A DNA stretch of 64,000 nt from Planctomycetota bacterium (lineage in GTDB: Bacteria > Planctomycetota > Planctomycetia > Pirellulales > Pirellulaceae). The first letter of the stretch is position 1, and every line of letters begins with the position of its first letter. Position numbers and translations under genes: made by a program. The notes beneath the pieces were generated by a model. The model ran no database searches. It saw only the letters and a program-made list of their open reading frames with translations, and was not told the DNA's origin. Positions 1 to 64,000 of this stretch are shown here, piece after piece. Where the stretch lies: the NCBI GenBank assembly GCA_029259935.1, contig JAJDEH010000038.1, forward strand, positions 1-64,000. Reading direction: 5' to 3'.

Positions 1-2632
1 GGCCGCCGGCGATGTCGTCGACGATCCAGTTCTTTTCGTATAGGTCGCTCAAGATGAGCAGTCCCGACTCCGTGAGTCTGACCGCCACTTCCACTCGTTG
101 GGGTTGGTAGTCCACGATCTGGCAAGATTCCGAATCGACCGCACGGGACGATTCCATTCGCAATCCGGCAAACTGTTCGCTTTCCACAACGGCGCCTTGG
201 CGAAAATCGAGTTCGTATCGTTCAGGAAAAACGAGGGCCCGGGAAAACTGTTGGCGGGCGGTAAGGTCGTTTTCCGAAAGTGGTGGAACGAAGTTCACGT
301 CGTAGACAATCCAGCAGCGGGGAAGGTGACCGCTGTTCAACAGCACTTGGACACCCGGTACGAGTTCGCCCGTGGACTTGCTTAGAGAATCTAGTGGATC
401 ACCTTCGGGGATAAGCGGTGGCGGCCCGGACTTCGCCGCCCACTTGCGACGCAATCCGGCCACTGAAGAGTTCGCGGCATCAGGATTGGGGACGATGAAG
501 TACTTGACGTTCAGCGCGTCGAGCGCGCGACGCGGGGCCGCGAAGTGAGCGACACTGCCATCATCGGCAAACACGGGCGGCGAGTAGAGCAAAAGCTCGT
601 GGTCAATATTGCGAAACGTATCTTCCTCGAACTCGGCAAACTCAAGTCGGTCCGGCAAGTGATGCATTGGTTGTAGTGAGTGCCGGCCGAAGTCGTTCAG
701 CTCAGTGAATCGATCCGCTGATGAAACGTCCTTCCATCGTGGAGATTCGATGGGGATCCGATGAACTCGGAATAATTGCGGCTCACTTGTCGACGATGCC
801 CCATCGGCCTGTTCGGCGCGAGCAATCAATGCGGCGGTTTGCGAAGGCTGTTCGAATTGGCTGATCGGAATCGACGCAATCATCCATTTGTTGGCGATCG
901 CCAAATCGAGAGCAACCATCCCCAGCAAGGCGAGTTGGCAGGCGGGTTTCCAGATTTTCTGTTTGCGTGCCACGACCCACAGCGCCGAGTATCCCACCGC
1001 CACGGCCAGTGTGTAGAACATCGAGTACAACAGGTCGTGATACGCACCCCGCGTGTTGAAAGGTCCCAGGATGGCGCTGCCTGGAAAGTCCTTGAGCCAA
1101 GTCTGCCACCACGGCCACAGCGATAGAACCGTTAGTCCGCCAATCAGGCTCAGGGCAATCACCAGGACCAAGCCTATCTCGAGCCGCCGCGACTTTTCGC
1201 GAAACGATCGGTCCCAGCCGAAACCGGCTAGCAGACTCAAACCGATCGCGGTAACGACCAGCAGCTTGCCGGGCCAGCGAAATTGTACGTACCCGGGCAG
1301 CACCACGGTCAGCAGCCAATACAAACCGCCAAACGCGTCGCCGACAATCGTCTCGCCGCCGACCGCGCCATCCCCCGAAGCGACAACTCGGTTGATCAAC
1401 CAACCCAGTCCAAACTTGCCAAAGCTGGCAATGAACGACCCCGCCACGACTAGCGACAGCCAGCGCGTGCGGGCGTCAGTTCGGCGCACTCGCCAGGCGG
1501 CGATCGCCAATAACAGTGGAAGTAATCCCATGTACAGCGACGGAACCCAACTCGGTTGTTGCGAGAGCTGAAAGATCCACCGCTGATTCCGCGAGTGGCT
1601 CGCTCCGCTAAACCAGGGCCAGATGTACTCGGCGGCGCGCCACGGAGGCACACTGTACAAGTACCGCGCCTCCGGGGTGTTCAGTCCATCTTGTTTGCCG
1701 GTCAGACCGTCGTGCCAGGGCGGCTTTGCATTGGTGGCCGCCGTCTCGTCCCGCGACCAGTAACTTGGAAACTCATACAGGCTGCGAGGGACAGTCCATT
1801 GATGACGCCCGCTTTGCTGGCTCCATTCGAGGGTCGGCAAGACCTGGACGGCTGACAAGGCGAAAGCACTGACGGCGGCCACCGACAACAAAGCCGCGGG
1901 CCAACGGCAGCGGGCGATCCATCGCGATCGACTCGCATCGTTCGATGAGTCTTCAGTTTCGTTTCCAGGCGGGCGAACGAACAGCACGTACAACGCCGCC
2001 AACAAGCCCGCGTTGTAAGCCATTTGAGGATCGCCGCCTAAGACCGTCAGCGCCAAGACAACTCCAAGCGTTAGCGCCGCGCCGATGCTCCTTTGCCGCA
2101 CAATCCGATCCGCCGCCCACAGGGCCGCCGGCAGCCAAGCCGCGCCGACCAGAAAAATCAGATTTGAATATTGATACAGCACGTTGCCACAAAAGGCATA
2201 AGAGAGCGCGGCGACGGTCGCTCCACATCGGCTAACATCCCAGCGCCGCGCGGTGCCGTAAACAAATCCACCCGCGAGCATCACGTGACAAAGAATGTAA
2301 CCGTTGTAATTCCAGGCGAACGGAAGCGGCAGAAAGAAGATCAGCTTCAGCGGATAAAACACGCTGGAGGTGGCATTGGCGACCGCCGGGACTCCGCAGT
2401 TGACGTATGGATTCCACAGGGGAACCCGTCCGGCGTTCCATTCGTCTTGCACGAATTGAAACAAGTGCTGAAAGAACTGGGCGGAATCGCGAAAGGTAAG
2501 AATGCGTCCTTGAAATAGCACTTCGAAGAACAGCCAAACCAGCGTCGCGCCTAGCAGCAAGGCCGGCGCGCAAGTCACGACCCACTGATGAATCCGTGGC
2601 GGTTGTTTTTCAGACGATTTCAGGGAATTCAT
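1..2632 (-). CDS. YfhO-like multi-pass membrane protein (C-terminus beyond window)
   Basis: I translated this frame by hand from an ATG at 2632; it stays open for 877 codons to the left edge, so the stop lies outside the window. The protein opens with a hydrophobic segment at about residues 17-37, followed by the periplasmic pattern W-N-P-Y-x-N-C-G-x-P and a FYP motif, then many more hydrophobic segments. The last readable part is a soluble domain with an LLILSDLYEKNW stretch, which resembles the C-terminus of YfhO-type proteins. That family is a GT-C-like membrane group linked to glycosylation of envelope polymers. The function here is inferred from the family only; no acceptor or donor can be named. 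Several overlapping reading frames on both strands here are shadows of this gene. Confidence 0.72.
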   Translation of the reverse strand, partial: MNSLKSSEKQPPRIHQWVVTCAPALLLGATLVWLFFEVLFQGRILTFRDSAQFFQHLFQFVQDEWNAGRVPLWNPYVNCGVPAVANATSSVFYPLKLIFFLPLPFAWNYNGYILCHVMLAGGFVYGTARRWDVSRCGATVAALSYAFCGNVLYQYSNLIFLVGAAWLPAALWAADRIVRQRSIGAALTLGVVLALTVLGGDPQMAYNAGLLAALYVLFVRPPGNETEDSSNDASRSRWIARCRWPAALLSVAAVSAFALSAVQVLPTLEWSQQSGRHQWTVPRSLYEFPSYWSRDETAATNAKPPWHDGLTGKQDGLNTPEARYLYSVPPWRAAEYIWPWFSGASHSRNQRWIFQLSQQPSWVPSLYMGLLPLLLAIAAWRVRRTDARTRWLSLVVAGSFIASFGKFGLGWLINRVVASGDGAVGGETIVGDAFGGLYWLLTVVLPGYVQFRWPGKLLVVTAIGLSLLAGFGWDRSFREKSRRLEIGLVLVIALSLIGGLTVLSLWPWWQTWLKDFPGSAILGPFNTRGAYHDLLYSMFYTLAVAVGYSALWVVARKQKIWKPACQLALLGMVALDLAIANKWMIASIPISQFEQPSQTAALIARAEQADGASSTSEPQLFRVHRIPIESPRWKDVSSADRFTELNDFGRHSLQPMHHLPDRLEFAEFEEDTFRNIDHELLLYSPPVFADDGSVAHFAAPRRALDALNVKYFIVPNPDAANSSVAGLRRKWAAKSGPPPLIPEGDPLDSLSKSTGELVPGVQVLLNSGHLPRCWIVYDVNFVPPLSENDLTARQQFSRALVFPERYELDFRQGAVVESEQFAGLRMESSRAVDSESCQIVDYQPQRVEVAVRLTESGLLILSDLYEKNWIVDDIAGG

Positions 2633-2704
2633 GCAATCGGAACGGCAACTCGGTTACCACGGCTTTTGAAAACCACGGCTTTTGAATGTACGTTGGTCGC
2701 GCTG

Positions 2705-3454
2705 CTAAGGCTCGTTGTTAGAGAAGTGCTTTTCCACCGTCTTGGCGGACTTCGCGATATTGAACAAGACGATGACGGTTTCGAGACAAACTCGCAACCA
2801 CAAAACTCCCAGAATCACCTGCGCGCACTGCCAGATACCCTCTAACACCTCGTCAAGCCATTCCAGACTTTCGAAGCTCAAGGATGGCGCTTCGTTGGAC
2901 GTACTGCTAGGCGGTTCAATGTCGGTAACACTCTCCGTGGACTTGGTAGCGGTGTCCACCTCGGGAAGACTCGCGACTACCACATCGAACATCGACTTGG
3001 CGATCCACAAGGCCGCAACCGTCAAAACTAGCACCCAGGTAGCTCGTACGATCCAAGGTGTCAGGTACTTTTCGAACTTTAGGTCGAACATGTCCAGCAA
3101 GGAAGTCGGATCTCTTAGTGAACCGAATGACGATCCTTGCCTCCGTGCAGCGGGTTGCATCGGCGCTGCGGACTCACGTGTCTCGGGAGCCAGTGCCGGC
3201 AGCGGATCTTCATGTGATTCTCGCGTAGGCGGGTCTCGTGGCGGTGGTAGCCGAGGAGGTATCTCTCGTAGCGGTGGGTTGCTGTCGTTCTGATCGCTTC
3301 CATGCGATGCTGACGGAAGAGGACGTGGGGGCTTAGCTGGGAGGCTAGGAGACGATGATTTACGAACATCCTGTCCACAGGAAGGGCACTGCATTCCATT
3401 CATGGCGGCCAACGGCAAGCTGCGCCCGCAGGATCGGCATTGGATGGTTTCCAT
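2705..3454 (-). CDS. Zinc-ribbon membrane protein with DUF4282-like domain
   Basis: The start is ATG 3454 because a GGGGGAG ribosome-binding site lies 6-8 bases upstream; a longer frame to 3541 lacks one. The 249-residue product starts with a zinc ribbon (Cys 6, 9, 23 and 26, two CxxC pairs). A long Pro/Ser-rich linker follows. The C-terminal half has two membrane segments (about residues 142-162 and 215-237) with the FDLKFEKYLTPWIVR approach and the VCLETVIVLFNIA ending that recall DUF4282. The function of DUF4282 is not known. The ribbon probably faces the cytoplasm. Its nearest neighbours are a YfhO-like protein and a divergent thiolase, and they give no functional hint. Confidence 0.75.
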   Translation of the reverse strand: METIQCRSCGRSLPLAAMNGMQCPSCGQDVRKSSSPSLPAKPPRPLPSASHGSDQNDSNPPLREIPPRLPPPRDPPTRESHEDPLPALAPETRESAAPMQPAARRQGSSFGSLRDPTSLLDMFDLKFEKYLTPWIVRATWVLVLTVAALWIAKSMFDVVVASLPEVDTATKSTESVTDIEPPSSTSNEAPSLSFESLEWLDEVLEGIWQCAQVILGVLWLRVCLETVIVLFNIAKSAKTVEKHFSNNEP

Positions 3455-3601
3455 CAGTTTCTCCCCCACCAGAATTGAACACGCGCTTGGTGCGAATGGC
3501 CTTTCGTATAGAATTACAGCAGCAGTCCACTTGGGAAACAAACGCGCCCACCGCCAATATATTTGAGGTTCACGGTCGTGAATACCGTGAAGCTACTGAT
3601 C

Positions 3602-4783
3602 ATGTCGAAATCATCGTATATCCTTACCGCTCATCGAACCGCCGTTGGTAAGTTTCTAGGCGGCCTTTCAACCGTTTCGGCGCCTCAATTGGCGTCATGG
3701 ACGATCCGCCATTCGCTGCGGCATGACAACTTGCCTGCGGATCGAATCGACGAGGTGATCTTGGGCAATGTGCTCTCGGCCGGCGTCGGCCAAGCACCCG
3801 CTCGCCAAGCGGCACTGCTGGCCGGTTTGCCACCGGCGATTGCCGCGGTCACTATCAACAAAGTTTGCGGCTCGGGGCTGAAGGCGGTCATGCTGGCCGA
3901 CCAAGCGATTCGCGCGGGTGACGCGAAAGTGATCGTTGCCGGCGGCATGGAGAATATGAGTCAAGCTCCACACTTGCTGCCGGGTTCTAGAAACGGATGG
4001 AAGTTTGGCGACCAAACGGCAATCGACAGCATGGTTCACGATGGCCTCACCTGTGCCATGGAACGTAAAGGAATGGGCGATCTTGCGGAGTACATCGCCG
4101 AAAAGTATGACGTCAGTCGGGATGATCAAGACGTCTTCGCCACGGAAAGCCATCGCCGCGCGCGCGCCGCAATCGAGGCAGGTGAATTCAAGGCGGAAGT
4201 TGTCCCGGTGGAAGTTGTCGGAAGGAAGTCCACATCGGTGGTGGAGCAAGACGAGGGACCACGGAGTGATACGACGGCCGAGCGTCTTGGAAAGCTGCCA
4301 ACGGCATTTAAAAAAGACGGTTCGATTACGGCGGGCAATGCTTCGCAGCTAAGCGACGGGGCGGCGACCGTTGTCGTCGCGGGCGAAGAGCTTGCTAAAT
4401 CAAGTTCGTTGCCTTGGAAGGCGCGCATTGTGGCCACGGCCACCAGCGGCGTCGAACCGAAAGATCTTTTCATCGCGCCCGTTAGCGCCATCGAAAAAGT
4501 CTTGGCCAAATCCAACCTGACGGTGGCTGACATCGACTTATTCGAACTTAACGAAGCCTTCGCCGCCCAATGTTTGGCTTGCATGCGCCCGCTGAATCTT
4601 GATTGCGACCGAGTGAACGTTCGTGGCGGTTCGATCGCTATCGGGCATCCGATCGGAGCCAGTGGAGCCCGCATTCTGGTCACGCTGCTTCATGCCTTGG
4701 CGGCACGCGGTAAACAGCGAGGCTTGGCGTCGTTATGCCTTGGTGGCGGAAACGCGGTCGCAATGATCGTCGAGATGATCTAG
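3602..4783 (+). CDS. Thiolase (acetyl-CoA C-acetyltransferase family)
   Basis: With the start at ATG 3602 the protein is 393 residues, the standard length for degradative and biosynthetic thiolases; the frame can extend 13 codons upstream without support. The catalytic set is complete: nucleophilic Cys89 in NKVCGSG, the NEAFAAQ motif, His349 in GHPIGASGAR and Cys379 in CLGGGNA. The reaction is thiolysis or condensation of acyl-CoA with acetyl-CoA, in the cytoplasm. Whether it serves beta-oxidation or acetoacetyl-CoA synthesis cannot be told, since no other fatty-acid gene is adjacent. The next gene starts 22 bases downstream and could be co-transcribed. Confidence 0.93.
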   Translation: MSKSSYILTAHRTAVGKFLGGLSTVSAPQLASWTIRHSLRHDNLPADRIDEVILGNVLSAGVGQAPARQAALLAGLPPAIAAVTINKVCGSGLKAVMLADQAIRAGDAKVIVAGGMENMSQAPHLLPGSRNGWKFGDQTAIDSMVHDGLTCAMERKGMGDLAEYIAEKYDVSRDDQDVFATESHRRARAAIEAGEFKAEVVPVEVVGRKSTSVVEQDEGPRSDTTAERLGKLPTAFKKDGSITAGNASQLSDGAATVVVAGEELAKSSSLPWKARIVATATSGVEPKDLFIAPVSAIEKVLAKSNLTVADIDLFELNEAFAAQCLACMRPLNLDCDRVNVRGGSIAIGHPIGASGARILVTLLHALAARGKQRGLASLCLGGGNAVAMIVEMI

Positions 4784-4805
4784 TGAACGATAACGGAGAA
4801 CCGCA

Positions 4806-6311
4806 ATGAAACGCCGTGTTGAAGAATGCGATCGCGGTGGCCGTGAACTCCAATTTCGAGCCGGGTGCGTGGCGAGTTTGATTTTGCTTGCCCTCGCCCC
4901 GACGCCCGTGATGGCGGATTCGTGCGGGCCCTTTGCCAATTATTTACAGGTTGATCCCACGGGTCGCTTCTACGTCGTGATCGCCAAGACCGAAGGGTGG
5001 GGCCGCGATCCGGGACGTGGCGGACCGGTCGAGTTTACGATTGCGGAACGAAAGCCAGGCAGCCCTCCGGTTTCGGCACAGGAGGATCATAATGACGGCT
5101 ACGAAGTGACATCCAACCCAAAGGTGGCGCTGCGCAAAGGAGACATCCGCCACGGACACGGATCGCTTGCTCGAGCACCCAGACAGATTTTGGTATCGTC
5201 GACCGGTCACGGCTTTGTGACGCTCGATGTGTTTGGATACAACTACGGCAATCTGCGCAGCGACGACGCGCTGGTGGTTGTCTCGAAGGACGGCACGATT
5301 CGTCATCGAAAGTGTTTGATCGATCTGTTCGATGAAACCGAAATCGCCAACTTTCTTCATACGGCGGGAGGTGTCTTTTGGAATCGCGGCGGGTGGATTG
5401 ACGAAGGCCAGCGCGAAGTCGTCGTTGTCGGTGACAACGACGACCGCGAATTGGAACGACGGGCGATTCGTGTCATCAACTTGGAAACGGGAAGTGTCCG
5501 AGCCGGGTCGGAACAGCAAGTACTCACCGCGATCGCCGAAAAGAACCGAGGCGGCCTGAATCTCGCGCTCGAAATGGCAATTGAAATGAAGCTGGAAATC
5601 CCGCATATGAACTTGCTGAGAGTCTTGACCAGCGAGGACCTGCCAGGCGGCACTCGCGTTCGTGCGGCAGTGCTGTTTGCAAAGTTCGGTGATCTACAAG
5701 GAGCGGAGTTCGTCGCGAATGTGGCGCGAAAAAAGTCGGCAAGTTACGACGAGGGCCAGGCATATGCGATTTCACATTTGCGGGAACTATTAGGGGCGGA
5801 CGCGGCTGCCATCTTGAAGGAAGTGGTTCACAACAATCGTGACCACTATTACCATGAAGTGTGGCGAGAGTTTCGGGAAATCGGCCAAGCGTCAATTCCC
5901 ACACTGGTGGAACTGCTAAAAGACGAATCCGATCCGCACGGGCAGTACTTGGCGGCCGAGTGCCTGGGCGATCTTCACGCCGCGCCCGACGGTGTCGTGC
6001 CCACCCTGATCAAGTTCCTTTCCAAAACGAAAACTCCGGATTCGCCCAACCTGCATTCTATCGCAATCTACGCGTTAAGAGACATTGGCCCTCCTGCCAA
6101 AGAAGCCCTACCACACTTGGAGAAGATCGCGCAAACGCAAAAGACGGCATGGGAGAATGGAAATGCTGAAGCGGTCAGGCTTCAAACAAGGGAGGCCGAC
6201 TCTAAACGCATCGGCTTGAGATTGGAGTACGAGCGGACTCTCAAGGCGATCCACGCGATTCGCGCGTCCGAAGATCCAACCGCCCACGAAGACTCGGGGC
6301 GGTCAAAGTGA
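4806..6311 (+). CDS. Secreted protein with C-terminal HEAT-like repeats
   Basis: 501 residues from ATG 4806, preceded by a GGAG ribosome-binding site. A long charged N-region precedes a hydrophobic core (about residues 21-35) and a VMADS cleavage-type site, so export is likely. The middle part (about 40-250) has Gly/Asp-rich beta-type sequence with no family I recognise. From about 255 to 480 there are alternating helical units, such as DLQGAEFVANVARKK, YLAAECLGDLHA and SIAIYALRDIGPPAKEALP, which fit HEAT/PBS-lyase-like repeats used for protein binding. It follows the thiolase by 22 bases but has no obvious functional link to it. I cannot name a function. Confidence 0.75.
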   Translation: MKRRVEECDRGGRELQFRAGCVASLILLALAPTPVMADSCGPFANYLQVDPTGRFYVVIAKTEGWGRDPGRGGPVEFTIAERKPGSPPVSAQEDHNDGYEVTSNPKVALRKGDIRHGHGSLARAPRQILVSSTGHGFVTLDVFGYNYGNLRSDDALVVVSKDGTIRHRKCLIDLFDETEIANFLHTAGGVFWNRGGWIDEGQREVVVVGDNDDRELERRAIRVINLETGSVRAGSEQQVLTAIAEKNRGGLNLALEMAIEMKLEIPHMNLLRVLTSEDLPGGTRVRAAVLFAKFGDLQGAEFVANVARKKSASYDEGQAYAISHLRELLGADAAAILKEVVHNNRDHYYHEVWREFREIGQASIPTLVELLKDESDPHGQYLAAECLGDLHAAPDGVVPTLIKFLSKTKTPDSPNLHSIAIYALRDIGPPAKEALPHLEKIAQTQKTAWENGNAEAVRLQTREADSKRIGLRLEYERTLKAIHAIRASEDPTAHEDSGRSK

Positions 6312-6335
6312 TCTTCAGGGCCAACTAAACGTCCA

Positions 6336-7664
6336 TTAGTTGTTGCTGAAGGGATTAATCCAACGGCCCATCGCTTCCCGATAAGGCGACAGGAAGACTT
6401 CCGGAACGATGCGATCGAACGTCCGCCGGAACCACCAGGGGCCGTCGGGATTCATGTACAGAATGTCGCCCGGCTGGACGTAGACGTTTTCGTTCCAGTC
6501 GTAGCGGGCCTTGATCAAATCGACTCGGATCAGCAGGGGCGGCCGACCTGGCACGCTGCGGTGAACCGTAACCGTGGAAGGCGAATTAATAGGATCGATG
6601 TAGCCCGCCATGGCCACTGCGGTGACGACGTCGATATCCCGGTCTTGCGGCAAGATTAAAGCGCCGCCCAGTCGTCGCGCGCGATCGGTCACCGAGAAGT
6701 TAATGGCTCTTACATCGCTGAGCGGGCCCACGACAAAAAACACTTCATCGCGCTGGGCCGGAATATGCACCACGTCGCCTGGCCGTAGCGTGACGTCATG
6801 CGGTTCGAGCGTCGTTTTGACGAAGGGCTGGTTGTCGATCCACAGCGTGGGCGGTTTGCCGCGAAGAGGTATCTGAAGCACGGTCGGCTTTTGCGGATCA
6901 TACGCCGTGGCAAGACATGGTTGGCAGTTTGGAGCATGTCCTGGAACCCCCTGCGCCACCATCGGTGGAAGCACCTCGAAAGCCGATGCAGGCGGGGCGG
7001 CTCGCCGATGGACTTCGATCACTTCCGCGGCAAACTCCGTTTGACCGCCTGCCAGAGCAATCACGTTGGCCAAGTTGTTTTGGTCGGGCGCGACGGCGTA
7101 CGATCCGGGATTGGCGACTTGGCCCACCACGGAAACTTGAATCGTCGCCCTTTCCACCAGTGACACACTCACGTTTGCGCCGACTATGACACGTGAGTCG
7201 CCGCCGCCGTCATACGCGTCATCAATGGCTTGGCGGGCCATCGACAGATTCTTGCCAGCCATGTGCAAGGTGCCAATTAACGGGAGGTTGATGGTGCCAT
7301 CGGCCATCACACGGGCTCTGAGTGGAGGCGAGTTTGCCTCGTCGTACAGTTTGTTTACCACGATCTCCAACGTGTCGTTAGGCGCGATCAGATAGTCGGC
7401 GGGTGGAATCGTCGATAGCGAGGCCAGATTGAGAAACGGCGCGGTACTCCGTGTGGGGGTTCTGAATGCGACTGGTAATTGTGTGGCGGGAATCGCCGGA
7501 GAACGCAGCGGAACATAGCAGCCAGCGAGGTGCACCAAGAGCAGCAGTGGGAAAGCGTGCAAGAGCCGCCAAGAGAACCTGGCCTTGCCGTTGTCCTCAT
7601 CAGTCGTGGCGACCGTATTCGTCAATCGGTTGCCAAGTGTCGTAGCGACGTTGACCGTACTCAT
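6336..7664 (-). CDS. Wza-like polysaccharide export lipoprotein
   Basis: I chose ATG 7664 (442 residues) because it places a clean lipoprotein signal near the N-terminus: a hydrophobic run followed by LAGC, with Cys49 as the lipidation site. The poly-export domain starts at about residue 85 (PADYLIAPNDTLEIVV) and contains the DGTINLPLIG motif. It is followed by two SLBB-type beta-grasp segments (IQVSVVGQVANPGSYA, and DEVFFVVGPL). Family members form outer-membrane channels for capsule or exopolysaccharide. No synthesis or chain-length gene is adjacent, so it is an orphan here. The frame extends upstream to 7886 without lipoprotein logic. Confidence 0.88.
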   Translation of the reverse strand: MSTVNVATTLGNRLTNTVATTDEDNGKARFSWRLLHAFPLLLLVHLAGCYVPLRSPAIPATQLPVAFRTPTRSTAPFLNLASLSTIPPADYLIAPNDTLEIVVNKLYDEANSPPLRARVMADGTINLPLIGTLHMAGKNLSMARQAIDDAYDGGGDSRVIVGANVSVSLVERATIQVSVVGQVANPGSYAVAPDQNNLANVIALAGGQTEFAAEVIEVHRRAAPPASAFEVLPPMVAQGVPGHAPNCQPCLATAYDPQKPTVLQIPLRGKPPTLWIDNQPFVKTTLEPHDVTLRPGDVVHIPAQRDEVFFVVGPLSDVRAINFSVTDRARRLGGALILPQDRDIDVVTAVAMAGYIDPINSPSTVTVHRSVPGRPPLLIRVDLIKARYDWNENVYVQPGDILYMNPDGPWWFRRTFDRIVPEVFLSPYREAMGRWINPFSNN

Positions 7665-8059
7665 CGAACATCCACGGGAAGTTGGGCGCAGGGCGGACCA
7701 GGAAGGGCTCCATATGGACAATCGGATGAATCCCTCGATCCGGTCAAATGAGGATGATAAAAACGACCGATAGAAAGCGATCCGACCTCGGGTCGTGCCG
7801 GTTTGCTTTGTCCGGTGGAGTTTGACGGTCGTAGGGAGTGTGCCGAGAACGGATTCGTGGGCCCGGTTTGCAAGCTGATCGCACACTTTCCATGCAAGGG
7901 CGAGTTCACTCTGGCATTCAAAATTGACTCGGTGCGAACGCGAATCACCATGGCTGTTCTGTTATAAAGCTAGATAACCGTGGCGGCCATGGATGCGTCC
8001 AGCCCCTCATCGAAGTGCGCCCGTTGTCCAAATATTGCCGTCAAGTCGAGGATTGAAGC
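7665..8059. other. Intergenic region between divergent genes
   Basis: No convincing gene. This 395-base spacer must hold the promoters of the export lipoprotein (leftward) and the sulfatase fusion (rightward). I see a short palindrome CGACC-TCG-GGTCG near 7787 and a GAGG Shine-Dalgarno eight bases before ATG 8060, but no confident -35/-10 pair. Confidence 0.5.
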
Positions 8060-11000
8060 ATGCGTCATTGGCCCCTAATGCGAGCGGCGATCGTCGTCAG
8101 TCTTGCCCTCTTGTCTGGCTGTTTGCCGACCGGCGCTGTTGGGTCGCAACTGAACGTGCTGTTCATCGCGGTGGACGATCTTCGGCCGGAGTTGGGGTGT
8201 TACGGTGCTGATCACATACACAGTCCTCACATCGACGCACTTGCGGCGAGTGGCCGGCAGTTCGAGCGGGCGTATTGCCAGCAGGCGGTTTGCAATCCGT
8301 CGCGGACCAGTCTGATGACCGGCATGCGGCCGGATTCGATCGGAGTTACCGGCAATCACTCGCATTTTCGTTCCAATCATCCCGACGTCGTCACGCTTCC
8401 TCAGCACTTCAAGAATCATGGCTATCACGCCGCCGCGATTGGCAAGATTTATCATGGCGTGTTTCCGGATGGAGCCAGCATCACCAAATGGGACACCATG
8501 GGTGACCCTGAAAGTTGGTCGGTGCCCGCGATTCGGTTCGGACCGCGGTACTACTACACCGAGGAAGGCATTGCGGCGGCGAAGAGTATTTATCACCAGG
8601 TCTACAAGCCTAAGAATCCCGGCCCGGACGATTGGACGCGGAGACTCGTTTTCGGCCCGGCAACCGAATCGCCCGATGTGCCTGACAACACACTGTACGA
8701 TGGGCAGGTCGCCGATGCCGCAGTCGAGGCCCTGCGGCAGATTGCGGGCGCGGACAAGCCGTTCTTTCTGGCAGTCGGATTCATCAAACCGCACTCGCCG
8801 TACGTCGCTCCGAAAAAATACTTCGATCGATACCAAGACGTTGCCCTGCCATCGCCCACCGAGTTCCCAATGGATGCTCCAGCCTTTGCCGGCCACGCAT
8901 CCGGGGAGTTGCGCCGCTATACTGACCAGCCAAAACGGGGCTTCATTTCAAAAGAGAATCAGCGGCGAGTTCGTCAAGCGTACTTCGCGTGTATCAGCTA
9001 CATCGATGCTCAGATTGGCCGCGTCCTAAAGGAATTGGACCGCACCGGGTTGAGCAATAACACCGTTGTCGTGCTTTACGGCGACCACGGCTATCACCTC
9101 GGCGAACAAGGGTTGTGGGGCAAGACGACTAACTTTGAACTCGATACTCGCGTGCCCTTGATTGTGCGGGCACCGAACATGAAGGCCGTTGGCCGGTCGA
9201 GCGCGTCGCTGGTTGAACTAGTCGATTTGTACCCGACGTTGGCCGAACTTGCCGGATTGCCGCTTACGAAACAACTCGAAGGCAAGAGCTTCGCCGCGAC
9301 CGTGAACGACCCGGATCACGTGACCAAGACGGTCGCGTTCAGCCAGTATCCTCGCGGCGGCGGACTGATGGGTTATTCGATGCGGACGGCAACGCATCGA
9401 CTGACGCAGTGGGTGCGTCGTCCATCAGGCGAAATTCACGCAACCGAGTTGTATGATTATGCGGAAGGGCCGGTCGAAACAAAAAATATCGCCAGCACGT
9501 CGTCAGAATTGGTCGCGAAACTCTCGCCCCGGTTGGCAACGGCTTTTGCCAGCAGCTTTGTCTCTTCATCTGGCCCTCGAAAGACGAGTAAAGAAACACC
9601 CGCACCCGCGTCGCACGGCAGTGGCGGAACCAGCTTCGAGAAAGTGAAAGCCGGCCCGTTTGATAGACTCGAAACCACGATTGGAACATGGACGCCAGTC
9701 GCTGGCAAAACCATCATTGACGACCAACACGCCAAGACGGGGAAACGCTGTTTGCAGCTTACGGGCGGCGAAAAGACGAGCATCACACTGCGGATCGCGG
9801 ATGGAGTGAAAACGACGGGTGATCTGACATTTTGGGCCGAACGTTGGACGAAACGCACGCCGTTTTCCTTTCGCATTGACAAACAGACTGCACAGGGATG
9901 GAAAGAAGTTTTTAACGGCGACAAAGAAGTACGCGTTGGGCGGGCGTTCCTTTCGCACGTCCAGGTGCATCTCGGTGACGAAGGCGTCAAGCAGTTGCGT
10001 TTTACGGTCACGAGTCCTCCGAACACCGGGATCCTGGTCGATGACATTAGGATCGCGCCCGCTCGGCCACAGAAGATCGCCGTTGTCGAGGTAGTGCCTC
10101 TCACGCTGCCGGCATTGGTCGGAAGCGACGCGAGCCCGCTGTTGAAGTTGAAAGTCGAAACGACGGGACGGCTGAATCCGATTTCATTGACCGAATTGCA
10201 GACGACACTAGAAGGCACAACCGATCGTTCCGATCTCTCGTCGCTGTCTGTCTACCGTAGCGGTGAAGCCAATAGCAGCTTTTTGGCAAGCAAACAGGTT
10301 GCGCGGCTTGATGCGAAATCCTTGAGAGATGAGCGGATAGTGTTTTCCTTCCCGGCGTCTTCTTGCCAGTTGGCCGAGGGCATCAACTATTTTTGGATAG
10401 CAGGCCGGCTCGACAACCGCGCCAACATCGACCATCGAGTTGGGGCGGCTTGCAAACAGGTCGCATTCTCTAACGGCGAAACGGCCAAACTCGATTCCGC
10501 CTGCTCCGTTCAAAGGATTGGAGTCGCCCTGCGCGATGGCGGCGATGACGGAGTCCACACGTATCGCATCCCGGGTCTGGCGACGACCAACAAAGGCACG
10601 TTGATCGGCGTCTACGATGTTCGGCGGCGTGGCGGCGGCGACCTTCCCGGCGATATCGACGTCGGTATGTCGCGATCAATGGACGGCGGGCGAACGTGGC
10701 AGCCCATGAAGGTCATCATGGACATGGGCGATGATCCTCGGTGGCGCTACGACGGCATTGGCGATCCCGCGGTGCTTGTTGATACAAACACCGGCACGAT
10801 CTGGGTGGCCGCGACATGGAGTCACGGGAATCGCTCGTGGAGGGGTTCCGGGCCCGGGCTGAATCCCGAAGAAACCGGCCAGTTGATGCTGGTCCGCAGT
10901 GACGACGACGGCGTCACCTGGTCGCAACCGATCAACATCACCAAGCAAGTCAAGCGGCCAGAATGGTGCTTCATCCTTCAGGGACCCGGTAAAGGAATTA

Positions 11001-13111
11001 CGATGCGCGACGGAACGATCGTCTTTGCCGCTCAATATCAGGACCCGCCGGAAGACAATCGTCTGCCGCATTCGACAATCATCTACTCGAATGACCACGG
11101 CAAGACATGGCAGGCCGGCACCGGCGCGTTCGACGATACAACCGAGTCGCAAGTTGTTGAAGTTGAACCCGGCGTGTTGATGCTCAACTGCCGTTACAAT
11201 CGCAAGGCAGTGCGAGTCGTGATGACCACCCGCGACATGGGCAAGTCGTGGCGGAAGCACGCAACATCCGAGCGATCGCTGATCGAACCGGGATCCTGCA
11301 TGGCAAGCTTGATCGATGTTGATCAAGAAGTTGGCAAAGACGTTGGCAAGTGGCTGTTGTTTTCCAATCCGGACAGCAATCGTGGACGGCATCATATCAC
11401 GATCAAGGCTTCGCCGGATCGCGGCCAGACTTGGCCCAAGGAGCATCGCCTGCTGCTGGACGAAGGCAACGGCCGAGGCTACTCGTGCATGTCGATGATT
11501 GATCAGAAAACCGTTGGCATCCTGTACGAAGGCAGCCAGGCACATATGACGTTCCAGCGGATTCCGTTGGCCGATCTTGTGGGTGACGGGGCCCGGTCCG
11601 GCGGACTGCCCGCCAATTCGCGCCCGGATTCAACAAAGCAGAGCCTACAACTGCCCCGCGTATTTGGCACTCACATGGTACTGCAGGCCGATGCCGAGAT
11701 TCCCGTGTGGGGCCGCGCCAAACGTGGCGCGAAAGTGACGGTGACATTCGGAGACGAAACGCAAAGTGCCTTGGCGAACGATCAGGGAGCATGGCATGTT
11801 CGTCTGAAGTCACGCGCGGCTAACGCAACTCCAGCTAGAATGCTGATCCAATCGGGTGGTGAACGAATTCAATTCTCGGACATTCTGATTGGTGAAGTTT
11901 GGATTTGCGCTGGCCAATCGAATATGGAGTGGACATTGGACCAGTCCACCAACGGTAAAGAAGAACTATCCGCTGCCGATCATCGCGACCTTCGACTGCT
12001 GCACTTGGCCGGCGGAGCGAGTGGCAGCTACACGGCGCGGCATCTCGCCCGCCTAACGCCCGAGCGGTTTTGCGAAGGAGAATGGAAGGTCGCATCCGCC
12101 GAGTCCGCTCGCGAGTTCTCCGCGGTCGGTTGGTATTTCGGTCGACACTTGCAGCGCGAACTCAAAGTCCCGGTTGGTTTGATCTGTCCCGCGGTCGGTG
12201 GTACGCCGGCGGAAGCATGGATTCCGCGCGAGGTTCTCGAAGCCGATCCGAAATTGAACAAACTGGTTGCCGGCAACTGGCTTGACAATGGCCGGCTGGG
12301 CGAATTTTGTCGCACGCGAGGACAGCAGAATCTGCTGCAAGCAATTCAGGCGGGCGAAGCGATTCCCGGTGACGACCTCGGTCCCAATCACTCGTTCAAA
12401 CCAGGCTTCATGTGGTCCGCCGGGATCGAGCCGTTGGTGCCGTCCGCGATGCGGGGCGTCATTTGGTATCAGGGTGAGTCGAACGCCGAAACGCCGGCCC
12501 GAGTTCGCCAGCATCGCTTGCTGTTTCCCTTGTTGATTAGCCAGTGGCGGAAGCAATGGCGACAAGGAGACTTTCCATTCCTTTTCGTTCAACTTCCCGC
12601 GCTGAATCGTCCCGCATGGCCTTCATTTCGCGACGGGCAACGCCAAGTGCTCAAGCAGCTCGAAAACGTCGGGATGGCCGTCACCATCGACACGGGCCAT
12701 CCCACCAACGTCCATCCGCCTCTGAAGAAGCCAATTGGTGAACGGCTGGCGAACTGGGCATTGGGAATGACTTATGGTTTGACAACACATGCGAACTACA
12801 AAGGGCCATTGATTGATGTCGCCGAACGGGAGGGAGGCTCAATGGTCGTCTCCTTCCGGCACGCCGGTGAAGGCCTCAACTCATGCGACGGCCAGCCGTT
12901 GCGACACTTTGAAGTCCGCGGCGACGACGGTGTGTTTCATCCCGCCAGCGCGAAAATAATCGGCAAAAGCACCATCGCGGTTTCAAGTCCGCAGGTCGAC
13001 AAACCGACGCATGTGCGGTATGCGTGGCTGTCGTTTCCGAATCCAGCCGTCAACCTTGTCAACGCCGCGGGTGTTCCCGCATCACCATTCACCACGGAGC
13101 GCGCGGAGTGA
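8060..13111 (+). CDS. Sulfatase-sialidase-sialate O-acetylesterase fusion
   Basis: A single uninterrupted 1683-residue frame with three enzymes. Residues 1-30 are a signal with an LLSGC lipobox (Cys21). Residues about 30-500 form an iduronate-2-sulfatase-like domain, with metal Asp39/Asp40 and formylglycine motif C78-N-P-S-R. A Ser/Pro linker and a jelly-roll-like segment (about 505-690) follow, then a sialidase N-terminal-type domain. The GH33/BNR sialidase has YRIP at 835-838, Asp boxes near 873, 947, 1010, 1057 and 1118, and a candidate catalytic Tyr1141. The C-terminal SGNH sialate O-acetylesterase (about 1195-1683) has GQSNMEW with Ser1287 and WYQGESN near 1469. Together they could desulfate, de-O-acetylate and cleave sialylated glycans at the cell surface. 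The next gene starts two bases after the stop. Domain calls are firm; the substrate is inferred. Confidence 0.9.
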   Translation: MRHWPLMRAAIVVSLALLSGCLPTGAVGSQLNVLFIAVDDLRPELGCYGADHIHSPHIDALAASGRQFERAYCQQAVCNPSRTSLMTGMRPDSIGVTGNHSHFRSNHPDVVTLPQHFKNHGYHAAAIGKIYHGVFPDGASITKWDTMGDPESWSVPAIRFGPRYYYTEEGIAAAKSIYHQVYKPKNPGPDDWTRRLVFGPATESPDVPDNTLYDGQVADAAVEALRQIAGADKPFFLAVGFIKPHSPYVAPKKYFDRYQDVALPSPTEFPMDAPAFAGHASGELRRYTDQPKRGFISKENQRRVRQAYFACISYIDAQIGRVLKELDRTGLSNNTVVVLYGDHGYHLGEQGLWGKTTNFELDTRVPLIVRAPNMKAVGRSSASLVELVDLYPTLAELAGLPLTKQLEGKSFAATVNDPDHVTKTVAFSQYPRGGGLMGYSMRTATHRLTQWVRRPSGEIHATELYDYAEGPVETKNIASTSSELVAKLSPRLATAFASSFVSSSGPRKTSKETPAPASHGSGGTSFEKVKAGPFDRLETTIGTWTPVAGKTIIDDQHAKTGKRCLQLTGGEKTSITLRIADGVKTTGDLTFWAERWTKRTPFSFRIDKQTAQGWKEVFNGDKEVRVGRAFLSHVQVHLGDEGVKQLRFTVTSPPNTGILVDDIRIAPARPQKIAVVEVVPLTLPALVGSDASPLLKLKVETTGRLNPISLTELQTTLEGTTDRSDLSSLSVYRSGEANSSFLASKQVARLDAKSLRDERIVFSFPASSCQLAEGINYFWIAGRLDNRANIDHRVGAACKQVAFSNGETAKLDSACSVQRIGVALRDGGDDGVHTYRIPGLATTNKGTLIGVYDVRRRGGGDLPGDIDVGMSRSMDGGRTWQPMKVIMDMGDDPRWRYDGIGDPAVLVDTNTGTIWVAATWSHGNRSWRGSGPGLNPEETGQLMLVRSDDDGVTWSQPINITKQVKRPEWCFILQGPGKGITMRDGTIVFAAQYQDPPEDNRLPHSTIIYSNDHGKTWQAGTGAFDDTTESQVVEVEPGVLMLNCRYNRKAVRVVMTTRDMGKSWRKHATSERSLIEPGSCMASLIDVDQEVGKDVGKWLLFSNPDSNRGRHHITIKASPDRGQTWPKEHRLLLDEGNGRGYSCMSMIDQKTVGILYEGSQAHMTFQRIPLADLVGDGARSGGLPANSRPDSTKQSLQLPRVFGTHMVLQADAEIPVWGRAKRGAKVTVTFGDETQSALANDQGAWHVRLKSRAANATPARMLIQSGGERIQFSDILIGEVWICAGQSNMEWTLDQSTNGKEELSAADHRDLRLLHLAGGASGSYTARHLARLTPERFCEGEWKVASAESAREFSAVGWYFGRHLQRELKVPVGLICPAVGGTPAEAWIPREVLEADPKLNKLVAGNWLDNGRLGEFCRTRGQQNLLQAIQAGEAIPGDDLGPNHSFKPGFMWSAGIEPLVPSAMRGVIWYQGESNAETPARVRQHRLLFPLLISQWRKQWRQGDFPFLFVQLPALNRPAWPSFRDGQRQVLKQLENVGMAVTIDTGHPTNVHPPLKKPIGERLANWALGMTYGLTTHANYKGPLIDVAEREGGSMVVSFRHAGEGLNSCDGQPLRHFEVRGDDGVFHPASAKIIGKSTIAVSSPQVDKPTHVRYAWLSFPNPAVNLVNAAGVPASPFTTERAE

Positions 13112-13113
13112 AA

Positions 13114-13872
13114 ATGAGTACGCCAGTCGAAGAGCTAAGACAACGATTTCGAGCGGATGGATACGTCGCGCTACCGGGATTCCTAGATGAGCAGGAACTG
13201 GCTGAGCTGCGGGAGAACGTGGCCCGATTCATCGACCAAGTCGCTCCGACGATGCCTCGCGAAGAAGTCTTCTACGAAAGCAAGGCGGACCGCGGCACGC
13301 TCAAACAGTTGCAGCGGATGTTTGAGCATGACGGCTACTTCCAAGATCTGATGTTCGGCGGCCGGTTCGAGCAGCTCGCGGCGACGCTGCTCGAAGATGA
13401 CGTTCGCGGCGTCAACTTGCAGTACTTCAACAAGCCGCCCAGCGTTGGCCAACCAACTCCCGCCCATCAGGACGGCTACTACTTCATGCTCGAACCAAAT
13501 GAAGCGGTCACCATGTGGCTGGCGCTGGAGGACGTGGACGAAGAGAATGGTTGCGTTCGCTACGTGCGTGGATCGCACTTGCAAGGGTTGCGCCCGCACG
13601 GCCGGACGCAGACGCTGGGATTCTCACAGGGAATACTCGATTTCGGCACGGACGTGGACAAGCAAAACGAAGTTGCCATTTCCGCTCGTCCCGGCGATTT
13701 GCTGGCTCATCACGCGCTGACAGTTCACCGGGCGGACGGAAACGGGTCGAATACCCGAAGTCGGCAGGCGCTGGGATTCGTCTACTTCTCAAAGGCTGCG
13801 CGCGAGAGCGATGAGAGAGAGCGCCGGCACGCCGCCCTGATGGAAGAACTGCGGAACACCGGGAAAGTTTAA
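13114..13872 (+). CDS. PhyH-family Fe(II)/2-oxoglutarate dioxygenase
   Basis: 252 residues. ATG 13114 follows the upstream stop by two bases and has a GGAG site, so translation is probably coupled to the sulfatase-sialidase fusion. The double-stranded beta-helix ligands are visible: His118 and Asp120 in HQDGYY, distal His205, and an Arg near 215-217 that would hold 2-oxoglutarate. The family (phytanoyl-CoA dioxygenase-like) hydroxylates diverse small molecules, so the substrate is open. No signal peptide is present, so it acts in the cytoplasm. The coupling hints that it processes something released by the surface enzyme, but this is inference. Confidence 0.88.
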   Translation: MSTPVEELRQRFRADGYVALPGFLDEQELAELRENVARFIDQVAPTMPREEVFYESKADRGTLKQLQRMFEHDGYFQDLMFGGRFEQLAATLLEDDVRGVNLQYFNKPPSVGQPTPAHQDGYYFMLEPNEAVTMWLALEDVDEENGCVRYVRGSHLQGLRPHGRTQTLGFSQGILDFGTDVDKQNEVAISARPGDLLAHHALTVHRADGNGSNTRSRQALGFVYFSKAARESDERERRHAALMEELRNTGKV

Positions 13873-13932
13873 TTCCTCCTGCTCCATTCTCTTTGGCAAG
13901 GCGCGGCGGCGGCATTCACATTGAATGGCGTC

Positions 13933-13974
13933 AGAAAAAACGTGGGTCGGCACAGGCGAAACCCCCCTGAATTC
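13933..13974 (+). repeat. Left copy of imperfect direct repeat flanking a sulfatase gene
   Basis: This 42-base element begins AGAAAAAACGTG, then ten variable bases, then GGCGAAACCCCCCTGAATTC. A second copy with the same spacing is at 16479-16520; 29 of the 32 non-spacer positions agree. The pair brackets the sulfatase gene in the same orientation. Confidence 0.55.
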
Positions 13975-14029
13975 GCGGATGCCGGAACTTCGTCGCTTCA
14001 CTCCTCGGTCCGGCCTATTCGTCGAGCCG

Positions 14030-16465
14030 CTATTCGGTCAGTGTAATCACGACTTTCTCTAATTCGCCTTGGAAAGGAAACGGTCCTTCGTACTTCCGGG
14101 AGACTTGCGTGCCCATGTCGCGGCCGACGTCGAACGTTTCGGCCAGTGAGTAAGTGCTGATGTGCATCTTGGGCATCTCGGTTTCGGCGACCATCTCGCC
14201 GTTGACGAACAGTTGGCCCGTGCCGGCGAATTCGCCACTCTTGATGAAGTTGAACTTCAACTCCGTTTCCCCCTTGGGTAGTGGCGGCGATTCCATTGTG
14301 TAGTAAACACCGTCCAAATAGTTGTAGTCGTAGTAGCATTTGCCATCCTTGATGAACATCGTGAAGCCGCCCGTCATGCCGCCGACCGCCACGATCACGC
14401 CTTCTTCGTCGCCGGTTAGATCGAGATTGGTGACGATCGAATGGGACCGGTTCTTGACCGGGACGGATGCCTTCTCCGCGATTCGCACCGCGCCCGGCGC
14501 GTAGTAGACAAACTCCTTTCGGTCACCGAACAGACGTGTCTCCTGCGCCGAGATTCGTTTGATCATGTCGTCGTACAGTGGATAGACGTTGTACTTCCAA
14601 GCCTCCTCCTCGAAGGTAGCCTTCAGTTCTTCCAACTTCTCGGGGTGTTCGGCGGCAAGGTTCGTACTCTCCGAAAAATCCTCGGCCACGTGGTACAGTT
14701 CCCATTCGTCTTTGTCGAACGGCTGCACGACGTTCAGTTCCCACGGCAGACGCTTTGCGTGTAGCGTGACAGCTTTCCAACCATCCGCCCAGATGGCCCG
14801 GTTGCCGAACATCTCGTAATATTGTCGTTGCTTTTTGTTGGGCGCGTCGGCGTCGTCGAAGCAGTAGACCATCGAATCGCCGTCAAGCGGCTGTTGTTCG
14901 ACGCCGTGATATATCCGGGGCATCGAGACGCCGGCCGTTTCCAGAATGGTCGGCGCGATGTCGCTGATGTGGTGGTACTGATCACGAATCTCGCCCTTGG
15001 CTTCGATTCCCCGCGGCCAATGGACGACCATCGCATCGTGCTGTCCGCCGCGATGCTCGCTCTGCTTGAAGTACCGGAAAGGCGTATTGCCGGCCATGGC
15101 CCAACCGGCGTGATAGTGCGGATAAGTTGTTGCGTCGCCCCAGTTGTCGTAATGCCGCATGTTGGCTTCAAAGGGCGTCTGCAACCCGTTGAGAACATAG
15201 GTTTCATTGAACGTACCGGCCAAGCCGCCTTCGCCGCTGGCACCGTTATCGGCCGTGACGAAGATCAACGTGTTGCTCAATTCGCCAATCTGCTTGAGCG
15301 TTGCGACCACTCGGCCGATCTGCGCGTCGACATGCTCCATCTGCGCGGCGAACGCTTCCATCTGCCGAGCATAGAGTTTTTTCTCGTCGTCGTTGAGTGT
15401 ATCCCAGGCCGGGATCGCGTCGATGCGGCCGGTTAGCTTGGTGTCGGCGGGAATGACGCCGAGTTTCTTTTGATTGGCAAGAATCGCTTCGCGAGCTTTA
15501 TCCCACCCTTCGTCGAACTTACCGCGATACTTTTTCAAATAATCCGCCGGAGCATGATGCGGCGAGTGCATCGAACCGGATGCCCACAGCATCATGAACG
15601 GCAGGTCGGGTTTGATCGATTTGTGCCCCGTGATCCATTGAATCGCTTTGTCGGCCAAATCTTGGTCGAGGTGGACCGACTTGCGGTACGGTTCGGGCGT
15701 ATGATCGTTCCACATCACCGGCACGAATTGATGCACGTCGGCGGCCATGAAGGTGTAGGCGTGGTCGAATCCTTCACCGCTGGGCCAGCGGTCGAACGGG
15801 CCGACCTGCGAGACCTCGTACAGCGGCGTGTGGTCCCACTTGCCGAGGGCGTAGTTTATGTAACCCGCGTTCTGCAGATAGTTGGCCACGCTCTTGGCAC
15901 TGGCCGGCATCATCGCGTTGTAGCCGGGAAATCCCATGGCGGTCAGCGCGTGGCTGCCCAGTCCGATCGAGTGCGGATTGCGGCCCGCCATCAATGTCGC
16001 TCGCGAGGGCGAGCAGAGGGCCGTCGTGTGAAAATTGTTGAATCGCAGGCCGTTCTCGGCCAGGCGATCAATGTTGGGAGTTTCAATCAGTCCGCCAAAG
16101 CATCCGAACTGGGCAAATCCAACGTCGTCCAATAAGAAAATGACAACGTTAGGAGCACCCTCGGGAGGAGTCACCGGGTCGGGCCACCACTCTTCCGAGT
16201 CTTCGTACTTCTTGGCAATCTTGCCCTTGAATTCGGTCGTCTTATTCTCGCTCATAGGCTGTGGATCGTCCCGGTCACCGGCGTTCTGGTCTTCCGCAGT
16301 GGCCTTCAGTTCGGCGACCTGCTTGGCAAGTTCACGCTTTTCCGCTTCCAATTCGGCGAGTTGGGCAGCATTGTCGGCGCACCCCGAAGCGAAAAGCAAC
16401 GAAGCTAGAACCGCACAAAGTAGAGTCGTAAACGGGAGTGTTCCACGCATTGATGGTGCCTTCAT
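14030..16465 (-). CDS. Arylsulfatase lipoprotein with coiled coil and C-terminal domain
   Basis: The start was set at ATG 16465 (811 residues); a second ATG five codons on is also possible. A hydrophobic signal ends in FASGC, a lipobox. A short Ala/Glu/Lys coiled coil (about residues 35-60) acts as a spacer from the membrane. The sulfatase domain begins at about 100 (VVIFLLDDVGFAQFG) and carries the formylglycine motif Cys151-S-P-S-R, which needs a separate maturase. The last 150 residues look like a lectin-type beta-sandwich (GGFTMFIKDGK, LFVNGEM), as in AtsA-like arylsulfatases. It probably cleaves sulfate esters on the cell surface. The gene is convergent with the dioxygenase and flanked by direct repeats. 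Confidence 0.92.
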   Translation of the reverse strand: MKAPSMRGTLPFTTLLCAVLASLLFASGCADNAAQLAELEAEKRELAKQVAELKATAEDQNAGDRDDPQPMSENKTTEFKGKIAKKYEDSEEWWPDPVTPPEGAPNVVIFLLDDVGFAQFGCFGGLIETPNIDRLAENGLRFNNFHTTALCSPSRATLMAGRNPHSIGLGSHALTAMGFPGYNAMMPASAKSVANYLQNAGYINYALGKWDHTPLYEVSQVGPFDRWPSGEGFDHAYTFMAADVHQFVPVMWNDHTPEPYRKSVHLDQDLADKAIQWITGHKSIKPDLPFMMLWASGSMHSPHHAPADYLKKYRGKFDEGWDKAREAILANQKKLGVIPADTKLTGRIDAIPAWDTLNDDEKKLYARQMEAFAAQMEHVDAQIGRVVATLKQIGELSNTLIFVTADNGASGEGGLAGTFNETYVLNGLQTPFEANMRHYDNWGDATTYPHYHAGWAMAGNTPFRYFKQSEHRGGQHDAMVVHWPRGIEAKGEIRDQYHHISDIAPTILETAGVSMPRIYHGVEQQPLDGDSMVYCFDDADAPNKKQRQYYEMFGNRAIWADGWKAVTLHAKRLPWELNVVQPFDKDEWELYHVAEDFSESTNLAAEHPEKLEELKATFEEEAWKYNVYPLYDDMIKRISAQETRLFGDRKEFVYYAPGAVRIAEKASVPVKNRSHSIVTNLDLTGDEEGVIVAVGGMTGGFTMFIKDGKCYYDYNYLDGVYYTMESPPLPKGETELKFNFIKSGEFAGTGQLFVNGEMVAETEMPKMHISTYSLAETFDVGRDMGTQVSRKYEGPFPFQGELEKVVITLTE

Positions 16466-16478
16466 TTCGTGCTTGAGT

Positions 16479-16520
16479 AGAAAAAACGTGAGAACTCTCC
16501 GGCGAAAAACCCCTGAATGC
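16479..16520 (+). repeat. Right copy of imperfect direct repeat flanking a sulfatase gene
   Basis: AGAAAAAACGTG, ten bases, then GGCGAAAAACCCCTGAATGC. It lies 14 bases upstream of the sulfatase start codon, so it falls in the leader or promoter of that gene, while its partner at 13933-13974 lies past the stop. Confidence 0.55.
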
Positions 16521-16780
16521 CGGGATTCTAGACCCAAATCGTCACCTGCCAACCGGCGCGAGCCTCACGTGCCATGTTCGACGTTTGACACCGGCTCGGT
16601 CAATCATCTCTCCGAGGTGCGACCGACTGCTCAGTCGAGGGGCTTTTCATGAAGGTTGCCAGGAAATCTTTCTTTCCGCGCAGGCTGCCTGGCAATTGCC
16701 GGTAACTAAGGGCAAACAGGAAGCGGCCCACGTCAAAGCCGCTGGATGACAACCAACTTTTTTCGTCAAGGAGATCTACC

Positions 16781-17092
16781 ATGATCCGCAAACTTACACT
16801 TCTCACCGTTCTGAGCTTGGTTTTGTCTTTCACATCGACCAGCTTCGCGGGCGGCCCTAATCCGTTCGCCATGCGAGCCCTGATGGCCAAGGCCGCCCAA
16901 AATCAAAAGGCTGCCAAGCAGCAACCGAAGCGTCGAGCACGCATCGACTACCGTGGCAACCGATACGATCTTAAGAAGGGAAAGATCTACAAGAACGGCA
17001 AGTACCACAAGGACTTGAAGCCCAAGTATCCGACGATCGTGTACAAAGGCGTCACGTACTACTGGATCAACGGCAAAGCCGTTCCTCAATAA
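16781..17092 (+). CDS. Small secreted Lys/Arg/Tyr-rich protein
   Basis: 103 residues, with an AAGGAG ribosome-binding site eight bases before ATG. A classical signal peptide (hydrophobic LTLLTVLSLVLSF, cleavage near SFAGG) leads to a strongly basic mature part with Tyr-Lys motifs (YRGNRYDLKKGKIYKNGKY). The lack of Cys and the high positive charge would suit binding to acidic polymers such as sulfated polysaccharide or DNA outside the cell, but that is inference. I do not recognise the family. A GC-rich hairpin follows 20 bases after the stop. Confidence 0.78.
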   Translation: MIRKLTLLTVLSLVLSFTSTSFAGGPNPFAMRALMAKAAQNQKAAKQQPKRRARIDYRGNRYDLKKGKIYKNGKYHKDLKPKYPTIVYKGVTYYWINGKAVPQ

Positions 17093-17111
17093 CTAAGTCG
17101 AACTGCGGGAT

Positions 17112-17137
17112 CGGGGTCCGGCAAATGCCGGGCCCCG
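17112..17137 (+). terminator. Hairpin after small secreted protein gene
   Basis: A 12-bp stem (CGGGGTCCGGCA pairing with TGCCGGGCCCCG, one G-U pair) with a two-base loop. It is very stable but lacks a T-tract, so it may act as a transcript-end stabiliser or a factor-assisted terminator between convergent genes. Confidence 0.5.
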
Positions 17138-17167
17138 AAATCGCTTGCGCCATCGTACTCGCCGAAG

Positions 17168-18046
17168 CTAAGCGGGCTGAGGCAGATTGGCAACCTTGAT
17201 GATCCGATAACCGCAATATCGGAGGGCCATTAATGAACCGACCAGCATGCAAGTTTGCAAACTCGTGGTACCGATCCAGAATATGCACATTGTGGTTTCC
17301 AGGCGTCCGACGGTGTACGCAGAGACTAGCCCCGCGATAATCGACACGGCAATCGCCAGCATGCTCCGATACAGCGGATGGCCAAACCCCAGCGTTGCCC
17401 ACAAACTCGCCAGTCCAACGCTTACCTGGCAACTTCCAATCACGGCGAGTGTCGAATACGTGCCCAAGCTGTCAATCGCGGACTCCAAATACCTGGCGGC
17501 CGCCGCGAGCGACGCGACTAAGGCAGTAAACGCGAGAAGATGGCGAATTCCGAATTGCAGACCTTCCTGAACGGCGGAATGGTCGTGATCCGGGGTTTGA
17601 ATCGCCATGCCGCTCCAGCGCCCGATCCAGCAGGTGAGCGCTACGATCGCGGTCGCAAGAACCACCAGAAAGCCGATTGGCAGCAGTCGTTCCAGATTAG
17701 CCTCACTCACACCCCACCACAATTGAATCGACAACAAGCAAGTTGTCACGGTCGAAATAATCGCGCGAGTCAACCAGTGCGACGAACCGAAACCAAGCCA
17801 AGCACCAACAAGGCTCGTTTGGCAAAACAGTAGGGCGACAAAGGGAATCGTGCGAAGCTCATGTTCGCTGGTCGACAGGCACGCCAACACCATGCCCACC
17901 GCCAGGTGCGCGAGGATCAGTCCGCCAACTATTGACGTTGTGTGCTCGTTACGTCGAAAAGCCTTAAGTGTCGATGTGTTCGCGAGCGTGGATTTCATGG
18001 ATTGAAGTTTCGACAATAACGAAGAGCCGCGTGCTAGGGCTCTCAC
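17168..18046 (-). CDS. Multi-pass membrane protein, unknown function
   Basis: 292 residues from GTG 18046, whose GTGA overlaps the stop of the upstream TPR gene by four bases, a sign of translational coupling; ATG 17998 is an alternative. I count about seven to eight hydrophobic segments. The central FGIRHLLAFTALVASLAA stretch is a motif I associate with many planctomycete membrane proteins of unknown role. There are no catalytic motifs. Its coupling to the secreted TPR protein suggests the two work together at the envelope, which is inference. Confidence 0.72.
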   Translation of the reverse strand: MRALARGSSLLSKLQSMKSTLANTSTLKAFRRNEHTTSIVGGLILAHLAVGMVLACLSTSEHELRTIPFVALLFCQTSLVGAWLGFGSSHWLTRAIISTVTTCLLSIQLWWGVSEANLERLLPIGFLVVLATAIVALTCWIGRWSGMAIQTPDHDHSAVQEGLQFGIRHLLAFTALVASLAAAARYLESAIDSLGTYSTLAVIGSCQVSVGLASLWATLGFGHPLYRSMLAIAVSIIAGLVSAYTVGRLETTMCIFWIGTTSLQTCMLVGSLMALRYCGYRIIKVANLPQPA

Positions 18047-20985
18047 TCAGACCCCTTGTTTCTCGCGTCTCTCAACTCCTGGCGGGCCATTGCGTTGGTT
18101 ACGTAGTTTTCCGTGTCTGGCGTGGTTGACGATGCCTTAAAGTAGACGGTTGCGGCATCCGGTTGGCCGGAAAATGCCAGAAATTTTCCCACGAAGTAGT
18201 TTAGATTGACGCGATCTTCGCTGTTGGCGTCCTCCAGCAACTTGGCAAAGGTCGTGGTATTGAATGTCGTCGCCTCGTCGTTCACCGCCGCCAGCATTAG
18301 GCCGGCGAGTTGTTGGCTTTTCGCTTGAGTTGCGTCCGTGTTATTCGAAATCGTTTTCAGAATCTCGTCTCGCTGTTGTTTTCGACCCAGCTTGTGTGCC
18401 AACACGGCGGCAAACAAGCCGTTGTAGCATCGGCTGCGCGCGTCGCTCACGTTGTCGGTGGCTTGGGCGAAAATGCTTAGCGCCCGTTCGTATTCTTCAA
18501 GCAACATCAGTTGACAGCCAGCCGCGAACCTTTGATTCCACGGCAAGGATTTCGCTTCTTGCTCGATCTTACTGACTCGCAGCGCGATGAACTGAGGGTC
18601 GTTGCGGTCGTGATTCCGGAGCCAATCGATGTATGCGTCCGCCGAGGAAGGGTAACGATCGGCCATGCGGCTATACCACAACTGGGCCCGATCGAGATCG
18701 CCTTTTCCCTGGTTGCATTGAACGGCGCATCGCATTGCCCACTGGGCGTAGGACTCGGCGGCCGCCTCGGCATAGGGAAGAGCGCGGTCCCACTCCTTTT
18801 TTCCCATGAAGTGTTCGGCAATGTCGACGCGAATTCTGCCGTGTTCGAGGCCAATGGGCGGCAGCTTCAAATATCGTTCGAGTGTCGCGAGCCAGTTATC
18901 AATATCTCCTTCGAATTTGTGCCAATCGGCGAGGCGACTTACGGCGGAATAGTCCGGAGATAAGCGAACGTACTCCTCCAGAAATTTCTTTTGCACACCC
19001 TGCATCGGCGGAGATTCGGCCAGCGCGCGAAGCACGGCTGGATGGTGGCGATAGGGCTTCGTCAGTTCCTCTACCTCCTCTTTCGACAGTTTGCCGTCGG
19101 ACTTGATCTTGAATGCGATACCGACGGGAGAATGCTTGCTGATCTCCAGAATTTGTTCAGCGACTTTCAGCCGGTCCGCCTTTTCTCTCGTCGCGTGCAT
19201 CCGCAACGTCAAGGCGCGATGCGTCTGATCGATGGGTGGCTTCTCCGATCGGCGAATGTTGTTGAACTGTCGACGGTCGATATCCTCGACGGAAGCCAGC
19301 AATTTCAGTTGGGCTTGCGGCGGTAAACTGCTTCGATGCAGATTGGACAACGTGGAATTCATTAGCTCCGCCAACTGTGCGTCGTCGTAGCCCGTCATAT
19401 TTACAAATTTTTGATAGGGATGAGATTCGATCAAAGGAGCGACTTCGCGAAGATAATTGTCGACGGGGACCGACCACATATGGTGCATGAAGTGGGCCCG
19501 CGTCCAGACATGGCAGAAATTCGTTTCCGCGGTCAACTTCGCCAGCACTTGCCAAGAAAACTCGTTTCCGTCTTTGGTTCCCTGGCTGTGTAGTTCCGCG
19601 ACAAGGTTCGCGGCGTTGACTACTTCGTCTTCGCCCACGTCGAGCAATTCTTTGGCCGATTCGGGTAGTCCCGGCAGACGTGGCATCTGTTGTCGCAGCA
19701 TCGCCTCGTGCATCGCCGGTCCGTACTCGGTAATACGATGGAGCATGGACACACCTGACACGTCGTACATGCCGTCGACAACACGAAAGCAAAATGGGTT
19801 CTTGTTGAGCGCTTGGAATGCACTTTCGATGGTCCGCCGAGGCGTTTCTCTGTTTTCCAGAGTCAAGAAATGGAATACGGCAGCCAAGGGCCCGTATTGT
19901 TCGTCGTCGAATTCCTGGGCGAGGTGCTCAAAATCAAACCGGCACAGAAGGTCCAGCAGTTTGACCCAGGCGGCCGTCCGCCGGTTGCCGTCGTCTGCCG
20001 CTTCGCCCAAAGCTTCCGCGGCGGCCAAGTCGAGCAGAGCATGATTATGCAGCCCCGTCAGAGCCAAGGCGTAGGCCCGATGCTGGAGCGACGCCGGATT
20101 CTTGGGCAAGCGGACGACCAGGCGTTGGGCGTACAGCAACGAGCACGCCTTGAACGCGCGGTGCATATCATTCCAATGATGTTCCGTTAGCATGCCCAGA
20201 TTGGCATAAGCCCGGACAAGATTGGCGATCGCGGTGTCGGATTCGCCTTCATGTTGAACCTGCTCATGAATACTTCGCACTAAGTAGAACTGCATGATGT
20301 GGTTGGCCCGCGCAAGCAATCGCTCCGAGGTGGCCATGACTTCGTCGGCGGTCTTTTTCTTACGCGGTGATACACCGGCCTTGCTCAACGCCTCGCGGAT
20401 CCCGTTGCGCGACCAATGCTCGGCCTGCTGTAAAACGGCCAAGTAGCGATCGCTGGACCTGCTAGGAAATTCGACCGACGATTCCCACAGCGGGGCGTTC
20501 TCTTCGCCGTCGGCGATCACACTCAGCTTGACCTTGATATCCGATCCCGGAATCTGCTCGGTCACCAATTCAAATTCGCGGCTCGCGGTGCCAACAGGCG
20601 ATCTCTCTCCCAATACCTCGTCGCGCGTCGTGAAACCGAACTCGTCGCGAGTCGCGATCATCAACGACTGACGAACGATTTCTTCACACAGTAGGTCATA
20701 TCTGACCGGCGCGTTCTGGTGAGCGGCTTTCCAGGCCGAGCAGTGTGCCACAGGTCGGCCCTCGTCCGGACTGAAAAGACGCAGCTTGCAAGTTCGCTGC
20801 GAAAGGTTTTTCGGACTTTCGTTGTGTTGCCCTGGCAAAGGGCCTGCATGGAAAAGAAAGACAATGAACACAAAAGACGCCGTGATTCGAACCGGCGATG
20901 TGGCGAACGCATTTCGCAAGAGTGGCCTAGGAATTGGACGGATAGACCGCGACTCGATCAAGCGGAAAAGAGACATTTTGCGCAT
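18043..20985 (-). CDS. Large secreted TPR-like protein
   Basis: The frame is open from 21162, but I prefer ATG 20985 (980 codons) because it follows GGGGAG closely and is soon followed by a signal-type segment (ASFVFIVFLFHAGPLPGQ). The body is nearly all alpha-helical. TPR-like units are clearest in the C-terminal third (for example KKEWDRALPYAEAAAESYAQ, and LDRAQLWYSRMADRYPSSADAY). It has no enzymatic motif, so a scaffold role in the periplasm-like compartment is likely. The downstream membrane gene overlaps its stop. The exact start is uncertain because several ATGs are close. Confidence 0.72.
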   Translation of the reverse strand: MRKMSLFRLIESRSIRPIPRPLLRNAFATSPVRITASFVFIVFLFHAGPLPGQHNESPKNLSQRTCKLRLFSPDEGRPVAHCSAWKAAHQNAPVRYDLLCEEIVRQSLMIATRDEFGFTTRDEVLGERSPVGTASREFELVTEQIPGSDIKVKLSVIADGEENAPLWESSVEFPSRSSDRYLAVLQQAEHWSRNGIREALSKAGVSPRKKKTADEVMATSERLLARANHIMQFYLVRSIHEQVQHEGESDTAIANLVRAYANLGMLTEHHWNDMHRAFKACSLLYAQRLVVRLPKNPASLQHRAYALALTGLHNHALLDLAAAEALGEAADDGNRRTAAWVKLLDLLCRFDFEHLAQEFDDEQYGPLAAVFHFLTLENRETPRRTIESAFQALNKNPFCFRVVDGMYDVSGVSMLHRITEYGPAMHEAMLRQQMPRLPGLPESAKELLDVGEDEVVNAANLVAELHSQGTKDGNEFSWQVLAKLTAETNFCHVWTRAHFMHHMWSVPVDNYLREVAPLIESHPYQKFVNMTGYDDAQLAELMNSTLSNLHRSSLPPQAQLKLLASVEDIDRRQFNNIRRSEKPPIDQTHRALTLRMHATREKADRLKVAEQILEISKHSPVGIAFKIKSDGKLSKEEVEELTKPYRHHPAVLRALAESPPMQGVQKKFLEEYVRLSPDYSAVSRLADWHKFEGDIDNWLATLERYLKLPPIGLEHGRIRVDIAEHFMGKKEWDRALPYAEAAAESYAQWAMRCAVQCNQGKGDLDRAQLWYSRMADRYPSSADAYIDWLRNHDRNDPQFIALRVSKIEQEAKSLPWNQRFAAGCQLMLLEEYERALSIFAQATDNVSDARSRCYNGLFAAVLAHKLGRKQQRDEILKTISNNTDATQAKSQQLAGLMLAAVNDEATTFNTTTFAKLLEDANSEDRVNLNYFVGKFLAFSGQPDAATVYFKASSTTPDTENYVTNAMARQELRDARNKGSE

Positions 20986-21190
20986 CGACTCCCCAAATAG
21001 ATCGGATTGGAACAAGTCGCAATTATCACCGATCCCGAGAAGTGGGGCAATCAACACGCGGCGAAGAGACGCCGGTTGCAGGACTTTTGAATTGGGCCAC
21101 GGTCGCGAGACGAGTGGCTGCGGGCGCCCGAAACAAATTCCGGTCGCGATGGTAGAAAACACCGCTTGCGCGGCGGCGTTGGTCTGTGGA

Positions 21191-22093
21191 CTATTTTTGT
21201 TTTTTCGCGACTGCTTCGTCGTGTGACATGCGTTGGGCGACGTTGCCGCTTCTGGTGCTGAAACGCAGGTCGCCTGTTTGCCGTGTCGCCGCGCGATGGC
21301 TCACAACGCCGGCTAGCTCAGAGAATCTCGCCTGCACCGCCGGGTCGATGTTTTGCAAACGACTGGCCAGATGTTGCACGCCCGGCCCGTTGGATTCCGA
21401 CAACTTGGAGACGCGCGAGACAAATCGTGCCGACTGTTGGAAGTTGTAGTCCGCCGTCCTGTTGACCAGCGGTTTCAAGGTGCGGGCCAGCAAATCGAGT
21501 CCGACGTTGTTGATCTGCAGGAACATGTCGAGCCGATTGGTGACATACGTTTGGCCACTTGGATCGCGGGAGTATCCCGACTTGAGGACTAGGACACAGC
21601 GACCGGACATTTTTCGCGCAAACATTCCCCCGTCATAGGTGCCTTCCGCGTAAATTACGTGCGTGTCGTCCGTGCCGTAAACCAGTTCGACGTTACAGTC
21701 CGTTCCCATGCCGTCGGTACCGCTGAGAGAATACGGACCGGTCCGCCGAGTTGAACATTTGGTGATCCCCATCACCTGCCAGATATCGACAATCACTTCG
21801 GGGTAGCGGACCAGGAACAGAAACATATCCGGGTCGCAATCCATGATTTCGAGCGGCATCCGGCGGTAGATCGACGCCTTGTTGACCACCGACGATATCT
21901 TCTGTTTCGACTCGGCATTCATTTCGGAGAATGGAATCGAACGGACGGCCTGTTCGCGCGCGGCGCGGCTCGATGTCGCCTGTGTCGGTGGCCCGCCGAA
22001 CGCAATGTCAGTGAACACGACCAGCAGCGATAAGGCTGCCAGCCATTTGCATCCAGGCCCCTGCCAGAGCCGCCTATGAGTTGCCTCGCCCAT
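21191..22093 (-). CDS. Secreted protein of unknown function
   Basis: 300 residues with a signal peptide (hydrophobic core WLAALSLLVVFTDIAFG). The mature part has a conserved-looking central region containing DCDPDMFLFLVRYPEVIVDIWQ, two Cys positions (ITKCS and TDCNV) and a VYGTDD turn, followed by a helical C-terminus. I think similar proteins occur in other planctomycetes, but I cannot name a family. A GGGGG-type purine run precedes the start. It lies upstream of the TPR gene on the same strand, 205 bases away. Confidence 0.65.
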   Translation of the reverse strand: MGEATHRRLWQGPGCKWLAALSLLVVFTDIAFGGPPTQATSSRAAREQAVRSIPFSEMNAESKQKISSVVNKASIYRRMPLEIMDCDPDMFLFLVRYPEVIVDIWQVMGITKCSTRRTGPYSLSGTDGMGTDCNVELVYGTDDTHVIYAEGTYDGGMFARKMSGRCVLVLKSGYSRDPSGQTYVTNRLDMFLQINNVGLDLLARTLKPLVNRTADYNFQQSARFVSRVSKLSESNGPGVQHLASRLQNIDPAVQARFSELAGVVSHRAATRQTGDLRFSTRSGNVAQRMSHDEAVAKKQK

Positions 22094-22418
22094 CGTCCCC
22101 CCCGGTCGATCGTGCTAGGTGGTTTGCCGCCTGCCGTACGGCCATCGCTTTGGCCGTATTCGCAACAAACGCATGGAATTCGGATAGATCGGCAAAGTTT
22201 ACCGGTCCTAAGGATAATTCGGTCGCCTGGATGCTTGGTCCACAGTTAATTTCGGCACGGCGAGCCATGAATATCCTGCTGGCATGCAAGCGATTCCGAT
22301 GCTGTCGGTCGGATTGACCTTGCCGGCATGGGTTGATTCCCAGAGAATCCCGCGCCGCCCGCGAATCTTGTGGAGTCGGCAAGGTTCGATTCCGTCAACG
22401 CAATTTCTGGTGTTAATG
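22094..22418. other. Intergenic region between divergent hypotheticals
   Basis: No gene is supported. Overlapping frames on both strands exist here but lack ribosome-binding sites and have low-complexity Arg-rich translations. It should contain two divergent promoters; none is recognisable. Confidence 0.45.
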
Positions 22419-23597
22419 ATGTCTAATCGGCGTCTCAAGGTAAGAGGGTGGCTGGCGATCATCACAGGGATTTCGCTCAGTTGCACGTTGATCATTTTGA
22501 TGGCCATTCCCGGACTCAACCCGATGACGGCGCTGGCGAATTATTTGGGCGATCAGCTAGCGACTATTCCGGAAGACGAAGTGGGCCCGCAACTGCGCCG
22601 GCTGGGGACTCTCGGGGACCCTTCGATTCCCGTTTTGGTCCGCGCGATGGCCAGCGAACGAGAAGTCGTCGCCGAAACGGCGGTCCTTGTGATCCGTGAA
22701 AACCTCAACGCTTGGCAATCCCTGCCGACCGACCGCTCGTCGAAGAAGGTCGCGATACTGGCCGAGCATTTGGCACTGCAAGCGGATTCATTCGGACCGT
22801 CCGGTCGCATCGCTGCCGGGAATTTGATCACCGAGATCTTGATTTGGCCAGTCGACCGGAAGGCGATCGACAATCATCAATTGATAGTAAATTGCGAAGT
22901 TGTCTTGCGGTTACCAGTGGAGGAACCGGTGGCGTCCGTCGCTAGTCTGGAGGACGCCAATCCAATCAAGATTCAAGCCGGTCGACCTAATGGCATTGGC
23001 CAGAGCGATTCACCCACGGCGGATCTGCCGGCCGAAATTATCAAGACGCCCAGCCTGCCTTCCACTGGCCTGCCGGAAGTTCCTGATACGACGGATGGCC
23101 GGCCGGAGTACCCATTTGAAGTTCCGGCACCACGACAACTCGTTCCTTTAAATGAGCAGCCCTTGGAAATCCCCACCGACCTGCCGCCGATTCCCACCGA
23201 CGCGGCGAGGGCGGACACGCCGACGGGCACCACCCAACTAGCAACTCTAGATCATGTATCCGTGATGAAATACCTGCGATCCCCGGACGAGCAAACCGCC
23301 CAGGCAGCCGTCACGGAGCTTCAAGGACGAGGATTTCGCGACAGCGACATATCGCTGGCAACCAGGCTCGTTCATCCCGATCCGGTCGTGCGAATCGAAC
23401 TCGCTAGAAACCTGCCTCGGATCAGCGGAGTCGATTCACGCCGATGGCTGGTTTGGCTAAGCGAGGACGCGGCGGCCAGTGTTCGAAGCGAGGCAGTTTC
23501 GATCTTGGCGACCAGCCGCGACCCGGCAATCCAAAAGCACTTGCGAGAACTTGCCCGCCGCGAGTCAGATCCCGACGTGCTGCAACATCTGCGTTGA
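22419..23597 (+). CDS. Membrane-anchored HEAT-repeat protein
   Basis: 392 residues from ATG 22419 (ATG 22416 is adjacent). A single N-terminal membrane anchor (GWLAIITGISLSCTLIILMAI) is followed by HEAT-like units (LRRLGTLGDPSIPVLVRAM; VAETAVLVI). A Pro-rich linker (about residues 180-265) leads to a second set of HEAT units (AAVTELQGRGFRDSDI; VRSEAVSILATSRDPAIQ). There is no catalytic motif. It is probably a protein-binding scaffold exposed outside the cytoplasmic membrane. It is one of three HEAT-type proteins in the window. Confidence 0.7.
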   Translation: MSNRRLKVRGWLAIITGISLSCTLIILMAIPGLNPMTALANYLGDQLATIPEDEVGPQLRRLGTLGDPSIPVLVRAMASEREVVAETAVLVIRENLNAWQSLPTDRSSKKVAILAEHLALQADSFGPSGRIAAGNLITEILIWPVDRKAIDNHQLIVNCEVVLRLPVEEPVASVASLEDANPIKIQAGRPNGIGQSDSPTADLPAEIIKTPSLPSTGLPEVPDTTDGRPEYPFEVPAPRQLVPLNEQPLEIPTDLPPIPTDAARADTPTGTTQLATLDHVSVMKYLRSPDEQTAQAAVTELQGRGFRDSDISLATRLVHPDPVVRIELARNLPRISGVDSRRWLVWLSEDAAASVRSEAVSILATSRDPAIQKHLRELARRESDPDVLQHLR

Positions 23598-23713
23598 TTC
23601 TGCCTTGGCGGACTCGGTCTACTTTCGTTTTCGCAATAACGGACTACGTCTTCTTCATGCGCTTGCTTACGAGGATCACCAGAGCGTAATCGGCTGTCGC
23701 ACGTGTAATATTG

Positions 23714-24772
23714 CTACGGAATAAACTGGCTGCTCTCGTTTAGGCTCAATGCGAATTCGGCCAGCAGATCGGCGGCTCGGTCGATGTCGGTGAGCGAAAT
23801 CATTTCCACCGCGCTGTGCATGTAGCGGTTGGGGATCGCAACCAGGCCTGTCGCCACTCCGGCCCGGGTGATCTGAATGGTGTTCGAATCGTTTGGTGCC
23901 GCGCGGCCCAAGGCGGATAACTGAAACGGAATCTCTTTTTCCTCGGACAAGCCAACGAGCTGGTCCACGACAATAGGGTTCATGTTGGGGCCGCGAAAAA
24001 TGACGGGGCCTTGTCCCAATTGGATGTTTCCCTGGAATCGCTTGTCAATCGTCGGGCAATCGGTCGCATGCGTGACGTCGACCGCGATTCCGACGTGCGG
24101 GTCGATGCTGTAGGCACTGGTTTGAGCGCCCCGGAGTCCAATCTCTTCTTGTACCGTGGAAACCGCGTAGAGCGCGCAGTTGAGCGACTTCTTGCTGGCT
24201 CGGCGCAGCGCTTCCATCACAACCCACACTCCGACCGTGTCGTCCATACCCGGCGCGTTCGCCAAGCCGTTCCGCATTTCCTGATAGCCCAGTTCGAGCG
24301 TCACGGGATCACCAACACGTACTAGCCCGGCGGCTTCGTCTTGATCTTTGGCTCCGATGTCCAGCCACAACTCCTTGGCTTTAACGACTTGCTTGCGTTC
24401 ATTTTCTTCCAGCAGATGAATGGCCTTGCGGGCAATCACGGCCGGAATCGGGCCGTCGGAAGCCCAAATCGTCATCCGTTGGCCGAGCAATTGCTGAGGA
24501 TCCCAGCCACCAATGGTTTGCGTGTAGATGAATCCGTCGTCGTCGATGTGCGAAACGAGCAAGCCGATTTGGTCGCAATGGCCGGCCAGCATGACTCGCA
24601 GCGGTGCATCGGCATTGGCGACCGCGATCACGTTGCCATGTACGTCGGTTGTAATCTTGTCGGCGAACGGTTCGGCGTATTCGCGGACGACGTGCTGAAT
24701 TCGCCCCTCATATCCGGAGGGACTTGGAGTTTCCAATAGACGCTGCAAGAATTCCTGGGCTTGGGATTCCAT
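23714..24772 (-). CDS. M42-family metallo-aminopeptidase
   Basis: 352 residues, the normal length. The two-metal centre is complete: His65 and Asp67 (GHCDQ), Asp177 (GMDD), catalytic Glu209 and Glu210 (QEEIG), Asp232 (VDVTH) and His319 (YMHSAVE). Family members are large cytoplasmic tetrahedral complexes that trim peptides left by proteases, and were formerly annotated as endoglucanases or glutamyl aminopeptidases. There is no signal peptide. It is divergent from the phosphoglycerate mutase gene, so there is no operon partner. Confidence 0.93.
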   Translation of the reverse strand: MESQAQEFLQRLLETPSPSGYEGRIQHVVREYAEPFADKITTDVHGNVIAVANADAPLRVMLAGHCDQIGLLVSHIDDDGFIYTQTIGGWDPQQLLGQRMTIWASDGPIPAVIARKAIHLLEENERKQVVKAKELWLDIGAKDQDEAAGLVRVGDPVTLELGYQEMRNGLANAPGMDDTVGVWVVMEALRRASKKSLNCALYAVSTVQEEIGLRGAQTSAYSIDPHVGIAVDVTHATDCPTIDKRFQGNIQLGQGPVIFRGPNMNPIVVDQLVGLSEEKEIPFQLSALGRAAPNDSNTIQITRAGVATGLVAIPNRYMHSAVEMISLTDIDRAADLLAEFALSLNESSQFIP

Positions 24773-24997
24773 GTTGATTCTCAGTTTGTTTCATTCCTAG
24801 GCTAACAATTTCCCGGGGCCGCGAAGCCAGGCTTGGGTTCCCCAAGTCAGGACACTACCTGATTGCCGGGTAGCTGCCAAGAACCGCTTGACGGTCTTCG
24901 TTTCGAGTCCCTACGATGGCGGGTTCGGTAGGAGTACAAAATCCTAGTCAAGCAGCCCGGATTTTCGGTTGCCAATTGTGAGAGCGGTTTCGCGGTC

Positions 24998-26200
24998 ATG
25001 AAATACGTCATCGTCATTCCAGATGGCTGCGCCGACGAGCCACAAGAATCGTTGGGGGGAAAGACTCCCTTGCAAGCGGCCAACATTCCGGCGATGGACG
25101 AGATTGCGGCAGCCGGAGTCGTCGGTCGATCAAACAACGTTCCGGCCCACTTACCGGCCGGTTCCGCCGTCGCCAATATGAGTCTGTTGGGATACGACCC
25201 CGTGGCCAACTTCACGGGTCGCGCGCCGTTGGAAGCCGCCGCCCAGGGAATTGAACTGGGCCCCGACGACTGGGCCATTCGCTGTAACCTAGTGACGATT
25301 GAAGATCAGGTAATGCGTGACTTCACGGCGGGCCATGTCAGCAGCGAGGAAGCCCGCGAGTTGTTGACGGCGGCTCAGAACGAATTGACGGGCGGCCATC
25401 TTCAATACGTTCCGGGAGTCAGTTATCGCAACCTGTTGATTTTCCGAGACGCGAATCAGACTGCTCCGTTTTCCAACGAGACTCGCGCTACCCCTCCGCA
25501 CGATTTGACGGATAAGTCGGTTGCCGATGATTACCCAAGGGGCCCTGGCAGCGACTTATTAACCGACCTGATGAGCGACAGCGTTTCCCTATTCGCCGAC
25601 CATCCGGTCAATATGGCGCGGTGCGAAAGTGGAAAACTTCCGGCCACGAATGTTTGGCTGTGGGGAATCGGCAAGACGCCCCAGTTAAGATCCTTCCAAG
25701 AGGTTTACGGCAAGAGCGGGAAGATGATTACCGCCGTCGATTTGTTGCGTGGCATCGCGGCGCTGATTGGTTGGGAGCGGATCGAGGTCCCCGGCGCGAC
25801 GGGCTACACCGACACCGACTATGCCGCGAAAGGCCGTTATGCTCTGGAGGCACTTTCGTCCACCGACTTGCTGTGCGTGCATGTCGAGGCGACGGACGAA
25901 GCTTCTCACGAAGGCGATGTGACGGCCAAGGTTAAAGCACTCGAAGAAATCGATCAGCACATTGTTCGACCACTGCTGGATGAGTTGCGTTCGCGCGGTG
26001 AGTATCGGATTCTAATCTCGCCCGATCATCCCACGCCACTACGGACGAAGACCCACAGCCATGGCTTCGTGCCTTGGACGATCGCCGGTTCGGGAGTCGC
26101 GCGCGACGAGCATTCGACCTATGACGAAGTGGCTGCCGGGGCGTCGGAAGTGGCGTTTGACGAGGGTTGGAGACTAATGGGCTACTTTCTGGACGGCTAG
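24998..26200 (+). CDS. apgM: Cofactor-independent phosphoglycerate mutase, archaeal type
   Basis: 400 residues from ATG 24998. It opens with YVIVIPDGCAD (metal-binding Asp9) and contains AGSAVANMSLLGYDP, with Ser56 as the phospho-acceptor of the alkaline-phosphatase superfamily. The C-terminal metal site is seen in HVEATDEASHEGD and SPDHPTP followed by HSHGFVPW. The enzyme interconverts 3- and 2-phosphoglycerate in glycolysis. This aPGAM form is shorter than the common bacterial GpmI and is typical of archaea and some bacterial lineages. A Gfo/Idh gene starts 37 bases downstream. Confidence 0.93.
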   Translation: MKYVIVIPDGCADEPQESLGGKTPLQAANIPAMDEIAAAGVVGRSNNVPAHLPAGSAVANMSLLGYDPVANFTGRAPLEAAAQGIELGPDDWAIRCNLVTIEDQVMRDFTAGHVSSEEARELLTAAQNELTGGHLQYVPGVSYRNLLIFRDANQTAPFSNETRATPPHDLTDKSVADDYPRGPGSDLLTDLMSDSVSLFADHPVNMARCESGKLPATNVWLWGIGKTPQLRSFQEVYGKSGKMITAVDLLRGIAALIGWERIEVPGATGYTDTDYAAKGRYALEALSSTDLLCVHVEATDEASHEGDVTAKVKALEEIDQHIVRPLLDELRSRGEYRILISPDHPTPLRTKTHSHGFVPWTIAGSGVARDEHSTYDEVAAGASEVAFDEGWRLMGYFLDG

Positions 26201-26236
26201 AAAAAGTCGTTCGCAAACGATCGTATAGGTAATGTC

Positions 26237-27346
26237 ATGAAGTTTGGCATCGGTATTCTGGGGGCCACGGGTTTCATCGGAACTCCCTATCGCGAGGAAA
26301 TTCGCCAATCTCCACAACAGGCAAGCATCGTGGCTTTGTGTGCGCGTCGGCGCGATCGTCTCGACGTGGCGGCTGAATTGGATGGCGCGAAGGTCGCCAC
26401 GCAACGATGGGAGGATGTCGTCAATCACCAGGATGTGAACTTGGTGGTGGTGGCAACCCCCGATTCACTGCACCATCAGGCGGTCATGGCTTGCGCGGCC
26501 GCGGGCAAGCATGTGTTCTGTGAAAAGCCGATCGGGGTGAACGCCCGTGAAGCTGAGGAAATGTGGAACGCATTTCGGGACGCTCGACTGGGGCACTATG
26601 TTCCCTTCTGGACCCGATATGTTCCCGTCATGCAGCGGGCGCGTGAGATCGTCCGGGCTGGTCGATTGGGTGAAATCAAGGCCGCCATTTATCGCTGGCA
26701 CAATCCTCGGCCCGTTGCCATGCCATTTACGTGGCGTGATGACGCCCAACTCTCCGCCGCCGGCAGCATCGCGGATGTGGGCTCGCACGCTTACGACGCG
26801 GTGCGCTGGATCTTGGGTGAGGAAGCTTGTCGCGTGCTGGCCCATGCCGAAGTGTTGACGCGTGACAAGCCGGATCTGGGCGAGATCGACCTGACCGAAG
26901 CACTCGAGTGGGGGCAAGAGCACGCTCGCTCCGATTCGTCGGCGACAAGACAGGCCACCGCGGTCGACTACGCGAATATCATCTGGCAATTCCCGTCCGG
27001 CTGTGTCGGCTCGCTGATTCTTTCGCATTCGCCCGTGTTACGAAAAGGTTTTTCACCCGAAGTGGAACTCCATGGCACCGAGGCGTCCCTGTCCATCGAT
27101 CGCATCGATCACCGACTGCTAATGTCGGGGCAGGGTGATGAGATCATGGTCGAAGCGGAACTTCCATTCGATGGTTTCGGCAATCGATTCGGGAAGTACG
27201 TGTTTCCCGCAATTCAAAAGAGAATGGTGGGCGAAGCCTGCGACGACCCGGGACTGGAAGACGGCTGGCACAACCAGAGGTTCACCGATGCGGCGGTAAG
27301 CTCGGCCCAGCGCGGACAATGGGTTGAAATAGAACCTCTGGCTTAG
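26237..27346 (+). CDS. Gfo/Idh/MocA-family oxidoreductase
   Basis: 369 residues with an N-terminal Rossmann fold (GILGATGFIG) and the family CEKPIG motif at about residues 97-102, whose Lys is catalytic. The C-terminal domain has the GSIADVGSHAYD signature that positions the catalytic His. Family members use NAD(P)H to oxidise or reduce sugars and derivatives such as inositols or N-acetyl sugars. The substrate is not deducible. It may be co-transcribed with apgM and with the nucleotidyltransferase-like gene 150 bases downstream. Confidence 0.9.
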   Translation: MKFGIGILGATGFIGTPYREEIRQSPQQASIVALCARRRDRLDVAAELDGAKVATQRWEDVVNHQDVNLVVVATPDSLHHQAVMACAAAGKHVFCEKPIGVNAREAEEMWNAFRDARLGHYVPFWTRYVPVMQRAREIVRAGRLGEIKAAIYRWHNPRPVAMPFTWRDDAQLSAAGSIADVGSHAYDAVRWILGEEACRVLAHAEVLTRDKPDLGEIDLTEALEWGQEHARSDSSATRQATAVDYANIIWQFPSGCVGSLILSHSPVLRKGFSPEVELHGTEASLSIDRIDHRLLMSGQGDEIMVEAELPFDGFGNRFGKYVFPAIQKRMVGEACDDPGLEDGWHNQRFTDAAVSSAQRGQWVEIEPLA

Positions 27347-27496
27347 CTGCAGCTTGCGACGGAATGCACGTTTTTCAGCTAGCCCGCGTTCGTATTGACC
27401 CGGAAATCCAACTGCTGCTAGACTCCAAATCATCGCAGTCAGAAACTTCCGCGATCACGCCAAGCACCAAGCTTTTCCCACCAATGAGGCACGCGG

Positions 27497-28240
27497 ATGG
27501 TGAAAACCCTCGGGATAGTTGAGATCTGTCCGCCCCAATCTCCTCTCTCTCCCACGGAGATTCCGGCGGAACTCGCCTTACGACGGTTTGGCGATTCGAC
27601 GTTGCTTGAATGGGTCGCCCGCCGAGCCACCGATTGCCAGTGGATTGATCGGGTGGTGGTCTCCTGTGGTAACGATCAGGACAAGAAGGCCATCCAAGAG
27701 ATTGTCCCGGCGGACGTGGCCGTGTTTGCCGCCGGACAGCCCGACCCGCTGGCTTGTTTCGCGGCCACCGTCAGGCAGTTCGCCGCTGAAGCCGCGGTTC
27801 GAATTGACGTCAATAGTCCATTTATCGATCCCACGCTAATTGACCGTCTTGTTGCATCGGCCCAGTCGCAAGCGGGAAATGACTACGCCAGCTTTTGTTT
27901 CAGCAACGGACGCCCCGTGGTGCAAGCCAGATTTGGAATGTTCGCCGAGTGGTGTTCGGCGTCAGCCATCACGCAAGCGGACCAGGCAGCCCGTGAACCC
28001 AGCGATCGGCGGATCTCGACCCGCTACTTGTACACGCATCCGGAGATGTTTCAAACGCGGTTGCTGCCGGTGCCTGAAAAACTAACGCGAGAGGCGCTGC
28101 GCGCGGGAGGAAGTGTTTCCGAAGATTGGGACGACGCACAAGCGATCTACGAAGCCCTGGGTCCCGAACGACTCGAATGGAATTGTATCGCGGAAATTTT
28201 GGATCAACAAACGGGCGTGAGGAAACCGATTTCCAACTAA
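27497..28240 (+). CDS. SpsF/CMP-sugar-synthetase-like nucleotidyltransferase
   Basis: 247 residues with a GT-A-type nucleotide-binding fold pattern: TLGIVEI strand, the IPAELALRRFGDSTLLEWVARRA helix region, VVVSCGND, and RIDVNSPFIDPTLIDRLV, which matches the acidic-motif and helix region of SpsF-like cytidylyltransferases. The usual RMxSxRLPGK nucleotide-grip motif is replaced by a Pro-rich stretch, so activity may be altered or lost. It sits between a sugar-type oxidoreductase and a HAD protein, which would suit a surface-sugar activation step. The family call is moderate and the function is inferred. Confidence 0.6.
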   Translation: MVKTLGIVEICPPQSPLSPTEIPAELALRRFGDSTLLEWVARRATDCQWIDRVVVSCGNDQDKKAIQEIVPADVAVFAAGQPDPLACFAATVRQFAAEAAVRIDVNSPFIDPTLIDRLVASAQSQAGNDYASFCFSNGRPVVQARFGMFAEWCSASAITQADQAAREPSDRRISTRYLYTHPEMFQTRLLPVPEKLTREALRAGGSVSEDWDDAQAIYEALGPERLEWNCIAEILDQQTGVRKPISN

Positions 28241-28401
28241 GACGTCCGTCGACTCGGACCCATTGGAAACTACCGGTCGCCCGTGGGAAACCGCTCGCGT
28301 TGATCGCTAAAACTTGACTCAATGTTACCAAGTTTTCACCCTGATGTAGTTCACTCCTAAGCAGTCAAATCACTTCGGTGTTCGAAAGGATTCGAGCTAC
28401 G

Positions 28402-29091
28402 ATGGATGTTATCGGTCTGATGTTCGATATGGGCGACGTACTCTTCGATGACACATTGTGGCGCCGCTGGCTGTTCCAACTTCTCAATCGCATGGGCCTG
28501 CACACGCATTATCAGGCGTTTTTTCGTGTTTGGGATTGCGAGTACTTGGACGAAGTGCACCGCGGCCGGCGAGACTACTGGGATGCGATGCGAGAATTTC
28601 TCGCCTCTTCGGGGCTGACCTCCCCACAGGCGGACGAAGTGATCGCCGCTGGACAAGCAAGACGACGACAAATCTATCAGGACATTCGCCCCTTGCCTGG
28701 CGTCGTCGCGGCGACCGCCAAGCTAAACGCGATGGGAGTGCCGATGGCCGTGCTCAGCAACGCTCCGTGGCCGGGCGAACGGCAATCTCAATTGTTAGAC
28801 CGTCTCGGGCTGGCAGGAAGGTTTCAGCCTGTCCTTTCATCGTTCGATTTGGGGCTCACCAAACCTTCGCCGGAAGCCTATTGTGCGGCCGTTGAAGAAA
28901 TGGGTTTCGCGACGGAGCAAATCGCTTTTGTCGGACATCATGCGGCCGAATTGGAAGGCGCTCGCGCCAGTGGAATGCCGACCATCGCCGTTAACCACGA
29001 CGACAATGCCGTTGCCGACATCTATCTCGAACACATTCAGCAGTTGCCTTCAGCCGCAAGATTCAATCCCCCTCGGATGCTAGCTGGTTAG
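28402..29091 (+). CDS. HAD-superfamily hydrolase, atypical motif IV
   Basis: 229 residues from ATG 28402, with AAGGA ten bases upstream; a GTG at 28378 is less likely. Motif I is FDMGDVLF (nucleophile Asp9), motif II is LSNAP and motif III is LTKPSP. Motif IV, normally GDxxxD or DDxxxN, reads GHHAAELEGA, so the usual first acidic metal ligand is a His. This resembles YihX/HAD-IA sugar-phosphate phosphatases in the first motifs, but the metal site is unusual. It is cytoplasmic. It is the third gene of a possible sugar-metabolism run with the Gfo/Idh and nucleotidyltransferase genes. Confidence 0.82.
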   Translation: MDVIGLMFDMGDVLFDDTLWRRWLFQLLNRMGLHTHYQAFFRVWDCEYLDEVHRGRRDYWDAMREFLASSGLTSPQADEVIAAGQARRRQIYQDIRPLPGVVAATAKLNAMGVPMAVLSNAPWPGERQSQLLDRLGLAGRFQPVLSSFDLGLTKPSPEAYCAAVEEMGFATEQIAFVGHHAAELEGARASGMPTIAVNHDDNAVADIYLEHIQQLPSAARFNPPRMLAG

Positions 29092-29237
29092 GATTCTTGA
29101 GCGCCGGACCAGGAAGTAAAATTGCATTTTCGGCACAATCGGCAAGGTCGACCTCAAGTCGCTCTCTTCAACTTGTCGAAACTTCAGACACGGTAATCTT
29201 CCGTCAGTTCGATTTCCTCACAGGAAGGTAATGGGCT

Positions 29238-29465
29238 ATGAAGAGCGCGTGTCTCTTGGTGGCGAGTTTAGTGATGCTGGCAAACGCCATGGGCTGCGCG
29301 ATGTGCTGTAGTCCCTATGACTGCTCTTATTCAGCCCACGGCGGCCGTTGGGAGCGATCGAACATCAATTCAGGTCGCGTTGGATCAGCATTCGAACCCG
29401 CCGGCGGCGTGATTCACGAAGTGCCGGTACCCCAGCCTCCTCCACCTCCCCATTTGGCTCGTTGA
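29238..29465 (+). CDS. Small Cys-rich lipoprotein
   Basis: 75 residues with AGGAAGG upstream of ATG 29238. The signal ends in ANAMGC, a lipobox with Cys20, and is directly followed by AMCCSPYDC, so four Cys cluster at the mature N-terminus. An SAHGGRWER segment, then GRVGSAFEPA, and a Pro-rich tail follow. I recall similar small lipoproteins in other planctomycetes, but no function. A weak hairpin and T5 follow near 29491-29522. It is monocistronic. Confidence 0.75.
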   Translation: MKSACLLVASLVMLANAMGCAMCCSPYDCSYSAHGGRWERSNINSGRVGSAFEPAGGVIHEVPVPQPPPPPHLAR

Positions 29466-29620
29466 ACAAGTCGGCTACTGCGTAGTCAAAGCCCGGAATC
29501 TGGGTCGGGTGGCCGCTTTTTCGAATCAGCCAATGTAGTTCCGCCGACTTGTCGCTCGTATAATAGTAGCAAGTGCGACGGCGATGTCTTCAGTTTTTCG
29601 AAGTGGTGATGAGGTGTATT

Positions 29621-29869
29621 ATGAAAACTCCAGAACCTGTCCGCCTGGCTGTCGACGCTACCAGTGATGGCCTGTTCCAGGCAGACGATGGCTATGTTTT
29701 CATGTCGATGGATTTGTTTAGGGAAGTGATGGGCGTGGGTAGCGATGAGGGCTTGCAGGCGTCGCTGTCCGCCATTCGCGAGGGGCTAGCCGACGTGGAA
29801 GCGGGACGCACGCAAGAAGTGGGCGAGTTTTTCGCCGAATTCGACCAGAAGCATGGACTATCAAGTTAG
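29621..29869 (+). CDS. ParD-like antitoxin
   Basis: 82 residues from ATG 29621, which has GAGGTG five bases upstream; the frame is open further 5' without support. The C-terminal half (REGLADVEAGRTQ, then EFFAEFDQKHGL) is the acidic helix pattern seen in antitoxins paired with ParE toxins, where it wraps the toxin. The gene overlaps the next one by 17 bases, the usual antitoxin-first layout. It probably represses its own promoter together with the toxin. The N-terminal DNA-binding part is not obvious. Confidence 0.8.
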   Translation: MKTPEPVRLAVDATSDGLFQADDGYVFMSMDLFREVMGVGSDEGLQASLSAIREGLADVEAGRTQEVGEFFAEFDQKHGLSS

Positions 29870-30179
29870 GGTCTCGGAACGGGCCAAACGAGACATCGAA
29901 GACGACTTTCAATACGTCCAGGCGCACGCGCCGGAGTCGGCGGTGCGTTGGCGCTACGGCATCGAACAGAAGGTCCTCAGCTTGAGAGCGTTTCCGTCTG
30001 GATTCGGACTCGCACCCGAAAACGACCATGAGGAGGCCGAACTGCGCCAGACTCTCTTTGGGAGATGGCGGATTCTGTTTATTGTTGAAGCCGAAATAGT
30101 CTATGTCCTCACGATCCGCCATAGTGCCAGGGACTTGATGTCGGCCAGTGAGATCAAACGCCTGCTAGACGGTGTTTGA
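29853..30179 (+). CDS. RelE/ParE-superfamily toxin
   Basis: 108 residues. The fold pattern is clear: VRVSERAKRDIEDDFQYV helix, then the hairpin WRYGIEQKVLSLRAFPSG, and the C-terminal strands RQTLFGRWRILFIVEAEIVYVLTIRHSARD, where IRHSARD matches the conserved end of ParE/RelE toxins. ParE members poison gyrase and RelE members cut mRNA on ribosomes; the sequence does not decide which. Co-translation with the antitoxin is expected from the 17-base overlap. Confidence 0.88.
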   Translation: MDYQVRVSERAKRDIEDDFQYVQAHAPESAVRWRYGIEQKVLSLRAFPSGFGLAPENDHEEAELRQTLFGRWRILFIVEAEIVYVLTIRHSARDLMSASEIKRLLDGV

Positions 30180-30201
30180 TGCCCCAATCGCCATCTTCTA
30201 G

Positions 30202-30265
30202 CCAATTTCGCGGTGATAGCCGTGGACCCAATTTCGCGATATGCTGGACGTATCGTGAAAATTGG
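30202..30265. promoter_or_regulatory. Triple CCAATTTCGCG-type repeat before nucleosidase gene
   Basis: CCAATTTCGCG occurs at 30202-30212 and again at 30228-30238. The second copy, extended to CCAATTTCGCGATA, pairs with TATCGTGAAAATTGG at 30251-30265 as a near-perfect inverted repeat with a nine-base loop. It may be an operator or leader hairpin for the nucleosidase gene that starts at 30277, or a boundary to the toxin gene. Confidence 0.4.
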
Positions 30266-30276
30266 CGAGATTACCC

Positions 30277-31146
30277 ATGCTACTCCGCTTGTTGGTCAGC
30301 CAGATTCTTCGTCAGGCGGCCGAGAAAAAATTCCACCCTGCCGCACAGCGGTCTCAGGAACCCGAAACCCGGGACGCTGAGGATGATCAGAGTGCGCCGG
30401 AACCGGCTCCTCCGTGCGAAATCGCCGTTGTGTTCGCCATGGGAGTCGAAGCGGGCGGGTTTGTCGATCTGTTAAAGAACGTGGCGACGACCAAGTGCAG
30501 TTCGTTCATGGAGCACGTCGGCGACTTGAACGGGCGTCGAGTGGTCGTTGCGGAATCGGGGGTTGGCCGCGAAAACGCTGCCCGGGCTACCGAAGATCTG
30601 ATTCGCCTGCACCAGCCGCCCTGGGTCGTTTCCGCGGGATTCGCCGGTGCTCTGCATGAGGACTTGCGGAAGGGCCATTTTTTGATGGCCAATCATGTGG
30701 CCGACTGCCAGGGAAATCAAATGGACGTCGGATTGAAGATGGACCCGGAGGTGATCGCCGCCACCAAGGGATTGCATCTGGGCCGCTTGCTCACGGTGGA
30801 CCACATCGTCCGGCACGCCGAGGAGAAACGCAAGCTGGGCCAACAGCACGATGCCGTCGCGTGCGATATGGAGACGATCGCGGTGGCCCAAGTGTGCAGC
30901 CGTTTGGGAGTCCGCTTCCTTTCGGTACGCGTGATCAGCGACGCGATTGACGATGATCTGCCGGTTGAGGTCGAGAAGTTCTTGGGGCAGAAGTCGCTGG
31001 CTGGAAAGATCGGTGCCGCGGCGGGAGCCATTCTAGGCCGGCCCTCGGTCGTGAAGGACATGTGGAGGCTCAAGGAAGATGCCCTCAAAGCGACGGATCG
31101 GCTAGCGAAATATTTGAAGGGCGTGATGCCGCAATTGATCCCTTAG
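30277..31146 (+). CDS. MTA/SAH-nucleosidase-like phosphorylase
   Basis: 289 residues from ATG 30277; a TTG five codons upstream is in frame. A charged Ala/Glu/Pro-rich N-terminal segment (about 45 residues) precedes the PNP-fold: IAVVFAMGVEAGGF, VVVAESGVGRENAA, VVSAGFAGAL and the nucleoside-binding AVACDMETIAVAQ, followed by VRVISDAIDDD with the catalytic-type Asp. Family members split methylthioadenosine or S-adenosylhomocysteine; related proteins act in hopanoid side-chain making. The substrate is open. The stop overlaps the convergent 38-residue gene by four bases. Confidence 0.83.
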   Translation: MLLRLLVSQILRQAAEKKFHPAAQRSQEPETRDAEDDQSAPEPAPPCEIAVVFAMGVEAGGFVDLLKNVATTKCSSFMEHVGDLNGRRVVVAESGVGRENAARATEDLIRLHQPPWVVSAGFAGALHEDLRKGHFLMANHVADCQGNQMDVGLKMDPEVIAATKGLHLGRLLTVDHIVRHAEEKRKLGQQHDAVACDMETIAVAQVCSRLGVRFLSVRVISDAIDDDLPVEVEKFLGQKSLAGKIGAAAGAILGRPSVVKDMWRLKEDALKATDRLAKYLKGVMPQLIP

Positions 31147-31259
31147 TTTGAACCATCCAGTCCGAAACGGCGGGTAAATCGCTGGGCTCGGTGGCGGGCG
31201 TACCACTGTCGCTTGGCCTTGTTCACTGAGTGGCGTCGTTTTCGTTTTCCATCGGGCAT
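31143..31259 (-). CDS. Overlooked 38-residue highly basic protein
   Basis: ATG 31259 is preceded by a perfect AGGAGG eight bases upstream. The frame runs 38 codons to TAA at 31143-31145. The product starts MPDGKRKRRHSVNKAKRQWY and has 13 Lys/Arg and two His in 38 residues, one Trp and no Cys. Its size and charge resemble small ribosomal or RNA-binding proteins, but I do not recognise a named family. It is convergent with the nucleosidase gene (four-base overlap). Downstream of it on the same strand there is no partner. Confidence rests on the ribosome-binding site and the strongly biased, non-random composition. Confidence 0.62.
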   Translation of the reverse strand: MPDGKRKRRHSVNKAKRQWYARHRAQRFTRRFGLDGSN

Positions 31260-31355
31260 GATGCTGTCCTCCTAAGAATACGTAGCGAGGACGAATGAGG
31301 ACTGTGACAAAAATTCCCGACAGAATGCTGCGTTGAGTTTGGCCATTGGGAAAGA

Positions 31356-32375
31356 TCAAGGCCGGATTTCTATCCTACGGCCTTGGTCGGCGCTTGCGTG
31401 GGCACCGAGTACCACATTGAGTGCTCGGTAGGCATCCTCCAGGTCCGAGCTTTTGCGGACAAGACTGGTGACCGCGCGGTGAAACTGCGTGAGCAACTGT
31501 TCGCCCACGGGACGCTCGCTATCCAAGGACTCCAGATGCTGGCCCGCTTTGTCGAACCAAATCAATCGAGTGGGCAGATCGACGAAAGCGACACCGTGCT
31601 CGCAACTGACCTGCAATGCGGCGGGCGGTCGAAAGGAAATTGCTTCGGGCCAAGTTTTCGACATGTAATCGCCGCAACTGATTTGCGCTAGTGGCCCAGT
31701 GCCTGGGGCAGTGGCCTCCGAGAAGTCGAGGCTCATCATGTGATAATCGTCCGCGACCTGCTCGGCGTTCATCGCCTGGTGCTTAATACCCACGACGGAT
31801 GTTGGCTCGGAGCCCACGATGTAGCGGCACCAATCGACCAGTTCCATCATGGCCTGCATGTCGGAGGGACATTCAGGCGCGTGAACCGCCCGGTTGGCGT
31901 CTTCCGTCAAACGCCGGCGTTCGTGACAAAACAGCATTTGCGGTTGCCCCAGTTTGGTCGCCAGCAACTCCTTCAGCCTGAGGGTCGCCGGCGCGTGCCG
32001 CCGAGGCAATTCGGCCATGAACGCGACACCGGATGCTTCCACCCGCTGCTTGATCTCGCGCGCCGAGACGGGATCGATTTCCAAGGAGACCGACGTATAA
32101 ACCGCCTTGCCGGCTTCACAGGCCGCGATGATGGGCAGGGGACCCACCCAGTCTTGGGACAAAATGAAGACGGCGTCAATGTCCTCGCGGGAAGCCATTG
32201 CGCGAAACCCGTCGACACAGCAGGCATTGAATTCCCGAGCCGCCAAATCGGCTCGCTGGGCCACCTCCGAACAAATGGCCCGCACCTCGAAACGATCCGA
32301 GAGCGCTCGCAAAGCAGGCGCATGCCGCGAGTTCCAGGCCCCCCCCAGTCCAATAATTCCGATACGAAGTTTCAT
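31356..32375 (-). CDS. Gfo/Idh/MocA-family oxidoreductase lacking the EKP motif
   Basis: 339 residues. The Rossmann start is clear (RIGIIGLGGAWNSRHAPAL). At the place where the family has EKP, the sequence reads YTSVSLEIDP, so the catalytic Lys is missing. The C-terminal domain has CPSDMQAMMELVDWCRY in place of the usual GGGxxxDxGxH pattern. This suggests a non-catalytic or altered member that still binds nucleotide. It is cytoplasmic, with no operon partner: the next gene on this strand is 83 bases beyond the small basic ORF. The other Gfo/Idh gene (26237-27346) keeps its motifs. Confidence 0.8.
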   Translation of the reverse strand: MKLRIGIIGLGGAWNSRHAPALRALSDRFEVRAICSEVAQRADLAAREFNACCVDGFRAMASREDIDAVFILSQDWVGPLPIIAACEAGKAVYTSVSLEIDPVSAREIKQRVEASGVAFMAELPRRHAPATLRLKELLATKLGQPQMLFCHERRRLTEDANRAVHAPECPSDMQAMMELVDWCRYIVGSEPTSVVGIKHQAMNAEQVADDYHMMSLDFSEATAPGTGPLAQISCGDYMSKTWPEAISFRPPAALQVSCEHGVAFVDLPTRLIWFDKAGQHLESLDSERPVGEQLLTQFHRAVTSLVRKSSDLEDAYRALNVVLGAHASADQGRRIEIRP

Positions 32376-32535
32376 TCAAAAACGGTGAAAAAGAGTAGAT
32401 TCGGCGGATCGGAGAACGGGTGGAAAGGGAAGGAATTAGCATCACCCTGACCATTGGAGAATTATATCTCGCCGATTATATCTCTTCGCCGCGATTTCTC
32501 ATAACCGCGTCCGGAAGGCGACAGGCCCCGCCGGT

Positions 32536-33228
32536 TTACGCCTCCGCTTCCGGATCTCCTCCCCCCTTGCTATCCGGAAAGTAATCGCCGGCGGATACGC
32601 CCATCGAGACATAAATGCTCATCAGGCCATCGACGGACATGTCGGCTGTATGCACGCAATGCACCGGAACGAAGAAAAGTCCCCCGCCAAAGGGGATCGG
32701 CGCGGTCGGAACCACGACAATCTGGTAGTCAGCGCCGTTGATCGTATAGGTCGTGGGCGACACAAGCAGTGCCAAGACGCCCGCTCCGTTTTCCTTGCCA
32801 AACACACAAAAGACTGGGACCATTCCTTTCAGTACGTCGTCATCTCGCTTGTCCATCATTCCCACGACTTGCTTGGATGCCGTGTACAAACTGCCGAGCA
32901 GCGGAATGCGGCTCACGATCGCCTCTAGCGTTCGCTCGACGAACCGCCGCGCGCCGAGTTCCAAAAACACACCCAGGGCGAGTATGGCCGCCAGTACGAC
33001 GATCCAACCGACCGCATAGCTCACAATGGCGGGTTGCTCGCTGACCAGCTTCAGTCCAAGCTCATTCAACTGTTCACCCAAGACCGTGTCAGGACCGACA
33101 AAGCCGGAAACAAAGCCCGCCACCCAAATGACGACCGCTCCTGTAATCACTAGCGGAAGGATGGCCAAGGCCCCCCCGATGAAGCAGCGAACAATTCGTT
33201 GCCAAATGTTGCGAAACGTTTTTCTCAT
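32536..33228 (-). CDS. DUF502-family membrane protein
   Basis: 230 residues from ATG 33228; an in-frame codon at 33261 adds 11 residues. Two hydrophobic N-terminal segments (about residues 18-42 and 73-95) are followed by the family core: RIPLLGSLYTASKQVV, then PVFCVFGKENGAGVLALLV and GGGLFFVPVHCVHTADMSVDGLM. DUF502 proteins occur in many bacteria, and a plant homologue is linked to endomembrane trafficking. The bacterial role is not settled. The acidic tail is short. No neighbour is co-directional and close. Confidence 0.85.
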   Translation of the reverse strand: MRKTFRNIWQRIVRCFIGGALAILPLVITGAVVIWVAGFVSGFVGPDTVLGEQLNELGLKLVSEQPAIVSYAVGWIVVLAAILALGVFLELGARRFVERTLEAIVSRIPLLGSLYTASKQVVGMMDKRDDDVLKGMVPVFCVFGKENGAGVLALLVSPTTYTINGADYQIVVVPTAPIPFGGGLFFVPVHCVHTADMSVDGLMSIYVSMGVSAGDYFPDSKGGGDPEAEA

Positions 33229-33486
33229 GGGACGTTTTCTTGAGTAGACAAAGTGATCCATGGATCGAATCGAGTACCTTGCTTTCGATTCTACCTGGAC
33301 CTGCGAGGCCGCGACACGAGGAATTCTTAGTCAGGCAGTGCCTCGGGCCGATGCGAACTATCGCTCGGACCGGTATCGCCGCCCTGCTGGCCACTTTGAA
33401 TGCCCATGCCCTCACTCGTGAGCATGCCCGGCTGCGGCGAGAAAGACTTCACGATCGAAGCCGCCGCCATACAAAAAATGGGGCTG

Positions 33487-33510
33487 GAAGACAGGCTTCA
33501 GCCTGTCTTC
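33487..33510. repeat. REP-like palindrome
   Basis: GAAGACAGGCT, two bases, AGCCTGTCTTC: a perfect 11-bp inverted repeat, followed by a further partial copy (TCAGCCTGAAAG). Short palindromes of this style look like dispersed REP elements, here between DUF502 and cold-shock genes. Confidence 0.5.
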
Positions 33511-33587
33511 TCAGCCTGAAAGTTACACTCCAACCCCACGGTCGGCGCGGTCGCTAAAACAAGGTCAGGCAAGCTGCCTTTACGACC

Positions 33588-33615
33588 CAGCTCGAAACTC
33601 CCTTGTTTCGAGCTG
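33588..33615. repeat. Perfect 10-bp stem beside an A8 tract
   Basis: CAGCTCGAAA and TTTCGAGCTG are separated by eight bases and followed on the plus strand by C and eight A. Read on the minus strand, the T8 comes before this hairpin, so it is not itself a standard terminator but lies just past the proposed cold-shock terminator. Confidence 0.4.
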
Positions 33616-33616
33616 C

Positions 33617-33638
33617 AAAAAAAATTGTCGATGACGAC
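33617..33638 (-). terminator. Probable terminator of cold-shock gene
   Basis: On the minus strand a small GTCG-TCAT-CGAC hairpin, which begins at the last base of the stop codon, is followed by AA and eight T. The stem is short, so efficiency is uncertain. Confidence 0.5.
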
Positions 33639-33835
33639 TATTTGACTGTGACGTTTTCAGCCCGAGGACCCTTCGGGCCTCTGCCTTCTTCGTATTCCAC
33701 GGCCTGGCCTTCTTGCAGCTCTTCGATTCTTGTTCCTACAAGAGCCGAGTGATGAAAGAAAATCTCGCTTTGCTCGCCCTCAATGAACCCAAAACCCTTT
33801 TCAGTGATCAGTTTTTTGATCTTGCCTTCTGGCAT
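33638..33835 (-). CDS. Cold-shock-domain protein
   Basis: 65 residues, the usual size for a CspA-like OB-fold protein. RNP1 (KGFGFIE, residues 13-19) and RNP2 (IFFHHS, about 25-30) are intact, followed by the acidic loop and a RGPKGPRAENV ending. Such proteins bind single-stranded RNA/DNA and melt RNA structure. The long AT-rich upstream region (33836-33900) could carry the long leader often seen with csp genes. It is monocistronic. Confidence 0.94.
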   Translation of the reverse strand: MPEGKIKKLITEKGFGFIEGEQSEIFFHHSALVGTRIEELQEGQAVEYEEGRGPKGPRAENVTVK

Positions 33836-34295
33836 CTAACGACTCCCAACAAAAGAAATTAAAAATACTATCCTGCTCGCATGGCTGGGCCCCAATCGAG
33901 GCTTCGAATATCCATCTCTCAATCTTCATCGACGCAATGATCCACTAGGACAGTTTTCGCGGGATGGAAAATAGAGGTGGGAAGCTATGCGACCAAGAAA
34001 AACGGCGGAGTGCCTTAGGAGCAAGAGAATCAAGTCGCAGTCGAGAGCAAGTTGGCTGGGCGAAACGGCGTGAACGAAAACGCCCAGATGTCCGCTGAAT
34101 CGAAGCTGTTTGAACACAATACGCAACGGGCGCATTATCCTCGCATCCTTAACGAGAATTAGTCTACCACCCCCAGTTGTGCCGTCAATGGCAGCTTGAT
34201 GATGGAATTCCGAGATGGAATTCGATGTCTTGATCCGGGCTGGCCAGAGCAATCGACTCTCCGCTGGTCGATGGCCCCGGCGTCGCCCTCTTTTC
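33836..34295. other. Gene-poor spacer upstream of cold-shock gene
   Basis: No gene is supported in these 460 bases. The first 60 bases are AT-rich and would fit a csp promoter and leader on the minus strand. The remainder continues the frame of the interrupted gene described at 34296-34688 for a further 36 codons, up to a TGA at 34185-34187. Confidence 0.4.
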
Positions 34296-34688
34296 TCACT
34301 CGGACGGTGGACGGCTTGAACGGCCATTTCGCGGCAGGTAGAAGGAACTCGGATTCGGGCTGTTGCCCCGAGGCGGCCCGTGAAAGTTGGTCGATTTGTT
34401 TGAATAGATGCTTCCGCCGGAACCAACACTTGGCGGCGCTGCTGCGGGGGTCATTGGCAAGCGGAAGTCGCCGCATCGGGTGTAATGTCGCTTAAAGGCA
34501 ACTCGCCGATTCGCGATAGGGGCCGCTACGTTCGGTGTGCTTTGGACGGGCCGGGAATAGAACTGAGCCGGTCGCTGGTAGTAGCCCCCAAACGGAGGGC
34601 TGCATCCACCAACCCCTCAGCTTCCTGAAAGGAGATAGGGAAAGATGCACGGCAACAAGATGGCGGCGACAGCAATCGTCCTTCGCAT
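34296..34688 (-). pseudogene. Nonsense-interrupted secreted-protein reading frame
   Basis: ATG 34688 has AAGGA eight bases upstream and begins a typical signal sequence (MRRTIAVAAILLPCIFPYLL). After 23 codons comes TGA (34617-34619). The same frame then stays open for 106 codons with secreted-protein composition rich in Pro, Gly, Ser, Asn and Tyr: GVGGCSPPFGGYYQRP directly after the TGA, then repeated Ser-Pro-Asn-type segments, to a TGA at 34296. The VGGC after the first TGA would be a lipobox-like site. The simplest reading is a small lipoprotein gene killed by one nonsense mutation. Recoding is possible but has no other support here. Confidence 0.42.
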
Positions 34689-34914
34689 GGATTACATCCT
34701 TGTACTAAAGTGATCGTCCTGATCTCGAATACAGGCCACATGTATGCGCGTTTCATACCATAAGTGGGGGCTGATGTTCTTCCGATCCGCGGCGTTGTCC
34801 TGTTGCCAATATTCAGCAAATCACCGTGAGCGAGTGCGGCAACCGGTCGCGCGCCGCCCATGGTCGCGGTCAAAGTTCATTGTAAATCCACCCGCACGTT
34901 GAAAGAATTACAAC

Positions 34915-35418
34915 ATGTCCGACTTCATCCACCAGCGCCATAAGCCGCCGGCGCGGCTCGAGCGGCCGCGCGAACTGGTGGTGGCTTGTCCGCCGCTACG
35001 CAGCAACGTGAATCTATCGCGCATTGCGCGAACGGCAAGTTGTTGCGGGGTGGGCCGCATGATTGTCGGCGGCGGAAACGCGCGGATCGATCCAAAAATC
35101 GCGCGGGACGCGGTCGACCAATTGAAAGTGGAAGTTCGGCGTTCGCTGGCTCCGGCGCTGAAGGTGTTAAAGTCCGATGGCTACCGAATCGTGGGGCTCG
35201 AGCAAACGACGAATTCAGCCAGCTTGCATGGCTACCAATTTGAAAGGCGCTCGGTGTTGGTGGTCGGACACGAGCGCAAGGGCCTGGATGACGAGATTCT
35301 CCAGCAGTTGGACGTTGCCATTGAAATCCCCGTCTATGGCCTTCCGCACAGCTACAACGTCGCCACGGCGGCTTCGATGGCCTTGTACGAGTATTGCCGG
35401 CAGTTCCCATCCGGCTGA
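34915..35418 (+). CDS. SpoU/TrmH-type RNA 2'-O-methyltransferase
   Basis: 167 residues, the minimal SPOUT methyltransferase length without an extra RNA-binding domain. The motifs are clear: NVNLSRIARTASCCGV (motif 1, Asn and Arg), LVVGHERKGLDDEIL (motif 2) and IPVYGLPHSYNVATAASMALYEY (motif 3), which form the knotted SAM pocket. It methylates ribose in tRNA or rRNA; which site cannot be told. It is cytoplasmic and dimeric by family. It is convergent with the HAMP protein gene, seven bases apart. Confidence 0.9.
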   Translation: MSDFIHQRHKPPARLERPRELVVACPPLRSNVNLSRIARTASCCGVGRMIVGGGNARIDPKIARDAVDQLKVEVRRSLAPALKVLKSDGYRIVGLEQTTNSASLHGYQFERRSVLVVGHERKGLDDEILQQLDVAIEIPVYGLPHSYNVATAASMALYEYCRQFPSG

Positions 35419-35425
35419 CAAGCCA

Positions 35426-35890
35426 CTATTCGGCCGGTTCTTTCGACGGGGCCGGCGTTGGCTCTGGCTCACTCCGCGACTTGCCATCGGCGGATCGCAA
35501 TCTCTGAATCATGGCGTTTAGGTCGTTCGCCAGGGACTGCCAGTCATCCATCTTGCGGAAGTGAATTTCTTTCTTGTCGCCAAACGTAACATTTTGGACG
35601 AAGGACTGAAGTCGTAAAATCGGCCCGACAAAACGGTTGCTCACTTTCAGCGAATCCCGCACGAAAAAGGGGACGAGGCAAATCGACACGAGCAGGAACG
35701 AGGCGAGCGTAACACGAAGCTGGAATTTCCATGCGTCTTGGGATTGCAGCGGGTTCATCAACATTTGGATCAGCACGGCCGCCGCGCAGGCCGCCAGGAT
35801 GAACAGCAGCCAATGCACCAAGAGTTGCCGAATCAGCCGGACTTGTATGTCGCGGTGAATTAAATTTCGTTTTCGTTGATTGGTCGACAT
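35426..35890 (-). CDS. Two-helix membrane protein with HAMP-like region
   Basis: 154 residues from ATG 35890; the frame is open upstream to 35953. A basic N-terminus leads to membrane segments at about 24-44 and 58-77, followed by a HAMP-like stretch (SNRFVGPILRLQSFVQNV and MDDWQSLANDLNAMIQRL) and a Pro/Glu-rich tail. Without any output domain it cannot be a complete sensor. It could be a methyl-accepting or kinase-derived stub or a structural protein. Similar short HAMP proteins seem common in planctomycetes (recollection, not checked). Confidence 0.72.
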   Translation of the reverse strand: MSTNQRKRNLIHRDIQVRLIRQLLVHWLLFILAACAAAVLIQMLMNPLQSQDAWKFQLRVTLASFLLVSICLVPFFVRDSLKVSNRFVGPILRLQSFVQNVTFGDKKEIHFRKMDDWQSLANDLNAMIQRLRSADGKSRSEPEPTPAPSKEPAE

Positions 35891-36135
35891 TTCAATTCCC
35901 AATTCACGGTGTGACGATGGGGGCTCATTGCTGGCACGTTGGCTGCATTTCAAGACTAGGTCAACTCGTGGGACGGGAATCCAGGAAATGGGGCTATGGC
36001 CCAGCGTTTCGTCGGATTTGGGCTGGCAAACCCGCTACACATGGAATAATCGGCAGAGTGGGGCTTTGTCGAAGTACGTCCCTATTTGATATCTTGTAGC
36101 CTCCAAGACTGCTCCGTGCCTGACGAAATGTATTC

Positions 36136-37050
36136 ATGCGATTTCTCAATAAGCTGGAACGCCGACTGGGGCGTTTTGCCATTCCCAACTTGACCGTCCT
36201 TCTAGTGGCCTGCCAAGGAGCCACGTGGCTGGTCGGATTGATGAGCAATCAGGACGCCTTTAGTGGCTTGCTGCTCTTTCCAAACAAAGTCCTGGAGGGT
36301 GAAGTTTGGCGACTGGTGACCTTCGTCGGCGTTTCCCCGGCCACGGGAATTCTGGGATTCTTCTATCTGTATCTGTTCTACATGTTTGGCACGACGCTGG
36401 AGAATCAGTGGGGGATTTTCCGCTACAACCTTTACCTGCTAGTTGGTTATCTGGCGAACGTGGCCGTGGCATTGCTGGCGGGATTCTTCGACAACCACGA
36501 GACAGTCATGGAGAACTACTTCCTTTACGGAACGATTCTCATGGCGTTCGCGCATCTCTATCCGGACTTTGAACTGCGGCTGTTTTTTGTGCTGCCCGTG
36601 AAGATCAAATGGTTCGCACTGGTGCTGTGGATCGTGTATGGATTCTCTTTCCTCACCGGACTGGGCACATTCAACACCGGCGGGTGGGTGATGAGTTTGA
36701 CGGCGTTGGCGTCGGTGTCGAACTACCTGCTCTTTTTCGGCGACGAGACTGTGCAAAGAATTTACCACCGCCAACGCCGCGCGAATTGGCACGCCAAGAC
36801 CAGCCGCAATCCCAGACAGCCGCGACATCAATGCACTATTTGCGGCATCACCGATATTACCGATCCGGAGATGGACTTTCGTTACTGTACCACCTGCGAC
36901 GGGAGCCCCGCTTATTGTAGCGAGCACATTCGCAACCACGCGCACCTCAAGCCGGGTGAATCGCCGGAGAGAGCAACGACAAAACCGGCAGAGCGTGGAT
37001 CGGACCCTGACCGCGATCCGAACAAAGCTCAGCCCAGGCTCTTTGAATGA
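36136..37050 (+). CDS. Rhomboid-like membrane protein with C-terminal Cys/His-rich tail
   Basis: 304 residues from ATG 36136. About six membrane segments cover residues 15-210, with the rhomboid-type features GEVWRLVTFVGVSP and a FYLYLFYMFGTTLENQWG loop. The catalytic GxSG serine and the paired His are not visible, so this looks like an inactive rhomboid or Derlin-like protein. The cytoplasmic tail carries CTICGITDITDPEMDFRYC, CTTCDG and CSEHIRNHAH, a cluster that could bind one or two zinc ions. The combination suggests an adaptor that recognises membrane substrates. The helicase gene follows after 71 bases. Confidence 0.75.
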   Translation: MRFLNKLERRLGRFAIPNLTVLLVACQGATWLVGLMSNQDAFSGLLLFPNKVLEGEVWRLVTFVGVSPATGILGFFYLYLFYMFGTTLENQWGIFRYNLYLLVGYLANVAVALLAGFFDNHETVMENYFLYGTILMAFAHLYPDFELRLFFVLPVKIKWFALVLWIVYGFSFLTGLGTFNTGGWVMSLTALASVSNYLLFFGDETVQRIYHRQRRANWHAKTSRNPRQPRHQCTICGITDITDPEMDFRYCTTCDGSPAYCSEHIRNHAHLKPGESPERATTKPAERGSDPDRDPNKAQPRLFE

Positions 37051-37121
37051 CCGCATCTCCCGCTCATCTTTCCAGCAACTCTTACTAGGCATGCAAGATC
37101 CCGTCGCCGAGCGAAAATGAG

Positions 37122-40100
37122 TTGACGCAATTGAATTTCCCCGTCATTCGATTCAATGGAGAGTTGCGGCCGTCGCAGGCGGAAGTCGTGGACATTGCCC
37201 GTCGTCATTTGCGCACGGGTAATCGGCGTTTGCACATCGTCGCGCCGCCGGGGTCTGGAAAAACCGTGCTGGGACTTTATCTATGGGCCGAGCATGTTCG
37301 CCAACCGGCTCTGGTCCTCTCGCCCAACTCGGCGATCCAAGCCCAATGGGCCGCGCGGACGGACCTGTTTCACATTCAAGACGCCGATGCCAGCGGCGTC
37401 GTCAGTACCGATTCGAACAAACCGGGACTGCTCACGTCGCTGACCTATCAAGCCGTTACCTTGCCGCGCCGGGGCGGTGAGGATCTCGACACCGAAGCGA
37501 TCCAGTTATGGCAGGAAAGTCTCATCGAAGACGGACAGGCCGAAAACGAAACCGAGGCGTCGATCTGGATCGACGATTTGGCACGCCACAACCCCGATTA
37601 CCACGACCGCCGTTTGGCCAATTATCGTAAGGTCGTCCGCGACAGAATCGCCATCGGCGGCGAAGCCTTGCAAACCTTGCACCAGTCGTCGCTCGACACC
37701 ATACATCGGCTGAACGACCGTGGCGTGGGGCTGATCATCTTGGACGAGTGCCATCATCTGCTCGGCCATTGGGGACGCGTGCTGGCCGACGCGCACGATC
37801 TGTTTGACGAACCGGTGGTTATTGGGCTGACGGCGACGCCACCCGATCGCGCCGGCAAAAATGAAGCCGACGTGAAGCGATACGACACCTTCTTTGGTCC
37901 GATCGATTTCGAGGTGCCGGTGCCCGCGGTCGTCAAGGATGGATTCCTTGCTCCCTATCAAGACCTGGCTTATTTTGTCCGCCCGACTGCCGAAGAGTTA
38001 CAGTTTGTTGCCGGCGCCGACAATCAAATACATGACATCGTCGACAAACTGTGCCAGGACGAGGAAGCTCCCGCCGAGCCGCCAACGCAACCAAAAATGC
38101 AACGGCGTCCCGATGATCTTACCTCGGTGGCCGAACCGGAGGTGCAAGCAGCCAGTGAAGAGGTGCAGGTTGCTAGCGAAACGACACCGTCCCATGAAGC
38201 GTTCGATGACGAGGAACCGTTGCCACCTGATGAAGAAACGGCTGACGAAGAAACATCTGATGAAGCAACATCTGATGAAGCAATTTCATCACCTGCCGAC
38301 GGCGATCCACCAACCGAAGAGGTTACCAAGGATGCGTCTCTGAACTTGCCCCAGTGGCTGCGACATGTGCTGGCCACGCGCCGCTTACCGATCGGCGAGA
38401 TGAAGGATTGGAAGAGTTTTGAGCGCCGCGATCCGGTCTTCGCCGACGCCGCGCGCATGTTTCTCTTGTCGCGGCAAATCGACTTGCCGGAAGATGTGCC
38501 GCCGCCGGAATCGGATCTTTCGGCCGCCGAAATGCCGGAGATGGATGTGCTGGTGCCGATTCTCGATCGCTACGTACGGCACTATCTGCGCCGCAGCCCC
38601 GCCGCCGCGAACCACGAACTGGCCAAACATGTGACCAATCGGCTCCGCACGTTGGGCGTGCAAATCACCGACACCGGATCGCAGGCATGTGCCTCGCCGG
38701 TGGGCCGCGTATTAGCCTACTCGCACAGCAAAGCGCAAGCCTTGGTTCCCATTCTGACGGCCGAACATCAAGCCTTGGGCGATTCCATCCGCGCGGTCGT
38801 GGTGTGCGACTATGAAAAAACGTCGGCCATCACCGCCGAAGTCGAACACCTGCTCGACGCCGAATCGGGCGGAGCGGTGGCGGCGTTTCGGATGTTGCTG
38901 AGCGACGAGGCCACGGACGCCCTCGATCCCATTCTGATTACTGGTTCGACGGTGCTCGTGGACGATGATTTGGCCGAACAATTCGAGACCGCGGCCAGCG
39001 CGTGGCTGCATGATAACGGGTTCGACGTCGACCTCTCCTTTGGCCAGGAAGAGGGGTTTCATACGGCCACCGGCACGGGCAGCGATTGGTGCCCGCGTGT
39101 CTACGTCGAGATGATTACCGACCTGTTTCAGCAAGGGTTGACGAAATGCCTCGTGGGGACGCGCGGGCTGCTCGGAGAAGGCTGGGATGCGAACAAGATC
39201 AATGTGCTGGTCGATATGACGACGGTGACGACATCCATGACCGTGAACCAACTGCGGGGCCGGTCGATCCGGCTGGACACCGAAGAGCCACGAAAGTTGG
39301 CCAACAACTGGGATGTGGTTTGTATTGCACCGGAGTTTAGCAAGGGGCTGGATGACTATCGGCGGTTCATTGCCAAACACAAACACCTGTACGGCGTAAC
39401 CGACGACGGCGCGATCGAAAAAGGTGTGGGCCATGTACACGCCGCGCTGACGGAGATTCGCCCCGAAGGACTCGAAGGCTCGACCAGCGTGCTGAACGAC
39501 GACATGCTGCAACGCGTCACGGCCCGCGCGCGGTTCCGCGACCTATGGCGGATTGGCGAGCCGTATCACGACGAACCGATTCGAGCGCTCGAAGCGCGGC
39601 CCCTGGCGGGAGGCGAGGCCGGCTTTCCCCCGTTTGGCCGATCCCGCAATCCGTGGACCAGCGGTTCGCTGGCCGAAGCCATTGGCCGCGCCGTCTTGGG
39701 CGCGCTTTGCAAGACCGGCGAACTATCGCAGCGCCACGCCATTCATGTTGGTGAACGCGCGGGCGGATATGTCCGCGTGTTCCTCAAGGAGGCGTCGGAA
39801 GAAGAAAACCGCATCTTCACTTCGGCGCTCCATGAAGCGCTCGGCCCGCTGCATCGACCGCGTTATATCATCCCGCGTGAGATCGATGTCGTGGACGGAA
39901 CTTGGCTGTCGAAGATTCTTCCCACGGTTGTAGGCCGCTATTTTCAACGTCGAACGCGACGCCGCGTCATGCTGCACGCCGTACCTTCGGTGCTGGCCAA
40001 GAACAAGGAGCGCGTGACGGTTTACGAACAGTTTTGGAATCGATTCGTCAGTCCGGGAGAAGCCGTTTATGCCCATCGCGGCGCGGGCGAGAAGATGCTG

Positions 40101-40166
40101 GAAAAAGCGCGCCGATCGGGACAAACTCCGTCCAGCGAGATTCACGAAAAAGACATCTTCATTTGA
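37122..40166 (+). CDS. Large SF2 DEAD/DEAH-type helicase
   Basis: 1014 residues starting at TTG 37122; an ATG-AGT-TGA minimal frame at 37117 overlaps the start. Walker A is APPGSGKT (41-48), the DExH box is DECH (208-211), followed by a GLTATPP motif III-like site. An acidic insert (about residues 330-410) contains two TSDEA repeats. The C-terminal helicase lobe has the VGTRGLLGEGWDANK and QLRGRSIRLD motifs (near 708-718). About 300 further residues follow, with no family I recognise. It is a soluble ATPase acting on nucleic acid, possibly a defence or repair enzyme; no nuclease or methylase gene is adjacent. Confidence 0.85.
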   Translation: MTQLNFPVIRFNGELRPSQAEVVDIARRHLRTGNRRLHIVAPPGSGKTVLGLYLWAEHVRQPALVLSPNSAIQAQWAARTDLFHIQDADASGVVSTDSNKPGLLTSLTYQAVTLPRRGGEDLDTEAIQLWQESLIEDGQAENETEASIWIDDLARHNPDYHDRRLANYRKVVRDRIAIGGEALQTLHQSSLDTIHRLNDRGVGLIILDECHHLLGHWGRVLADAHDLFDEPVVIGLTATPPDRAGKNEADVKRYDTFFGPIDFEVPVPAVVKDGFLAPYQDLAYFVRPTAEELQFVAGADNQIHDIVDKLCQDEEAPAEPPTQPKMQRRPDDLTSVAEPEVQAASEEVQVASETTPSHEAFDDEEPLPPDEETADEETSDEATSDEAISSPADGDPPTEEVTKDASLNLPQWLRHVLATRRLPIGEMKDWKSFERRDPVFADAARMFLLSRQIDLPEDVPPPESDLSAAEMPEMDVLVPILDRYVRHYLRRSPAAANHELAKHVTNRLRTLGVQITDTGSQACASPVGRVLAYSHSKAQALVPILTAEHQALGDSIRAVVVCDYEKTSAITAEVEHLLDAESGGAVAAFRMLLSDEATDALDPILITGSTVLVDDDLAEQFETAASAWLHDNGFDVDLSFGQEEGFHTATGTGSDWCPRVYVEMITDLFQQGLTKCLVGTRGLLGEGWDANKINVLVDMTTVTTSMTVNQLRGRSIRLDTEEPRKLANNWDVVCIAPEFSKGLDDYRRFIAKHKHLYGVTDDGAIEKGVGHVHAALTEIRPEGLEGSTSVLNDDMLQRVTARARFRDLWRIGEPYHDEPIRALEARPLAGGEAGFPPFGRSRNPWTSGSLAEAIGRAVLGALCKTGELSQRHAIHVGERAGGYVRVFLKEASEEENRIFTSALHEALGPLHRPRYIIPREIDVVDGTWLSKILPTVVGRYFQRRTRRRVMLHAVPSVLAKNKERVTVYEQFWNRFVSPGEAVYAHRGAGEKMLEKARRSGQTPSSEIHEKDIFI

Positions 40167-40355
40167 CCGCCGCAATCCGCGGCACCCAGGGTCGAGCGGC
40201 GGTTTGTGCGCATTTTGGCGATAATTTCGCGATTATCGAATGCAAAAGGGCGTTTCCTGATTCTACGTTCTATCCCGCATAACCTACATTTCAGAGACGT
40301 CCAAACGGTCGTAAGGCAGATTGGGGACCGCGGAGTAAAGCTTCGAGATAACATC

Positions 40356-40661
40356 ATGGCCAAGAACAAGCATGACAAACGAAAGTCGGCACCGCCCGGC
40401 GCTGAAGCAGCGGCGGAGGCCGATCCCAAAGTTCAAGCGGCCGCCGATGTGGTTCGACAGGCTCGCGAGCAACTCCACAAAGCGGAGTCCGCTTATGAAA
40501 ACGTGAAGCAGGCTGCCGACAAGCAGGTCGAACGTTTGCGCGAAACAACAGTGGGCGATCTAATCGACGACTCGCTGGAAATGGTTAAGAAGCACCCTGG
40601 GTTGAGCGTCATTGGGGCCACGGCGCTCGGCTTCTTCTTGGGGCGACTGTTTCGCCGATAG
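40356..40661 (+). CDS. ElaB/YqjD (DUF883)-like membrane-anchored protein
   Basis: 101 residues from ATG 40356; a longer frame from 40206 lacks support. A Lys/Ala-rich N-terminus leads to an amphipathic helical stretch (about residues 30-80), and the C-terminus is HPGLSVIGATALGFFLGRLFRR, the tail-anchor pattern of ElaB/YqjD proteins that tether ribosomes to the inner membrane in stationary phase. The two following genes look like YqjK-like and YqjE-like partners, making a stress-envelope operon similar to yqjCDEK of enterobacteria. Confidence 0.78.
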   Translation: MAKNKHDKRKSAPPGAEAAAEADPKVQAAADVVRQAREQLHKAESAYENVKQAADKQVERLRETTVGDLIDDSLEMVKKHPGLSVIGATALGFFLGRLFRR

Positions 40662-40688
40662 CCGGCGGGTGGCAGCGGGACCGGGACG

Positions 40689-41060
40689 ATGCGAACCAAC
40701 CAACTTGCCGAACGACAGGATTTGCACATGCGAATCGCGCGCTCGCGGCGGCGGATTGACCGGCACCTGGAAAAGTCGGTCGATCGCGCGTTGTTGTTTG
40801 GTTCGTGGCGCGAGTTCGTGCGGGAACATCCAATCCGTTCGCTGTTGGCGGCGACCGGATTGGGGATGCTGCTTTCCTTTGTCGCGCCCCAAGGCGGGCT
40901 ACTTAATCGCGTGGTATCCATGCTCGGCGAATTTGCCAAGGAATCGTCTTGCGGTTTCCCGTTTCGTCAACTCAAAGCCATGATGAACTGGCCGACGGCT
41001 GAAGGCGCCGAGGACGAGTTCGATGAAGCACCGAGTTCAGCGGAAGGAGCACGCGAATGA
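40689..41060 (+). CDS. Small membrane protein in YqjD/YqjE operon
   Basis: 123 residues. The N-terminal part is strongly basic (RIARSRRRIDRHLEKSVDRA), then HPIRSLLAATGLGMLLSFVA provides one membrane segment that echoes the HPGLSVIGATALGFFLG segment of the preceding protein. An acidic tail ends in an ATGA overlap with the next start at 41057. The family is not certain. It may be a paralogue of the YqjD-like protein with a different tail. Confidence 0.72.
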   Translation: MRTNQLAERQDLHMRIARSRRRIDRHLEKSVDRALLFGSWREFVREHPIRSLLAATGLGMLLSFVAPQGGLLNRVVSMLGEFAKESSCGFPFRQLKAMMNWPTAEGAEDEFDEAPSSAEGARE

Positions 41061-41521
41061 CTGGCGAAACCAAACCTTCCGCCGGTTTGCCAGTCTCCAA
41101 TGACTTGCGCCGGATGTTGGCGGAACTTGCCGAGATGTTCACCCTGCGGCGCAAATTGGCCGAACATGAGTTGCGCGGCGATCTTGCCACTTCCAAGCGG
41201 CTCGGGATCCTTGGAGCGCTGGGCGTGGCGGCCTTGGTTATCGGCGTGGCCGTTTTGGTCGCGGCCTTGGCCATTTCATTCGATCTGCGACTGAACCTAT
41301 CCGCTGAAGAATTGCCCTCGTTTCCGATTCCGTGGACATCGCTTGCCACCGCCGCCGTGCTGATCGTGATCGGAGCGCTGATGATCTGGTCGGCGTGGCG
41401 CGGATTTCGCCGCGATATTTCCGGCATGCGGGAATCGATCGCGGAACTGCGCGAAGATCTAGTCTGGCTACGGGATTGGCTGGGAAAACACGACGACCCG
41501 CAAGACGGCGAATCGGCCTAA
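41057..41521 (+). CDS. YqjE-like phage-holin-superfamily III protein
   Basis: 154 residues; ATG 41057 overlaps the upstream stop and is preceded by GGAAGGAG. An N-terminal helical region (LRRMLAELAEMFTLRRKLAEHEL) precedes two membrane segments (about residues 51-74 and 96-115) and a charged C-terminal helix, as in the actinobacterial-holin/YqjE family. Members are not lytic holins in most genomes and accompany YqjD. Function is unknown beyond the envelope location. Confidence 0.75.
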   Translation: MTGETKPSAGLPVSNDLRRMLAELAEMFTLRRKLAEHELRGDLATSKRLGILGALGVAALVIGVAVLVAALAISFDLRLNLSAEELPSFPIPWTSLATAAVLIVIGALMIWSAWRGFRRDISGMRESIAELREDLVWLRDWLGKHDDPQDGESA

Positions 41522-41715
41522 GTCCCCGGTTTGGCATTCGCTTCTTGGAATCCGTGACTTTGAGTTGTGTGAGGTGGCTCACCGACAGGGAACTTGGCGC
41601 AATCGATACTTACGGTCCTGGTGTCATTAAGATATGATTCCTCAAGGTCAACTTCCCAACAGAGGGGAATTGGCCCCGCCCACAGCACGAACCACACGCT
41701 TACAGGAGAATACTT

Positions 41716-42216
41716 GTGAAAAACACGGGAATTGACCGACGAAAGTTCAACACATTGACAGCGGCTGCCTTGGGTGGAATGGTTGCCGGCACGGTGATCG
41801 GCTGCAGTGGCGGCGGCGAAGAAGGGGGAGGTTCCGGCGACGAAGGATCGGGCGGCGGTGGCGATGAAGTCGCGGCCAACGACTGGACCGGCGATAAGCA
41901 CGTCTGCAAAGGCCTAAACGCCTGCAAGGGCAAGGGTGCCGGCGGTGACAATGACTGCGCGGGACAGGGTACCTGTGCCACGGCGGCCGCACACAGTTGC
42001 CATGGGGAAAATGATTGCAAGTACCAAGGTGGCTGTGAGGAATCGATTGGTAACAATGCGTGCAAGGGGAAAGGTGAGTGTGGCGTTCCTTTCCATGAAA
42101 AAAAGGATACTTGGGCAAAGGCCCGCGCATCCTTCGAAGCCGCCATGACAAAGGCCGACAAGAATTTCGGTGATCCGCCAGCAAAGGAAGCCCCTGAAGG
42201 CAGCGGCGACACCTAA
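41716..42216 (+). CDS. Cys-rich Tat-lipoprotein, candidate MNIO-modified RiPP precursor
   Basis: 166 residues from GTG 41716 with AGGAGA six bases upstream. A Tat-type signal (DRRKFN, then TAAALGGMVAGTVIGC) ends in a lipobox with Cys30. A Gly/Glu linker follows, then a core with nine Cys at 64, 70, 81, 87, 95, 101, 107, 116 and 122. The CxGxNxCK pattern is seen at CKGLNACK and CHGENDCK, with a related GNNACKGKG. The MNIO gene starts 33 bases downstream, and the DUF2063 partner follows. By analogy with bufferins, the Cys would be modified to make a metal-binding product held at the envelope. The analogy is known biology; the product here is inferred. Confidence 0.8.
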   Translation: MKNTGIDRRKFNTLTAAALGGMVAGTVIGCSGGGEEGGGSGDEGSGGGGDEVAANDWTGDKHVCKGLNACKGKGAGGDNDCAGQGTCATAAAHSCHGENDCKYQGGCEESIGNNACKGKGECGVPFHEKKDTWAKARASFEAAMTKADKNFGDPPAKEAPEGSGDT

Positions 42217-42249
42217 TCTTCTTCCAGCGTAGATTGATTCATATGGGGA

Positions 42250-43224
42250 ATGCCGGTAACGGTGTTCCCCATGTCTCTATCCATGAATGAGAATCCCGTG
42301 CAAATCCTGCCACGGCTTGGTCACGCCAATCTCGGATTGGGCGTCGGACTGCGACATGTGCACTTCCCGCACATCTTGAAAAACAACCCCGATGTCGACT
42401 GGTTCGAGATCATCTCTGAAAACTTCATGGACTCGCAAGGCCGGCCGCGGTATGTGCTGGACCAAATCGCCGAGCGGTATGCGATCGTGATGCACGGTGT
42501 TTCACTGTCGATCGGCAGCACCGATCCGCTGAATCGAGAATACCTGGCCAAGCTAAAGAGACTGGGCGACCAGGTTCAGGCTCGTTGGGTCTCCGACCAT
42601 CTTTGCTGGACCGGCGTCGCCAGCCGCAATTCCCATGATCTGCTGCCCATCCCGCTTAACGAACAATCGCTAAAACATGTCGTGCAACGCATTCGGACCG
42701 TTCAAGAAATCTTGGAGCGGCCCCTCGTGTTGGAAAATCCCAGCAGCTATGTCACGTTTGCCGCCTCGACGATGAGCGAATGGGAGTTCATTTCCAGAAT
42801 GGCCGAGGACGCGGATTGCGGGCTGTTGTTGGACGTCAACAACGTTTATGTCTCCAGCGTGAATCACGACTTTGACCCGGTCGAGTACATACAATCCGTG
42901 CCCCACCACCGCGTGGTCCAGTTCCATTTGGCGGGACACACGAACATGGGCACGCATTGCATTGACACGCATGACGGCCAAGTGATTGATCCCGTGTGGC
43001 AGTTGTACGCGTTGGCCCATCAGTTGACCGGCGGAGTTTCGACGCTGCTGGAATGGGACGCCAACATTCCGTCGTTCGAAGAGGTCCACGCGGAGGTACT
43101 GAAAGCGCGCACGTATATCAATGGAGAAGCCGCTCCTACCGCCGGCACGGCCAAAGCGGCATCGGAGCCGGCGGGCGGTGCGGTGCCGCATCCTCTGCAT
43201 CTTGTCTCGGCCGAAGTCGAATGA
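42250..43224 (+). CDS. bufB: MNIO-family (DUF692) peptide-modifying oxidase
   Basis: 324 residues; ATG 42271 and 42283 are alternative starts. The TIM-barrel ligand set of multinuclear non-haem iron oxidases is visible: His82 (MHGVSLS), Asp116/His117 (VSDHLCW), Glu162 (LENPSSY), Asp195/Asn197 (LLDVNNVY), His226 and His230 (FHLAGH), Asp239/His241 (DTH) and Glu268 (LLEWD). Relatives modify Cys of a partner peptide (methanobactin MbnB, bufferin BufB). The last 45 residues are an Ala-rich tail. It is translated just after the Cys-rich lipoprotein and overlaps the next gene by ATGA. Confidence 0.92.
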
Positions 43225-44114
43225 ACGATCCCGAGCACAAGACGCCGTCGCTGGAGCAGATCCAAATCTGGATGCAGAGCGTCATTACGCATCCGCTGGG
43301 AATCCGCGCCGGCATCGGGTCTGACGATGCCAATCAGCAAATACCATCTTCAGAAGGCGATATCGAGCAAGTTGTCTGTCGCAGCCAGGCACTGACCAGT
43401 GTCGAGCGGCTGGAAGTGTACGGCAACGCCTATTATTCTCGGCTGCTCGAGTGCCTGCGCGAGATGTTTGGCTCACTCGTCCACGCTCTGGGCGAAGAAA
43501 CCTTTGATGAATTTGCATTCGGCTACCTACAAGTGTATCCCTCGCGCAGCTATACACTTGGAAACTTGGCGAACCATTTCGTCGACTACCTCAAAGAGAC
43601 TCGCCCCGAATCCGCTCGACAAGAGGGCGGCGACGAGCAAGCCGACTGGACGGACTTCGTCATCGACCTGGCCACGCTGGAGTGGACGATCGACCAAGTC
43701 TTCGACGGTCCCGGCGTGGAAGGGGAAAAGCTGCTGACCCCCGCCGACTTGCAGCAGATTTCTCCCGAGCAGTGGCCCGCGCTTCGCCTGATTCCGGTTT
43801 GCTGCCTGCGATTACTGGCGTTTGAGTTTCCGGTTAGCGAGTACTTCACCGCGTTTCGCAAAGACCTGAATCCAGAGATTCCACATCCGCAGCGGTCTTA
43901 TCTTGCCGTCTTTCGCCGAGACTACATCGTCCGCCGTTTCCCGCTATCGCGAATTCAATTTCAATTGCTTTCGGCACTGCTCGATGGCAAACCAGTTGGC
44001 CAGGCAATTGAACTGGCCGCTCAGGAGGTCGACGACCTGGAACAGTTCGCGGCCCAGCTTCGGCAATGGTTTCAAGATTGGGGAACCGCCGGCTTTTTCA
44101 ACCGGATTGAGTAG
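43221..44114 (+). CDS. DUF2063 / HvfC-BufC-like partner protein
   Basis: 297 residues. ATG 43221 overlaps the stop of the MNIO gene by four bases, so the two are translationally coupled. The N-terminal half carries the DUF2063 pattern ([32 protein letters not shown] and [15 protein letters not shown]). The C-terminal half is helical. In characterised systems this partner binds the leader of the precursor and brings it to the oxidase. Confidence in the family is high, while the exact role here is by analogy. Confidence 0.9.
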
Positions 44115-44130
44115 TGGCCGATTTCTGGTT

Positions 44131-44151
44131 CTCCCCCTTACCAAGGGGGAG
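44131..44151. repeat. Palindrome between convergent genes, possible bidirectional terminator
   Basis: CTCCCCCTT-ACC-AAGGGGGAG, a perfect 9-bp stem ending one base before the reversed stop codon of the cation exporter. The sequence style (followed by TTAGAGGGG) is that of a dispersed repeat I have seen at gene ends in several phyla. It could terminate both transcripts. Confidence 0.5.
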
Positions 44152-45135
44152 TTAGAGGGGATTCCTGGTCAGCTCTGGGGACTCTACCCCGGCCATACTT
44201 GGCGAATCATCAGGCGAATGGACTTCAATCGTCACATGCACGAGACCGACATCGTGCGGCAGCATGTTTTTGTAATAGATCGGCGGTTGGCGATCGTCGG
44301 ATAAGACAACAATCTCCGCGGCGTAAAGCTGCGGGCCGATCGACCAAACATGCAGATCGACAACTTGATGAGCGTTTTCGGCTTCGATGCTACTTCGAAT
44401 CGCGTCTTGGATGAACGCCGGGGCTTGACGGTCGAGAAGAATGCGGCTGGTCGCGCGAACCAGTCCGAAGGCCCAATGGCCGACGATCAGCGCGCCCACG
44501 ATGCCAACGACAGGATCGGGCCACACCATTCCGGAATACTTGGCGACAATTAGCGCGATGATCGCCAGCACGGACGTCAGCGCGTCGGCAATGACATGAA
44601 AGTATGCCGCGCGCAAATTGTGATCGTGTCGATGATCGCAATGCTCATGCTCGCCCGATTCGCCATGATGTTCATGGGTATGGCCGAGCACCAGGGCGCA
44701 GGCCCCATTAACGATCAATCCCACCACCGCCACGATGATCGCCTCGTTGAACGAGATCGAGATTTCCCCCCGAATCAGCCGCTCGACGCTTTCCCAGGCC
44801 ATGACGCCGGCAAACGCTCCCAGCAGCACCGCGCCGGCAAAACCGCCCAGCGCGTTGACCTTGCCGGTTCCGAAACTGAATCGCGAATCGTGGGCATGCC
44901 GCCGGGCATAGACGTACGCAAACGCCGAAACGCTCAGCGCCGCCACATGCGATGCCATATGCAGCCCATCGGCCAGCAACGCCATGGAACCATAAGCCAT
45001 CCCGGCCACGATTTCGATCGCCATCATCACGGCAGTGATGGCAATGACGATGACCATTCTCTTTTCGCCAGGACGTTGCTTGTCCTGGCCAAACGAATGA
45101 TCTTCGTGCCACGGTTCGAGCTTCTGTGATTGCAT
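44152..45135 (-). CDS. dmeF: DmeF-type cation diffusion facilitator
   Basis: 327 residues from ATG 45135. It has six membrane segments and the DmeF pattern: N-terminal HEDHSFGQD, then the TM2 metal site ADGLHMASH (Asp56, His59, His63), a His-rich loop (HTHEHHGESGEHEHCDHRHDHN) and the TM5 site HVIADALTSVL. DmeF proteins export Co(II) and Ni(II), and related CDFs export Zn and Cd, by proton antiport in the inner membrane. Convergent with the RiPP operon and next to a His-rich secreted protein, it fits a metal-stress locus. Confidence 0.9.
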   Translation of the reverse strand: MQSQKLEPWHEDHSFGQDKQRPGEKRMVIVIAITAVMMAIEIVAGMAYGSMALLADGLHMASHVAALSVSAFAYVYARRHAHDSRFSFGTGKVNALGGFAGAVLLGAFAGVMAWESVERLIRGEISISFNEAIIVAVVGLIVNGACALVLGHTHEHHGESGEHEHCDHRHDHNLRAAYFHVIADALTSVLAIIALIVAKYSGMVWPDPVVGIVGALIVGHWAFGLVRATSRILLDRQAPAFIQDAIRSSIEAENAHQVVDLHVWSIGPQLYAAEIVVLSDDRQPPIYYKNMLPHDVGLVHVTIEVHSPDDSPSMAGVESPELTRNPL

Positions 45136-45366
45136 GGAAGAGGGTAGGGGGGGAGGGTCGCTAAAGTGTTCCACCGCAACGGACCACCCGCGAGGGGGCG
45201 AACGCCGCACCGAACTCTACCAAATAAGCAGAATTCGGCCTACACATTTCACGAACCCGGCCTGCTATCGGTGCGTACATCGGAACATGCCTGCATCAGA
45301 CCGTCTTCACTTCACGCGGCCAAGGATTTGGCGTAGGATAGGCGCTGGCATGAAATAGGCACCAAA

Positions 45367-45768
45367 ATGTTTCGCTCCTATCAAAAACCAGTCGCCCTCT
45401 TGATTATCGCCGCCTTGGTGGCGAGCAATCTACTGGCTGGTGCCGCGCACAACCACCATGCCGGTGCCGATTGTGGTCACGAGCATTTGGTTGACGCTTG
45501 TTCGGTTAGCCACGGGCATCGTTGCGGCCACGACCATGGTCATGGCGAAAAGCACTCCAAGCACGATTCCCATCACCGGCATTCACCGACGAATCACGAC
45601 GATTGCGTCGCCTGCCAGTTCTTATCGATTCCCTCCTTGGTCGACGTCTTCGTTCTGGAAGTACCGGCGGCCGGGCCCGTCGAAGAGTCTATTGCGGCGG
45701 TTGTCGTCGAGTGCGACGCGCCCCTTCTCATCTCGCATCACTCTCGTGCTCCTCCTGAACTTGCCTAA
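45367..45768 (+). CDS. His-rich secreted protein
   Basis: 133 residues with a signal peptide (hydrophobic [16 protein letters not shown]). The mature part begins with about 60 residues packed with His, Cys and Asp ([29 protein letters not shown]), then [12 protein letters not shown], which recalls DUF2946-type proteins, and an acidic tail. It should bind Cu, Ni, Co or Zn outside the cytoplasm, either as a buffer or in delivery. It is divergent from dmeF with a 231-base shared upstream region. The metal preference is unknown. Confidence 0.8.
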
Positions 45769-45917
45769 TTGCAAGTTCCGTCGTTCACGCCAGACCGACC
45801 CGTGCGCTTTGTTGCACGCCAATTGTTTGCGTTCGTTCGACGAATGATCAGTTCACGTTGGTTCGCCGAGCGCGGCGGGCCGGCAAGCCACTGCACTTAT
45901 CTGGAGCATTGATACTC

Positions 45918-46898
45918 ATGTACTCTACCCGTAAGGGGTTCACACTCATTGAACTCTTGGTGGTAATCGCCATCATCGGAATCCTGGTTGCCTTGATGCT
46001 GCCCGCCGTGCAATTCGCACGCGAAATGGCTCGGCGGACCGAATGTCAAAACAACTTGCGTCAGATCGGCCTGGCGCTGCACATGTATCACGACACTTTT
46101 AATCGCCTTCCCTCTGGCTGGGTGACGTTCGACGATGATGCGGGCCACGCACGAAGTCGGTTCCATTCGCACCCTCCCGTGGGCGGAGATCATCAGGAAA
46201 ACCCCGCCGGACCGCCAGGCTGGGGCTGGGCGGCCTCGATTCTGCCTTACCTGGAAAGCCGAAATGCCAACGATGTCATCGACTTCAGGAAGCCCATCAT
46301 GGATCCCGTACACGACGACATTCGCGTCGCCGTCGTGGGAACGTTCATTTGCCGGTCAAGTCCTGGCGACCCGATTTTCGTCATCGGCAAGGGAGAAGGC
46401 GATGGCCACATTGACGAGGGCGGGGATGAAGAACAAGAGGAGGATGTTGAGAATATTGACCTAGAACATCCGCTGTTCGCCATGGCGCGCTCAAACTATG
46501 TCGGCGTTTTTGGAACCACCGACATTCACGACGGCCCGAGTGATGGTAACGGGACGTTTTTCCACAACAGCGACTTGGCCCTGTCCGAAGTCTACGACGG
46601 CCTAAGCAACACGTTTTTTGTCGGCGAACGATCGGGCCGGCGCGGCGGTTCGGTCTGGGCGGGCGTGATTGAAGAAGTCGCCGAACCGATGGCGCGCGTC
46701 GTGGGCGTGGCCGACCATCAGCCGAATGAGGACGAACATCTGCACTTCGAAGACTTCAGCAGCGCCCACCAAAACGGAGTGAACTTCCTGTTTGGCGACG
46801 GCAGCGTCCGCCGAATTCACGACCGGATTGAAATCCACTTGTACCAATCGCTGGCCACCCGCGATGGCCGCGAAGGCGAAGAATGGCAGGAGAATTAG
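45918..46898 (+). CDS. DUF1559 prepilin-like protein
   Basis: 326 residues from ATG 45918. The N-terminus is a type II/IV prepilin signal ([27 protein letters not shown]), cut before Phe by a prepilin peptidase. The DUF1559 body has [17 protein letters not shown] and the C-terminal [16 protein letters not shown], the H-x9-DG hallmark. Planctomycetes carry many paralogues. Odd here are His and acid-rich inserts ([34 protein letters not shown]), unusual for the family and matching the metal-rich neighbourhood. A terminator follows. Confidence 0.92.
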
Positions 46899-46922
46899 CC
46901 GCAATCTACATGATTTCAACAG

Positions 46923-46951
46923 CTCGGCTGGCTCACGCGGCCGGGTTTTTT
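46923..46951 (+). terminator. Intrinsic terminator after DUF1559 gene
   Basis: CTCGGCTG pairs with CGGCCGGG (two G-U pairs) around a seven-base loop and is followed by six T, 24 bases past the stop codon. Confidence 0.75.
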
Positions 46952-47099
46952 GATTGCTTGAGTTGCGCTGCCACCCGCCAGAAGAATTTCGCTTTCCCAC
47001 GTCTTGAAGCGGCACTCCGACAAGTTGATAATTTGTCACCTTAACTTGGTGCATTTCCGGCTCTCATCTTGAGCCCAACTTTCATGGAAGGTGTGCACA

Positions 47100-48554
47100 A
47101 TGGTGGACATTGACGAATCCTATATCGACTCGGCGGCCCCGAACGCTGGCGCGATAAAAAACGGCCGTGGCTTAGTGCTCAAGGGTAAGTTCGTCAAGCT
47201 CAACAAATCGGCGGACGAAACCGTTTTGTTCGGCGAGTGCAAAGGCAGCGGGGCGTCGAATTACCGATGTTCTTCCGACTTCATTCGCCCCGAGAATCCA
47301 ACCCATCGCTGCTCCTGCCCCAGCCGGCAATTTCCCTGCAAACACTGCCTGGGGCTGATGTATGCCTTTGTGCAAGGCAAGCCGTTTTCCACGGCCGAAG
47401 TCCCCGTGGATCTTGCTGAAAAACGGGGCAAGCTGCAACAGCGCGCGGAAAAGAAAAAAGTTGACCAAACGAAGCCCAAAAAGGTCAACAAGGCGGCGCT
47501 GGCGAAAAAGATCAAGGCCCAACTGGATGGCCTCGACCTGCTCGAGAAACTGACGCACGACCTGGTCCGCATGGGCATGGGCAACACGAACGCGAAATCG
47601 GCCAAGCAGATTGAAGATCAAGCCAAACAGCTCGGCAACGCGTATCTGCCCGGCGCGCAAGCCGCGCTGCACGCTTACACGAATTTGTTTATCGGCGAGG
47701 ATGGAAAGTTCGACGCTGACGTATCGGCCACGCAGCGCGAAGAAGTTTACAGCGAAGCACTCGACCAACTGACCCGATTGCATTCACTGCTTCGCCAGGG
47801 GCGGGCTTACCTCAACAAACGGTTGGACGACCCGGAGCTGAAACCGGAAACGGAATCCGCCATCGCCGCTTGGCTGGGCCACGCCTGGCAGTTGCGCGAG
47901 CTGCGCGACGCGGGCCAAGTAGAAGAAAACGTCGAACTGGTGCAACTGGCCTTTAACGCGTATGACGATTTGGCGCGTCGCGAATTCGTTGACACCGGTA
48001 TTTGGATGAACTTGTCGAGCGGGCGAATTCAGTTGACGCAGACGTTTCGCCCTTACAAAGCCGCCAAGTACATCAAGAGCGAGGACAGTTTCTTCAAGGT
48101 CGCTCAGGTAAAAGAATTGTGCGTCTATCCCGGAGATGTGAATCCGCGAATTCGCTGGGATGAAGTGACATCCCGGGCCATCGAGCCGAAGGATTTCAAA
48201 GCGGTCCAAAAGCACGCACACGGCGACTTTGCCGGCCTCGTCAAGCAAGTCAAAGGGCACCTCAAGGGACCGCTCGCCGACAAACGCCCGGTGTTCGCCC
48301 TGCGATATGCCCGCCTTGCCGAAGTGGGCGAGGAACTGGTCGCCGAAGATGCCAAGGGTGAACGTCTGGTGATGACCGACAAGGGGATGTCGGAAGAACC
48401 GCCTAGTTGCAATTTGCTACACCTCGTGCCGCCGGAATTATTCGCCAAGCAAACCGTTGTCGCGCGCTTTCATCACGATCTGGATAGCAGGCAACTGCGA
48501 ATCAAACCACTGGCGATTGTCACCAGTTCGGCGATTGTGCGACTGACTTTCTAA
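47100..48554 (+). CDS. SWIM zinc-finger protein
   Basis: 484 residues from ATG 47100, with GGAAGG eight bases upstream. The SWIM finger is Cys71-x-Cys73-x6-Cys80-x-His82 (CSCPSRQFPCKH). A Lys-rich linker (about 105-145) and a long helical region follow, ending in a beta-rich C-terminal domain. SWIM domains bind DNA or protein. It is the first gene of a five-gene same-strand run with HEAT, MoxR, DUF5682 and VWA genes. I recall this combination from actinobacterial and other genomes, where SWIM and MoxR/VWA genes keep together, but the role is not established. Confidence 0.85.
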   Translation: MVDIDESYIDSAAPNAGAIKNGRGLVLKGKFVKLNKSADETVLFGECKGSGASNYRCSSDFIRPENPTHRCSCPSRQFPCKHCLGLMYAFVQGKPFSTAEVPVDLAEKRGKLQQRAEKKKVDQTKPKKVNKAALAKKIKAQLDGLDLLEKLTHDLVRMGMGNTNAKSAKQIEDQAKQLGNAYLPGAQAALHAYTNLFIGEDGKFDADVSATQREEVYSEALDQLTRLHSLLRQGRAYLNKRLDDPELKPETESAIAAWLGHAWQLRELRDAGQVEENVELVQLAFNAYDDLARREFVDTGIWMNLSSGRIQLTQTFRPYKAAKYIKSEDSFFKVAQVKELCVYPGDVNPRIRWDEVTSRAIEPKDFKAVQKHAHGDFAGLVKQVKGHLKGPLADKRPVFALRYARLAEVGEELVAEDAKGERLVMTDKGMSEEPPSCNLLHLVPPELFAKQTVVARFHHDLDSRQLRIKPLAIVTSSAIVRLTF

Positions 48555-48616
48555 CCGGTCTCAAACGGAAATCGCAAAACACTTTTGCCACTTTTCATGG
48601 AAACACTGAAGGTCCG

Positions 48617-50455
48617 ATGAGCATTGCCGTTCTCAACGAAGTGTATGACGAAACGCGCCGCTTGGCGATCGCCGGCAGTGGCCTGGCCAGTGACGATTTT
48701 CGGCTGAAGAAGCTCGTCGCGCCGCTGGAAAAGGCCGGTGCCAAAGCGCCGGTGTTTGCCAAGGTTGCTGCGGCAATCCAGAAGGTCGTCGAAGGCCCCG
48801 CCAAAGAGTCAGCGGAATCGTTACTGGAGTTGAGCACCCTGGTAACCGCGATTCTCTACACGCAGGGTGAAACGGGTCTCAAGGGCAAAGCCAAGGCGAT
48901 CGAAACCAGTAACCTGGGCATCCCCACATCGGACGCCAGCGCGCGGGTGCTGAAGCCGTTGATCGAGGCGCTGACCACCACCGGCTCCGGCCGTCTGGAG
49001 ATCATTCGCGATGCGCACCAGCGGGGCGCGTTTAGGGACTTGCGGCTGGTCAAGCCGGCGGTCGCCGCGATTGACGACGTGTACCCTGAAATCGGTGACT
49101 TTGTCGCGGACAATGTCTTGCCGATTTTCGGCAAAGCAATCTACCCCGAATTGCGTCAATCTTTCGACCCAAAAGGGAAGGGGGGGCACGTCCGGCGGCT
49201 GCGGCTGATGTACCAGTTGGATCCCAAGCTAACCGAGGAACTCGTGGAACAAGCTCTCGAGTCCGGTTCGAAAGAAGTCACGATCGCCGCCTTGGCGTGC
49301 CTCAAGAATTCAAAGGAACACTTGTCATATTTGCTCGAGCAAACCAAGTCCAAGCTCAAGGACGTACGTCGCGCGGCGCTGCAATCGATCGCGCCGATGA
49401 AGGATAAGGAGGTCGTGGCGGCACTGGTCAACGCCCTGTCCGGGACCGACCTGGAGATTGCAACTCATTCGGCAAGCCAGAACCCCAACCCGCAACTGCT
49501 CACGTTCTTGCTGGAAGATGCCCAGCGCCAGCTCGATGAATTGTTCACGATCAAGGCGAAAGCCAAACTAAAGAAACCGCTCCAGCGATTCCATGTTTTC
49601 CTGGATTGCTTTTCCTCGCGGAACGACAAGAAGACGGAAGCGTTCTTGCTGAACTGCTTCGACCGGCGTGATGACCTGGCCAAGCTGAAGGGCGACACGG
49701 ACGGAAAGGAAATCAACCGGCGGGTCGCATCTCTGTTGGTGAGCGTCAATTCAAAAGTGGGCCAGCGGAAACTCGTGGAAGCTCATGCGACCCTGGACGA
49801 ATCTTTATTCCGCTACTCGGTATTCGCGGCGTTGAGAACCTGCAAGCCGAAGCAGGTCTACGACACGTTTTCGCCTTACTATACGGCTAAGCTAAACAAG
49901 GGACGCAATCCCGCCAAGAGTAAACGCGATGACGTCGCCCAAGCGCTGATGGATTGCTCGAAGGACTACGAGAGCTACGGATATTATGGGCATTACCATG
50001 GGGATTCGGATTATCTGCTGCAGAGCGAAGTCATGAAGGAAGTGAAGCTCGATCCAGGATGGCTCGATGCGGCGGTCGAAACGGTGGATCTTGATACCGT
50101 GATGGCGCTGGCCAGGCCGAAACACAAGCCGACGCTCGAATTGCTCGCAAAGACCATGGACGACGGCTTGAAGAAGAAGGGGGGCGACATCGGATACGAA
50201 CTGGCCCGTGTACTGGAAACCATGATTCAGATTCAGCACCCCGGTGCGGTCGATTACTTTGTCACCACCCTAAAAACGTCGGGCACCAACAAACGCAGAT
50301 ATTCCTACTACTCCGCGTATTGGATCTGCCGTTTGATTCCCGATCTGCCACAGCAGGCTTTTTCGAGGATCACGGAACTGCTACCAAATTTGAACGACAA
50401 AGCGGTCGACGCGGTGGCACCCTATTTGAACGAATTGAAACAGCGACAGAAGTAG
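48617..50455 (+). CDS. HEAT-like helical repeat protein of the MoxR module
   Basis: 612 residues, all alpha-helical in character. Repeat units are visible around residues 205-300 (VEQALESGSKEVTIAALACLKNS; VRRAALQSIAPMKDKEVVAALVNAL). A YGYYGHYHGDSD stretch near 455 is Tyr/His-rich and unusual. There are no enzymatic motifs. It lies 62 bases after the SWIM gene and 57 before MoxR. In similar clusters elsewhere the slot is taken by a DUF5691-type protein; I cannot confirm that match. It is probably a scaffold for the ATPase. Confidence 0.75.
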   Translation: MSIAVLNEVYDETRRLAIAGSGLASDDFRLKKLVAPLEKAGAKAPVFAKVAAAIQKVVEGPAKESAESLLELSTLVTAILYTQGETGLKGKAKAIETSNLGIPTSDASARVLKPLIEALTTTGSGRLEIIRDAHQRGAFRDLRLVKPAVAAIDDVYPEIGDFVADNVLPIFGKAIYPELRQSFDPKGKGGHVRRLRLMYQLDPKLTEELVEQALESGSKEVTIAALACLKNSKEHLSYLLEQTKSKLKDVRRAALQSIAPMKDKEVVAALVNALSGTDLEIATHSASQNPNPQLLTFLLEDAQRQLDELFTIKAKAKLKKPLQRFHVFLDCFSSRNDKKTEAFLLNCFDRRDDLAKLKGDTDGKEINRRVASLLVSVNSKVGQRKLVEAHATLDESLFRYSVFAALRTCKPKQVYDTFSPYYTAKLNKGRNPAKSKRDDVAQALMDCSKDYESYGYYGHYHGDSDYLLQSEVMKEVKLDPGWLDAAVETVDLDTVMALARPKHKPTLELLAKTMDDGLKKKGGDIGYELARVLETMIQIQHPGAVDYFVTTLKTSGTNKRRYSYYSAYWICRLIPDLPQQAFSRITELLPNLNDKAVDAVAPYLNELKQRQK

Positions 50456-50512
50456 GGAACGCGGGAAGTCACCAAACCAACTCTCAACTACATCACCACC
50501 CTTGGTGCGAAT

Positions 50513-51640
50513 ATGGCAAAGAAAAAATCCTCGAAGAAGTCCAATGGTTCGTCCGCCAACGGCGACATGCTTCGGCAACCGGCCGAAGTGCTTTACGCGG
50601 AGGAAATCGACGCCTTGATTAAGGCCGAGAAGCACGACGTTCCGACCGGCTGGAACATGTCGCCCCGTTCGGCGCTGACCTACATTTGCGGCGGTAAGTG
50701 CGGCAAGCTGGAGATCACGCCCAAGTACATCGGCCACGAGCGGCTGGTGGAAATCGCGATCTCCACGATCATCACCGACCGCGCGTTGTTGTTGATCGGA
50801 GAACCGGGAACCGCCAAGTCCTGGTTGTCGGAGCATCTTACGGCGGCGATCAACGGCGATTCGACCAAAGTCGTGCAAGGAACCGCGGGCACGACCGAAG
50901 AGCAAATTCGCTATACGTGGAACTATGCCATGCTGATCGCTCACGGTCCCAGCCATGAGGCGCTCATTAAGAGTCCGGTTTTTCGCGCTTTGGAGCAAGG
51001 CAGCATTGCCCGCTTCGAAGAGATCACGCGTTGTGCGTCGGAGGTTCAAGATGCCATGATCTCGCTGTTGTCGGAAAAGCGAATCTCCGTTCCCGAACTC
51101 AGCACGGAAGTCGCCGCGAACAAGGGTTTTTCGATCATCGCCACCGCCAACACGCGCGATCGCGGCGTGAATGACATGTCGGCGGCATTGAAGCGGCGAT
51201 TCAACATTGTGGTTCTGCCGTCACCGAAGGAATTGGACACCGAAATCGACATCGTCCGCAAACGCGTCAGCGAACTGGCCAGCACTTTGGACCTCAACGC
51301 CGGCGTGCCGACCGACGACGCGATCGAAAAAGTCGTCACCATCTTTCGTGAACTGCGCGGCGGCCAAACGTTGGACGGCAAGAACAAACTCAAGTCGCCG
51401 TCGGGCGTACTCTCGACGGCCGAGGCGATTTCGCTGCTGGCCAACAGCATGGCGCTGGCCGGCAACTTTGGCTCGGGCGAAGTATCGGCCGACGACGTCG
51501 CCGCGGGCTTGCAAGGCGCGGTGGTCAAAGATGAAGAAAAGGACCAAATCGTTTGGCAAGAGTATCTCAAGAACGTGATGAAAAAGCGGGGCTCGGATTG
51601 GCGGCCGCTGTACAACGCCTGCTTGGAACATCACGGGTAG
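50513..51640 (+). CDS. MoxR-type AAA+ ATPase
   Basis: 375 residues. A Lys/Ser-rich N-terminus precedes the AAA core: Walker A GEPGTAKS (96-103), Walker B-like IARFEEITR (165-173), sensor 1 ATANTRDRGVND and the arginine-finger region ALKRRFN. The C-terminal helical lid follows (SGVLSTAEAISLLANSMA). MoxR ATPases act as chaperones together with a VWA-domain partner to insert metals or remodel complexes. The VWA partner is two genes downstream. DUF5682 starts nine bases after the stop. Confidence 0.93.
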   Translation: MAKKKSSKKSNGSSANGDMLRQPAEVLYAEEIDALIKAEKHDVPTGWNMSPRSALTYICGGKCGKLEITPKYIGHERLVEIAISTIITDRALLLIGEPGTAKSWLSEHLTAAINGDSTKVVQGTAGTTEEQIRYTWNYAMLIAHGPSHEALIKSPVFRALEQGSIARFEEITRCASEVQDAMISLLSEKRISVPELSTEVAANKGFSIIATANTRDRGVNDMSAALKRRFNIVVLPSPKELDTEIDIVRKRVSELASTLDLNAGVPTDDAIEKVVTIFRELRGGQTLDGKNKLKSPSGVLSTAEAISLLANSMALAGNFGSGEVSADDVAAGLQGAVVKDEEKDQIVWQEYLKNVMKKRGSDWRPLYNACLEHHG

Positions 51641-51649
51641 TGCCAGCGA

Positions 51650-53980
51650 ATGTCGACCACGACGGCTAACAACGTACATGTCTTTGGTGTCCGCCACCTG
51701 TCTCCCTCGGGTGCGTGGCATTTGAGGCAATTTCTCGACAAGGTTCGACCCAAGGTGGTCCTAATCGAAGGACTGGCCGACGCCGACGCGGTCATCCCCG
51801 ACATTACTCGGCGGGGAACCAAGCCGCCGATTGCCATCTTGGCTTACACCGACTCGCTGCCCGTGCGCACGCTGGTCTATCCGGTGGCTCGATACAGCCC
51901 GGAATATCAGGCCTTGGTTTGGGCAGCCGAAAACAAGGCGACCGCCGAATTCATCGATTTGCCGTCGGACATTTTTCTGGCTCTGCAAGATGAACTCCAG
52001 CCAAACACTCCCGTCGAGGCGGAGCCCGAAGATGAACGTCCGGAAGAGCAACAGGAGGAGGAAGTCGAACAAGACGATCGCGGTTCGCTGTACGAACGCT
52101 TCGCCCAAAAAGCCGATGAACCCGACTACGAGACCTTTTGGGAACGGCATTTCGAACACAACTTGAGCGACGAGAGCTATCGGCTGGCGGCAATCGAATT
52201 GGGCACCGGCCTGCGAGATCTCGAACGCGACACTCCACGTTCAACCGCCGAGAATCTGGTCCGCGAGGCGTTCATGAGGCGGCGAATTCAGGAGACTATC
52301 GCGGCGGGCACCGATCCGCAAAAGATTGTGGCCGTGGTGGGTGCCTACCACGCGCCCGTGCTATCGAGCGACCATCCGGCCATGACCGACGAAGAACTCG
52401 CTTCACTCGCCCGCCGCGAGAGCAAGCTGACGCTGATGCCCTATTCGTATTTCAAGTTGTCGTCGCAATCGGGTTATGGGGCCGGCAATCAAGCCCCGGC
52501 CTATTTCGAGTTGCTGTGGGAAGCGATTGAAAAAGGCGATTTGCATGAACTGCCAACGCGCTATTTATCGCTCGTTGCCCGCAACATGCGAGAAGAGGGA
52601 ACCCATCGCTCGACAGCCGAAGTCATCGAAGGCGTGCGGCTGGCCAAGACGTTGTCCGCGCTCAAGGGCGGGCTCGCGCCGACACTTCGTGACCTGCAAG
52701 ATGCCGCCACCACGCTGATCGGCCACGGCGAACGATCGGCGGTAAAGGAGTCGCTGGCCCGAGTTGAAGTGGGCACCGCCATCGGCCAACTGCCCAAAGG
52801 CGTTAGCAAGACGTCGATCCAAGACGACTTTGAACGAGAACTGTCTCAGCTAAAACTGGAAAAGTATCGCTCGACGGTCAAACAGGAATTGGGTCTCGAC
52901 TTGCGAGAGAATCGTCGGGTCAAGAGCGAAGAAGCGGCGTATCTCGACCTGCATCGCTCGTCCTTCTTGCATCGCTTGCGAGTGCTGGGCGTCGAATTCG
53001 CCAAACTGCAAAAGACCAGCCAGCAAGCGGCAACGTGGGCCGAACGATGGCACGTGCAGTGGACTCCCGAGAGCGAGATTCAATTGGTCGAGGCGGTGTT
53101 ATTGGGCGAAACGGTTGAATTGGCGGCGGGCTACAAATTTAGATTGCGGTTGGAACAGTGCACGTCCGTGGCCACGGCGGCGGAGTCCGTCAGCGATGCT
53201 TGTCAATGCGGAATGATGGCCGCCATGGAGCAGTCGCGGCGGCGGTTGCAGGAACTGGCCGCGGAAACCACTGAGTTCGCCGCCGTGGCCCACGCGGCGA
53301 ATCAATTGGGAATGGTTGCCCGCTATGGCGACGTTCGCCGCTTCGATCCCACTCCGCTGTTGCCGCTGATACAAGATTTGTTTGTCCAAGGTTCCTTGGC
53401 ACTGGTGGCGGCCGCCAATTGTGATAACGACGCTGCCAAGCAGTTACGCGCCGGGATGGACGAGCTCAACAAGGTCAACCTGGAATATCACGAAGTGGTC
53501 GATGAAGAATTGTGGGTCGAAAAGCTGAGGTTCCTATCCGACGCCGATGATCGCAATCCGCTGTTATCCGGTTACGCGTGTGCGATTCTGCTGGAGCGGA
53601 ATCTGGTTTCCAACGAAGACGTGGCCCGCGAAGTTTCACGCCGTTTGTCGCCGGGAATCTCGGCCGATCTGGGCGCGGGGTGGTTTGAAGGACTGTCGGC
53701 CCGCAATCGTTATGCGTTGTTGGCGCGGCAGAAACTGTGGGAGCAACTTGCCCAGTATATCGAGTCGCTGGACGACGAACAGTTTCGCCGCGCGATTGTC
53801 TTCCTGCGGCGGGCGTTTGGAGGGTTCAGCCCGCAAGAGAAGCGGCACATTGCTGAAAACCTTGGCGAACACTGGGGGGCAGGCAGCGATACGGCCAGCG
53901 AAGTGCTCAACCAACCGCTCACGGAAGAAGAAGAGCAAACGCTTGATGAGATCAATGAGTTTGATTTTGATGACCTTTAG
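51650..53980 (+). CDS. DUF5682-family protein
   Basis: 776 residues. The N-terminal block VHVFGVRHLSPSGAWHLRQFL, VVLIEGLADAD and ATAEFIDLPSD matches DUF5682, which resembles the TraB/ChaN-like fold with conserved His and Glu. A Glu-rich insert is at about 121-145. VVGAYHAPVL near 225-235 holds another conserved His. The C-terminal 400 residues are helical. Its catalytic role, if any, is unknown; TraB/TIKI relatives are metal-dependent proteases. The position between MoxR and VWA is typical for the module. Confidence 0.85.
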   Translation: MSTTTANNVHVFGVRHLSPSGAWHLRQFLDKVRPKVVLIEGLADADAVIPDITRRGTKPPIAILAYTDSLPVRTLVYPVARYSPEYQALVWAAENKATAEFIDLPSDIFLALQDELQPNTPVEAEPEDERPEEQQEEEVEQDDRGSLYERFAQKADEPDYETFWERHFEHNLSDESYRLAAIELGTGLRDLERDTPRSTAENLVREAFMRRRIQETIAAGTDPQKIVAVVGAYHAPVLSSDHPAMTDEELASLARRESKLTLMPYSYFKLSSQSGYGAGNQAPAYFELLWEAIEKGDLHELPTRYLSLVARNMREEGTHRSTAEVIEGVRLAKTLSALKGGLAPTLRDLQDAATTLIGHGERSAVKESLARVEVGTAIGQLPKGVSKTSIQDDFERELSQLKLEKYRSTVKQELGLDLRENRRVKSEEAAYLDLHRSSFLHRLRVLGVEFAKLQKTSQQAATWAERWHVQWTPESEIQLVEAVLLGETVELAAGYKFRLRLEQCTSVATAAESVSDACQCGMMAAMEQSRRRLQELAAETTEFAAVAHAANQLGMVARYGDVRRFDPTPLLPLIQDLFVQGSLALVAAANCDNDAAKQLRAGMDELNKVNLEYHEVVDEELWVEKLRFLSDADDRNPLLSGYACAILLERNLVSNEDVAREVSRRLSPGISADLGAGWFEGLSARNRYALLARQKLWEQLAQYIESLDDEQFRRAIVFLRRAFGGFSPQEKRHIAENLGEHWGAGSDTASEVLNQPLTEEEEQTLDEINEFDFDDL

Positions 53981-54067
53981 AACGCAACACGAACCCCGTG
54001 AATGCAAACCGAAGTGAGAGTATTGAAGTTGCGCAGTTCTTAGCTACGAAGTAGCGGCAGCATGTAG

Positions 54068-54164
54068 CCTGGGGCGTAAGCCCCAGGAACAACGGAAGAA
54101 ATGAATCCTAGCCCCGAAAGGGGCGACAGCAATTACGCATTACGCGCTGTCGTCCCTACGGGAC
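54068..54164. repeat. Array of four small palindromes
   Basis: Four hairpins in a row: CCTGGGGC-GTAA-GCCCCAGG (54068-54087), GCCCC-GAAA-GGGGC (54111-54124), CGACAGC...GCTGTCG (54124-54152, 15-base loop) and GTCCC-TAC-GGGAC (54152-54164). They fill the only large gap inside the MoxR module. The style is that of REP/BIME elements. They might also attenuate or process the transcript before the VWA gene. Confidence 0.65.
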
Positions 54165-54243
54165 TAGTGGAACGCGCAGTCTCGGCACCTAGCACTCGCA
54201 TCGGTTTACCAAGAACCCGGGGTTCGTCCGCCAAGGTGGACCA

Positions 54244-55446
54244 ATGCCAGATCAACAGAAAGCCGATCCCGAACAAGTCAAACGTTGGCGACTGATTCTG
54301 GGTAAGCAATCCCAGGAAGCCTTGGACAGCTTTTGCCCAGACGGCGCGCAACTGTCCGCCGATCAATGCTTGATGGACGATGCGCTGGCCGCTATCTATG
54401 ACGAAACGTTGGAAGAAGGGGAGGGGGGACAGCGATCGGCCGGGCTGGGCGGATCGGCTCCACGGTTGGCCAAATGGCTGGGAGATATTCGCACCTACTT
54501 CACGGAAGATGTGGTGACGGTCATCCAGCAGGACGCAATCCAGCGCAAGGGCATGGACCAATTGCTGTTCGAGCCAGAGATGCTGAAAAACGTCCAGCCT
54601 AATGTGCAGCTTGTCGGCACGCTGATGTCGCTCCGGGGGCAGATCCCCGAACGGACCAAGGAAACGGCCCGCATGGTGGTCCGGGCCGTCGTCGAAAAGA
54701 TCAAACTGACCTTGGAACAACAAATTCGGCAAGCCGTCATGGGCGCGCTGAATCGCAACGACCATTCCCCGATCCCGCACGTCAACAGCATCGACTGGAA
54801 GTGGACGATCGGCAGGAACCTCAAAAACTACAACAAGGATCTGAAGAAACTGATCCCCGAACGGGTCTATTTTTATTCGCGATCCCAGCGGACCAACAAT
54901 TGGACGGTGGTCGTCGATATGGACCACAGCGGATCGATGGCCGACTCGGTCGTCTACGGCGCGGTGTGCGGTTCGATCTTCGCCAGCCTGCCGGCGCTCG
55001 ACACGCATGTTGTCGCCTTTGACACCGAGGTCGTCGACTTGACGGAAAAATGCGGCGACGATCCGGTGGACATGCTGTTTGGAGTGCAACTAGGCGGCGG
55101 CACCGACATCAATAAATCCGTGGCCTATTGCGAACAGTTCATGAGCGATCCCTCAAGAACGCTGTTCATTCTGATCACCGATTTGTTCGAAGGCGGAAAC
55201 GAAGCACAACTTGTCCGGCGACTGGGCGACATAGTCGCCTCGGGCGTGCGGGCGATTTGCCTGCTGGCATTATCCGACAGCGGCGTCCCTTGCTACGACG
55301 AGGGCCTCGCGCGAAAACTTGCCGCCCTGGGCATTCCCTGCTTCGGCTGCACGCCGCAAAAACTGCCCGAGTTACTTGAAGGAGCACTGCGAGGCAACGA
55401 CCTACAAAGCCTGGCGCAAAAGGTCAGTGCCAAAGGCTCTTCGTAA
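54244..55446 (+). CDS. VWA-domain protein, MoxR partner
   Basis: 400 residues. An N-terminal helical domain (about 1-215) has a conserved-looking EDVVTVIQQDAIQRKGMDQLL. The von Willebrand A domain then shows a complete MIDAS: DHSGS (Asp227, Ser229, Ser231), Thr287 in GGGTDI and Asp313 in ITDLFEGG. With Mg bound, it would dock a client for the MoxR ATPase. It is cytoplasmic by lack of signal. It is separated from DUF5682 by the palindrome array, but has the same direction and is the logical fifth member. Confidence 0.9.
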   Translation: MPDQQKADPEQVKRWRLILGKQSQEALDSFCPDGAQLSADQCLMDDALAAIYDETLEEGEGGQRSAGLGGSAPRLAKWLGDIRTYFTEDVVTVIQQDAIQRKGMDQLLFEPEMLKNVQPNVQLVGTLMSLRGQIPERTKETARMVVRAVVEKIKLTLEQQIRQAVMGALNRNDHSPIPHVNSIDWKWTIGRNLKNYNKDLKKLIPERVYFYSRSQRTNNWTVVVDMDHSGSMADSVVYGAVCGSIFASLPALDTHVVAFDTEVVDLTEKCGDDPVDMLFGVQLGGGTDINKSVAYCEQFMSDPSRTLFILITDLFEGGNEAQLVRRLGDIVASGVRAICLLALSDSGVPCYDEGLARKLAALGIPCFGCTPQKLPELLEGALRGNDLQSLAQKVSAKGSS

Positions 55447-55494
55447 GGCTTCATGTCAACCGCGAAGAGAGGCTCCATCGGCATCCGATGTGCC

Positions 55495-56517
55495 TTAATC
55501 TACCGCGAACGTTTTGACGATATCCTCGTATGTGCCGCGATGAAAATCGAATGCCTCTTCGGAAGAAAAACACGTAATAAAGTGCACGCGTCGTTCCGCA
55601 TTGACAACGTACTGCAAAACGGTGACTCCGTCCGGGCTGCTAATCACTCCCCAAAAAGCCTCGGTGTCGTCGAGCGACATCGTACCTGTTTCTTGGACTT
55701 CATCACCCTCTTCCGTTGTGATCGCCAGAAATCTCTTGAAATAGTCGTCAAAATCAAAGTCTCCCGGGTCTATTTCGCGGCTGGTAATCGTGATTCTTGT
55801 CGAGAACATTCCGATGCTGGTTGGTGGTCCGACAAATGTAACGGTTTGCTCAGGCTCATCGGGCGACCGTCCCTGGCTTAACTGTTCACGCTGCCAGTCA
55901 CCCGGGAATTGAATCGAGTATCCCTGCACGGAATCATAGAAGCGTTCACCTTCGGCAGGTGTCATATTCCATGTAGCTGATTTGTCCGCAGTCAACTCTG
56001 AAATCAAAACGCCAACTAGCTGCAAACAGAAGAGTATGGCGATGCTAACTAGAAAGAAGAAGATGATCGGCTTTTGAAGGCTCCGCAATCCAAACTTGCG
56101 GCCCGTGGACGTGTGCCGAACACTTCGTTCCTCACCTTCACTTTCTCTGTCCGAGACGCTAATGCTAGTGCCGCAATGTGGGCACTCTTGGAATGTGTCA
56201 CGCTGCTCGCGGGGAAATTCAGTCGCATTGCCGCACTGGTCGCAATAGGCCAGTATGGGTTGAGATGCTAGATTCTTTGTTTCTTTCTGTTCTTCAAGAA
56301 GCGCCCGAGCCCGTTCAGCATCGCTGGGTTGCAGCACCCACACCTCGATGCCGCGCGCGGACACGCCAGTCCATGCAGTCAATCCGTCGAGCCCACCCAA
56401 AGTCATTGTATCCATTACTTTAGCCGGGATGCCTTGGTGTTCGAGTGAGTTAGCCACGACCATTGCCTGAGAGGCGTCGTTGGCAACGAACACGCACTTT
56501 GGATCACGCGAGATCAT
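55495..56517 (-). CDS. DUF2007/zinc-ribbon membrane protein
   Basis: 340 residues. The N-terminal DUF2007-like domain (VFVANDASQAMVVANSLEHQGIPAKV, and VWVLQPSDAERARALLEE) is followed by a zinc ribbon (Cys92, 95, 112, 115), one membrane segment (about 150-173) and an external domain with YSIQFPGDWQRE, like the PsbP/DUF1795 fold used in secreted lipoproteins. The combination puts a metal-binding or signal-sensing head inside and a beta-sandwich outside. The function is unknown. It is convergent with the VWA gene, 48 bases apart. Confidence 0.75.
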   Translation of the reverse strand: MISRDPKCVFVANDASQAMVVANSLEHQGIPAKVMDTMTLGGLDGLTAWTGVSARGIEVWVLQPSDAERARALLEEQKETKNLASQPILAYCDQCGNATEFPREQRDTFQECPHCGTSISVSDRESEGEERSVRHTSTGRKFGLRSLQKPIIFFFLVSIAILFCLQLVGVLISELTADKSATWNMTPAEGERFYDSVQGYSIQFPGDWQREQLSQGRSPDEPEQTVTFVGPPTSIGMFSTRITITSREIDPGDFDFDDYFKRFLAITTEEGDEVQETGTMSLDDTEAFWGVISSPDGVTVLQYVVNAERRVHFITCFSSEEAFDFHRGTYEDIVKTFAVD

Positions 56518-56738
56518 GTATCAGAGACATCCTAATACGTAGTGGGAAAGTAAGTTTTGCCGTTACTCCGAGTGCGGAAATTGCTATCTCTAATATTAAC
56601 AAAGTCGGCCTAGTTCGCACATGGACAAGCCCAGAAAATGCACAGGGGCGAAGTCCCGCTCTCCATGGCTTGGCAAGACTGATTCCTGGCCGAACGGTTA
56701 CCAAGCGTGGTGCATTCGGTGGCGCTGGCGTGCCGGCG

Positions 56739-57416
56739 TTATGCCAACCGATCTAGATAGGAGAGCGTCTCCTCAAGGGAGACGACATCCGCGAACCGTG
56801 CTTGGATGTCGGCCAAGGTGAACGCATGCGCGACCGCCGATCGATCTCCCACGCAGTCGCTGACGATGATCGGATGCAAGCGGTAACTCTTGGCGTCGGT
56901 GGCCGTGGCGCGGATGCAGGCGCTAGTACTACAGCCCGTGATTAACACCGTGTCGACTCGATGCTGGGTCAAATAGCCGATCAGGTGCGTGCCAAAGAAC
57001 GCGCTGGCGTTTTCCTTTTCGATCACGTAATCCGCCGGCTGGGGTGCGAGGCGCTGGTCGATTTGGCAGGCGTACTCGTCCCACTGGCGAAAACTGTGTG
57101 ACTGATCGGCGGCCGACTTGAACGGCTGGTCTCCGCTGTTGGGCCGCCAGGGGCTGGTTGTGTAAATAATCGGCACGTTGCGTGGCCGCGCCGCGGAAAG
57201 CAACCGCGCCGTTTTTTCCACCGGACCGTCCAGCCGCTTGGATCCGCCCGCGTAGGCGTCGTCGGTCCATCCGTAGGCAAAATCGACCACCACGACGGCC
57301 GGCCGCTCGCCAAAACCAAATCGATCCTGAAAGATCCCACGTTCTTTGTAGTAGGTGTCGATGGATTGCAATGCTTCGCTGAGCAATTGCGCTGCGTCCT
57401 GATCGGTATTCTTCAT
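56739..57416 (-). CDS. Isochorismatase-like cysteine hydrolase
   Basis: 225 residues. The catalytic triad is present: Asp45 (VVVVDFA), Lys134 (IEKENASAF) and Cys167 (GCSTSACIRAT). The N-terminal extension (about 38 residues) and the PWRPNSGD loop resemble N-carbamoylsarcosine amidohydrolases. It would hydrolyse an amide or carbamoyl compound in the cytoplasm. The substrate is not deducible from neighbours. It lies 201 bases downstream of the next gene on the same strand, beyond a strong terminator, so it has its own promoter. Confidence 0.88.
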   Translation of the reverse strand: MKNTDQDAAQLLSEALQSIDTYYKERGIFQDRFGFGERPAVVVVDFAYGWTDDAYAGGSKRLDGPVEKTARLLSAARPRNVPIIYTTSPWRPNSGDQPFKSAADQSHSFRQWDEYACQIDQRLAPQPADYVIEKENASAFFGTHLIGYLTQHRVDTVLITGCSTSACIRATATDAKSYRLHPIIVSDCVGDRSAVAHAFTLADIQARFADVVSLEETLSYLDRLA

Positions 57417-57558
57417 CGGTACTGAAAGCTGAAGTATGGAGGCGGGAAGAATGGGCGAACCTTACGGTAACGCAGCGCGGACCCGGTTGGCAACCAAGAG
57501 AGCAAAGAAAACGGCGAGATCGCGGAAACCCCTCGCCGCTTCACCTCGGCTGCAAACG

Positions 57559-57588
57559 AAAAAAAGCCGGGCTTGATTTGCCCGGCTT
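57559..57588 (-). terminator. Strong intrinsic terminator
   Basis: On the minus strand AAGCCGGGC, a seven-base loop and GCCCGGCTT form a perfect 9-bp stem that runs into seven T. It ends the transcript of the gene at 57618-58388. Confidence 0.9.
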
Positions 57589-57617
57589 CTCGTTGTTCGG
57601 TCGTGTGCCTTGCGCGA

Positions 57618-58388
57618 CTATCCGTATGATAATTCTTCAGATTCACCGTCCATGGCCAGGTCGGTCTTGAGTTTGCTGAAGTTGTCGTAGTACTCATCGC
57701 TTGACGAGTGGACATGCTCGGCTTCGGTGATGAACTTCATCTCCGGGTTGCACATCACGCCCCGTTGTTCCAGCATGTGCTCAAACAACTCGAGCGGACG
57801 GCCATAAACGATCAGCAGCTTGTGCTCGTCGAACTGAACCTCTTGCGGGATTCGGGGATTCAGGACGGCGATGCCTGTACAGCCGTCGTTGAGCAGCATG
57901 TCTTCATAGTCCATCAGCGTACTCTTTAGCACCGGCATGTCCATGTGCTCGCGATACAAATCGAGATGCCCATTGCCCGCGCCGGTGTGGCTGGTCTCAA
58001 GGACTACGTCCACCGTGGGGCCCAACGGCCGCAGTAGGTCCATGAACAAATCGAACATGATTTCCTTCGAGGCCGAGGCCATGATGACCGGCACGTCCGC
58101 CTTCGATTCTTCGTCGCGATAAACGTCGTGCCGATAACCTTGTTGCGGGGTGACTTTCAAATCGAAAGACGGCCGCACGGCATCGGTCAACGTGAAGTTA
58201 CCGTACTTGGCCACCGACAGGTGCGATTCCAGCTGCTCATCGGAAAGAGCATCGAAACTGCTGTGGTGGAGATCGTTCGGTGTTTCTTCGTGAAATACGT
58301 TGTTAAAAAAATTCTTCAGGAAGCCCATCGTCGAACTCATTGCCTCATTAAGTCTGGTTGCTCGGACTTGGGGCGTGTCCATCGCCAT
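57618..58388 (-). CDS. Conserved-type cytoplasmic protein, unknown function
   Basis: 256 residues from ATG 58388; ATG 58340 or 58328 (starting MGFLKNFFNNVFHEE) are plausible later starts. Acidic overall, without signal or membrane segments. Readable blocks are SFDALSDEQLESHLSVAKYGNFTL, ETSHTGAGNGHLDLYREHMDMP, YEDMLLNDGCTGIAVLNP and a KLLIVYGRPLELFEHML segment. I believe similar proteins occur in other planctomycetes but know no function. A strong intrinsic terminator follows the stop by 30 bases. Confidence 0.75.
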   Translation of the reverse strand: MAMDTPQVRATRLNEAMSSTMGFLKNFFNNVFHEETPNDLHHSSFDALSDEQLESHLSVAKYGNFTLTDAVRPSFDLKVTPQQGYRHDVYRDEESKADVPVIMASASKEIMFDLFMDLLRPLGPTVDVVLETSHTGAGNGHLDLYREHMDMPVLKSTLMDYEDMLLNDGCTGIAVLNPRIPQEVQFDEHKLLIVYGRPLELFEHMLEQRGVMCNPEMKFITEAEHVHSSSDEYYDNFSKLKTDLAMDGESEELSYG

Positions 58389-58786
58389 GAATTAAACCAC
58401 ACACAAACCTAGGTCACGCTTTCCACCGCAAGGATGCTCATTTGGTGAAATAGGGGAAGCCGTAATCGCGGGTTGGGAACATCGGAGCCACCGGAAGAAT
58501 CGTGCTAAGACAGTTGTAGGGATTCAATGGATGGTGACGATCTTCCGGCGCTTGGCTTGCCTGCGGCTCGCTAAAACTCCTTGGTGACCGCTCAAACTCT
58601 ACCACTGGCGCGCCGTCGGGGCGGCGGAACGCCGTGAAGATTGACGTATTCCTTGGGCCTCGGCGCGCAACCAACCGATGAGGCAAACTGTTCCGTGCCA
58701 GGCCGGGTTTCCCGTGCCGCGAAAGCTTGTCTCGCGGCCATGGGCAAGAATTTGCTATATTGCACGGAACAAGAAGGAGGGCGACT
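58389..58786. other. Intergenic region upstream of transglutaminase-like gene
   Basis: Mostly noncoding. The last 60 bases hold a TATATT at about 58766 that could be a -10 box for the rightward gene, with no clear -35. A weak leftward frame is listed separately. Confidence 0.4.
58438..58686 (-). CDS. Doubtful short ORF
   Basis: 82 codons from TTG 58686 with no ribosome-binding site. The C-terminal third (NPYNCLSTILPVAPMFPTRDYGFPYFTK) reads like protein, but the first half is Arg-rich. It could be the tail of a decayed gene. Listed only because nothing else explains the stretch. Confidence 0.18.
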   Translation of the reverse strand: MPHRLVARRGPRNTSIFTAFRRPDGAPVVEFERSPRSFSEPQASQAPEDRHHPLNPYNCLSTILPVAPMFPTRDYGFPYFTK

Positions 58787-60385
58787 ATGCCAACCGTGAA
58801 GCGACTGCTAATTGCTCAAACCGCACTGAATATGGCGATTCTCCTGTTTCTGTCGTTGGCGACCGGTTGCGGCGTGCAATTACAAGCCGTTGACGGTCCA
58901 ACGGACGCCGCAAAAGAATCTCGGGCACAATCCAAGCCAGACAAAGCTTCCAAGCCAGACGAAGCCCACGAGCCGTTTGCCGAGTTTTGGAATACCGTTT
59001 TCTTGAGAGGAGATAAAGTCGGCCACTTGCATTATAAGGCCACTGAAGTTCCCGCCAAAACCGGCATGGGGAAGTGGCTGCACTTCGAGGTGGAAAACGA
59101 AATCACCATTAAACGATTTGGGCAATCGACTAAACAACGATTGCTCCTGTCGAACTTGGAAACCAAAGACGGGCAACTGCTGGAATTTTCCAGCCAGTAT
59201 CAGCCGGGCACCGCACCGATCAAAGTGACGGGTCGTTACGACGACGAAGACGGCGAGTCGTTAGAAATCAGCGTCCAGACCGAAGGCAAAGCGGAAACTA
59301 GCTGGATCAAGTGGGATAAATCATGGGGTGGCTTTTTCGCCGTCGAGCAATCGCTGATGAGGCAGCCGATGAAGCCCGGCGAGAAACGGACGATCAAGGC
59401 GCTGCAACCCGTATTTAACCAGATGGGCGAAGTGCAACTGGAAGCCGTGGATTGGGAAGAAACCGACATGCTTACGGGGCAGCAGGAATTGTTGCGCGTC
59501 GAATCGTCGGTGTCGTTGGCTGGCCAGCAATTCAAGCAAACCATGTGGACCGACCGCGCGGGCGGGGTACTCAAGACTCACGACAAGATTCTTGGCCTGA
59601 TGGCCTATCGCACCACGAAAGAAATTGCTCTTAAAGATATCGGTGAACTTACGTTCGACCTTGGCGAAATGAGCGTGGTGCGGGTGAAACGTAAATTGAC
59701 CAAAGCCCACGACACCAAACGGATCGTATACCGGGCTCACTTGAAGGATGATGAGATCAAGGGTGCATTCCCGGTGGGAGCCACGCAGTCGGTCGAATTG
59801 CTTGACGAGAACACGGCGAAAATCACCGTCCAAGCGATCCGTCCCGACCAACCGGAAGCATTGGCGGCTCCTGCCGATCCGCCTTCGGACGCCGAGCGGC
59901 AACCGAACAGCCTCATCCAAAGCGACAACGGGCTGATTGTCGAAATGGCGCGGGAAGTCGTACCGACCGAAGAGAATTCTTGGAAGGTCGCCAAGGCACT
60001 AGAGAAGCTGGTCGACCAAAAGATCTCGACGGTGAATTTCTCACAAGCATTCCTGCCGGCAGCGGAAGTGGCGAAGTCGCTGGAGGGCGATTGCACCGAA
60101 CACGCAGTGTTGTTGGCGGCCCTCTGCCGTGCCCGTGAAATCCCCGCCCGCGTGGCGATCGGCCTGGTCCATTTTGGCGGCGGATTTGCCTATCACATGT
60201 GGACCGAAGTTTGGATCGATGACCGCTGGATTCCGCTTGACGCCACCTTGGGCAAGGGCGGGATCGGGGCCGCTCACATCAAGCTGGCCGATTCCAGCCT
60301 GAAGGGGGCCAACGCCTACAGTGCCTTCCTGCCGGTAACGCGGATCATGGGGCGATTGGAACTGGAGGTTCTGGAGGTCGAGTAG
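58787..60385 (+). CDS. Transglutaminase-like lipoprotein
   Basis: 532 residues from ATG 58787, with AAGGAGG six bases upstream. The signal ends in LATGC (lipobox). Residues 55-360 form a beta-rich region of unknown family (SSQYQPGTAPIKVTGRYDDE). The C-terminal transglutaminase core has the Cys436 (GDCTEH), His470 (YHMWTEVW) and Asp485 (PLDAT) triad. Such bacterial proteins can cross-link or cleave peptides at the cell surface. It is probably lipid-anchored facing outward. It is monocistronic, with a short tandem repeat directly after the stop. Confidence 0.87.
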   Translation: MPTVKRLLIAQTALNMAILLFLSLATGCGVQLQAVDGPTDAAKESRAQSKPDKASKPDEAHEPFAEFWNTVFLRGDKVGHLHYKATEVPAKTGMGKWLHFEVENEITIKRFGQSTKQRLLLSNLETKDGQLLEFSSQYQPGTAPIKVTGRYDDEDGESLEISVQTEGKAETSWIKWDKSWGGFFAVEQSLMRQPMKPGEKRTIKALQPVFNQMGEVQLEAVDWEETDMLTGQQELLRVESSVSLAGQQFKQTMWTDRAGGVLKTHDKILGLMAYRTTKEIALKDIGELTFDLGEMSVVRVKRKLTKAHDTKRIVYRAHLKDDEIKGAFPVGATQSVELLDENTAKITVQAIRPDQPEALAAPADPPSDAERQPNSLIQSDNGLIVEMAREVVPTEENSWKVAKALEKLVDQKISTVNFSQAFLPAAEVAKSLEGDCTEHAVLLAALCRAREIPARVAIGLVHFGGGFAYHMWTEVWIDDRWIPLDATLGKGGIGAAHIKLADSSLKGANAYSAFLPVTRIMGRLELEVLEVE

Positions 60386-60413
60386 TTCGCGACGAGTTGT
60401 TCGCGACTAGTTG
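60386..60413. repeat. Two-copy 14-bp tandem repeat
   Basis: TTCGCGACGAGTTG followed immediately by TTCGCGACTAGTTG, 13 of 14 identical, starting at the base after the TAG stop. Confidence 0.6.
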
Positions 60414-60502
60414 TCCATGACGAGGGATTGCGGACGGAACATTCACGGTGTACGGTTCTTAGTCTCGCCATCGCGTGCAATACCGACTCACTGTGGTGAT
60501 CC

Positions 60503-60573
60503 GTACGACGGGCCTCCGAGCCCGTCCAGAATGCTCAGTATTTCGTTTCGACGGCTTCGGAGGGCCGTTGTAC
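60503..60573. repeat. Long imperfect inverted repeat (BIME-like)
   Basis: A 24-base arm beginning GTACGACGGGCCTCCGAG (60503-60526) faces a reversed arm ending CCGTTGTAC (60550-60573); 20 of 24 positions pair, with 23 bases between. It lies 18 bases before the isomerase start codon. The wording is that of a dispersed planctomycete repeat, from memory. Confidence 0.6.
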
Positions 60574-60591
60574 AACTGCCAAAACAGAAAA

Positions 60592-61452
60592 ATGAAACTG
60601 GCTTTCAGTAGTAATGCCTACATGCATTTCTCGATCGAGGACACGATCCGCAAGATCGCGGAACTGGGCTATTCGGGAATCGAAGTCCTGGCCGATGTCC
60701 CCCATGCCTGGCCGGCGGGGTTGCTCGAAGAACGCAAGCAGTCGATTCGAGAACACCTCGAAAAGCACAACGTCGTCATCTCGAACATTAATGCCTTCAT
60801 GATGAACGCGGTCGCCGATCCGCGCCAGCCTTATTGGCATCCGGGCTGGACCGACCCCGATCCGCATTACCGCGCGATTCGCCGCGAACACACCAAGCGG
60901 TCCTTGCAACTCGCCAAAGACATCGGCGCGCCCAACATCACCACCGAACCGGGCGGCCACCTGACGGCCGATCAAACGTGGGACGAGGCCGCCAATATTT
61001 TCTATGAAGAACTGATGCCTTGCGTCGAACTTGCCGAGGAGTTGGAAATCGAATTGCTCATCGAACCCGAGCCGGAATTGATGATCGAGCGTTTCGATCA
61101 ATACACCGATTTCATTGACCGCATCGACTCACCGATCGTCGGATTGAATTTTGATATCGGGCATGCTTATTGTGTGAGCGAAGATCCACAAGACTGGGTC
61201 GAAAAGATGGCGTCGCACACCAAGCACTATCATTTCGAAGACATTGCCGACACGCGAGTTCATCAACATTTGATTCCCGGCCATGGGGCGGTCGACTTTG
61301 AAGCGACTCTGGCCGCCATTCAACGCACCGGCTACGATGGCTGGGTGACCGTCGAGCTCTATCCGTACATCGACAACCCCGACGATGCGGCACGCGAAGC
61401 TCACTCGTATCTCTGCAATGCCATGAACAAATTGGGAATCGAAGTGGAGTAA
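60592..61452 (+). CDS. Sugar phosphate isomerase/epimerase (AP-endonuclease-2-like TIM barrel)
   Basis: 286 residues from ATG 60592; the frame is open upstream through the inverted repeat, which argues for the later start. The TIM-barrel metal residues are seen in IEVLAD, ITTEPGGHL, LLIEPEPELM, NFDIGHAYC, KHYHFED and TVELYPY (Glu, Asp, His ligands). Members isomerise or epimerise sugars and inositols; substrate unknown. It is followed after 34 bases by the UbiA-like gene, a pair reminiscent of parts of EBO clusters, where a TIM-barrel protein and EboC co-occur. Confidence 0.85.
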   Translation: MKLAFSSNAYMHFSIEDTIRKIAELGYSGIEVLADVPHAWPAGLLEERKQSIREHLEKHNVVISNINAFMMNAVADPRQPYWHPGWTDPDPHYRAIRREHTKRSLQLAKDIGAPNITTEPGGHLTADQTWDEAANIFYEELMPCVELAEELEIELLIEPEPELMIERFDQYTDFIDRIDSPIVGLNFDIGHAYCVSEDPQDWVEKMASHTKHYHFEDIADTRVHQHLIPGHGAVDFEATLAAIQRTGYDGWVTVELYPYIDNPDDAAREAHSYLCNAMNKLGIEVE

Positions 61453-61486
61453 CGCGCGGCCGCTCACGCTTACGTAATCATTGCCC

Positions 61487-62473
61487 GTGTCGAACCAAGA
61501 TAAGAACCAGCCGCGCCCATCCCGGTTACTTGCCTACTTGCGGCTGTTTCGGCTGCCGAATGTCTTTACCGCGGTGGCCGACATTACGATGGGCTTCTTC
61601 TTCGTGCGGCAGTCGCTTGATCCGCCGCTGATCTATTTTTGTTTGCTCTTTGCCACGGCGCTGATGTACACGGCCGGCATGGTTTTGAACGACGTGTACG
61701 ATGTGGAAGTCGACCGCCAGGAGCGGCCGTTCCGCCCGCTGCCTTCGGGGCAAATCTCGCTGGGCTGGGCGACTTGGTTGGGCTACGAAATGCTGCTGCT
61801 GGGCGTCGCTCTGGCATGGTTGGCCGGCTTGATCCATCCCGGCGAAGTCGCGACTTCATGGAAGAGCGGCGTGCTGGCGGTTTGCCTGGCCGTTTGCATA
61901 TTGCTGTACAACGGCGTGCTCAAGAAGACGATTCTCGGCCCCGTGGCGATGGGAGGCTGCCGCTTTCTGAACCTGTTGATGGGAATGAGCATTGCAGCAG
62001 CGGCCAGCCCCGAAGCCGTGCTGCTGGGATTCGATCTGCCGCAACTGGCGGTGGCCGGCGGCATTGGCGTTTACATCGCCGGTATCACGTGGTTCGCCCG
62101 CGGCGAGGCGGCCGAGAGCAAGCAACGCGACTTGGTCGCCGGAATCGTCTTGATGGCGGCCGGCTTTTTGCTACTGGCATTATTTCCACAACTGTCACCC
62201 GCCGGCTCGCCAACCAGCCTGAAGAACCCCCTGTTTTTTCAACTGTTGGTGCTGCTGTTGGCTGTCACCGTGTTGCGGAGGTGCTTGGTGACGGCTTTCA
62301 ATCCCCGGCCCGAACGCGTTCAAGGAGCGGTGAAAAACTGCATCCTCTCGTTGATTGTGATGGATGCCTCGGTCGTCTTGGCCGTCAAGCCATCCGAACC
62401 CTATTGGGCGATTGGAGTCGTGGCGTTGCTGTTGCCAACGTTGGTGTTGGGCAAGTGGGTCTATTCCACTTAG
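61487..62473 (+). CDS. UbiA-family prenyltransferase, EboC-like
   Basis: 328 residues from GTG 61487; TTG 61481 is in frame. It has about nine membrane segments. The first prenyl-diphosphate motif region is NDVYDVEVDRQERPFRPLPSGQ. The second is weaker (ITWFARGEAAESKQRD). The shape and the RPFRPLPSG wording match EboC-type UbiA proteins linked to export or membrane traffic of secondary metabolites. The substrate is open. The stop is three bases from the convergent redoxin gene end. Confidence 0.87.
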   Translation: MSNQDKNQPRPSRLLAYLRLFRLPNVFTAVADITMGFFFVRQSLDPPLIYFCLLFATALMYTAGMVLNDVYDVEVDRQERPFRPLPSGQISLGWATWLGYEMLLLGVALAWLAGLIHPGEVATSWKSGVLAVCLAVCILLYNGVLKKTILGPVAMGGCRFLNLLMGMSIAAAASPEAVLLGFDLPQLAVAGGIGVYIAGITWFARGEAAESKQRDLVAGIVLMAAGFLLLALFPQLSPAGSPTSLKNPLFFQLLVLLLAVTVLRRCLVTAFNPRPERVQGAVKNCILSLIVMDASVVLAVKPSEPYWAIGVVALLLPTLVLGKWVYST

Positions 62474-62476
62474 CAC

Positions 62477-64000
62477 CTACTCACGCCGCTTCTTGCGACG
62501 CGACTCACGTTCACGCTGCTTCTTAATCGCGGCCGTCATTTCTTCCAGCGTGACGACTCGATCTTTGTCCTTGTCGATAAGAACGAAGAAAACGAGTAGC
62601 CGCCGTTCGACCTCGTCACGAGCAAGCTTGCCATCGTCATTCTTGTCGAGCGTGGCGATCAGCCGTTCCGCCGCGCTTCGCGGGTCACCGCCGCCGCCGA
62701 GATTGGCGGGCAGCGACTGGCCGTTCGCCTTCGAGTCAATCGGCCAAGCGATATCAAAATAGCCGATCATCATTTCGTCCCAGGTTTGATCACCCCAGCG
62801 AACCGTCTTCGTGGAATCGGGGTTATTCAGATTGCGGTCGCTGTTGTCGAAATGCGCCACGCAACGAATTCGAGAGCCCTTTGGCAGAACTAGCGGTTCG
62901 TCAAGCCGATACGAAGTTTGCCAATTGAAATCGTAGGCGGGAATATCGAGCAGCGTCTCCTTTTTGTCACCGGGCAGCCATGCCTGATACTCAAACGATT
63001 TTCCTCGCAAGTGCATGTGAGGCATCATCGAAAGCAGGAGCAGCTCGCGCGGTGCCGGAGCCGACGTCGCTTTGACTTCCTGATTGGATGCCCCGGGCAG
63101 GATTTTGAACGACGCATTGGCTGCCTGAGTCGTCCGCACTTCGTGGGTGACTTCGTCCGGATCGGCAAAGATCAGGCCGATTTTGCTTTGGTCGAATTGG
63201 ATCGAGCCGATCGGGGTGTAATGAACTTGAAAGACCAATTCCGAACCGGCGGGAATGCGCTTGGCCATGCCCTTGGGAAATGGCCGTGGACGTAGGCCCG
63301 GTACATAGGCGACCAGGAAGCCATCGCCTCCTCCACGACGCCGTTCACCCGGCTGGCGTGTGAAGGCCAAAATGTGATGCACCACCGCCCGATTGCCAGG
63401 CAATATCTGCGCGGCTTGCAGCCACTTGTCTTCCTTCAAGTTCGTTTCCTTTGAAAACCATTGGTAACGCACTTCGCCTTCCGCTTTGACCTCGAACGGT
63501 TCTTCACTCACGTCCAGAATCAAATCGGGTTCTCGCGGCAACTGCCAACCTTCGACGAACTTCCGCGGCGCAGGCAATTGCTTGATGTCGCCAAGCGGAG
63601 CCCCATCAGCGACCCACTGGTAGATCAACTGCTTTTCCTCAAGCGGCATGGAACGATCGTTGGCGAAGTGCCGGTGCGTCGGGTCGGCGTGCCACGGCGG
63701 CATGCGGCCTTTGCTGACGACTTCCTTGATCATCTCCGCCCAACCAACCACTTCCTCGTAATCGCTCAACGAGAACGGCGCGATTTCTCCTTCGCGATGG
63801 CATTCCATGCAGCGCTTCTGCAAGATCCTGGCAATCTGATTAGAGAAGGTGACCGTCGCGTCTTCCTTGGGATGCTGCACGCGGCCGATGTGGCAGCCGA
63901 CCGATTCGGTCTGCGGAGATTCAACTTCTTTACCGGCAAGCAACTGATCCAAGGCCAAAGTCAAATCATGGCGAGTTGGTTCGTCCCGGATATAGCCCAC
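62477..64000 (-). CDS. Redoxin/cytochrome/copper-monooxygenase-fold/EF-hand protein (N-terminus beyond window)
   Basis: The right edge cuts the 5' end; 507 residues are visible. The first 40 (DLTLALDQLLAGKEVES...VGCHIGR) look like the end of a peroxiredoxin-type domain. A haem-c site CMECH (Cys64, Cys67, His68) lies in a PSCyt-like segment. Then comes a peptidylglycine-monooxygenase-like copper fold (VVHHILAFTR; PHMHLRGKSFEY) and two EF-hands (DKNDDGKLARDE; DKDKDRVVTLEE). The protein is expected outside the cytoplasm. Family members are plentiful in planctomycetes. The function is probably redox or copper-related; the substrate is unknown. Confidence 0.88.
   Translation of the reverse strand: MGYIRDEPTRHDLTLALDQLLAGKEVESPQTESVGCHIGRVQHPKEDATVTFSNQIARILQKRCMECHREGEIAPFSLSDYEEVVGWAEMIKEVVSKGRMPPWHADPTHRHFANDRSMPLEEKQLIYQWVADGAPLGDIKQLPAPRKFVEGWQLPREPDLILDVSEEPFEVKAEGEVRYQWFSKETNLKEDKWLQAAQILPGNRAVVHHILAFTRQPGERRRGGGDGFLVAYVPGLRPRPFPKGMAKRIPAGSELVFQVHYTPIGSIQFDQSKIGLIFADPDEVTHEVRTTQAANASFKILPGASNQEVKATSAPAPRELLLLSMMPHMHLRGKSFEYQAWLPGDKKETLLDIPAYDFNWQTSYRLDEPLVLPKGSRIRCVAHFDNSDRNLNNPDSTKTVRWGDQTWDEMMIGYFDIAWPIDSKANGQSLPANLGGGGDPRSAAERLIATLDKNDDGKLARDEVERRLLVFFVLIDKDKDRVVTLEEMTAAIKKQRERESRRKKRRE

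Follow-up and report, generated by a model that had tools for sequence, protein, structure and literature searches.

A planctomycete fusion of sulfatase, sialidase and SASA esterase modules and its possible role on modified sialoglycans

The window, a 64-kb stretch of planctomycete DNA, carries on the forward strand an open reading frame (8060..13111) that starts with ATG, contains no internal stop and encodes 1683 residues arranged as signal peptide, sulfatase, CBM/MAM-like domain, sialidase and SASA esterase. The preliminary description had read it as three enzymes joined in a single frame, each keeping its key residues. Both points are borne out by motifs, by residues that are near-invariant across aligned homologs and by a Pfam search that placed the sulfatase, sialidase and SASA families above their curated cut-offs. 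Four weak Pfam families (DUF229, Tli3, Sortilin and Big_6) all fall under these cut-offs. As read from the sequence, the N-terminal region (residues 1 to about 29; 8060..8146, + strand) resembles a signal peptide, and the fusion protein is probably secreted. It was initially thought to be a surface lipoprotein. The window protein does possess an LSGC box at residues 18-21, whose lipidation is uncertain, but a lipobox within residues 9-45 is found in only 5 of the 103 sulfatase-first proteins starting with M (this one included), and the other N-termini inspected by eye mostly resemble plain Sec signal peptides. Lipoprotein anchoring is thus rejected as a family trait and appears doubtful for the window protein.

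The sulfatase module, SULF (residues 32-492; 8153..9535, +), is an S1 domain recognized by PF00884 and PF16347, with Pfam Sulfatase at 32-399 (171 bits for a cut-off of 25) and SGSH_C at 348-492. A motif scan located the FGly motif C78-N-P-S-R82 at 8291-8305 (+); both the profile and the C-x-[PA]-S-R motif place SULF among the type I FGly sulfatases (PF00884, SulfAtlas S1). Residues C78, R82, K129, H245, H343 and K355 are conserved in 100 of 100 aligned homologs, and D39 and D40 in 99 (one gap). Including D342, this set, which we take to be the sulfatase metal and active-site positions, is identical in 98 to 100 of the 100. The closest solved chain is 6hhm (292 bits), followed by human iduronate-2-sulfatase (5fql and 6ioz, 240 bits), and the active-site block is common to all of them in alignments. 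The earlier label of iduronate-sulfatase-like holds at the family level, but the nearest solved chain is an ulvan sulfatase. The role of 5fql and 6ioz is presumably the hydrolysis of iduronate-2-sulfate, and the sialic-acid (nan) gene context of relatives would point elsewhere. The chain 6hhm is P18_S1_7, which is placed in S1_7 and acts on ulvan (PMC9096561), whereas SULF belongs to a clade of its own that contains solely fusion-type sulfatases among the rows tested. At E<=1e-150, with at most four candidates scored per genome, SULF was found in at least one of 392 genomes of the phylum, that one being the window's own.

Longer homologs carry a second sulfatase module, SULF2, whose nearest structures are S1_8A and SGSH and which also resembles N-acetylglucosamine-6-sulfatase structures. 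No SULF2-like module scored above threshold in the 64 kb, and the idea that a second sulfatase is concealed downstream of the fusion gene was therefore rejected. The 840-aa sulfatase encoded at 14033-16552 shares 22-26% identity with sulfatases of related loci (alignments of at least 300 residues).

The segment 505-690 had been singled out for structure prediction. Pfam gave no match at E<=1 on residues 506-672 (LINK; 9575..10075, +) and the best hit of a PDB sequence search had an E value of 0.47. The predicted model (pLDDT 91.4) has a beta-sandwich, CBM-like fold: CBM22, CBM16 and CBM4 are among its top Foldseek matches, and MAM domains score level with CBMs in a comparison limited to a set list of families. 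LINK also stands before sialidases in proteins without SULF. This confident fold and its recurrence ahead of sialidases led to the rejection of an unstructured linker; judging from the model, LINK is a domain that goes with the sialidase and probably positions the glycan for it.

A BNR_assoc_N domain (PF14873; residues 679-805; 10094..10474, +) precedes the sialidase module, SIAL (residues 827-1174; 10538..11581, +), a GH33-type Asp-box propeller recognized by Pfam, PDB matches and conserved residues. Pfam detects BNR_2 at 860-1145 (96.5 bits, cut-off 31.4) and BNR_3 at 838-1111. The RIP motif is part of YRIP at 835, and strict Asp boxes occur at 873, 947, 1010 and 1118; the five boxes announced previously can be counted only by including the looser TRDMGKSW at 1057. 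R836, D853, E1029 and R1045 are conserved in 119 of 119 aligned homologs, and R1110 and Y1141 in 118 (one gap). By GH33 roles, we take R836, R1045 and R1110 to be the Arg triad, D853 the acid/base and Y1141/E1029 the Tyr/Glu pair. The closest solved sialidase is 7qy9 (459 bits); its alignment, like those of 4fj6 and 4bbw, spans about 405-410 residues and takes in the propeller together with a portion of the N-terminal domain. Unlike SIAL, these solved chains, several presumably of gut origin, are fused to neither a sulfatase nor an esterase, and their length (519-553 aa) leaves no room for LINK either. The predicted release of sialic acid by SIAL receives indirect support from the nan neighbours of relatives.

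The C-terminal part (residues 1190-1683; 11627..13108, +) is a sialate O-acetylesterase-like SGNH module (SASA), identified by Pfam, PDB matches and the conserved residues S1287, D1544 and H1552. The Pfam SASA family matches in two stretches, the best being 1463-1552 (57 bits, cut-off 24.8), and the motifs GQSN and WYQGESN lie at 1285 and 1469. S1287 and H1552, presumably the catalytic Ser and His, are found in 109 (two gaps) and 110 (one gap) of 111 aligned homologs, so that both profile and Ser/His pair assign the module to SASA. The solved SASA-type esterases 9h4u FI8, 9ega and 7kmm share the module and its motifs (242-266 bits) but are single enzymes, whereas the SASA of the fusion is part of a larger chain.

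Two nucleotides past the fusion stop begins a gene (13114..13872, +) for a PhyH-type Fe(II)/2-oxoglutarate dioxygenase of 252 aa, assigned by PF05721, alignment and a predicted model, with H118, D120, H205 and R217. It is present in nine of ten fusion genomes (absent from G005) and, at E<=1e-40, in 21 of 391 other genomes of the phylum (Fisher p 2e-10), which does not support PhyH as a general planctomycete neighbour. Around PhyH in these 21 genomes (L097-L116, L128), no NanA, NanM or AGE was found at 50 bits; SSS occurs in three, GntR in one and SULF2-like pieces in two. This suggests that PhyH is tied to the fusion genomes and not to nan genes everywhere. A phosphonate hydroxylase is a possible alternative identity for PhyH, given two weak NCBIfam matches: one to methylphosphonate hydroxylase (40 of 500 bits, E 4e-10), the other a phosphonate-type GntR match.

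NanA, NanM or AGE genes, named by Pfam/NCBIfam on representatives, adjoin 18 of 44 fusion-clade loci versus none of 32 sulfatase-only control loci (p 8e-6), a statistic that counts related loci separately, eight of the 44 being near-copies of the Mariniblastus type. For example, L019 holds a tight run of PhyH, SASA, NanM-SSS, AGE, NanA and the fusion. Among 14 re-fetched loci with LINK but no SULF, four also have nan genes alongside. The NanA and AGE neighbours score under the NCBIfam equivalog cut-offs (NanA at best 195 of 281 bits, AGE 376 of 600). In the fusion genomes, the best NanA matches reach 29% identity in G003, 33% in G006, where the match lies beside the fusion, 36% in G005 and 57-67% in G001 and G002. 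The window itself shows no nan operon: only PhyH adjoins the fusion, and no NanA, NanM, AGE or GntR homolog scored above thresholds in the 64 kb. A sialidase-AGE-NanM-NanA locus of Emticicia (L049) encodes the same downstream pathway as the fusion-clade nan loci, but as separate proteins, and neither SULF nor PhyH was found there. The role on sialoglycans that had been proposed from the enzymes thus appears to gain independent backing from the gene context of relatives.

Taken at the level of sequence, these data argue for a secreted multi-enzyme protein that would strip modified sialic-acid caps off sulfated, O-acetylated sialoglycans, a reading to which we give a probability of about 0.78. 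The FGly sulfatase would remove sulfate and the SGNH esterase O-acetyl, two groups that could each hinder the sialidase; the GH33-type sialidase, aided by the CBM/MAM-like domain, would then free sialic acid. We infer this order of reactions, as well as the activities themselves, from the modules. A Nan pathway (NanM-SSS epimerase/transporter, NanA lyase and AGE epimerase), which the organism of the window would presumably possess as well, would import the freed sialic acid and cleave it. The substrate of the cytoplasmic PhyH encoded beside the fusion is probably a sugar intermediate that carries a modification. The same esterase-then-sialidase logic is known, with separate proteins, from gut Bacteroides, in which EstA strips O-acetyl and lets a sialidase free Neu5Ac (PMC10017367). 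If the proposed stripping of caps is true, it would explain the use of capped sialoglycans by planctomycetes and verrucomicrobia.

The position of the sulfate is less clear-cut. There is a little under an even chance that the sulfatases act on the sugar beneath or beside sialic acid (e.g., 3-O-sulfo-galactose or 6-O-sulfo-GlcNAc), thereby exposing the glycan to the sialidase and to enzymes encoded elsewhere. This would fit the nearest solved relative of SULF being an ulvan sulfatase, the resemblance of SULF2 to S1_8/SGSH and N-acetylglucosamine-6-sulfatase structures, and the use of 3S-Gal and 6S-GlcNAc by characterized gut mucin sulfatases (PMC10017367). However, among 20 of 56 unlabelled neighbours (10 loci, Pfam), no glycosidase family appeared except two BNR-repeat proteins, and at L032 a stand-alone SULF has PhyH on one side and the NanM-SSS transporter on the other, in a 12.5-kb locus where no sialidase was found.

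A more specific and more tentative proposal places the sulfate on sialic acid itself. SULF could then found a bacterial clade of sialate O-sulfatases that remove, e.g., the 8-O-sulfate from Neu5Ac/Neu5Gc, and its product would be the substrate of the sialidase to which it is fused. PhyH could remove sialic-acid tailoring (e.g., by demethylating 8-O-methyl sialic acid oxidatively), and the cluster could decode echinoderm-type sialic acids (8-O-sulfated, 8-O-methylated and O-acetylated). The nan genes beside many relatives make the fusion a candidate for the missing sialic-acid-desulfating enzyme: no sialate O-sulfatase from microbes was known to a 2023 review, and the open-licence papers found, mainly their titles and abstract openings, describe neither a microbial sialate sulfatase nor a PhyH in sialic-acid use. 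The fusion family would be a concrete candidate, already joined to a sialidase and an esterase and with a linked oxygenase, and could provide a tool enzyme to detect and remove sulfated sialic acids.

A target other than Neu5Ac/Neu5Gc, in the form of a different nonulosonic acid (Kdn, Kdo, legionaminic acid or an algal or bacterial analogue), is rather unlikely. In favour of such a target, marine glycans contain other ulosonic acids, and GH33 specificity is not readable from sequence alone. Most invertebrates, moreover, are devoid of sialic acids (PMC6994554). Against it, neighbours of the AGE type (N-acylglucosamine 2-epimerase) and of the NanM type suit N-acylated sialic acids, and SIAL strongly matches solved sialidases, as seen with 7qy9.

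The order SULF-LINK-SIAL-SASA is shared by 102 of 120 homologs among the matches listed, the window protein counted, 72 of them with SULF2 added and some also with extra esterase or BNR modules. The window protein is therefore a short form. The refutation proposed in the preliminary description, an architecture both common and already described, is borne out by half: the architecture is widespread in sequence databases, but no description of a sulfatase-sialidase-esterase architecture was found in the open-licence literature (mainly titles and abstract openings). A partial likeness is offered by 6hr5 of the Formosa agariphila ulvan system, named "Alpha-L-rhamnosidase/sulfatase (GH78)", in which, as in the fusion, a sulfatase is named together with an exo-glycosidase. 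We take that system to combine a different sulfatase subfamily with a different glycosidase, without sialidase, esterase or Nan context. The protein is P36_S1_25, from a system for a sulfated marine polysaccharide, ulvan (PMC9096561).

What is newly described here concerns the relatives with permuted or split modules, the contrasting histories of SULF and SIAL, the nan-gene context and the co-occurrence of PhyH. Eight loci have the order SULF-SASA-LINK-SIAL, and in two more the set is split into two genes, LINK-SIAL-SULF2 and SULF-SASA. In L019, SASA is a separate gene, and L027 is devoid of SIAL, which indicates that fusion is not obligatory. With longer flanks, L091 reads LINK-SIAL-SASA-SULF2 and L092 LINK-SIAL-SASA without SULF. 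That the modules met by chance and need not cooperate is very improbable: sulfatases, sialidases and SASA esterases abound in planctomycetes, with 16-54 module matches per genome in the ten fusion genomes, but the order is largely kept, the set recurs in another order with separately descended sialidases and as adjacent genes, and every module retains its catalytic residues. That the fusion is an artefact of assembly or of a frameshift can practically be dismissed, since many other assemblies share the architecture, with up to 77% identity over the full length, even though a single contig (P0001) is the source of the exact sequence.

The SULF modules of both orders form a single clade (45 rows, support 100/97), whereas forcing together the SIAL modules of both orders was rejected by the AU test (lnL 212 worse, p-AU 1.7e-116). 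Rejection persisted when the test was repeated with three fused sialidases without SULF, L091 and L092 being among the fused ones (lnL 314 worse). The modules were thus joined or swapped repeatedly. Of the 12 SASA proteins that stand alone and were taken from the same genomes, 11 fall outside the group formed by the fused SASA modules.

The fusion gene (8060-13111, + strand) runs from ATG to TGA without interruption and encodes 1683 residues, with Pfam matches above the cut-offs for Sulfatase (residues 32-399), SGSH_C (348-492), BNR_assoc_N (679-805), BNR_2 (860-1145) and SASA (two stretches, the best being 1463-1552). The continuous three-enzyme frame claimed in the preliminary description is thus borne out. 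A motif scan also found every motif named there: the FGly motif C78-N-P-S-R in the sulfatase module (SULF), YRIP at 835 with four strict Asp boxes and a loose fifth one in the sialidase module (SIAL), and GQSN at 1285 and WYQGESN at 1469 in the esterase module (SASA). By sequence comparison with solved structures, SIAL is closest to 7qy9 and its kin and SASA to FI8 (9h4u), 9ega and 7kmm. The iduronate-sulfatase-like label fits SULF only in part, as iduronate-2-sulfatase is among the closest structures but 6hhm is closer still.

A protein search gave 526 homologs at E<=1e-3 among 7990 scored candidates. The best 120 of these 526, the window's own protein included, were analysed with the window modules, a second sulfatase module (SULF2), GDSL and other pieces of homologs P0002, P0007, P0010, P0011 and P0067 as queries. 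With the window module queries, SULF, a CBM/MAM-like domain (LINK), SIAL and SASA occur together in 102 of the best 120, in an order that never varies, which rules out an artefact as the origin of the fusion. The architecture is therefore not unique; as far as literature searches reach, however, no earlier description of it was found, and to that extent it is new as a described architecture, its component families being known. SULF2, whose closest structures are an S1_8A sulfatase, SGSH and N-acetylglucosamine-6-sulfatase, is present in 86 of the 120 and in 72 of the 102. The window gene is therefore a short form of the family, 27 of the 120, the window's own counted, being limited to SULF-LINK-SIAL-SASA; some members reach 2757 residues with additional SASA, GDSL or BNR modules. 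The closest locus, L001 (record: Fuerstiella sp.), shares 83%, 81% and 74% identity in SULF, SIAL and SASA. The fusion represents a real, conserved multi-enzyme family of Planctomycetota and Verrucomicrobiota, with one record titled Lentisphaerae.

Among homologs whose modules align well, SULF residues C78, R82, K129, H245, H343 and K355 are identical in 100/100 and D39/D40 in 99 (one gap); SIAL residues R836, D853, E1029 and R1045 in 119/119 and R1110/Y1141 in 118 (one gap); and, in SASA, S1287 in 109/111 (two gaps), D1544 in 111 and H1552 in 110 (one gap). The same residues are retained, wherever covered, in ten relatives whose modules are permuted or split. The functional roles of these positions are those that we assign from family knowledge. 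Their conservation suggests a family of fusions that is apparently catalytically intact.

Among the best 80 of 240 loci, eight (L033, L034, L039-L044) have the order SULF-SASA-LINK-SIAL, with a SULF2 gene or module near seven of them. The set is divided into LINK-SIAL-SULF2 and SULF-SASA in L036 and L037, whereas L019 encodes SULF-LINK-SIAL-SULF2 with SASA as its own gene. L027 lacks SIAL, L031 is SULF-SULF2 and L032 a lone SULF; loci ending within the gene (e.g., L015, L020, L021, L023) were not scored as losses. In the complete genome CP036272 (G008), a SULF-LINK gene is broken by a stop (L025, 7638-14266). The genome also has a separate LINK-SIAL-SASAn-SASA gene (L130), and next to a PhyH dioxygenase gene it encodes SULF2 on its own (L121; 911 bits). 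Two fusions without the first sulfatase, LINK-SIAL-SASA-SULF2 (L152, G131) and LINK-SIAL-SASA (L153, G391), are both adjoined by NanA and NanM-SSS genes. MoxR-type AAA ATPase and DUF58 genes lie near the split-set operon of L036 (20290-22304).

A single group of 45 rows (support 100/97) in the SULF tree comprises exactly the window, 43 of L001-L044 (L010 being too short) and L081, a duplicate of L004. This grouping is partly expected because the 44 loci were chosen as those most similar to the window; the informative part is that the SULF-SASA-LINK-SIAL loci are nested inside it as an 8-row subgroup (100/99). The SIAL modules of window type also form one group (29 rows, 100/99), and LINK-SIAL proteins without SULF stand between them and the other-order modules. 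A tree that forces the SULF-bearing SIAL of both orders into one group with those of the split set loses 212 log units (p-AU 1.7e-116), and one that does so for every fused sialidase, L082, L091 and L092 among them, loses 314. With SULF forming one group, this implies that a sialidase was joined to a single sulfatase lineage two or more times, or that the sialidase was swapped, unless several unfused sialidases are fission products. In the SASA tree, from which L064 was omitted for its long branch, fused SASA, the in-locus SASA of L019, L082 and the long-branched stand-alone L131 group together (100/100); of the 12 stand-alone SASA fetched, the other 11 fall outside.

Genes adjoining the fusion in relatives encode NanA-type lyases, NanM fused to a sodium/solute symporter (NanM-SSS), AGE-type epimerases, GntR regulators and PhyH. 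NanA, NanM or AGE is present in 18/44 fusion-clade loci versus 0/32 loci from sulfatase-only relatives (p 8e-6), and in 17/32 versus 0/21 among loci >=12 kb. The sialidase-only loci L045, L049, L061 and L062 were excluded from these controls; L049 has NanA, NanM and AGE without a sulfatase. The clearest case is L019, with PhyH, SASA, NanM-SSS, AGE, NanA and the fusion on a single strand with gaps <=39 nt. NanA with NanM-SSS or AGE adjoins four (L144, L152, L153, L155) of the 14 LINK loci for which more flanking sequence was retrieved, the G001 fusion not being counted. No nan gene exceeds thresholds within the 64-kb window. Across the ten fusion genomes, the best NanA-like matches have 46-67% identity in six genomes, 40% in a seventh and 29-36% in the other three. 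Those of G001 and G002 belong to NanA/NanM-SSS clusters remote from the fusion, and in G002 a SULF-related sulfatase (415 bits) follows the transporter of the cluster (L124, L126). Pfam scans of 20 of 56 unlabelled neighbours (10 loci) found no glycosidase family except two BNR-repeat proteins; they showed a GDSL lipase domain in one neighbour and a chitobiase-C-terminal domain in a CotH protein. NanM-SSS is one protein of ~880-950 aa in L014, L017, L018, L019, L022, L024, L028, L032 and L037 (Pfam and NCBIfam for L019 and L032, phmmer for the others).

The window PhyH gene (13114..13872, +) starts 2 nt past the fusion stop. PhyH occurs in 14/44 fusion-clade loci versus 1/32 sulfatase-only controls, the sole one (L073) sharing its accession prefix with fusion locus L021. 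Orthologues with 42-61% identity (next paralogues <=34%) exist in 9/10 fusion genomes, a set selected for the presence of the fusion or of a split (G009) or broken (G008) form of it, versus 21/391 other genomes of the phylum at E<=1e-40 (Fisher p 2e-10); four of 14 other LINK-bearing genomes also have PhyH (p 0.004). All 23 sequences aligned share H118, D120, H205 and R217, and visual inspection reveals no obvious signal peptide. The model (pLDDT 88.6) is closest to SnoN, SnoK, MysH, PHYHD1 and EvdO2. Our guess is that PhyH could be a sialic-acid demethylase, which fits the literature on 8-O-methylated sialic acids. Just beyond it lies an 840-aa sulfatase gene (14033-16552, -), with ~130 residues preceding the sulfatase domain.

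According to one review, echinoderm Neu5Ac and Neu5Gc have O-acetylated and O-sulfated forms; starfish and sea cucumbers carry a methyl group at O-8, others a sulfate (PMC6994554). Neu5Ac8S is also reported throughout mouse and human tissues (PMC9304399). The enzyme set described here fits sugars of this kind. Sialic-acid use by planctomycetes is not in itself new, strains with sialidases and Nan genes being already described (PMC11929135). A 2023 review was not aware of any microbial sulfatase acting on sulfated sialic acid (PMC10017367). SULF is a candidate sialate sulfatase, and the family makes it possible to test whether bacteria possess such an enzyme; it is at least as likely that the sulfate sits on a neighbouring sugar rather than on sialic acid.

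Other features of the window include three consecutive ORFs (17171-22093, -; 292, 1039 and 300 aa) without Pfam match at E 0.001, and a clear MbnB/TglH/ChrH-type RiPP-modification enzyme (42250-43224, +; 366 bits). A GFO/IDH/MocA oxidoreductase gene is followed by a CTP_transf_3 cytidylyltransferase gene (26237-28240, +), which we take to be NeuA/KdsB-like and which is possibly a nonulosonic-acid activation gene. SWIM (47091), HEAT (48617) and DUF5682 (51650, 506 bits) proteins, with one unscanned ORF between, are clustered at 47091-53980 (+), an arrangement reminiscent of MoxR-vWA ternary conflict systems.
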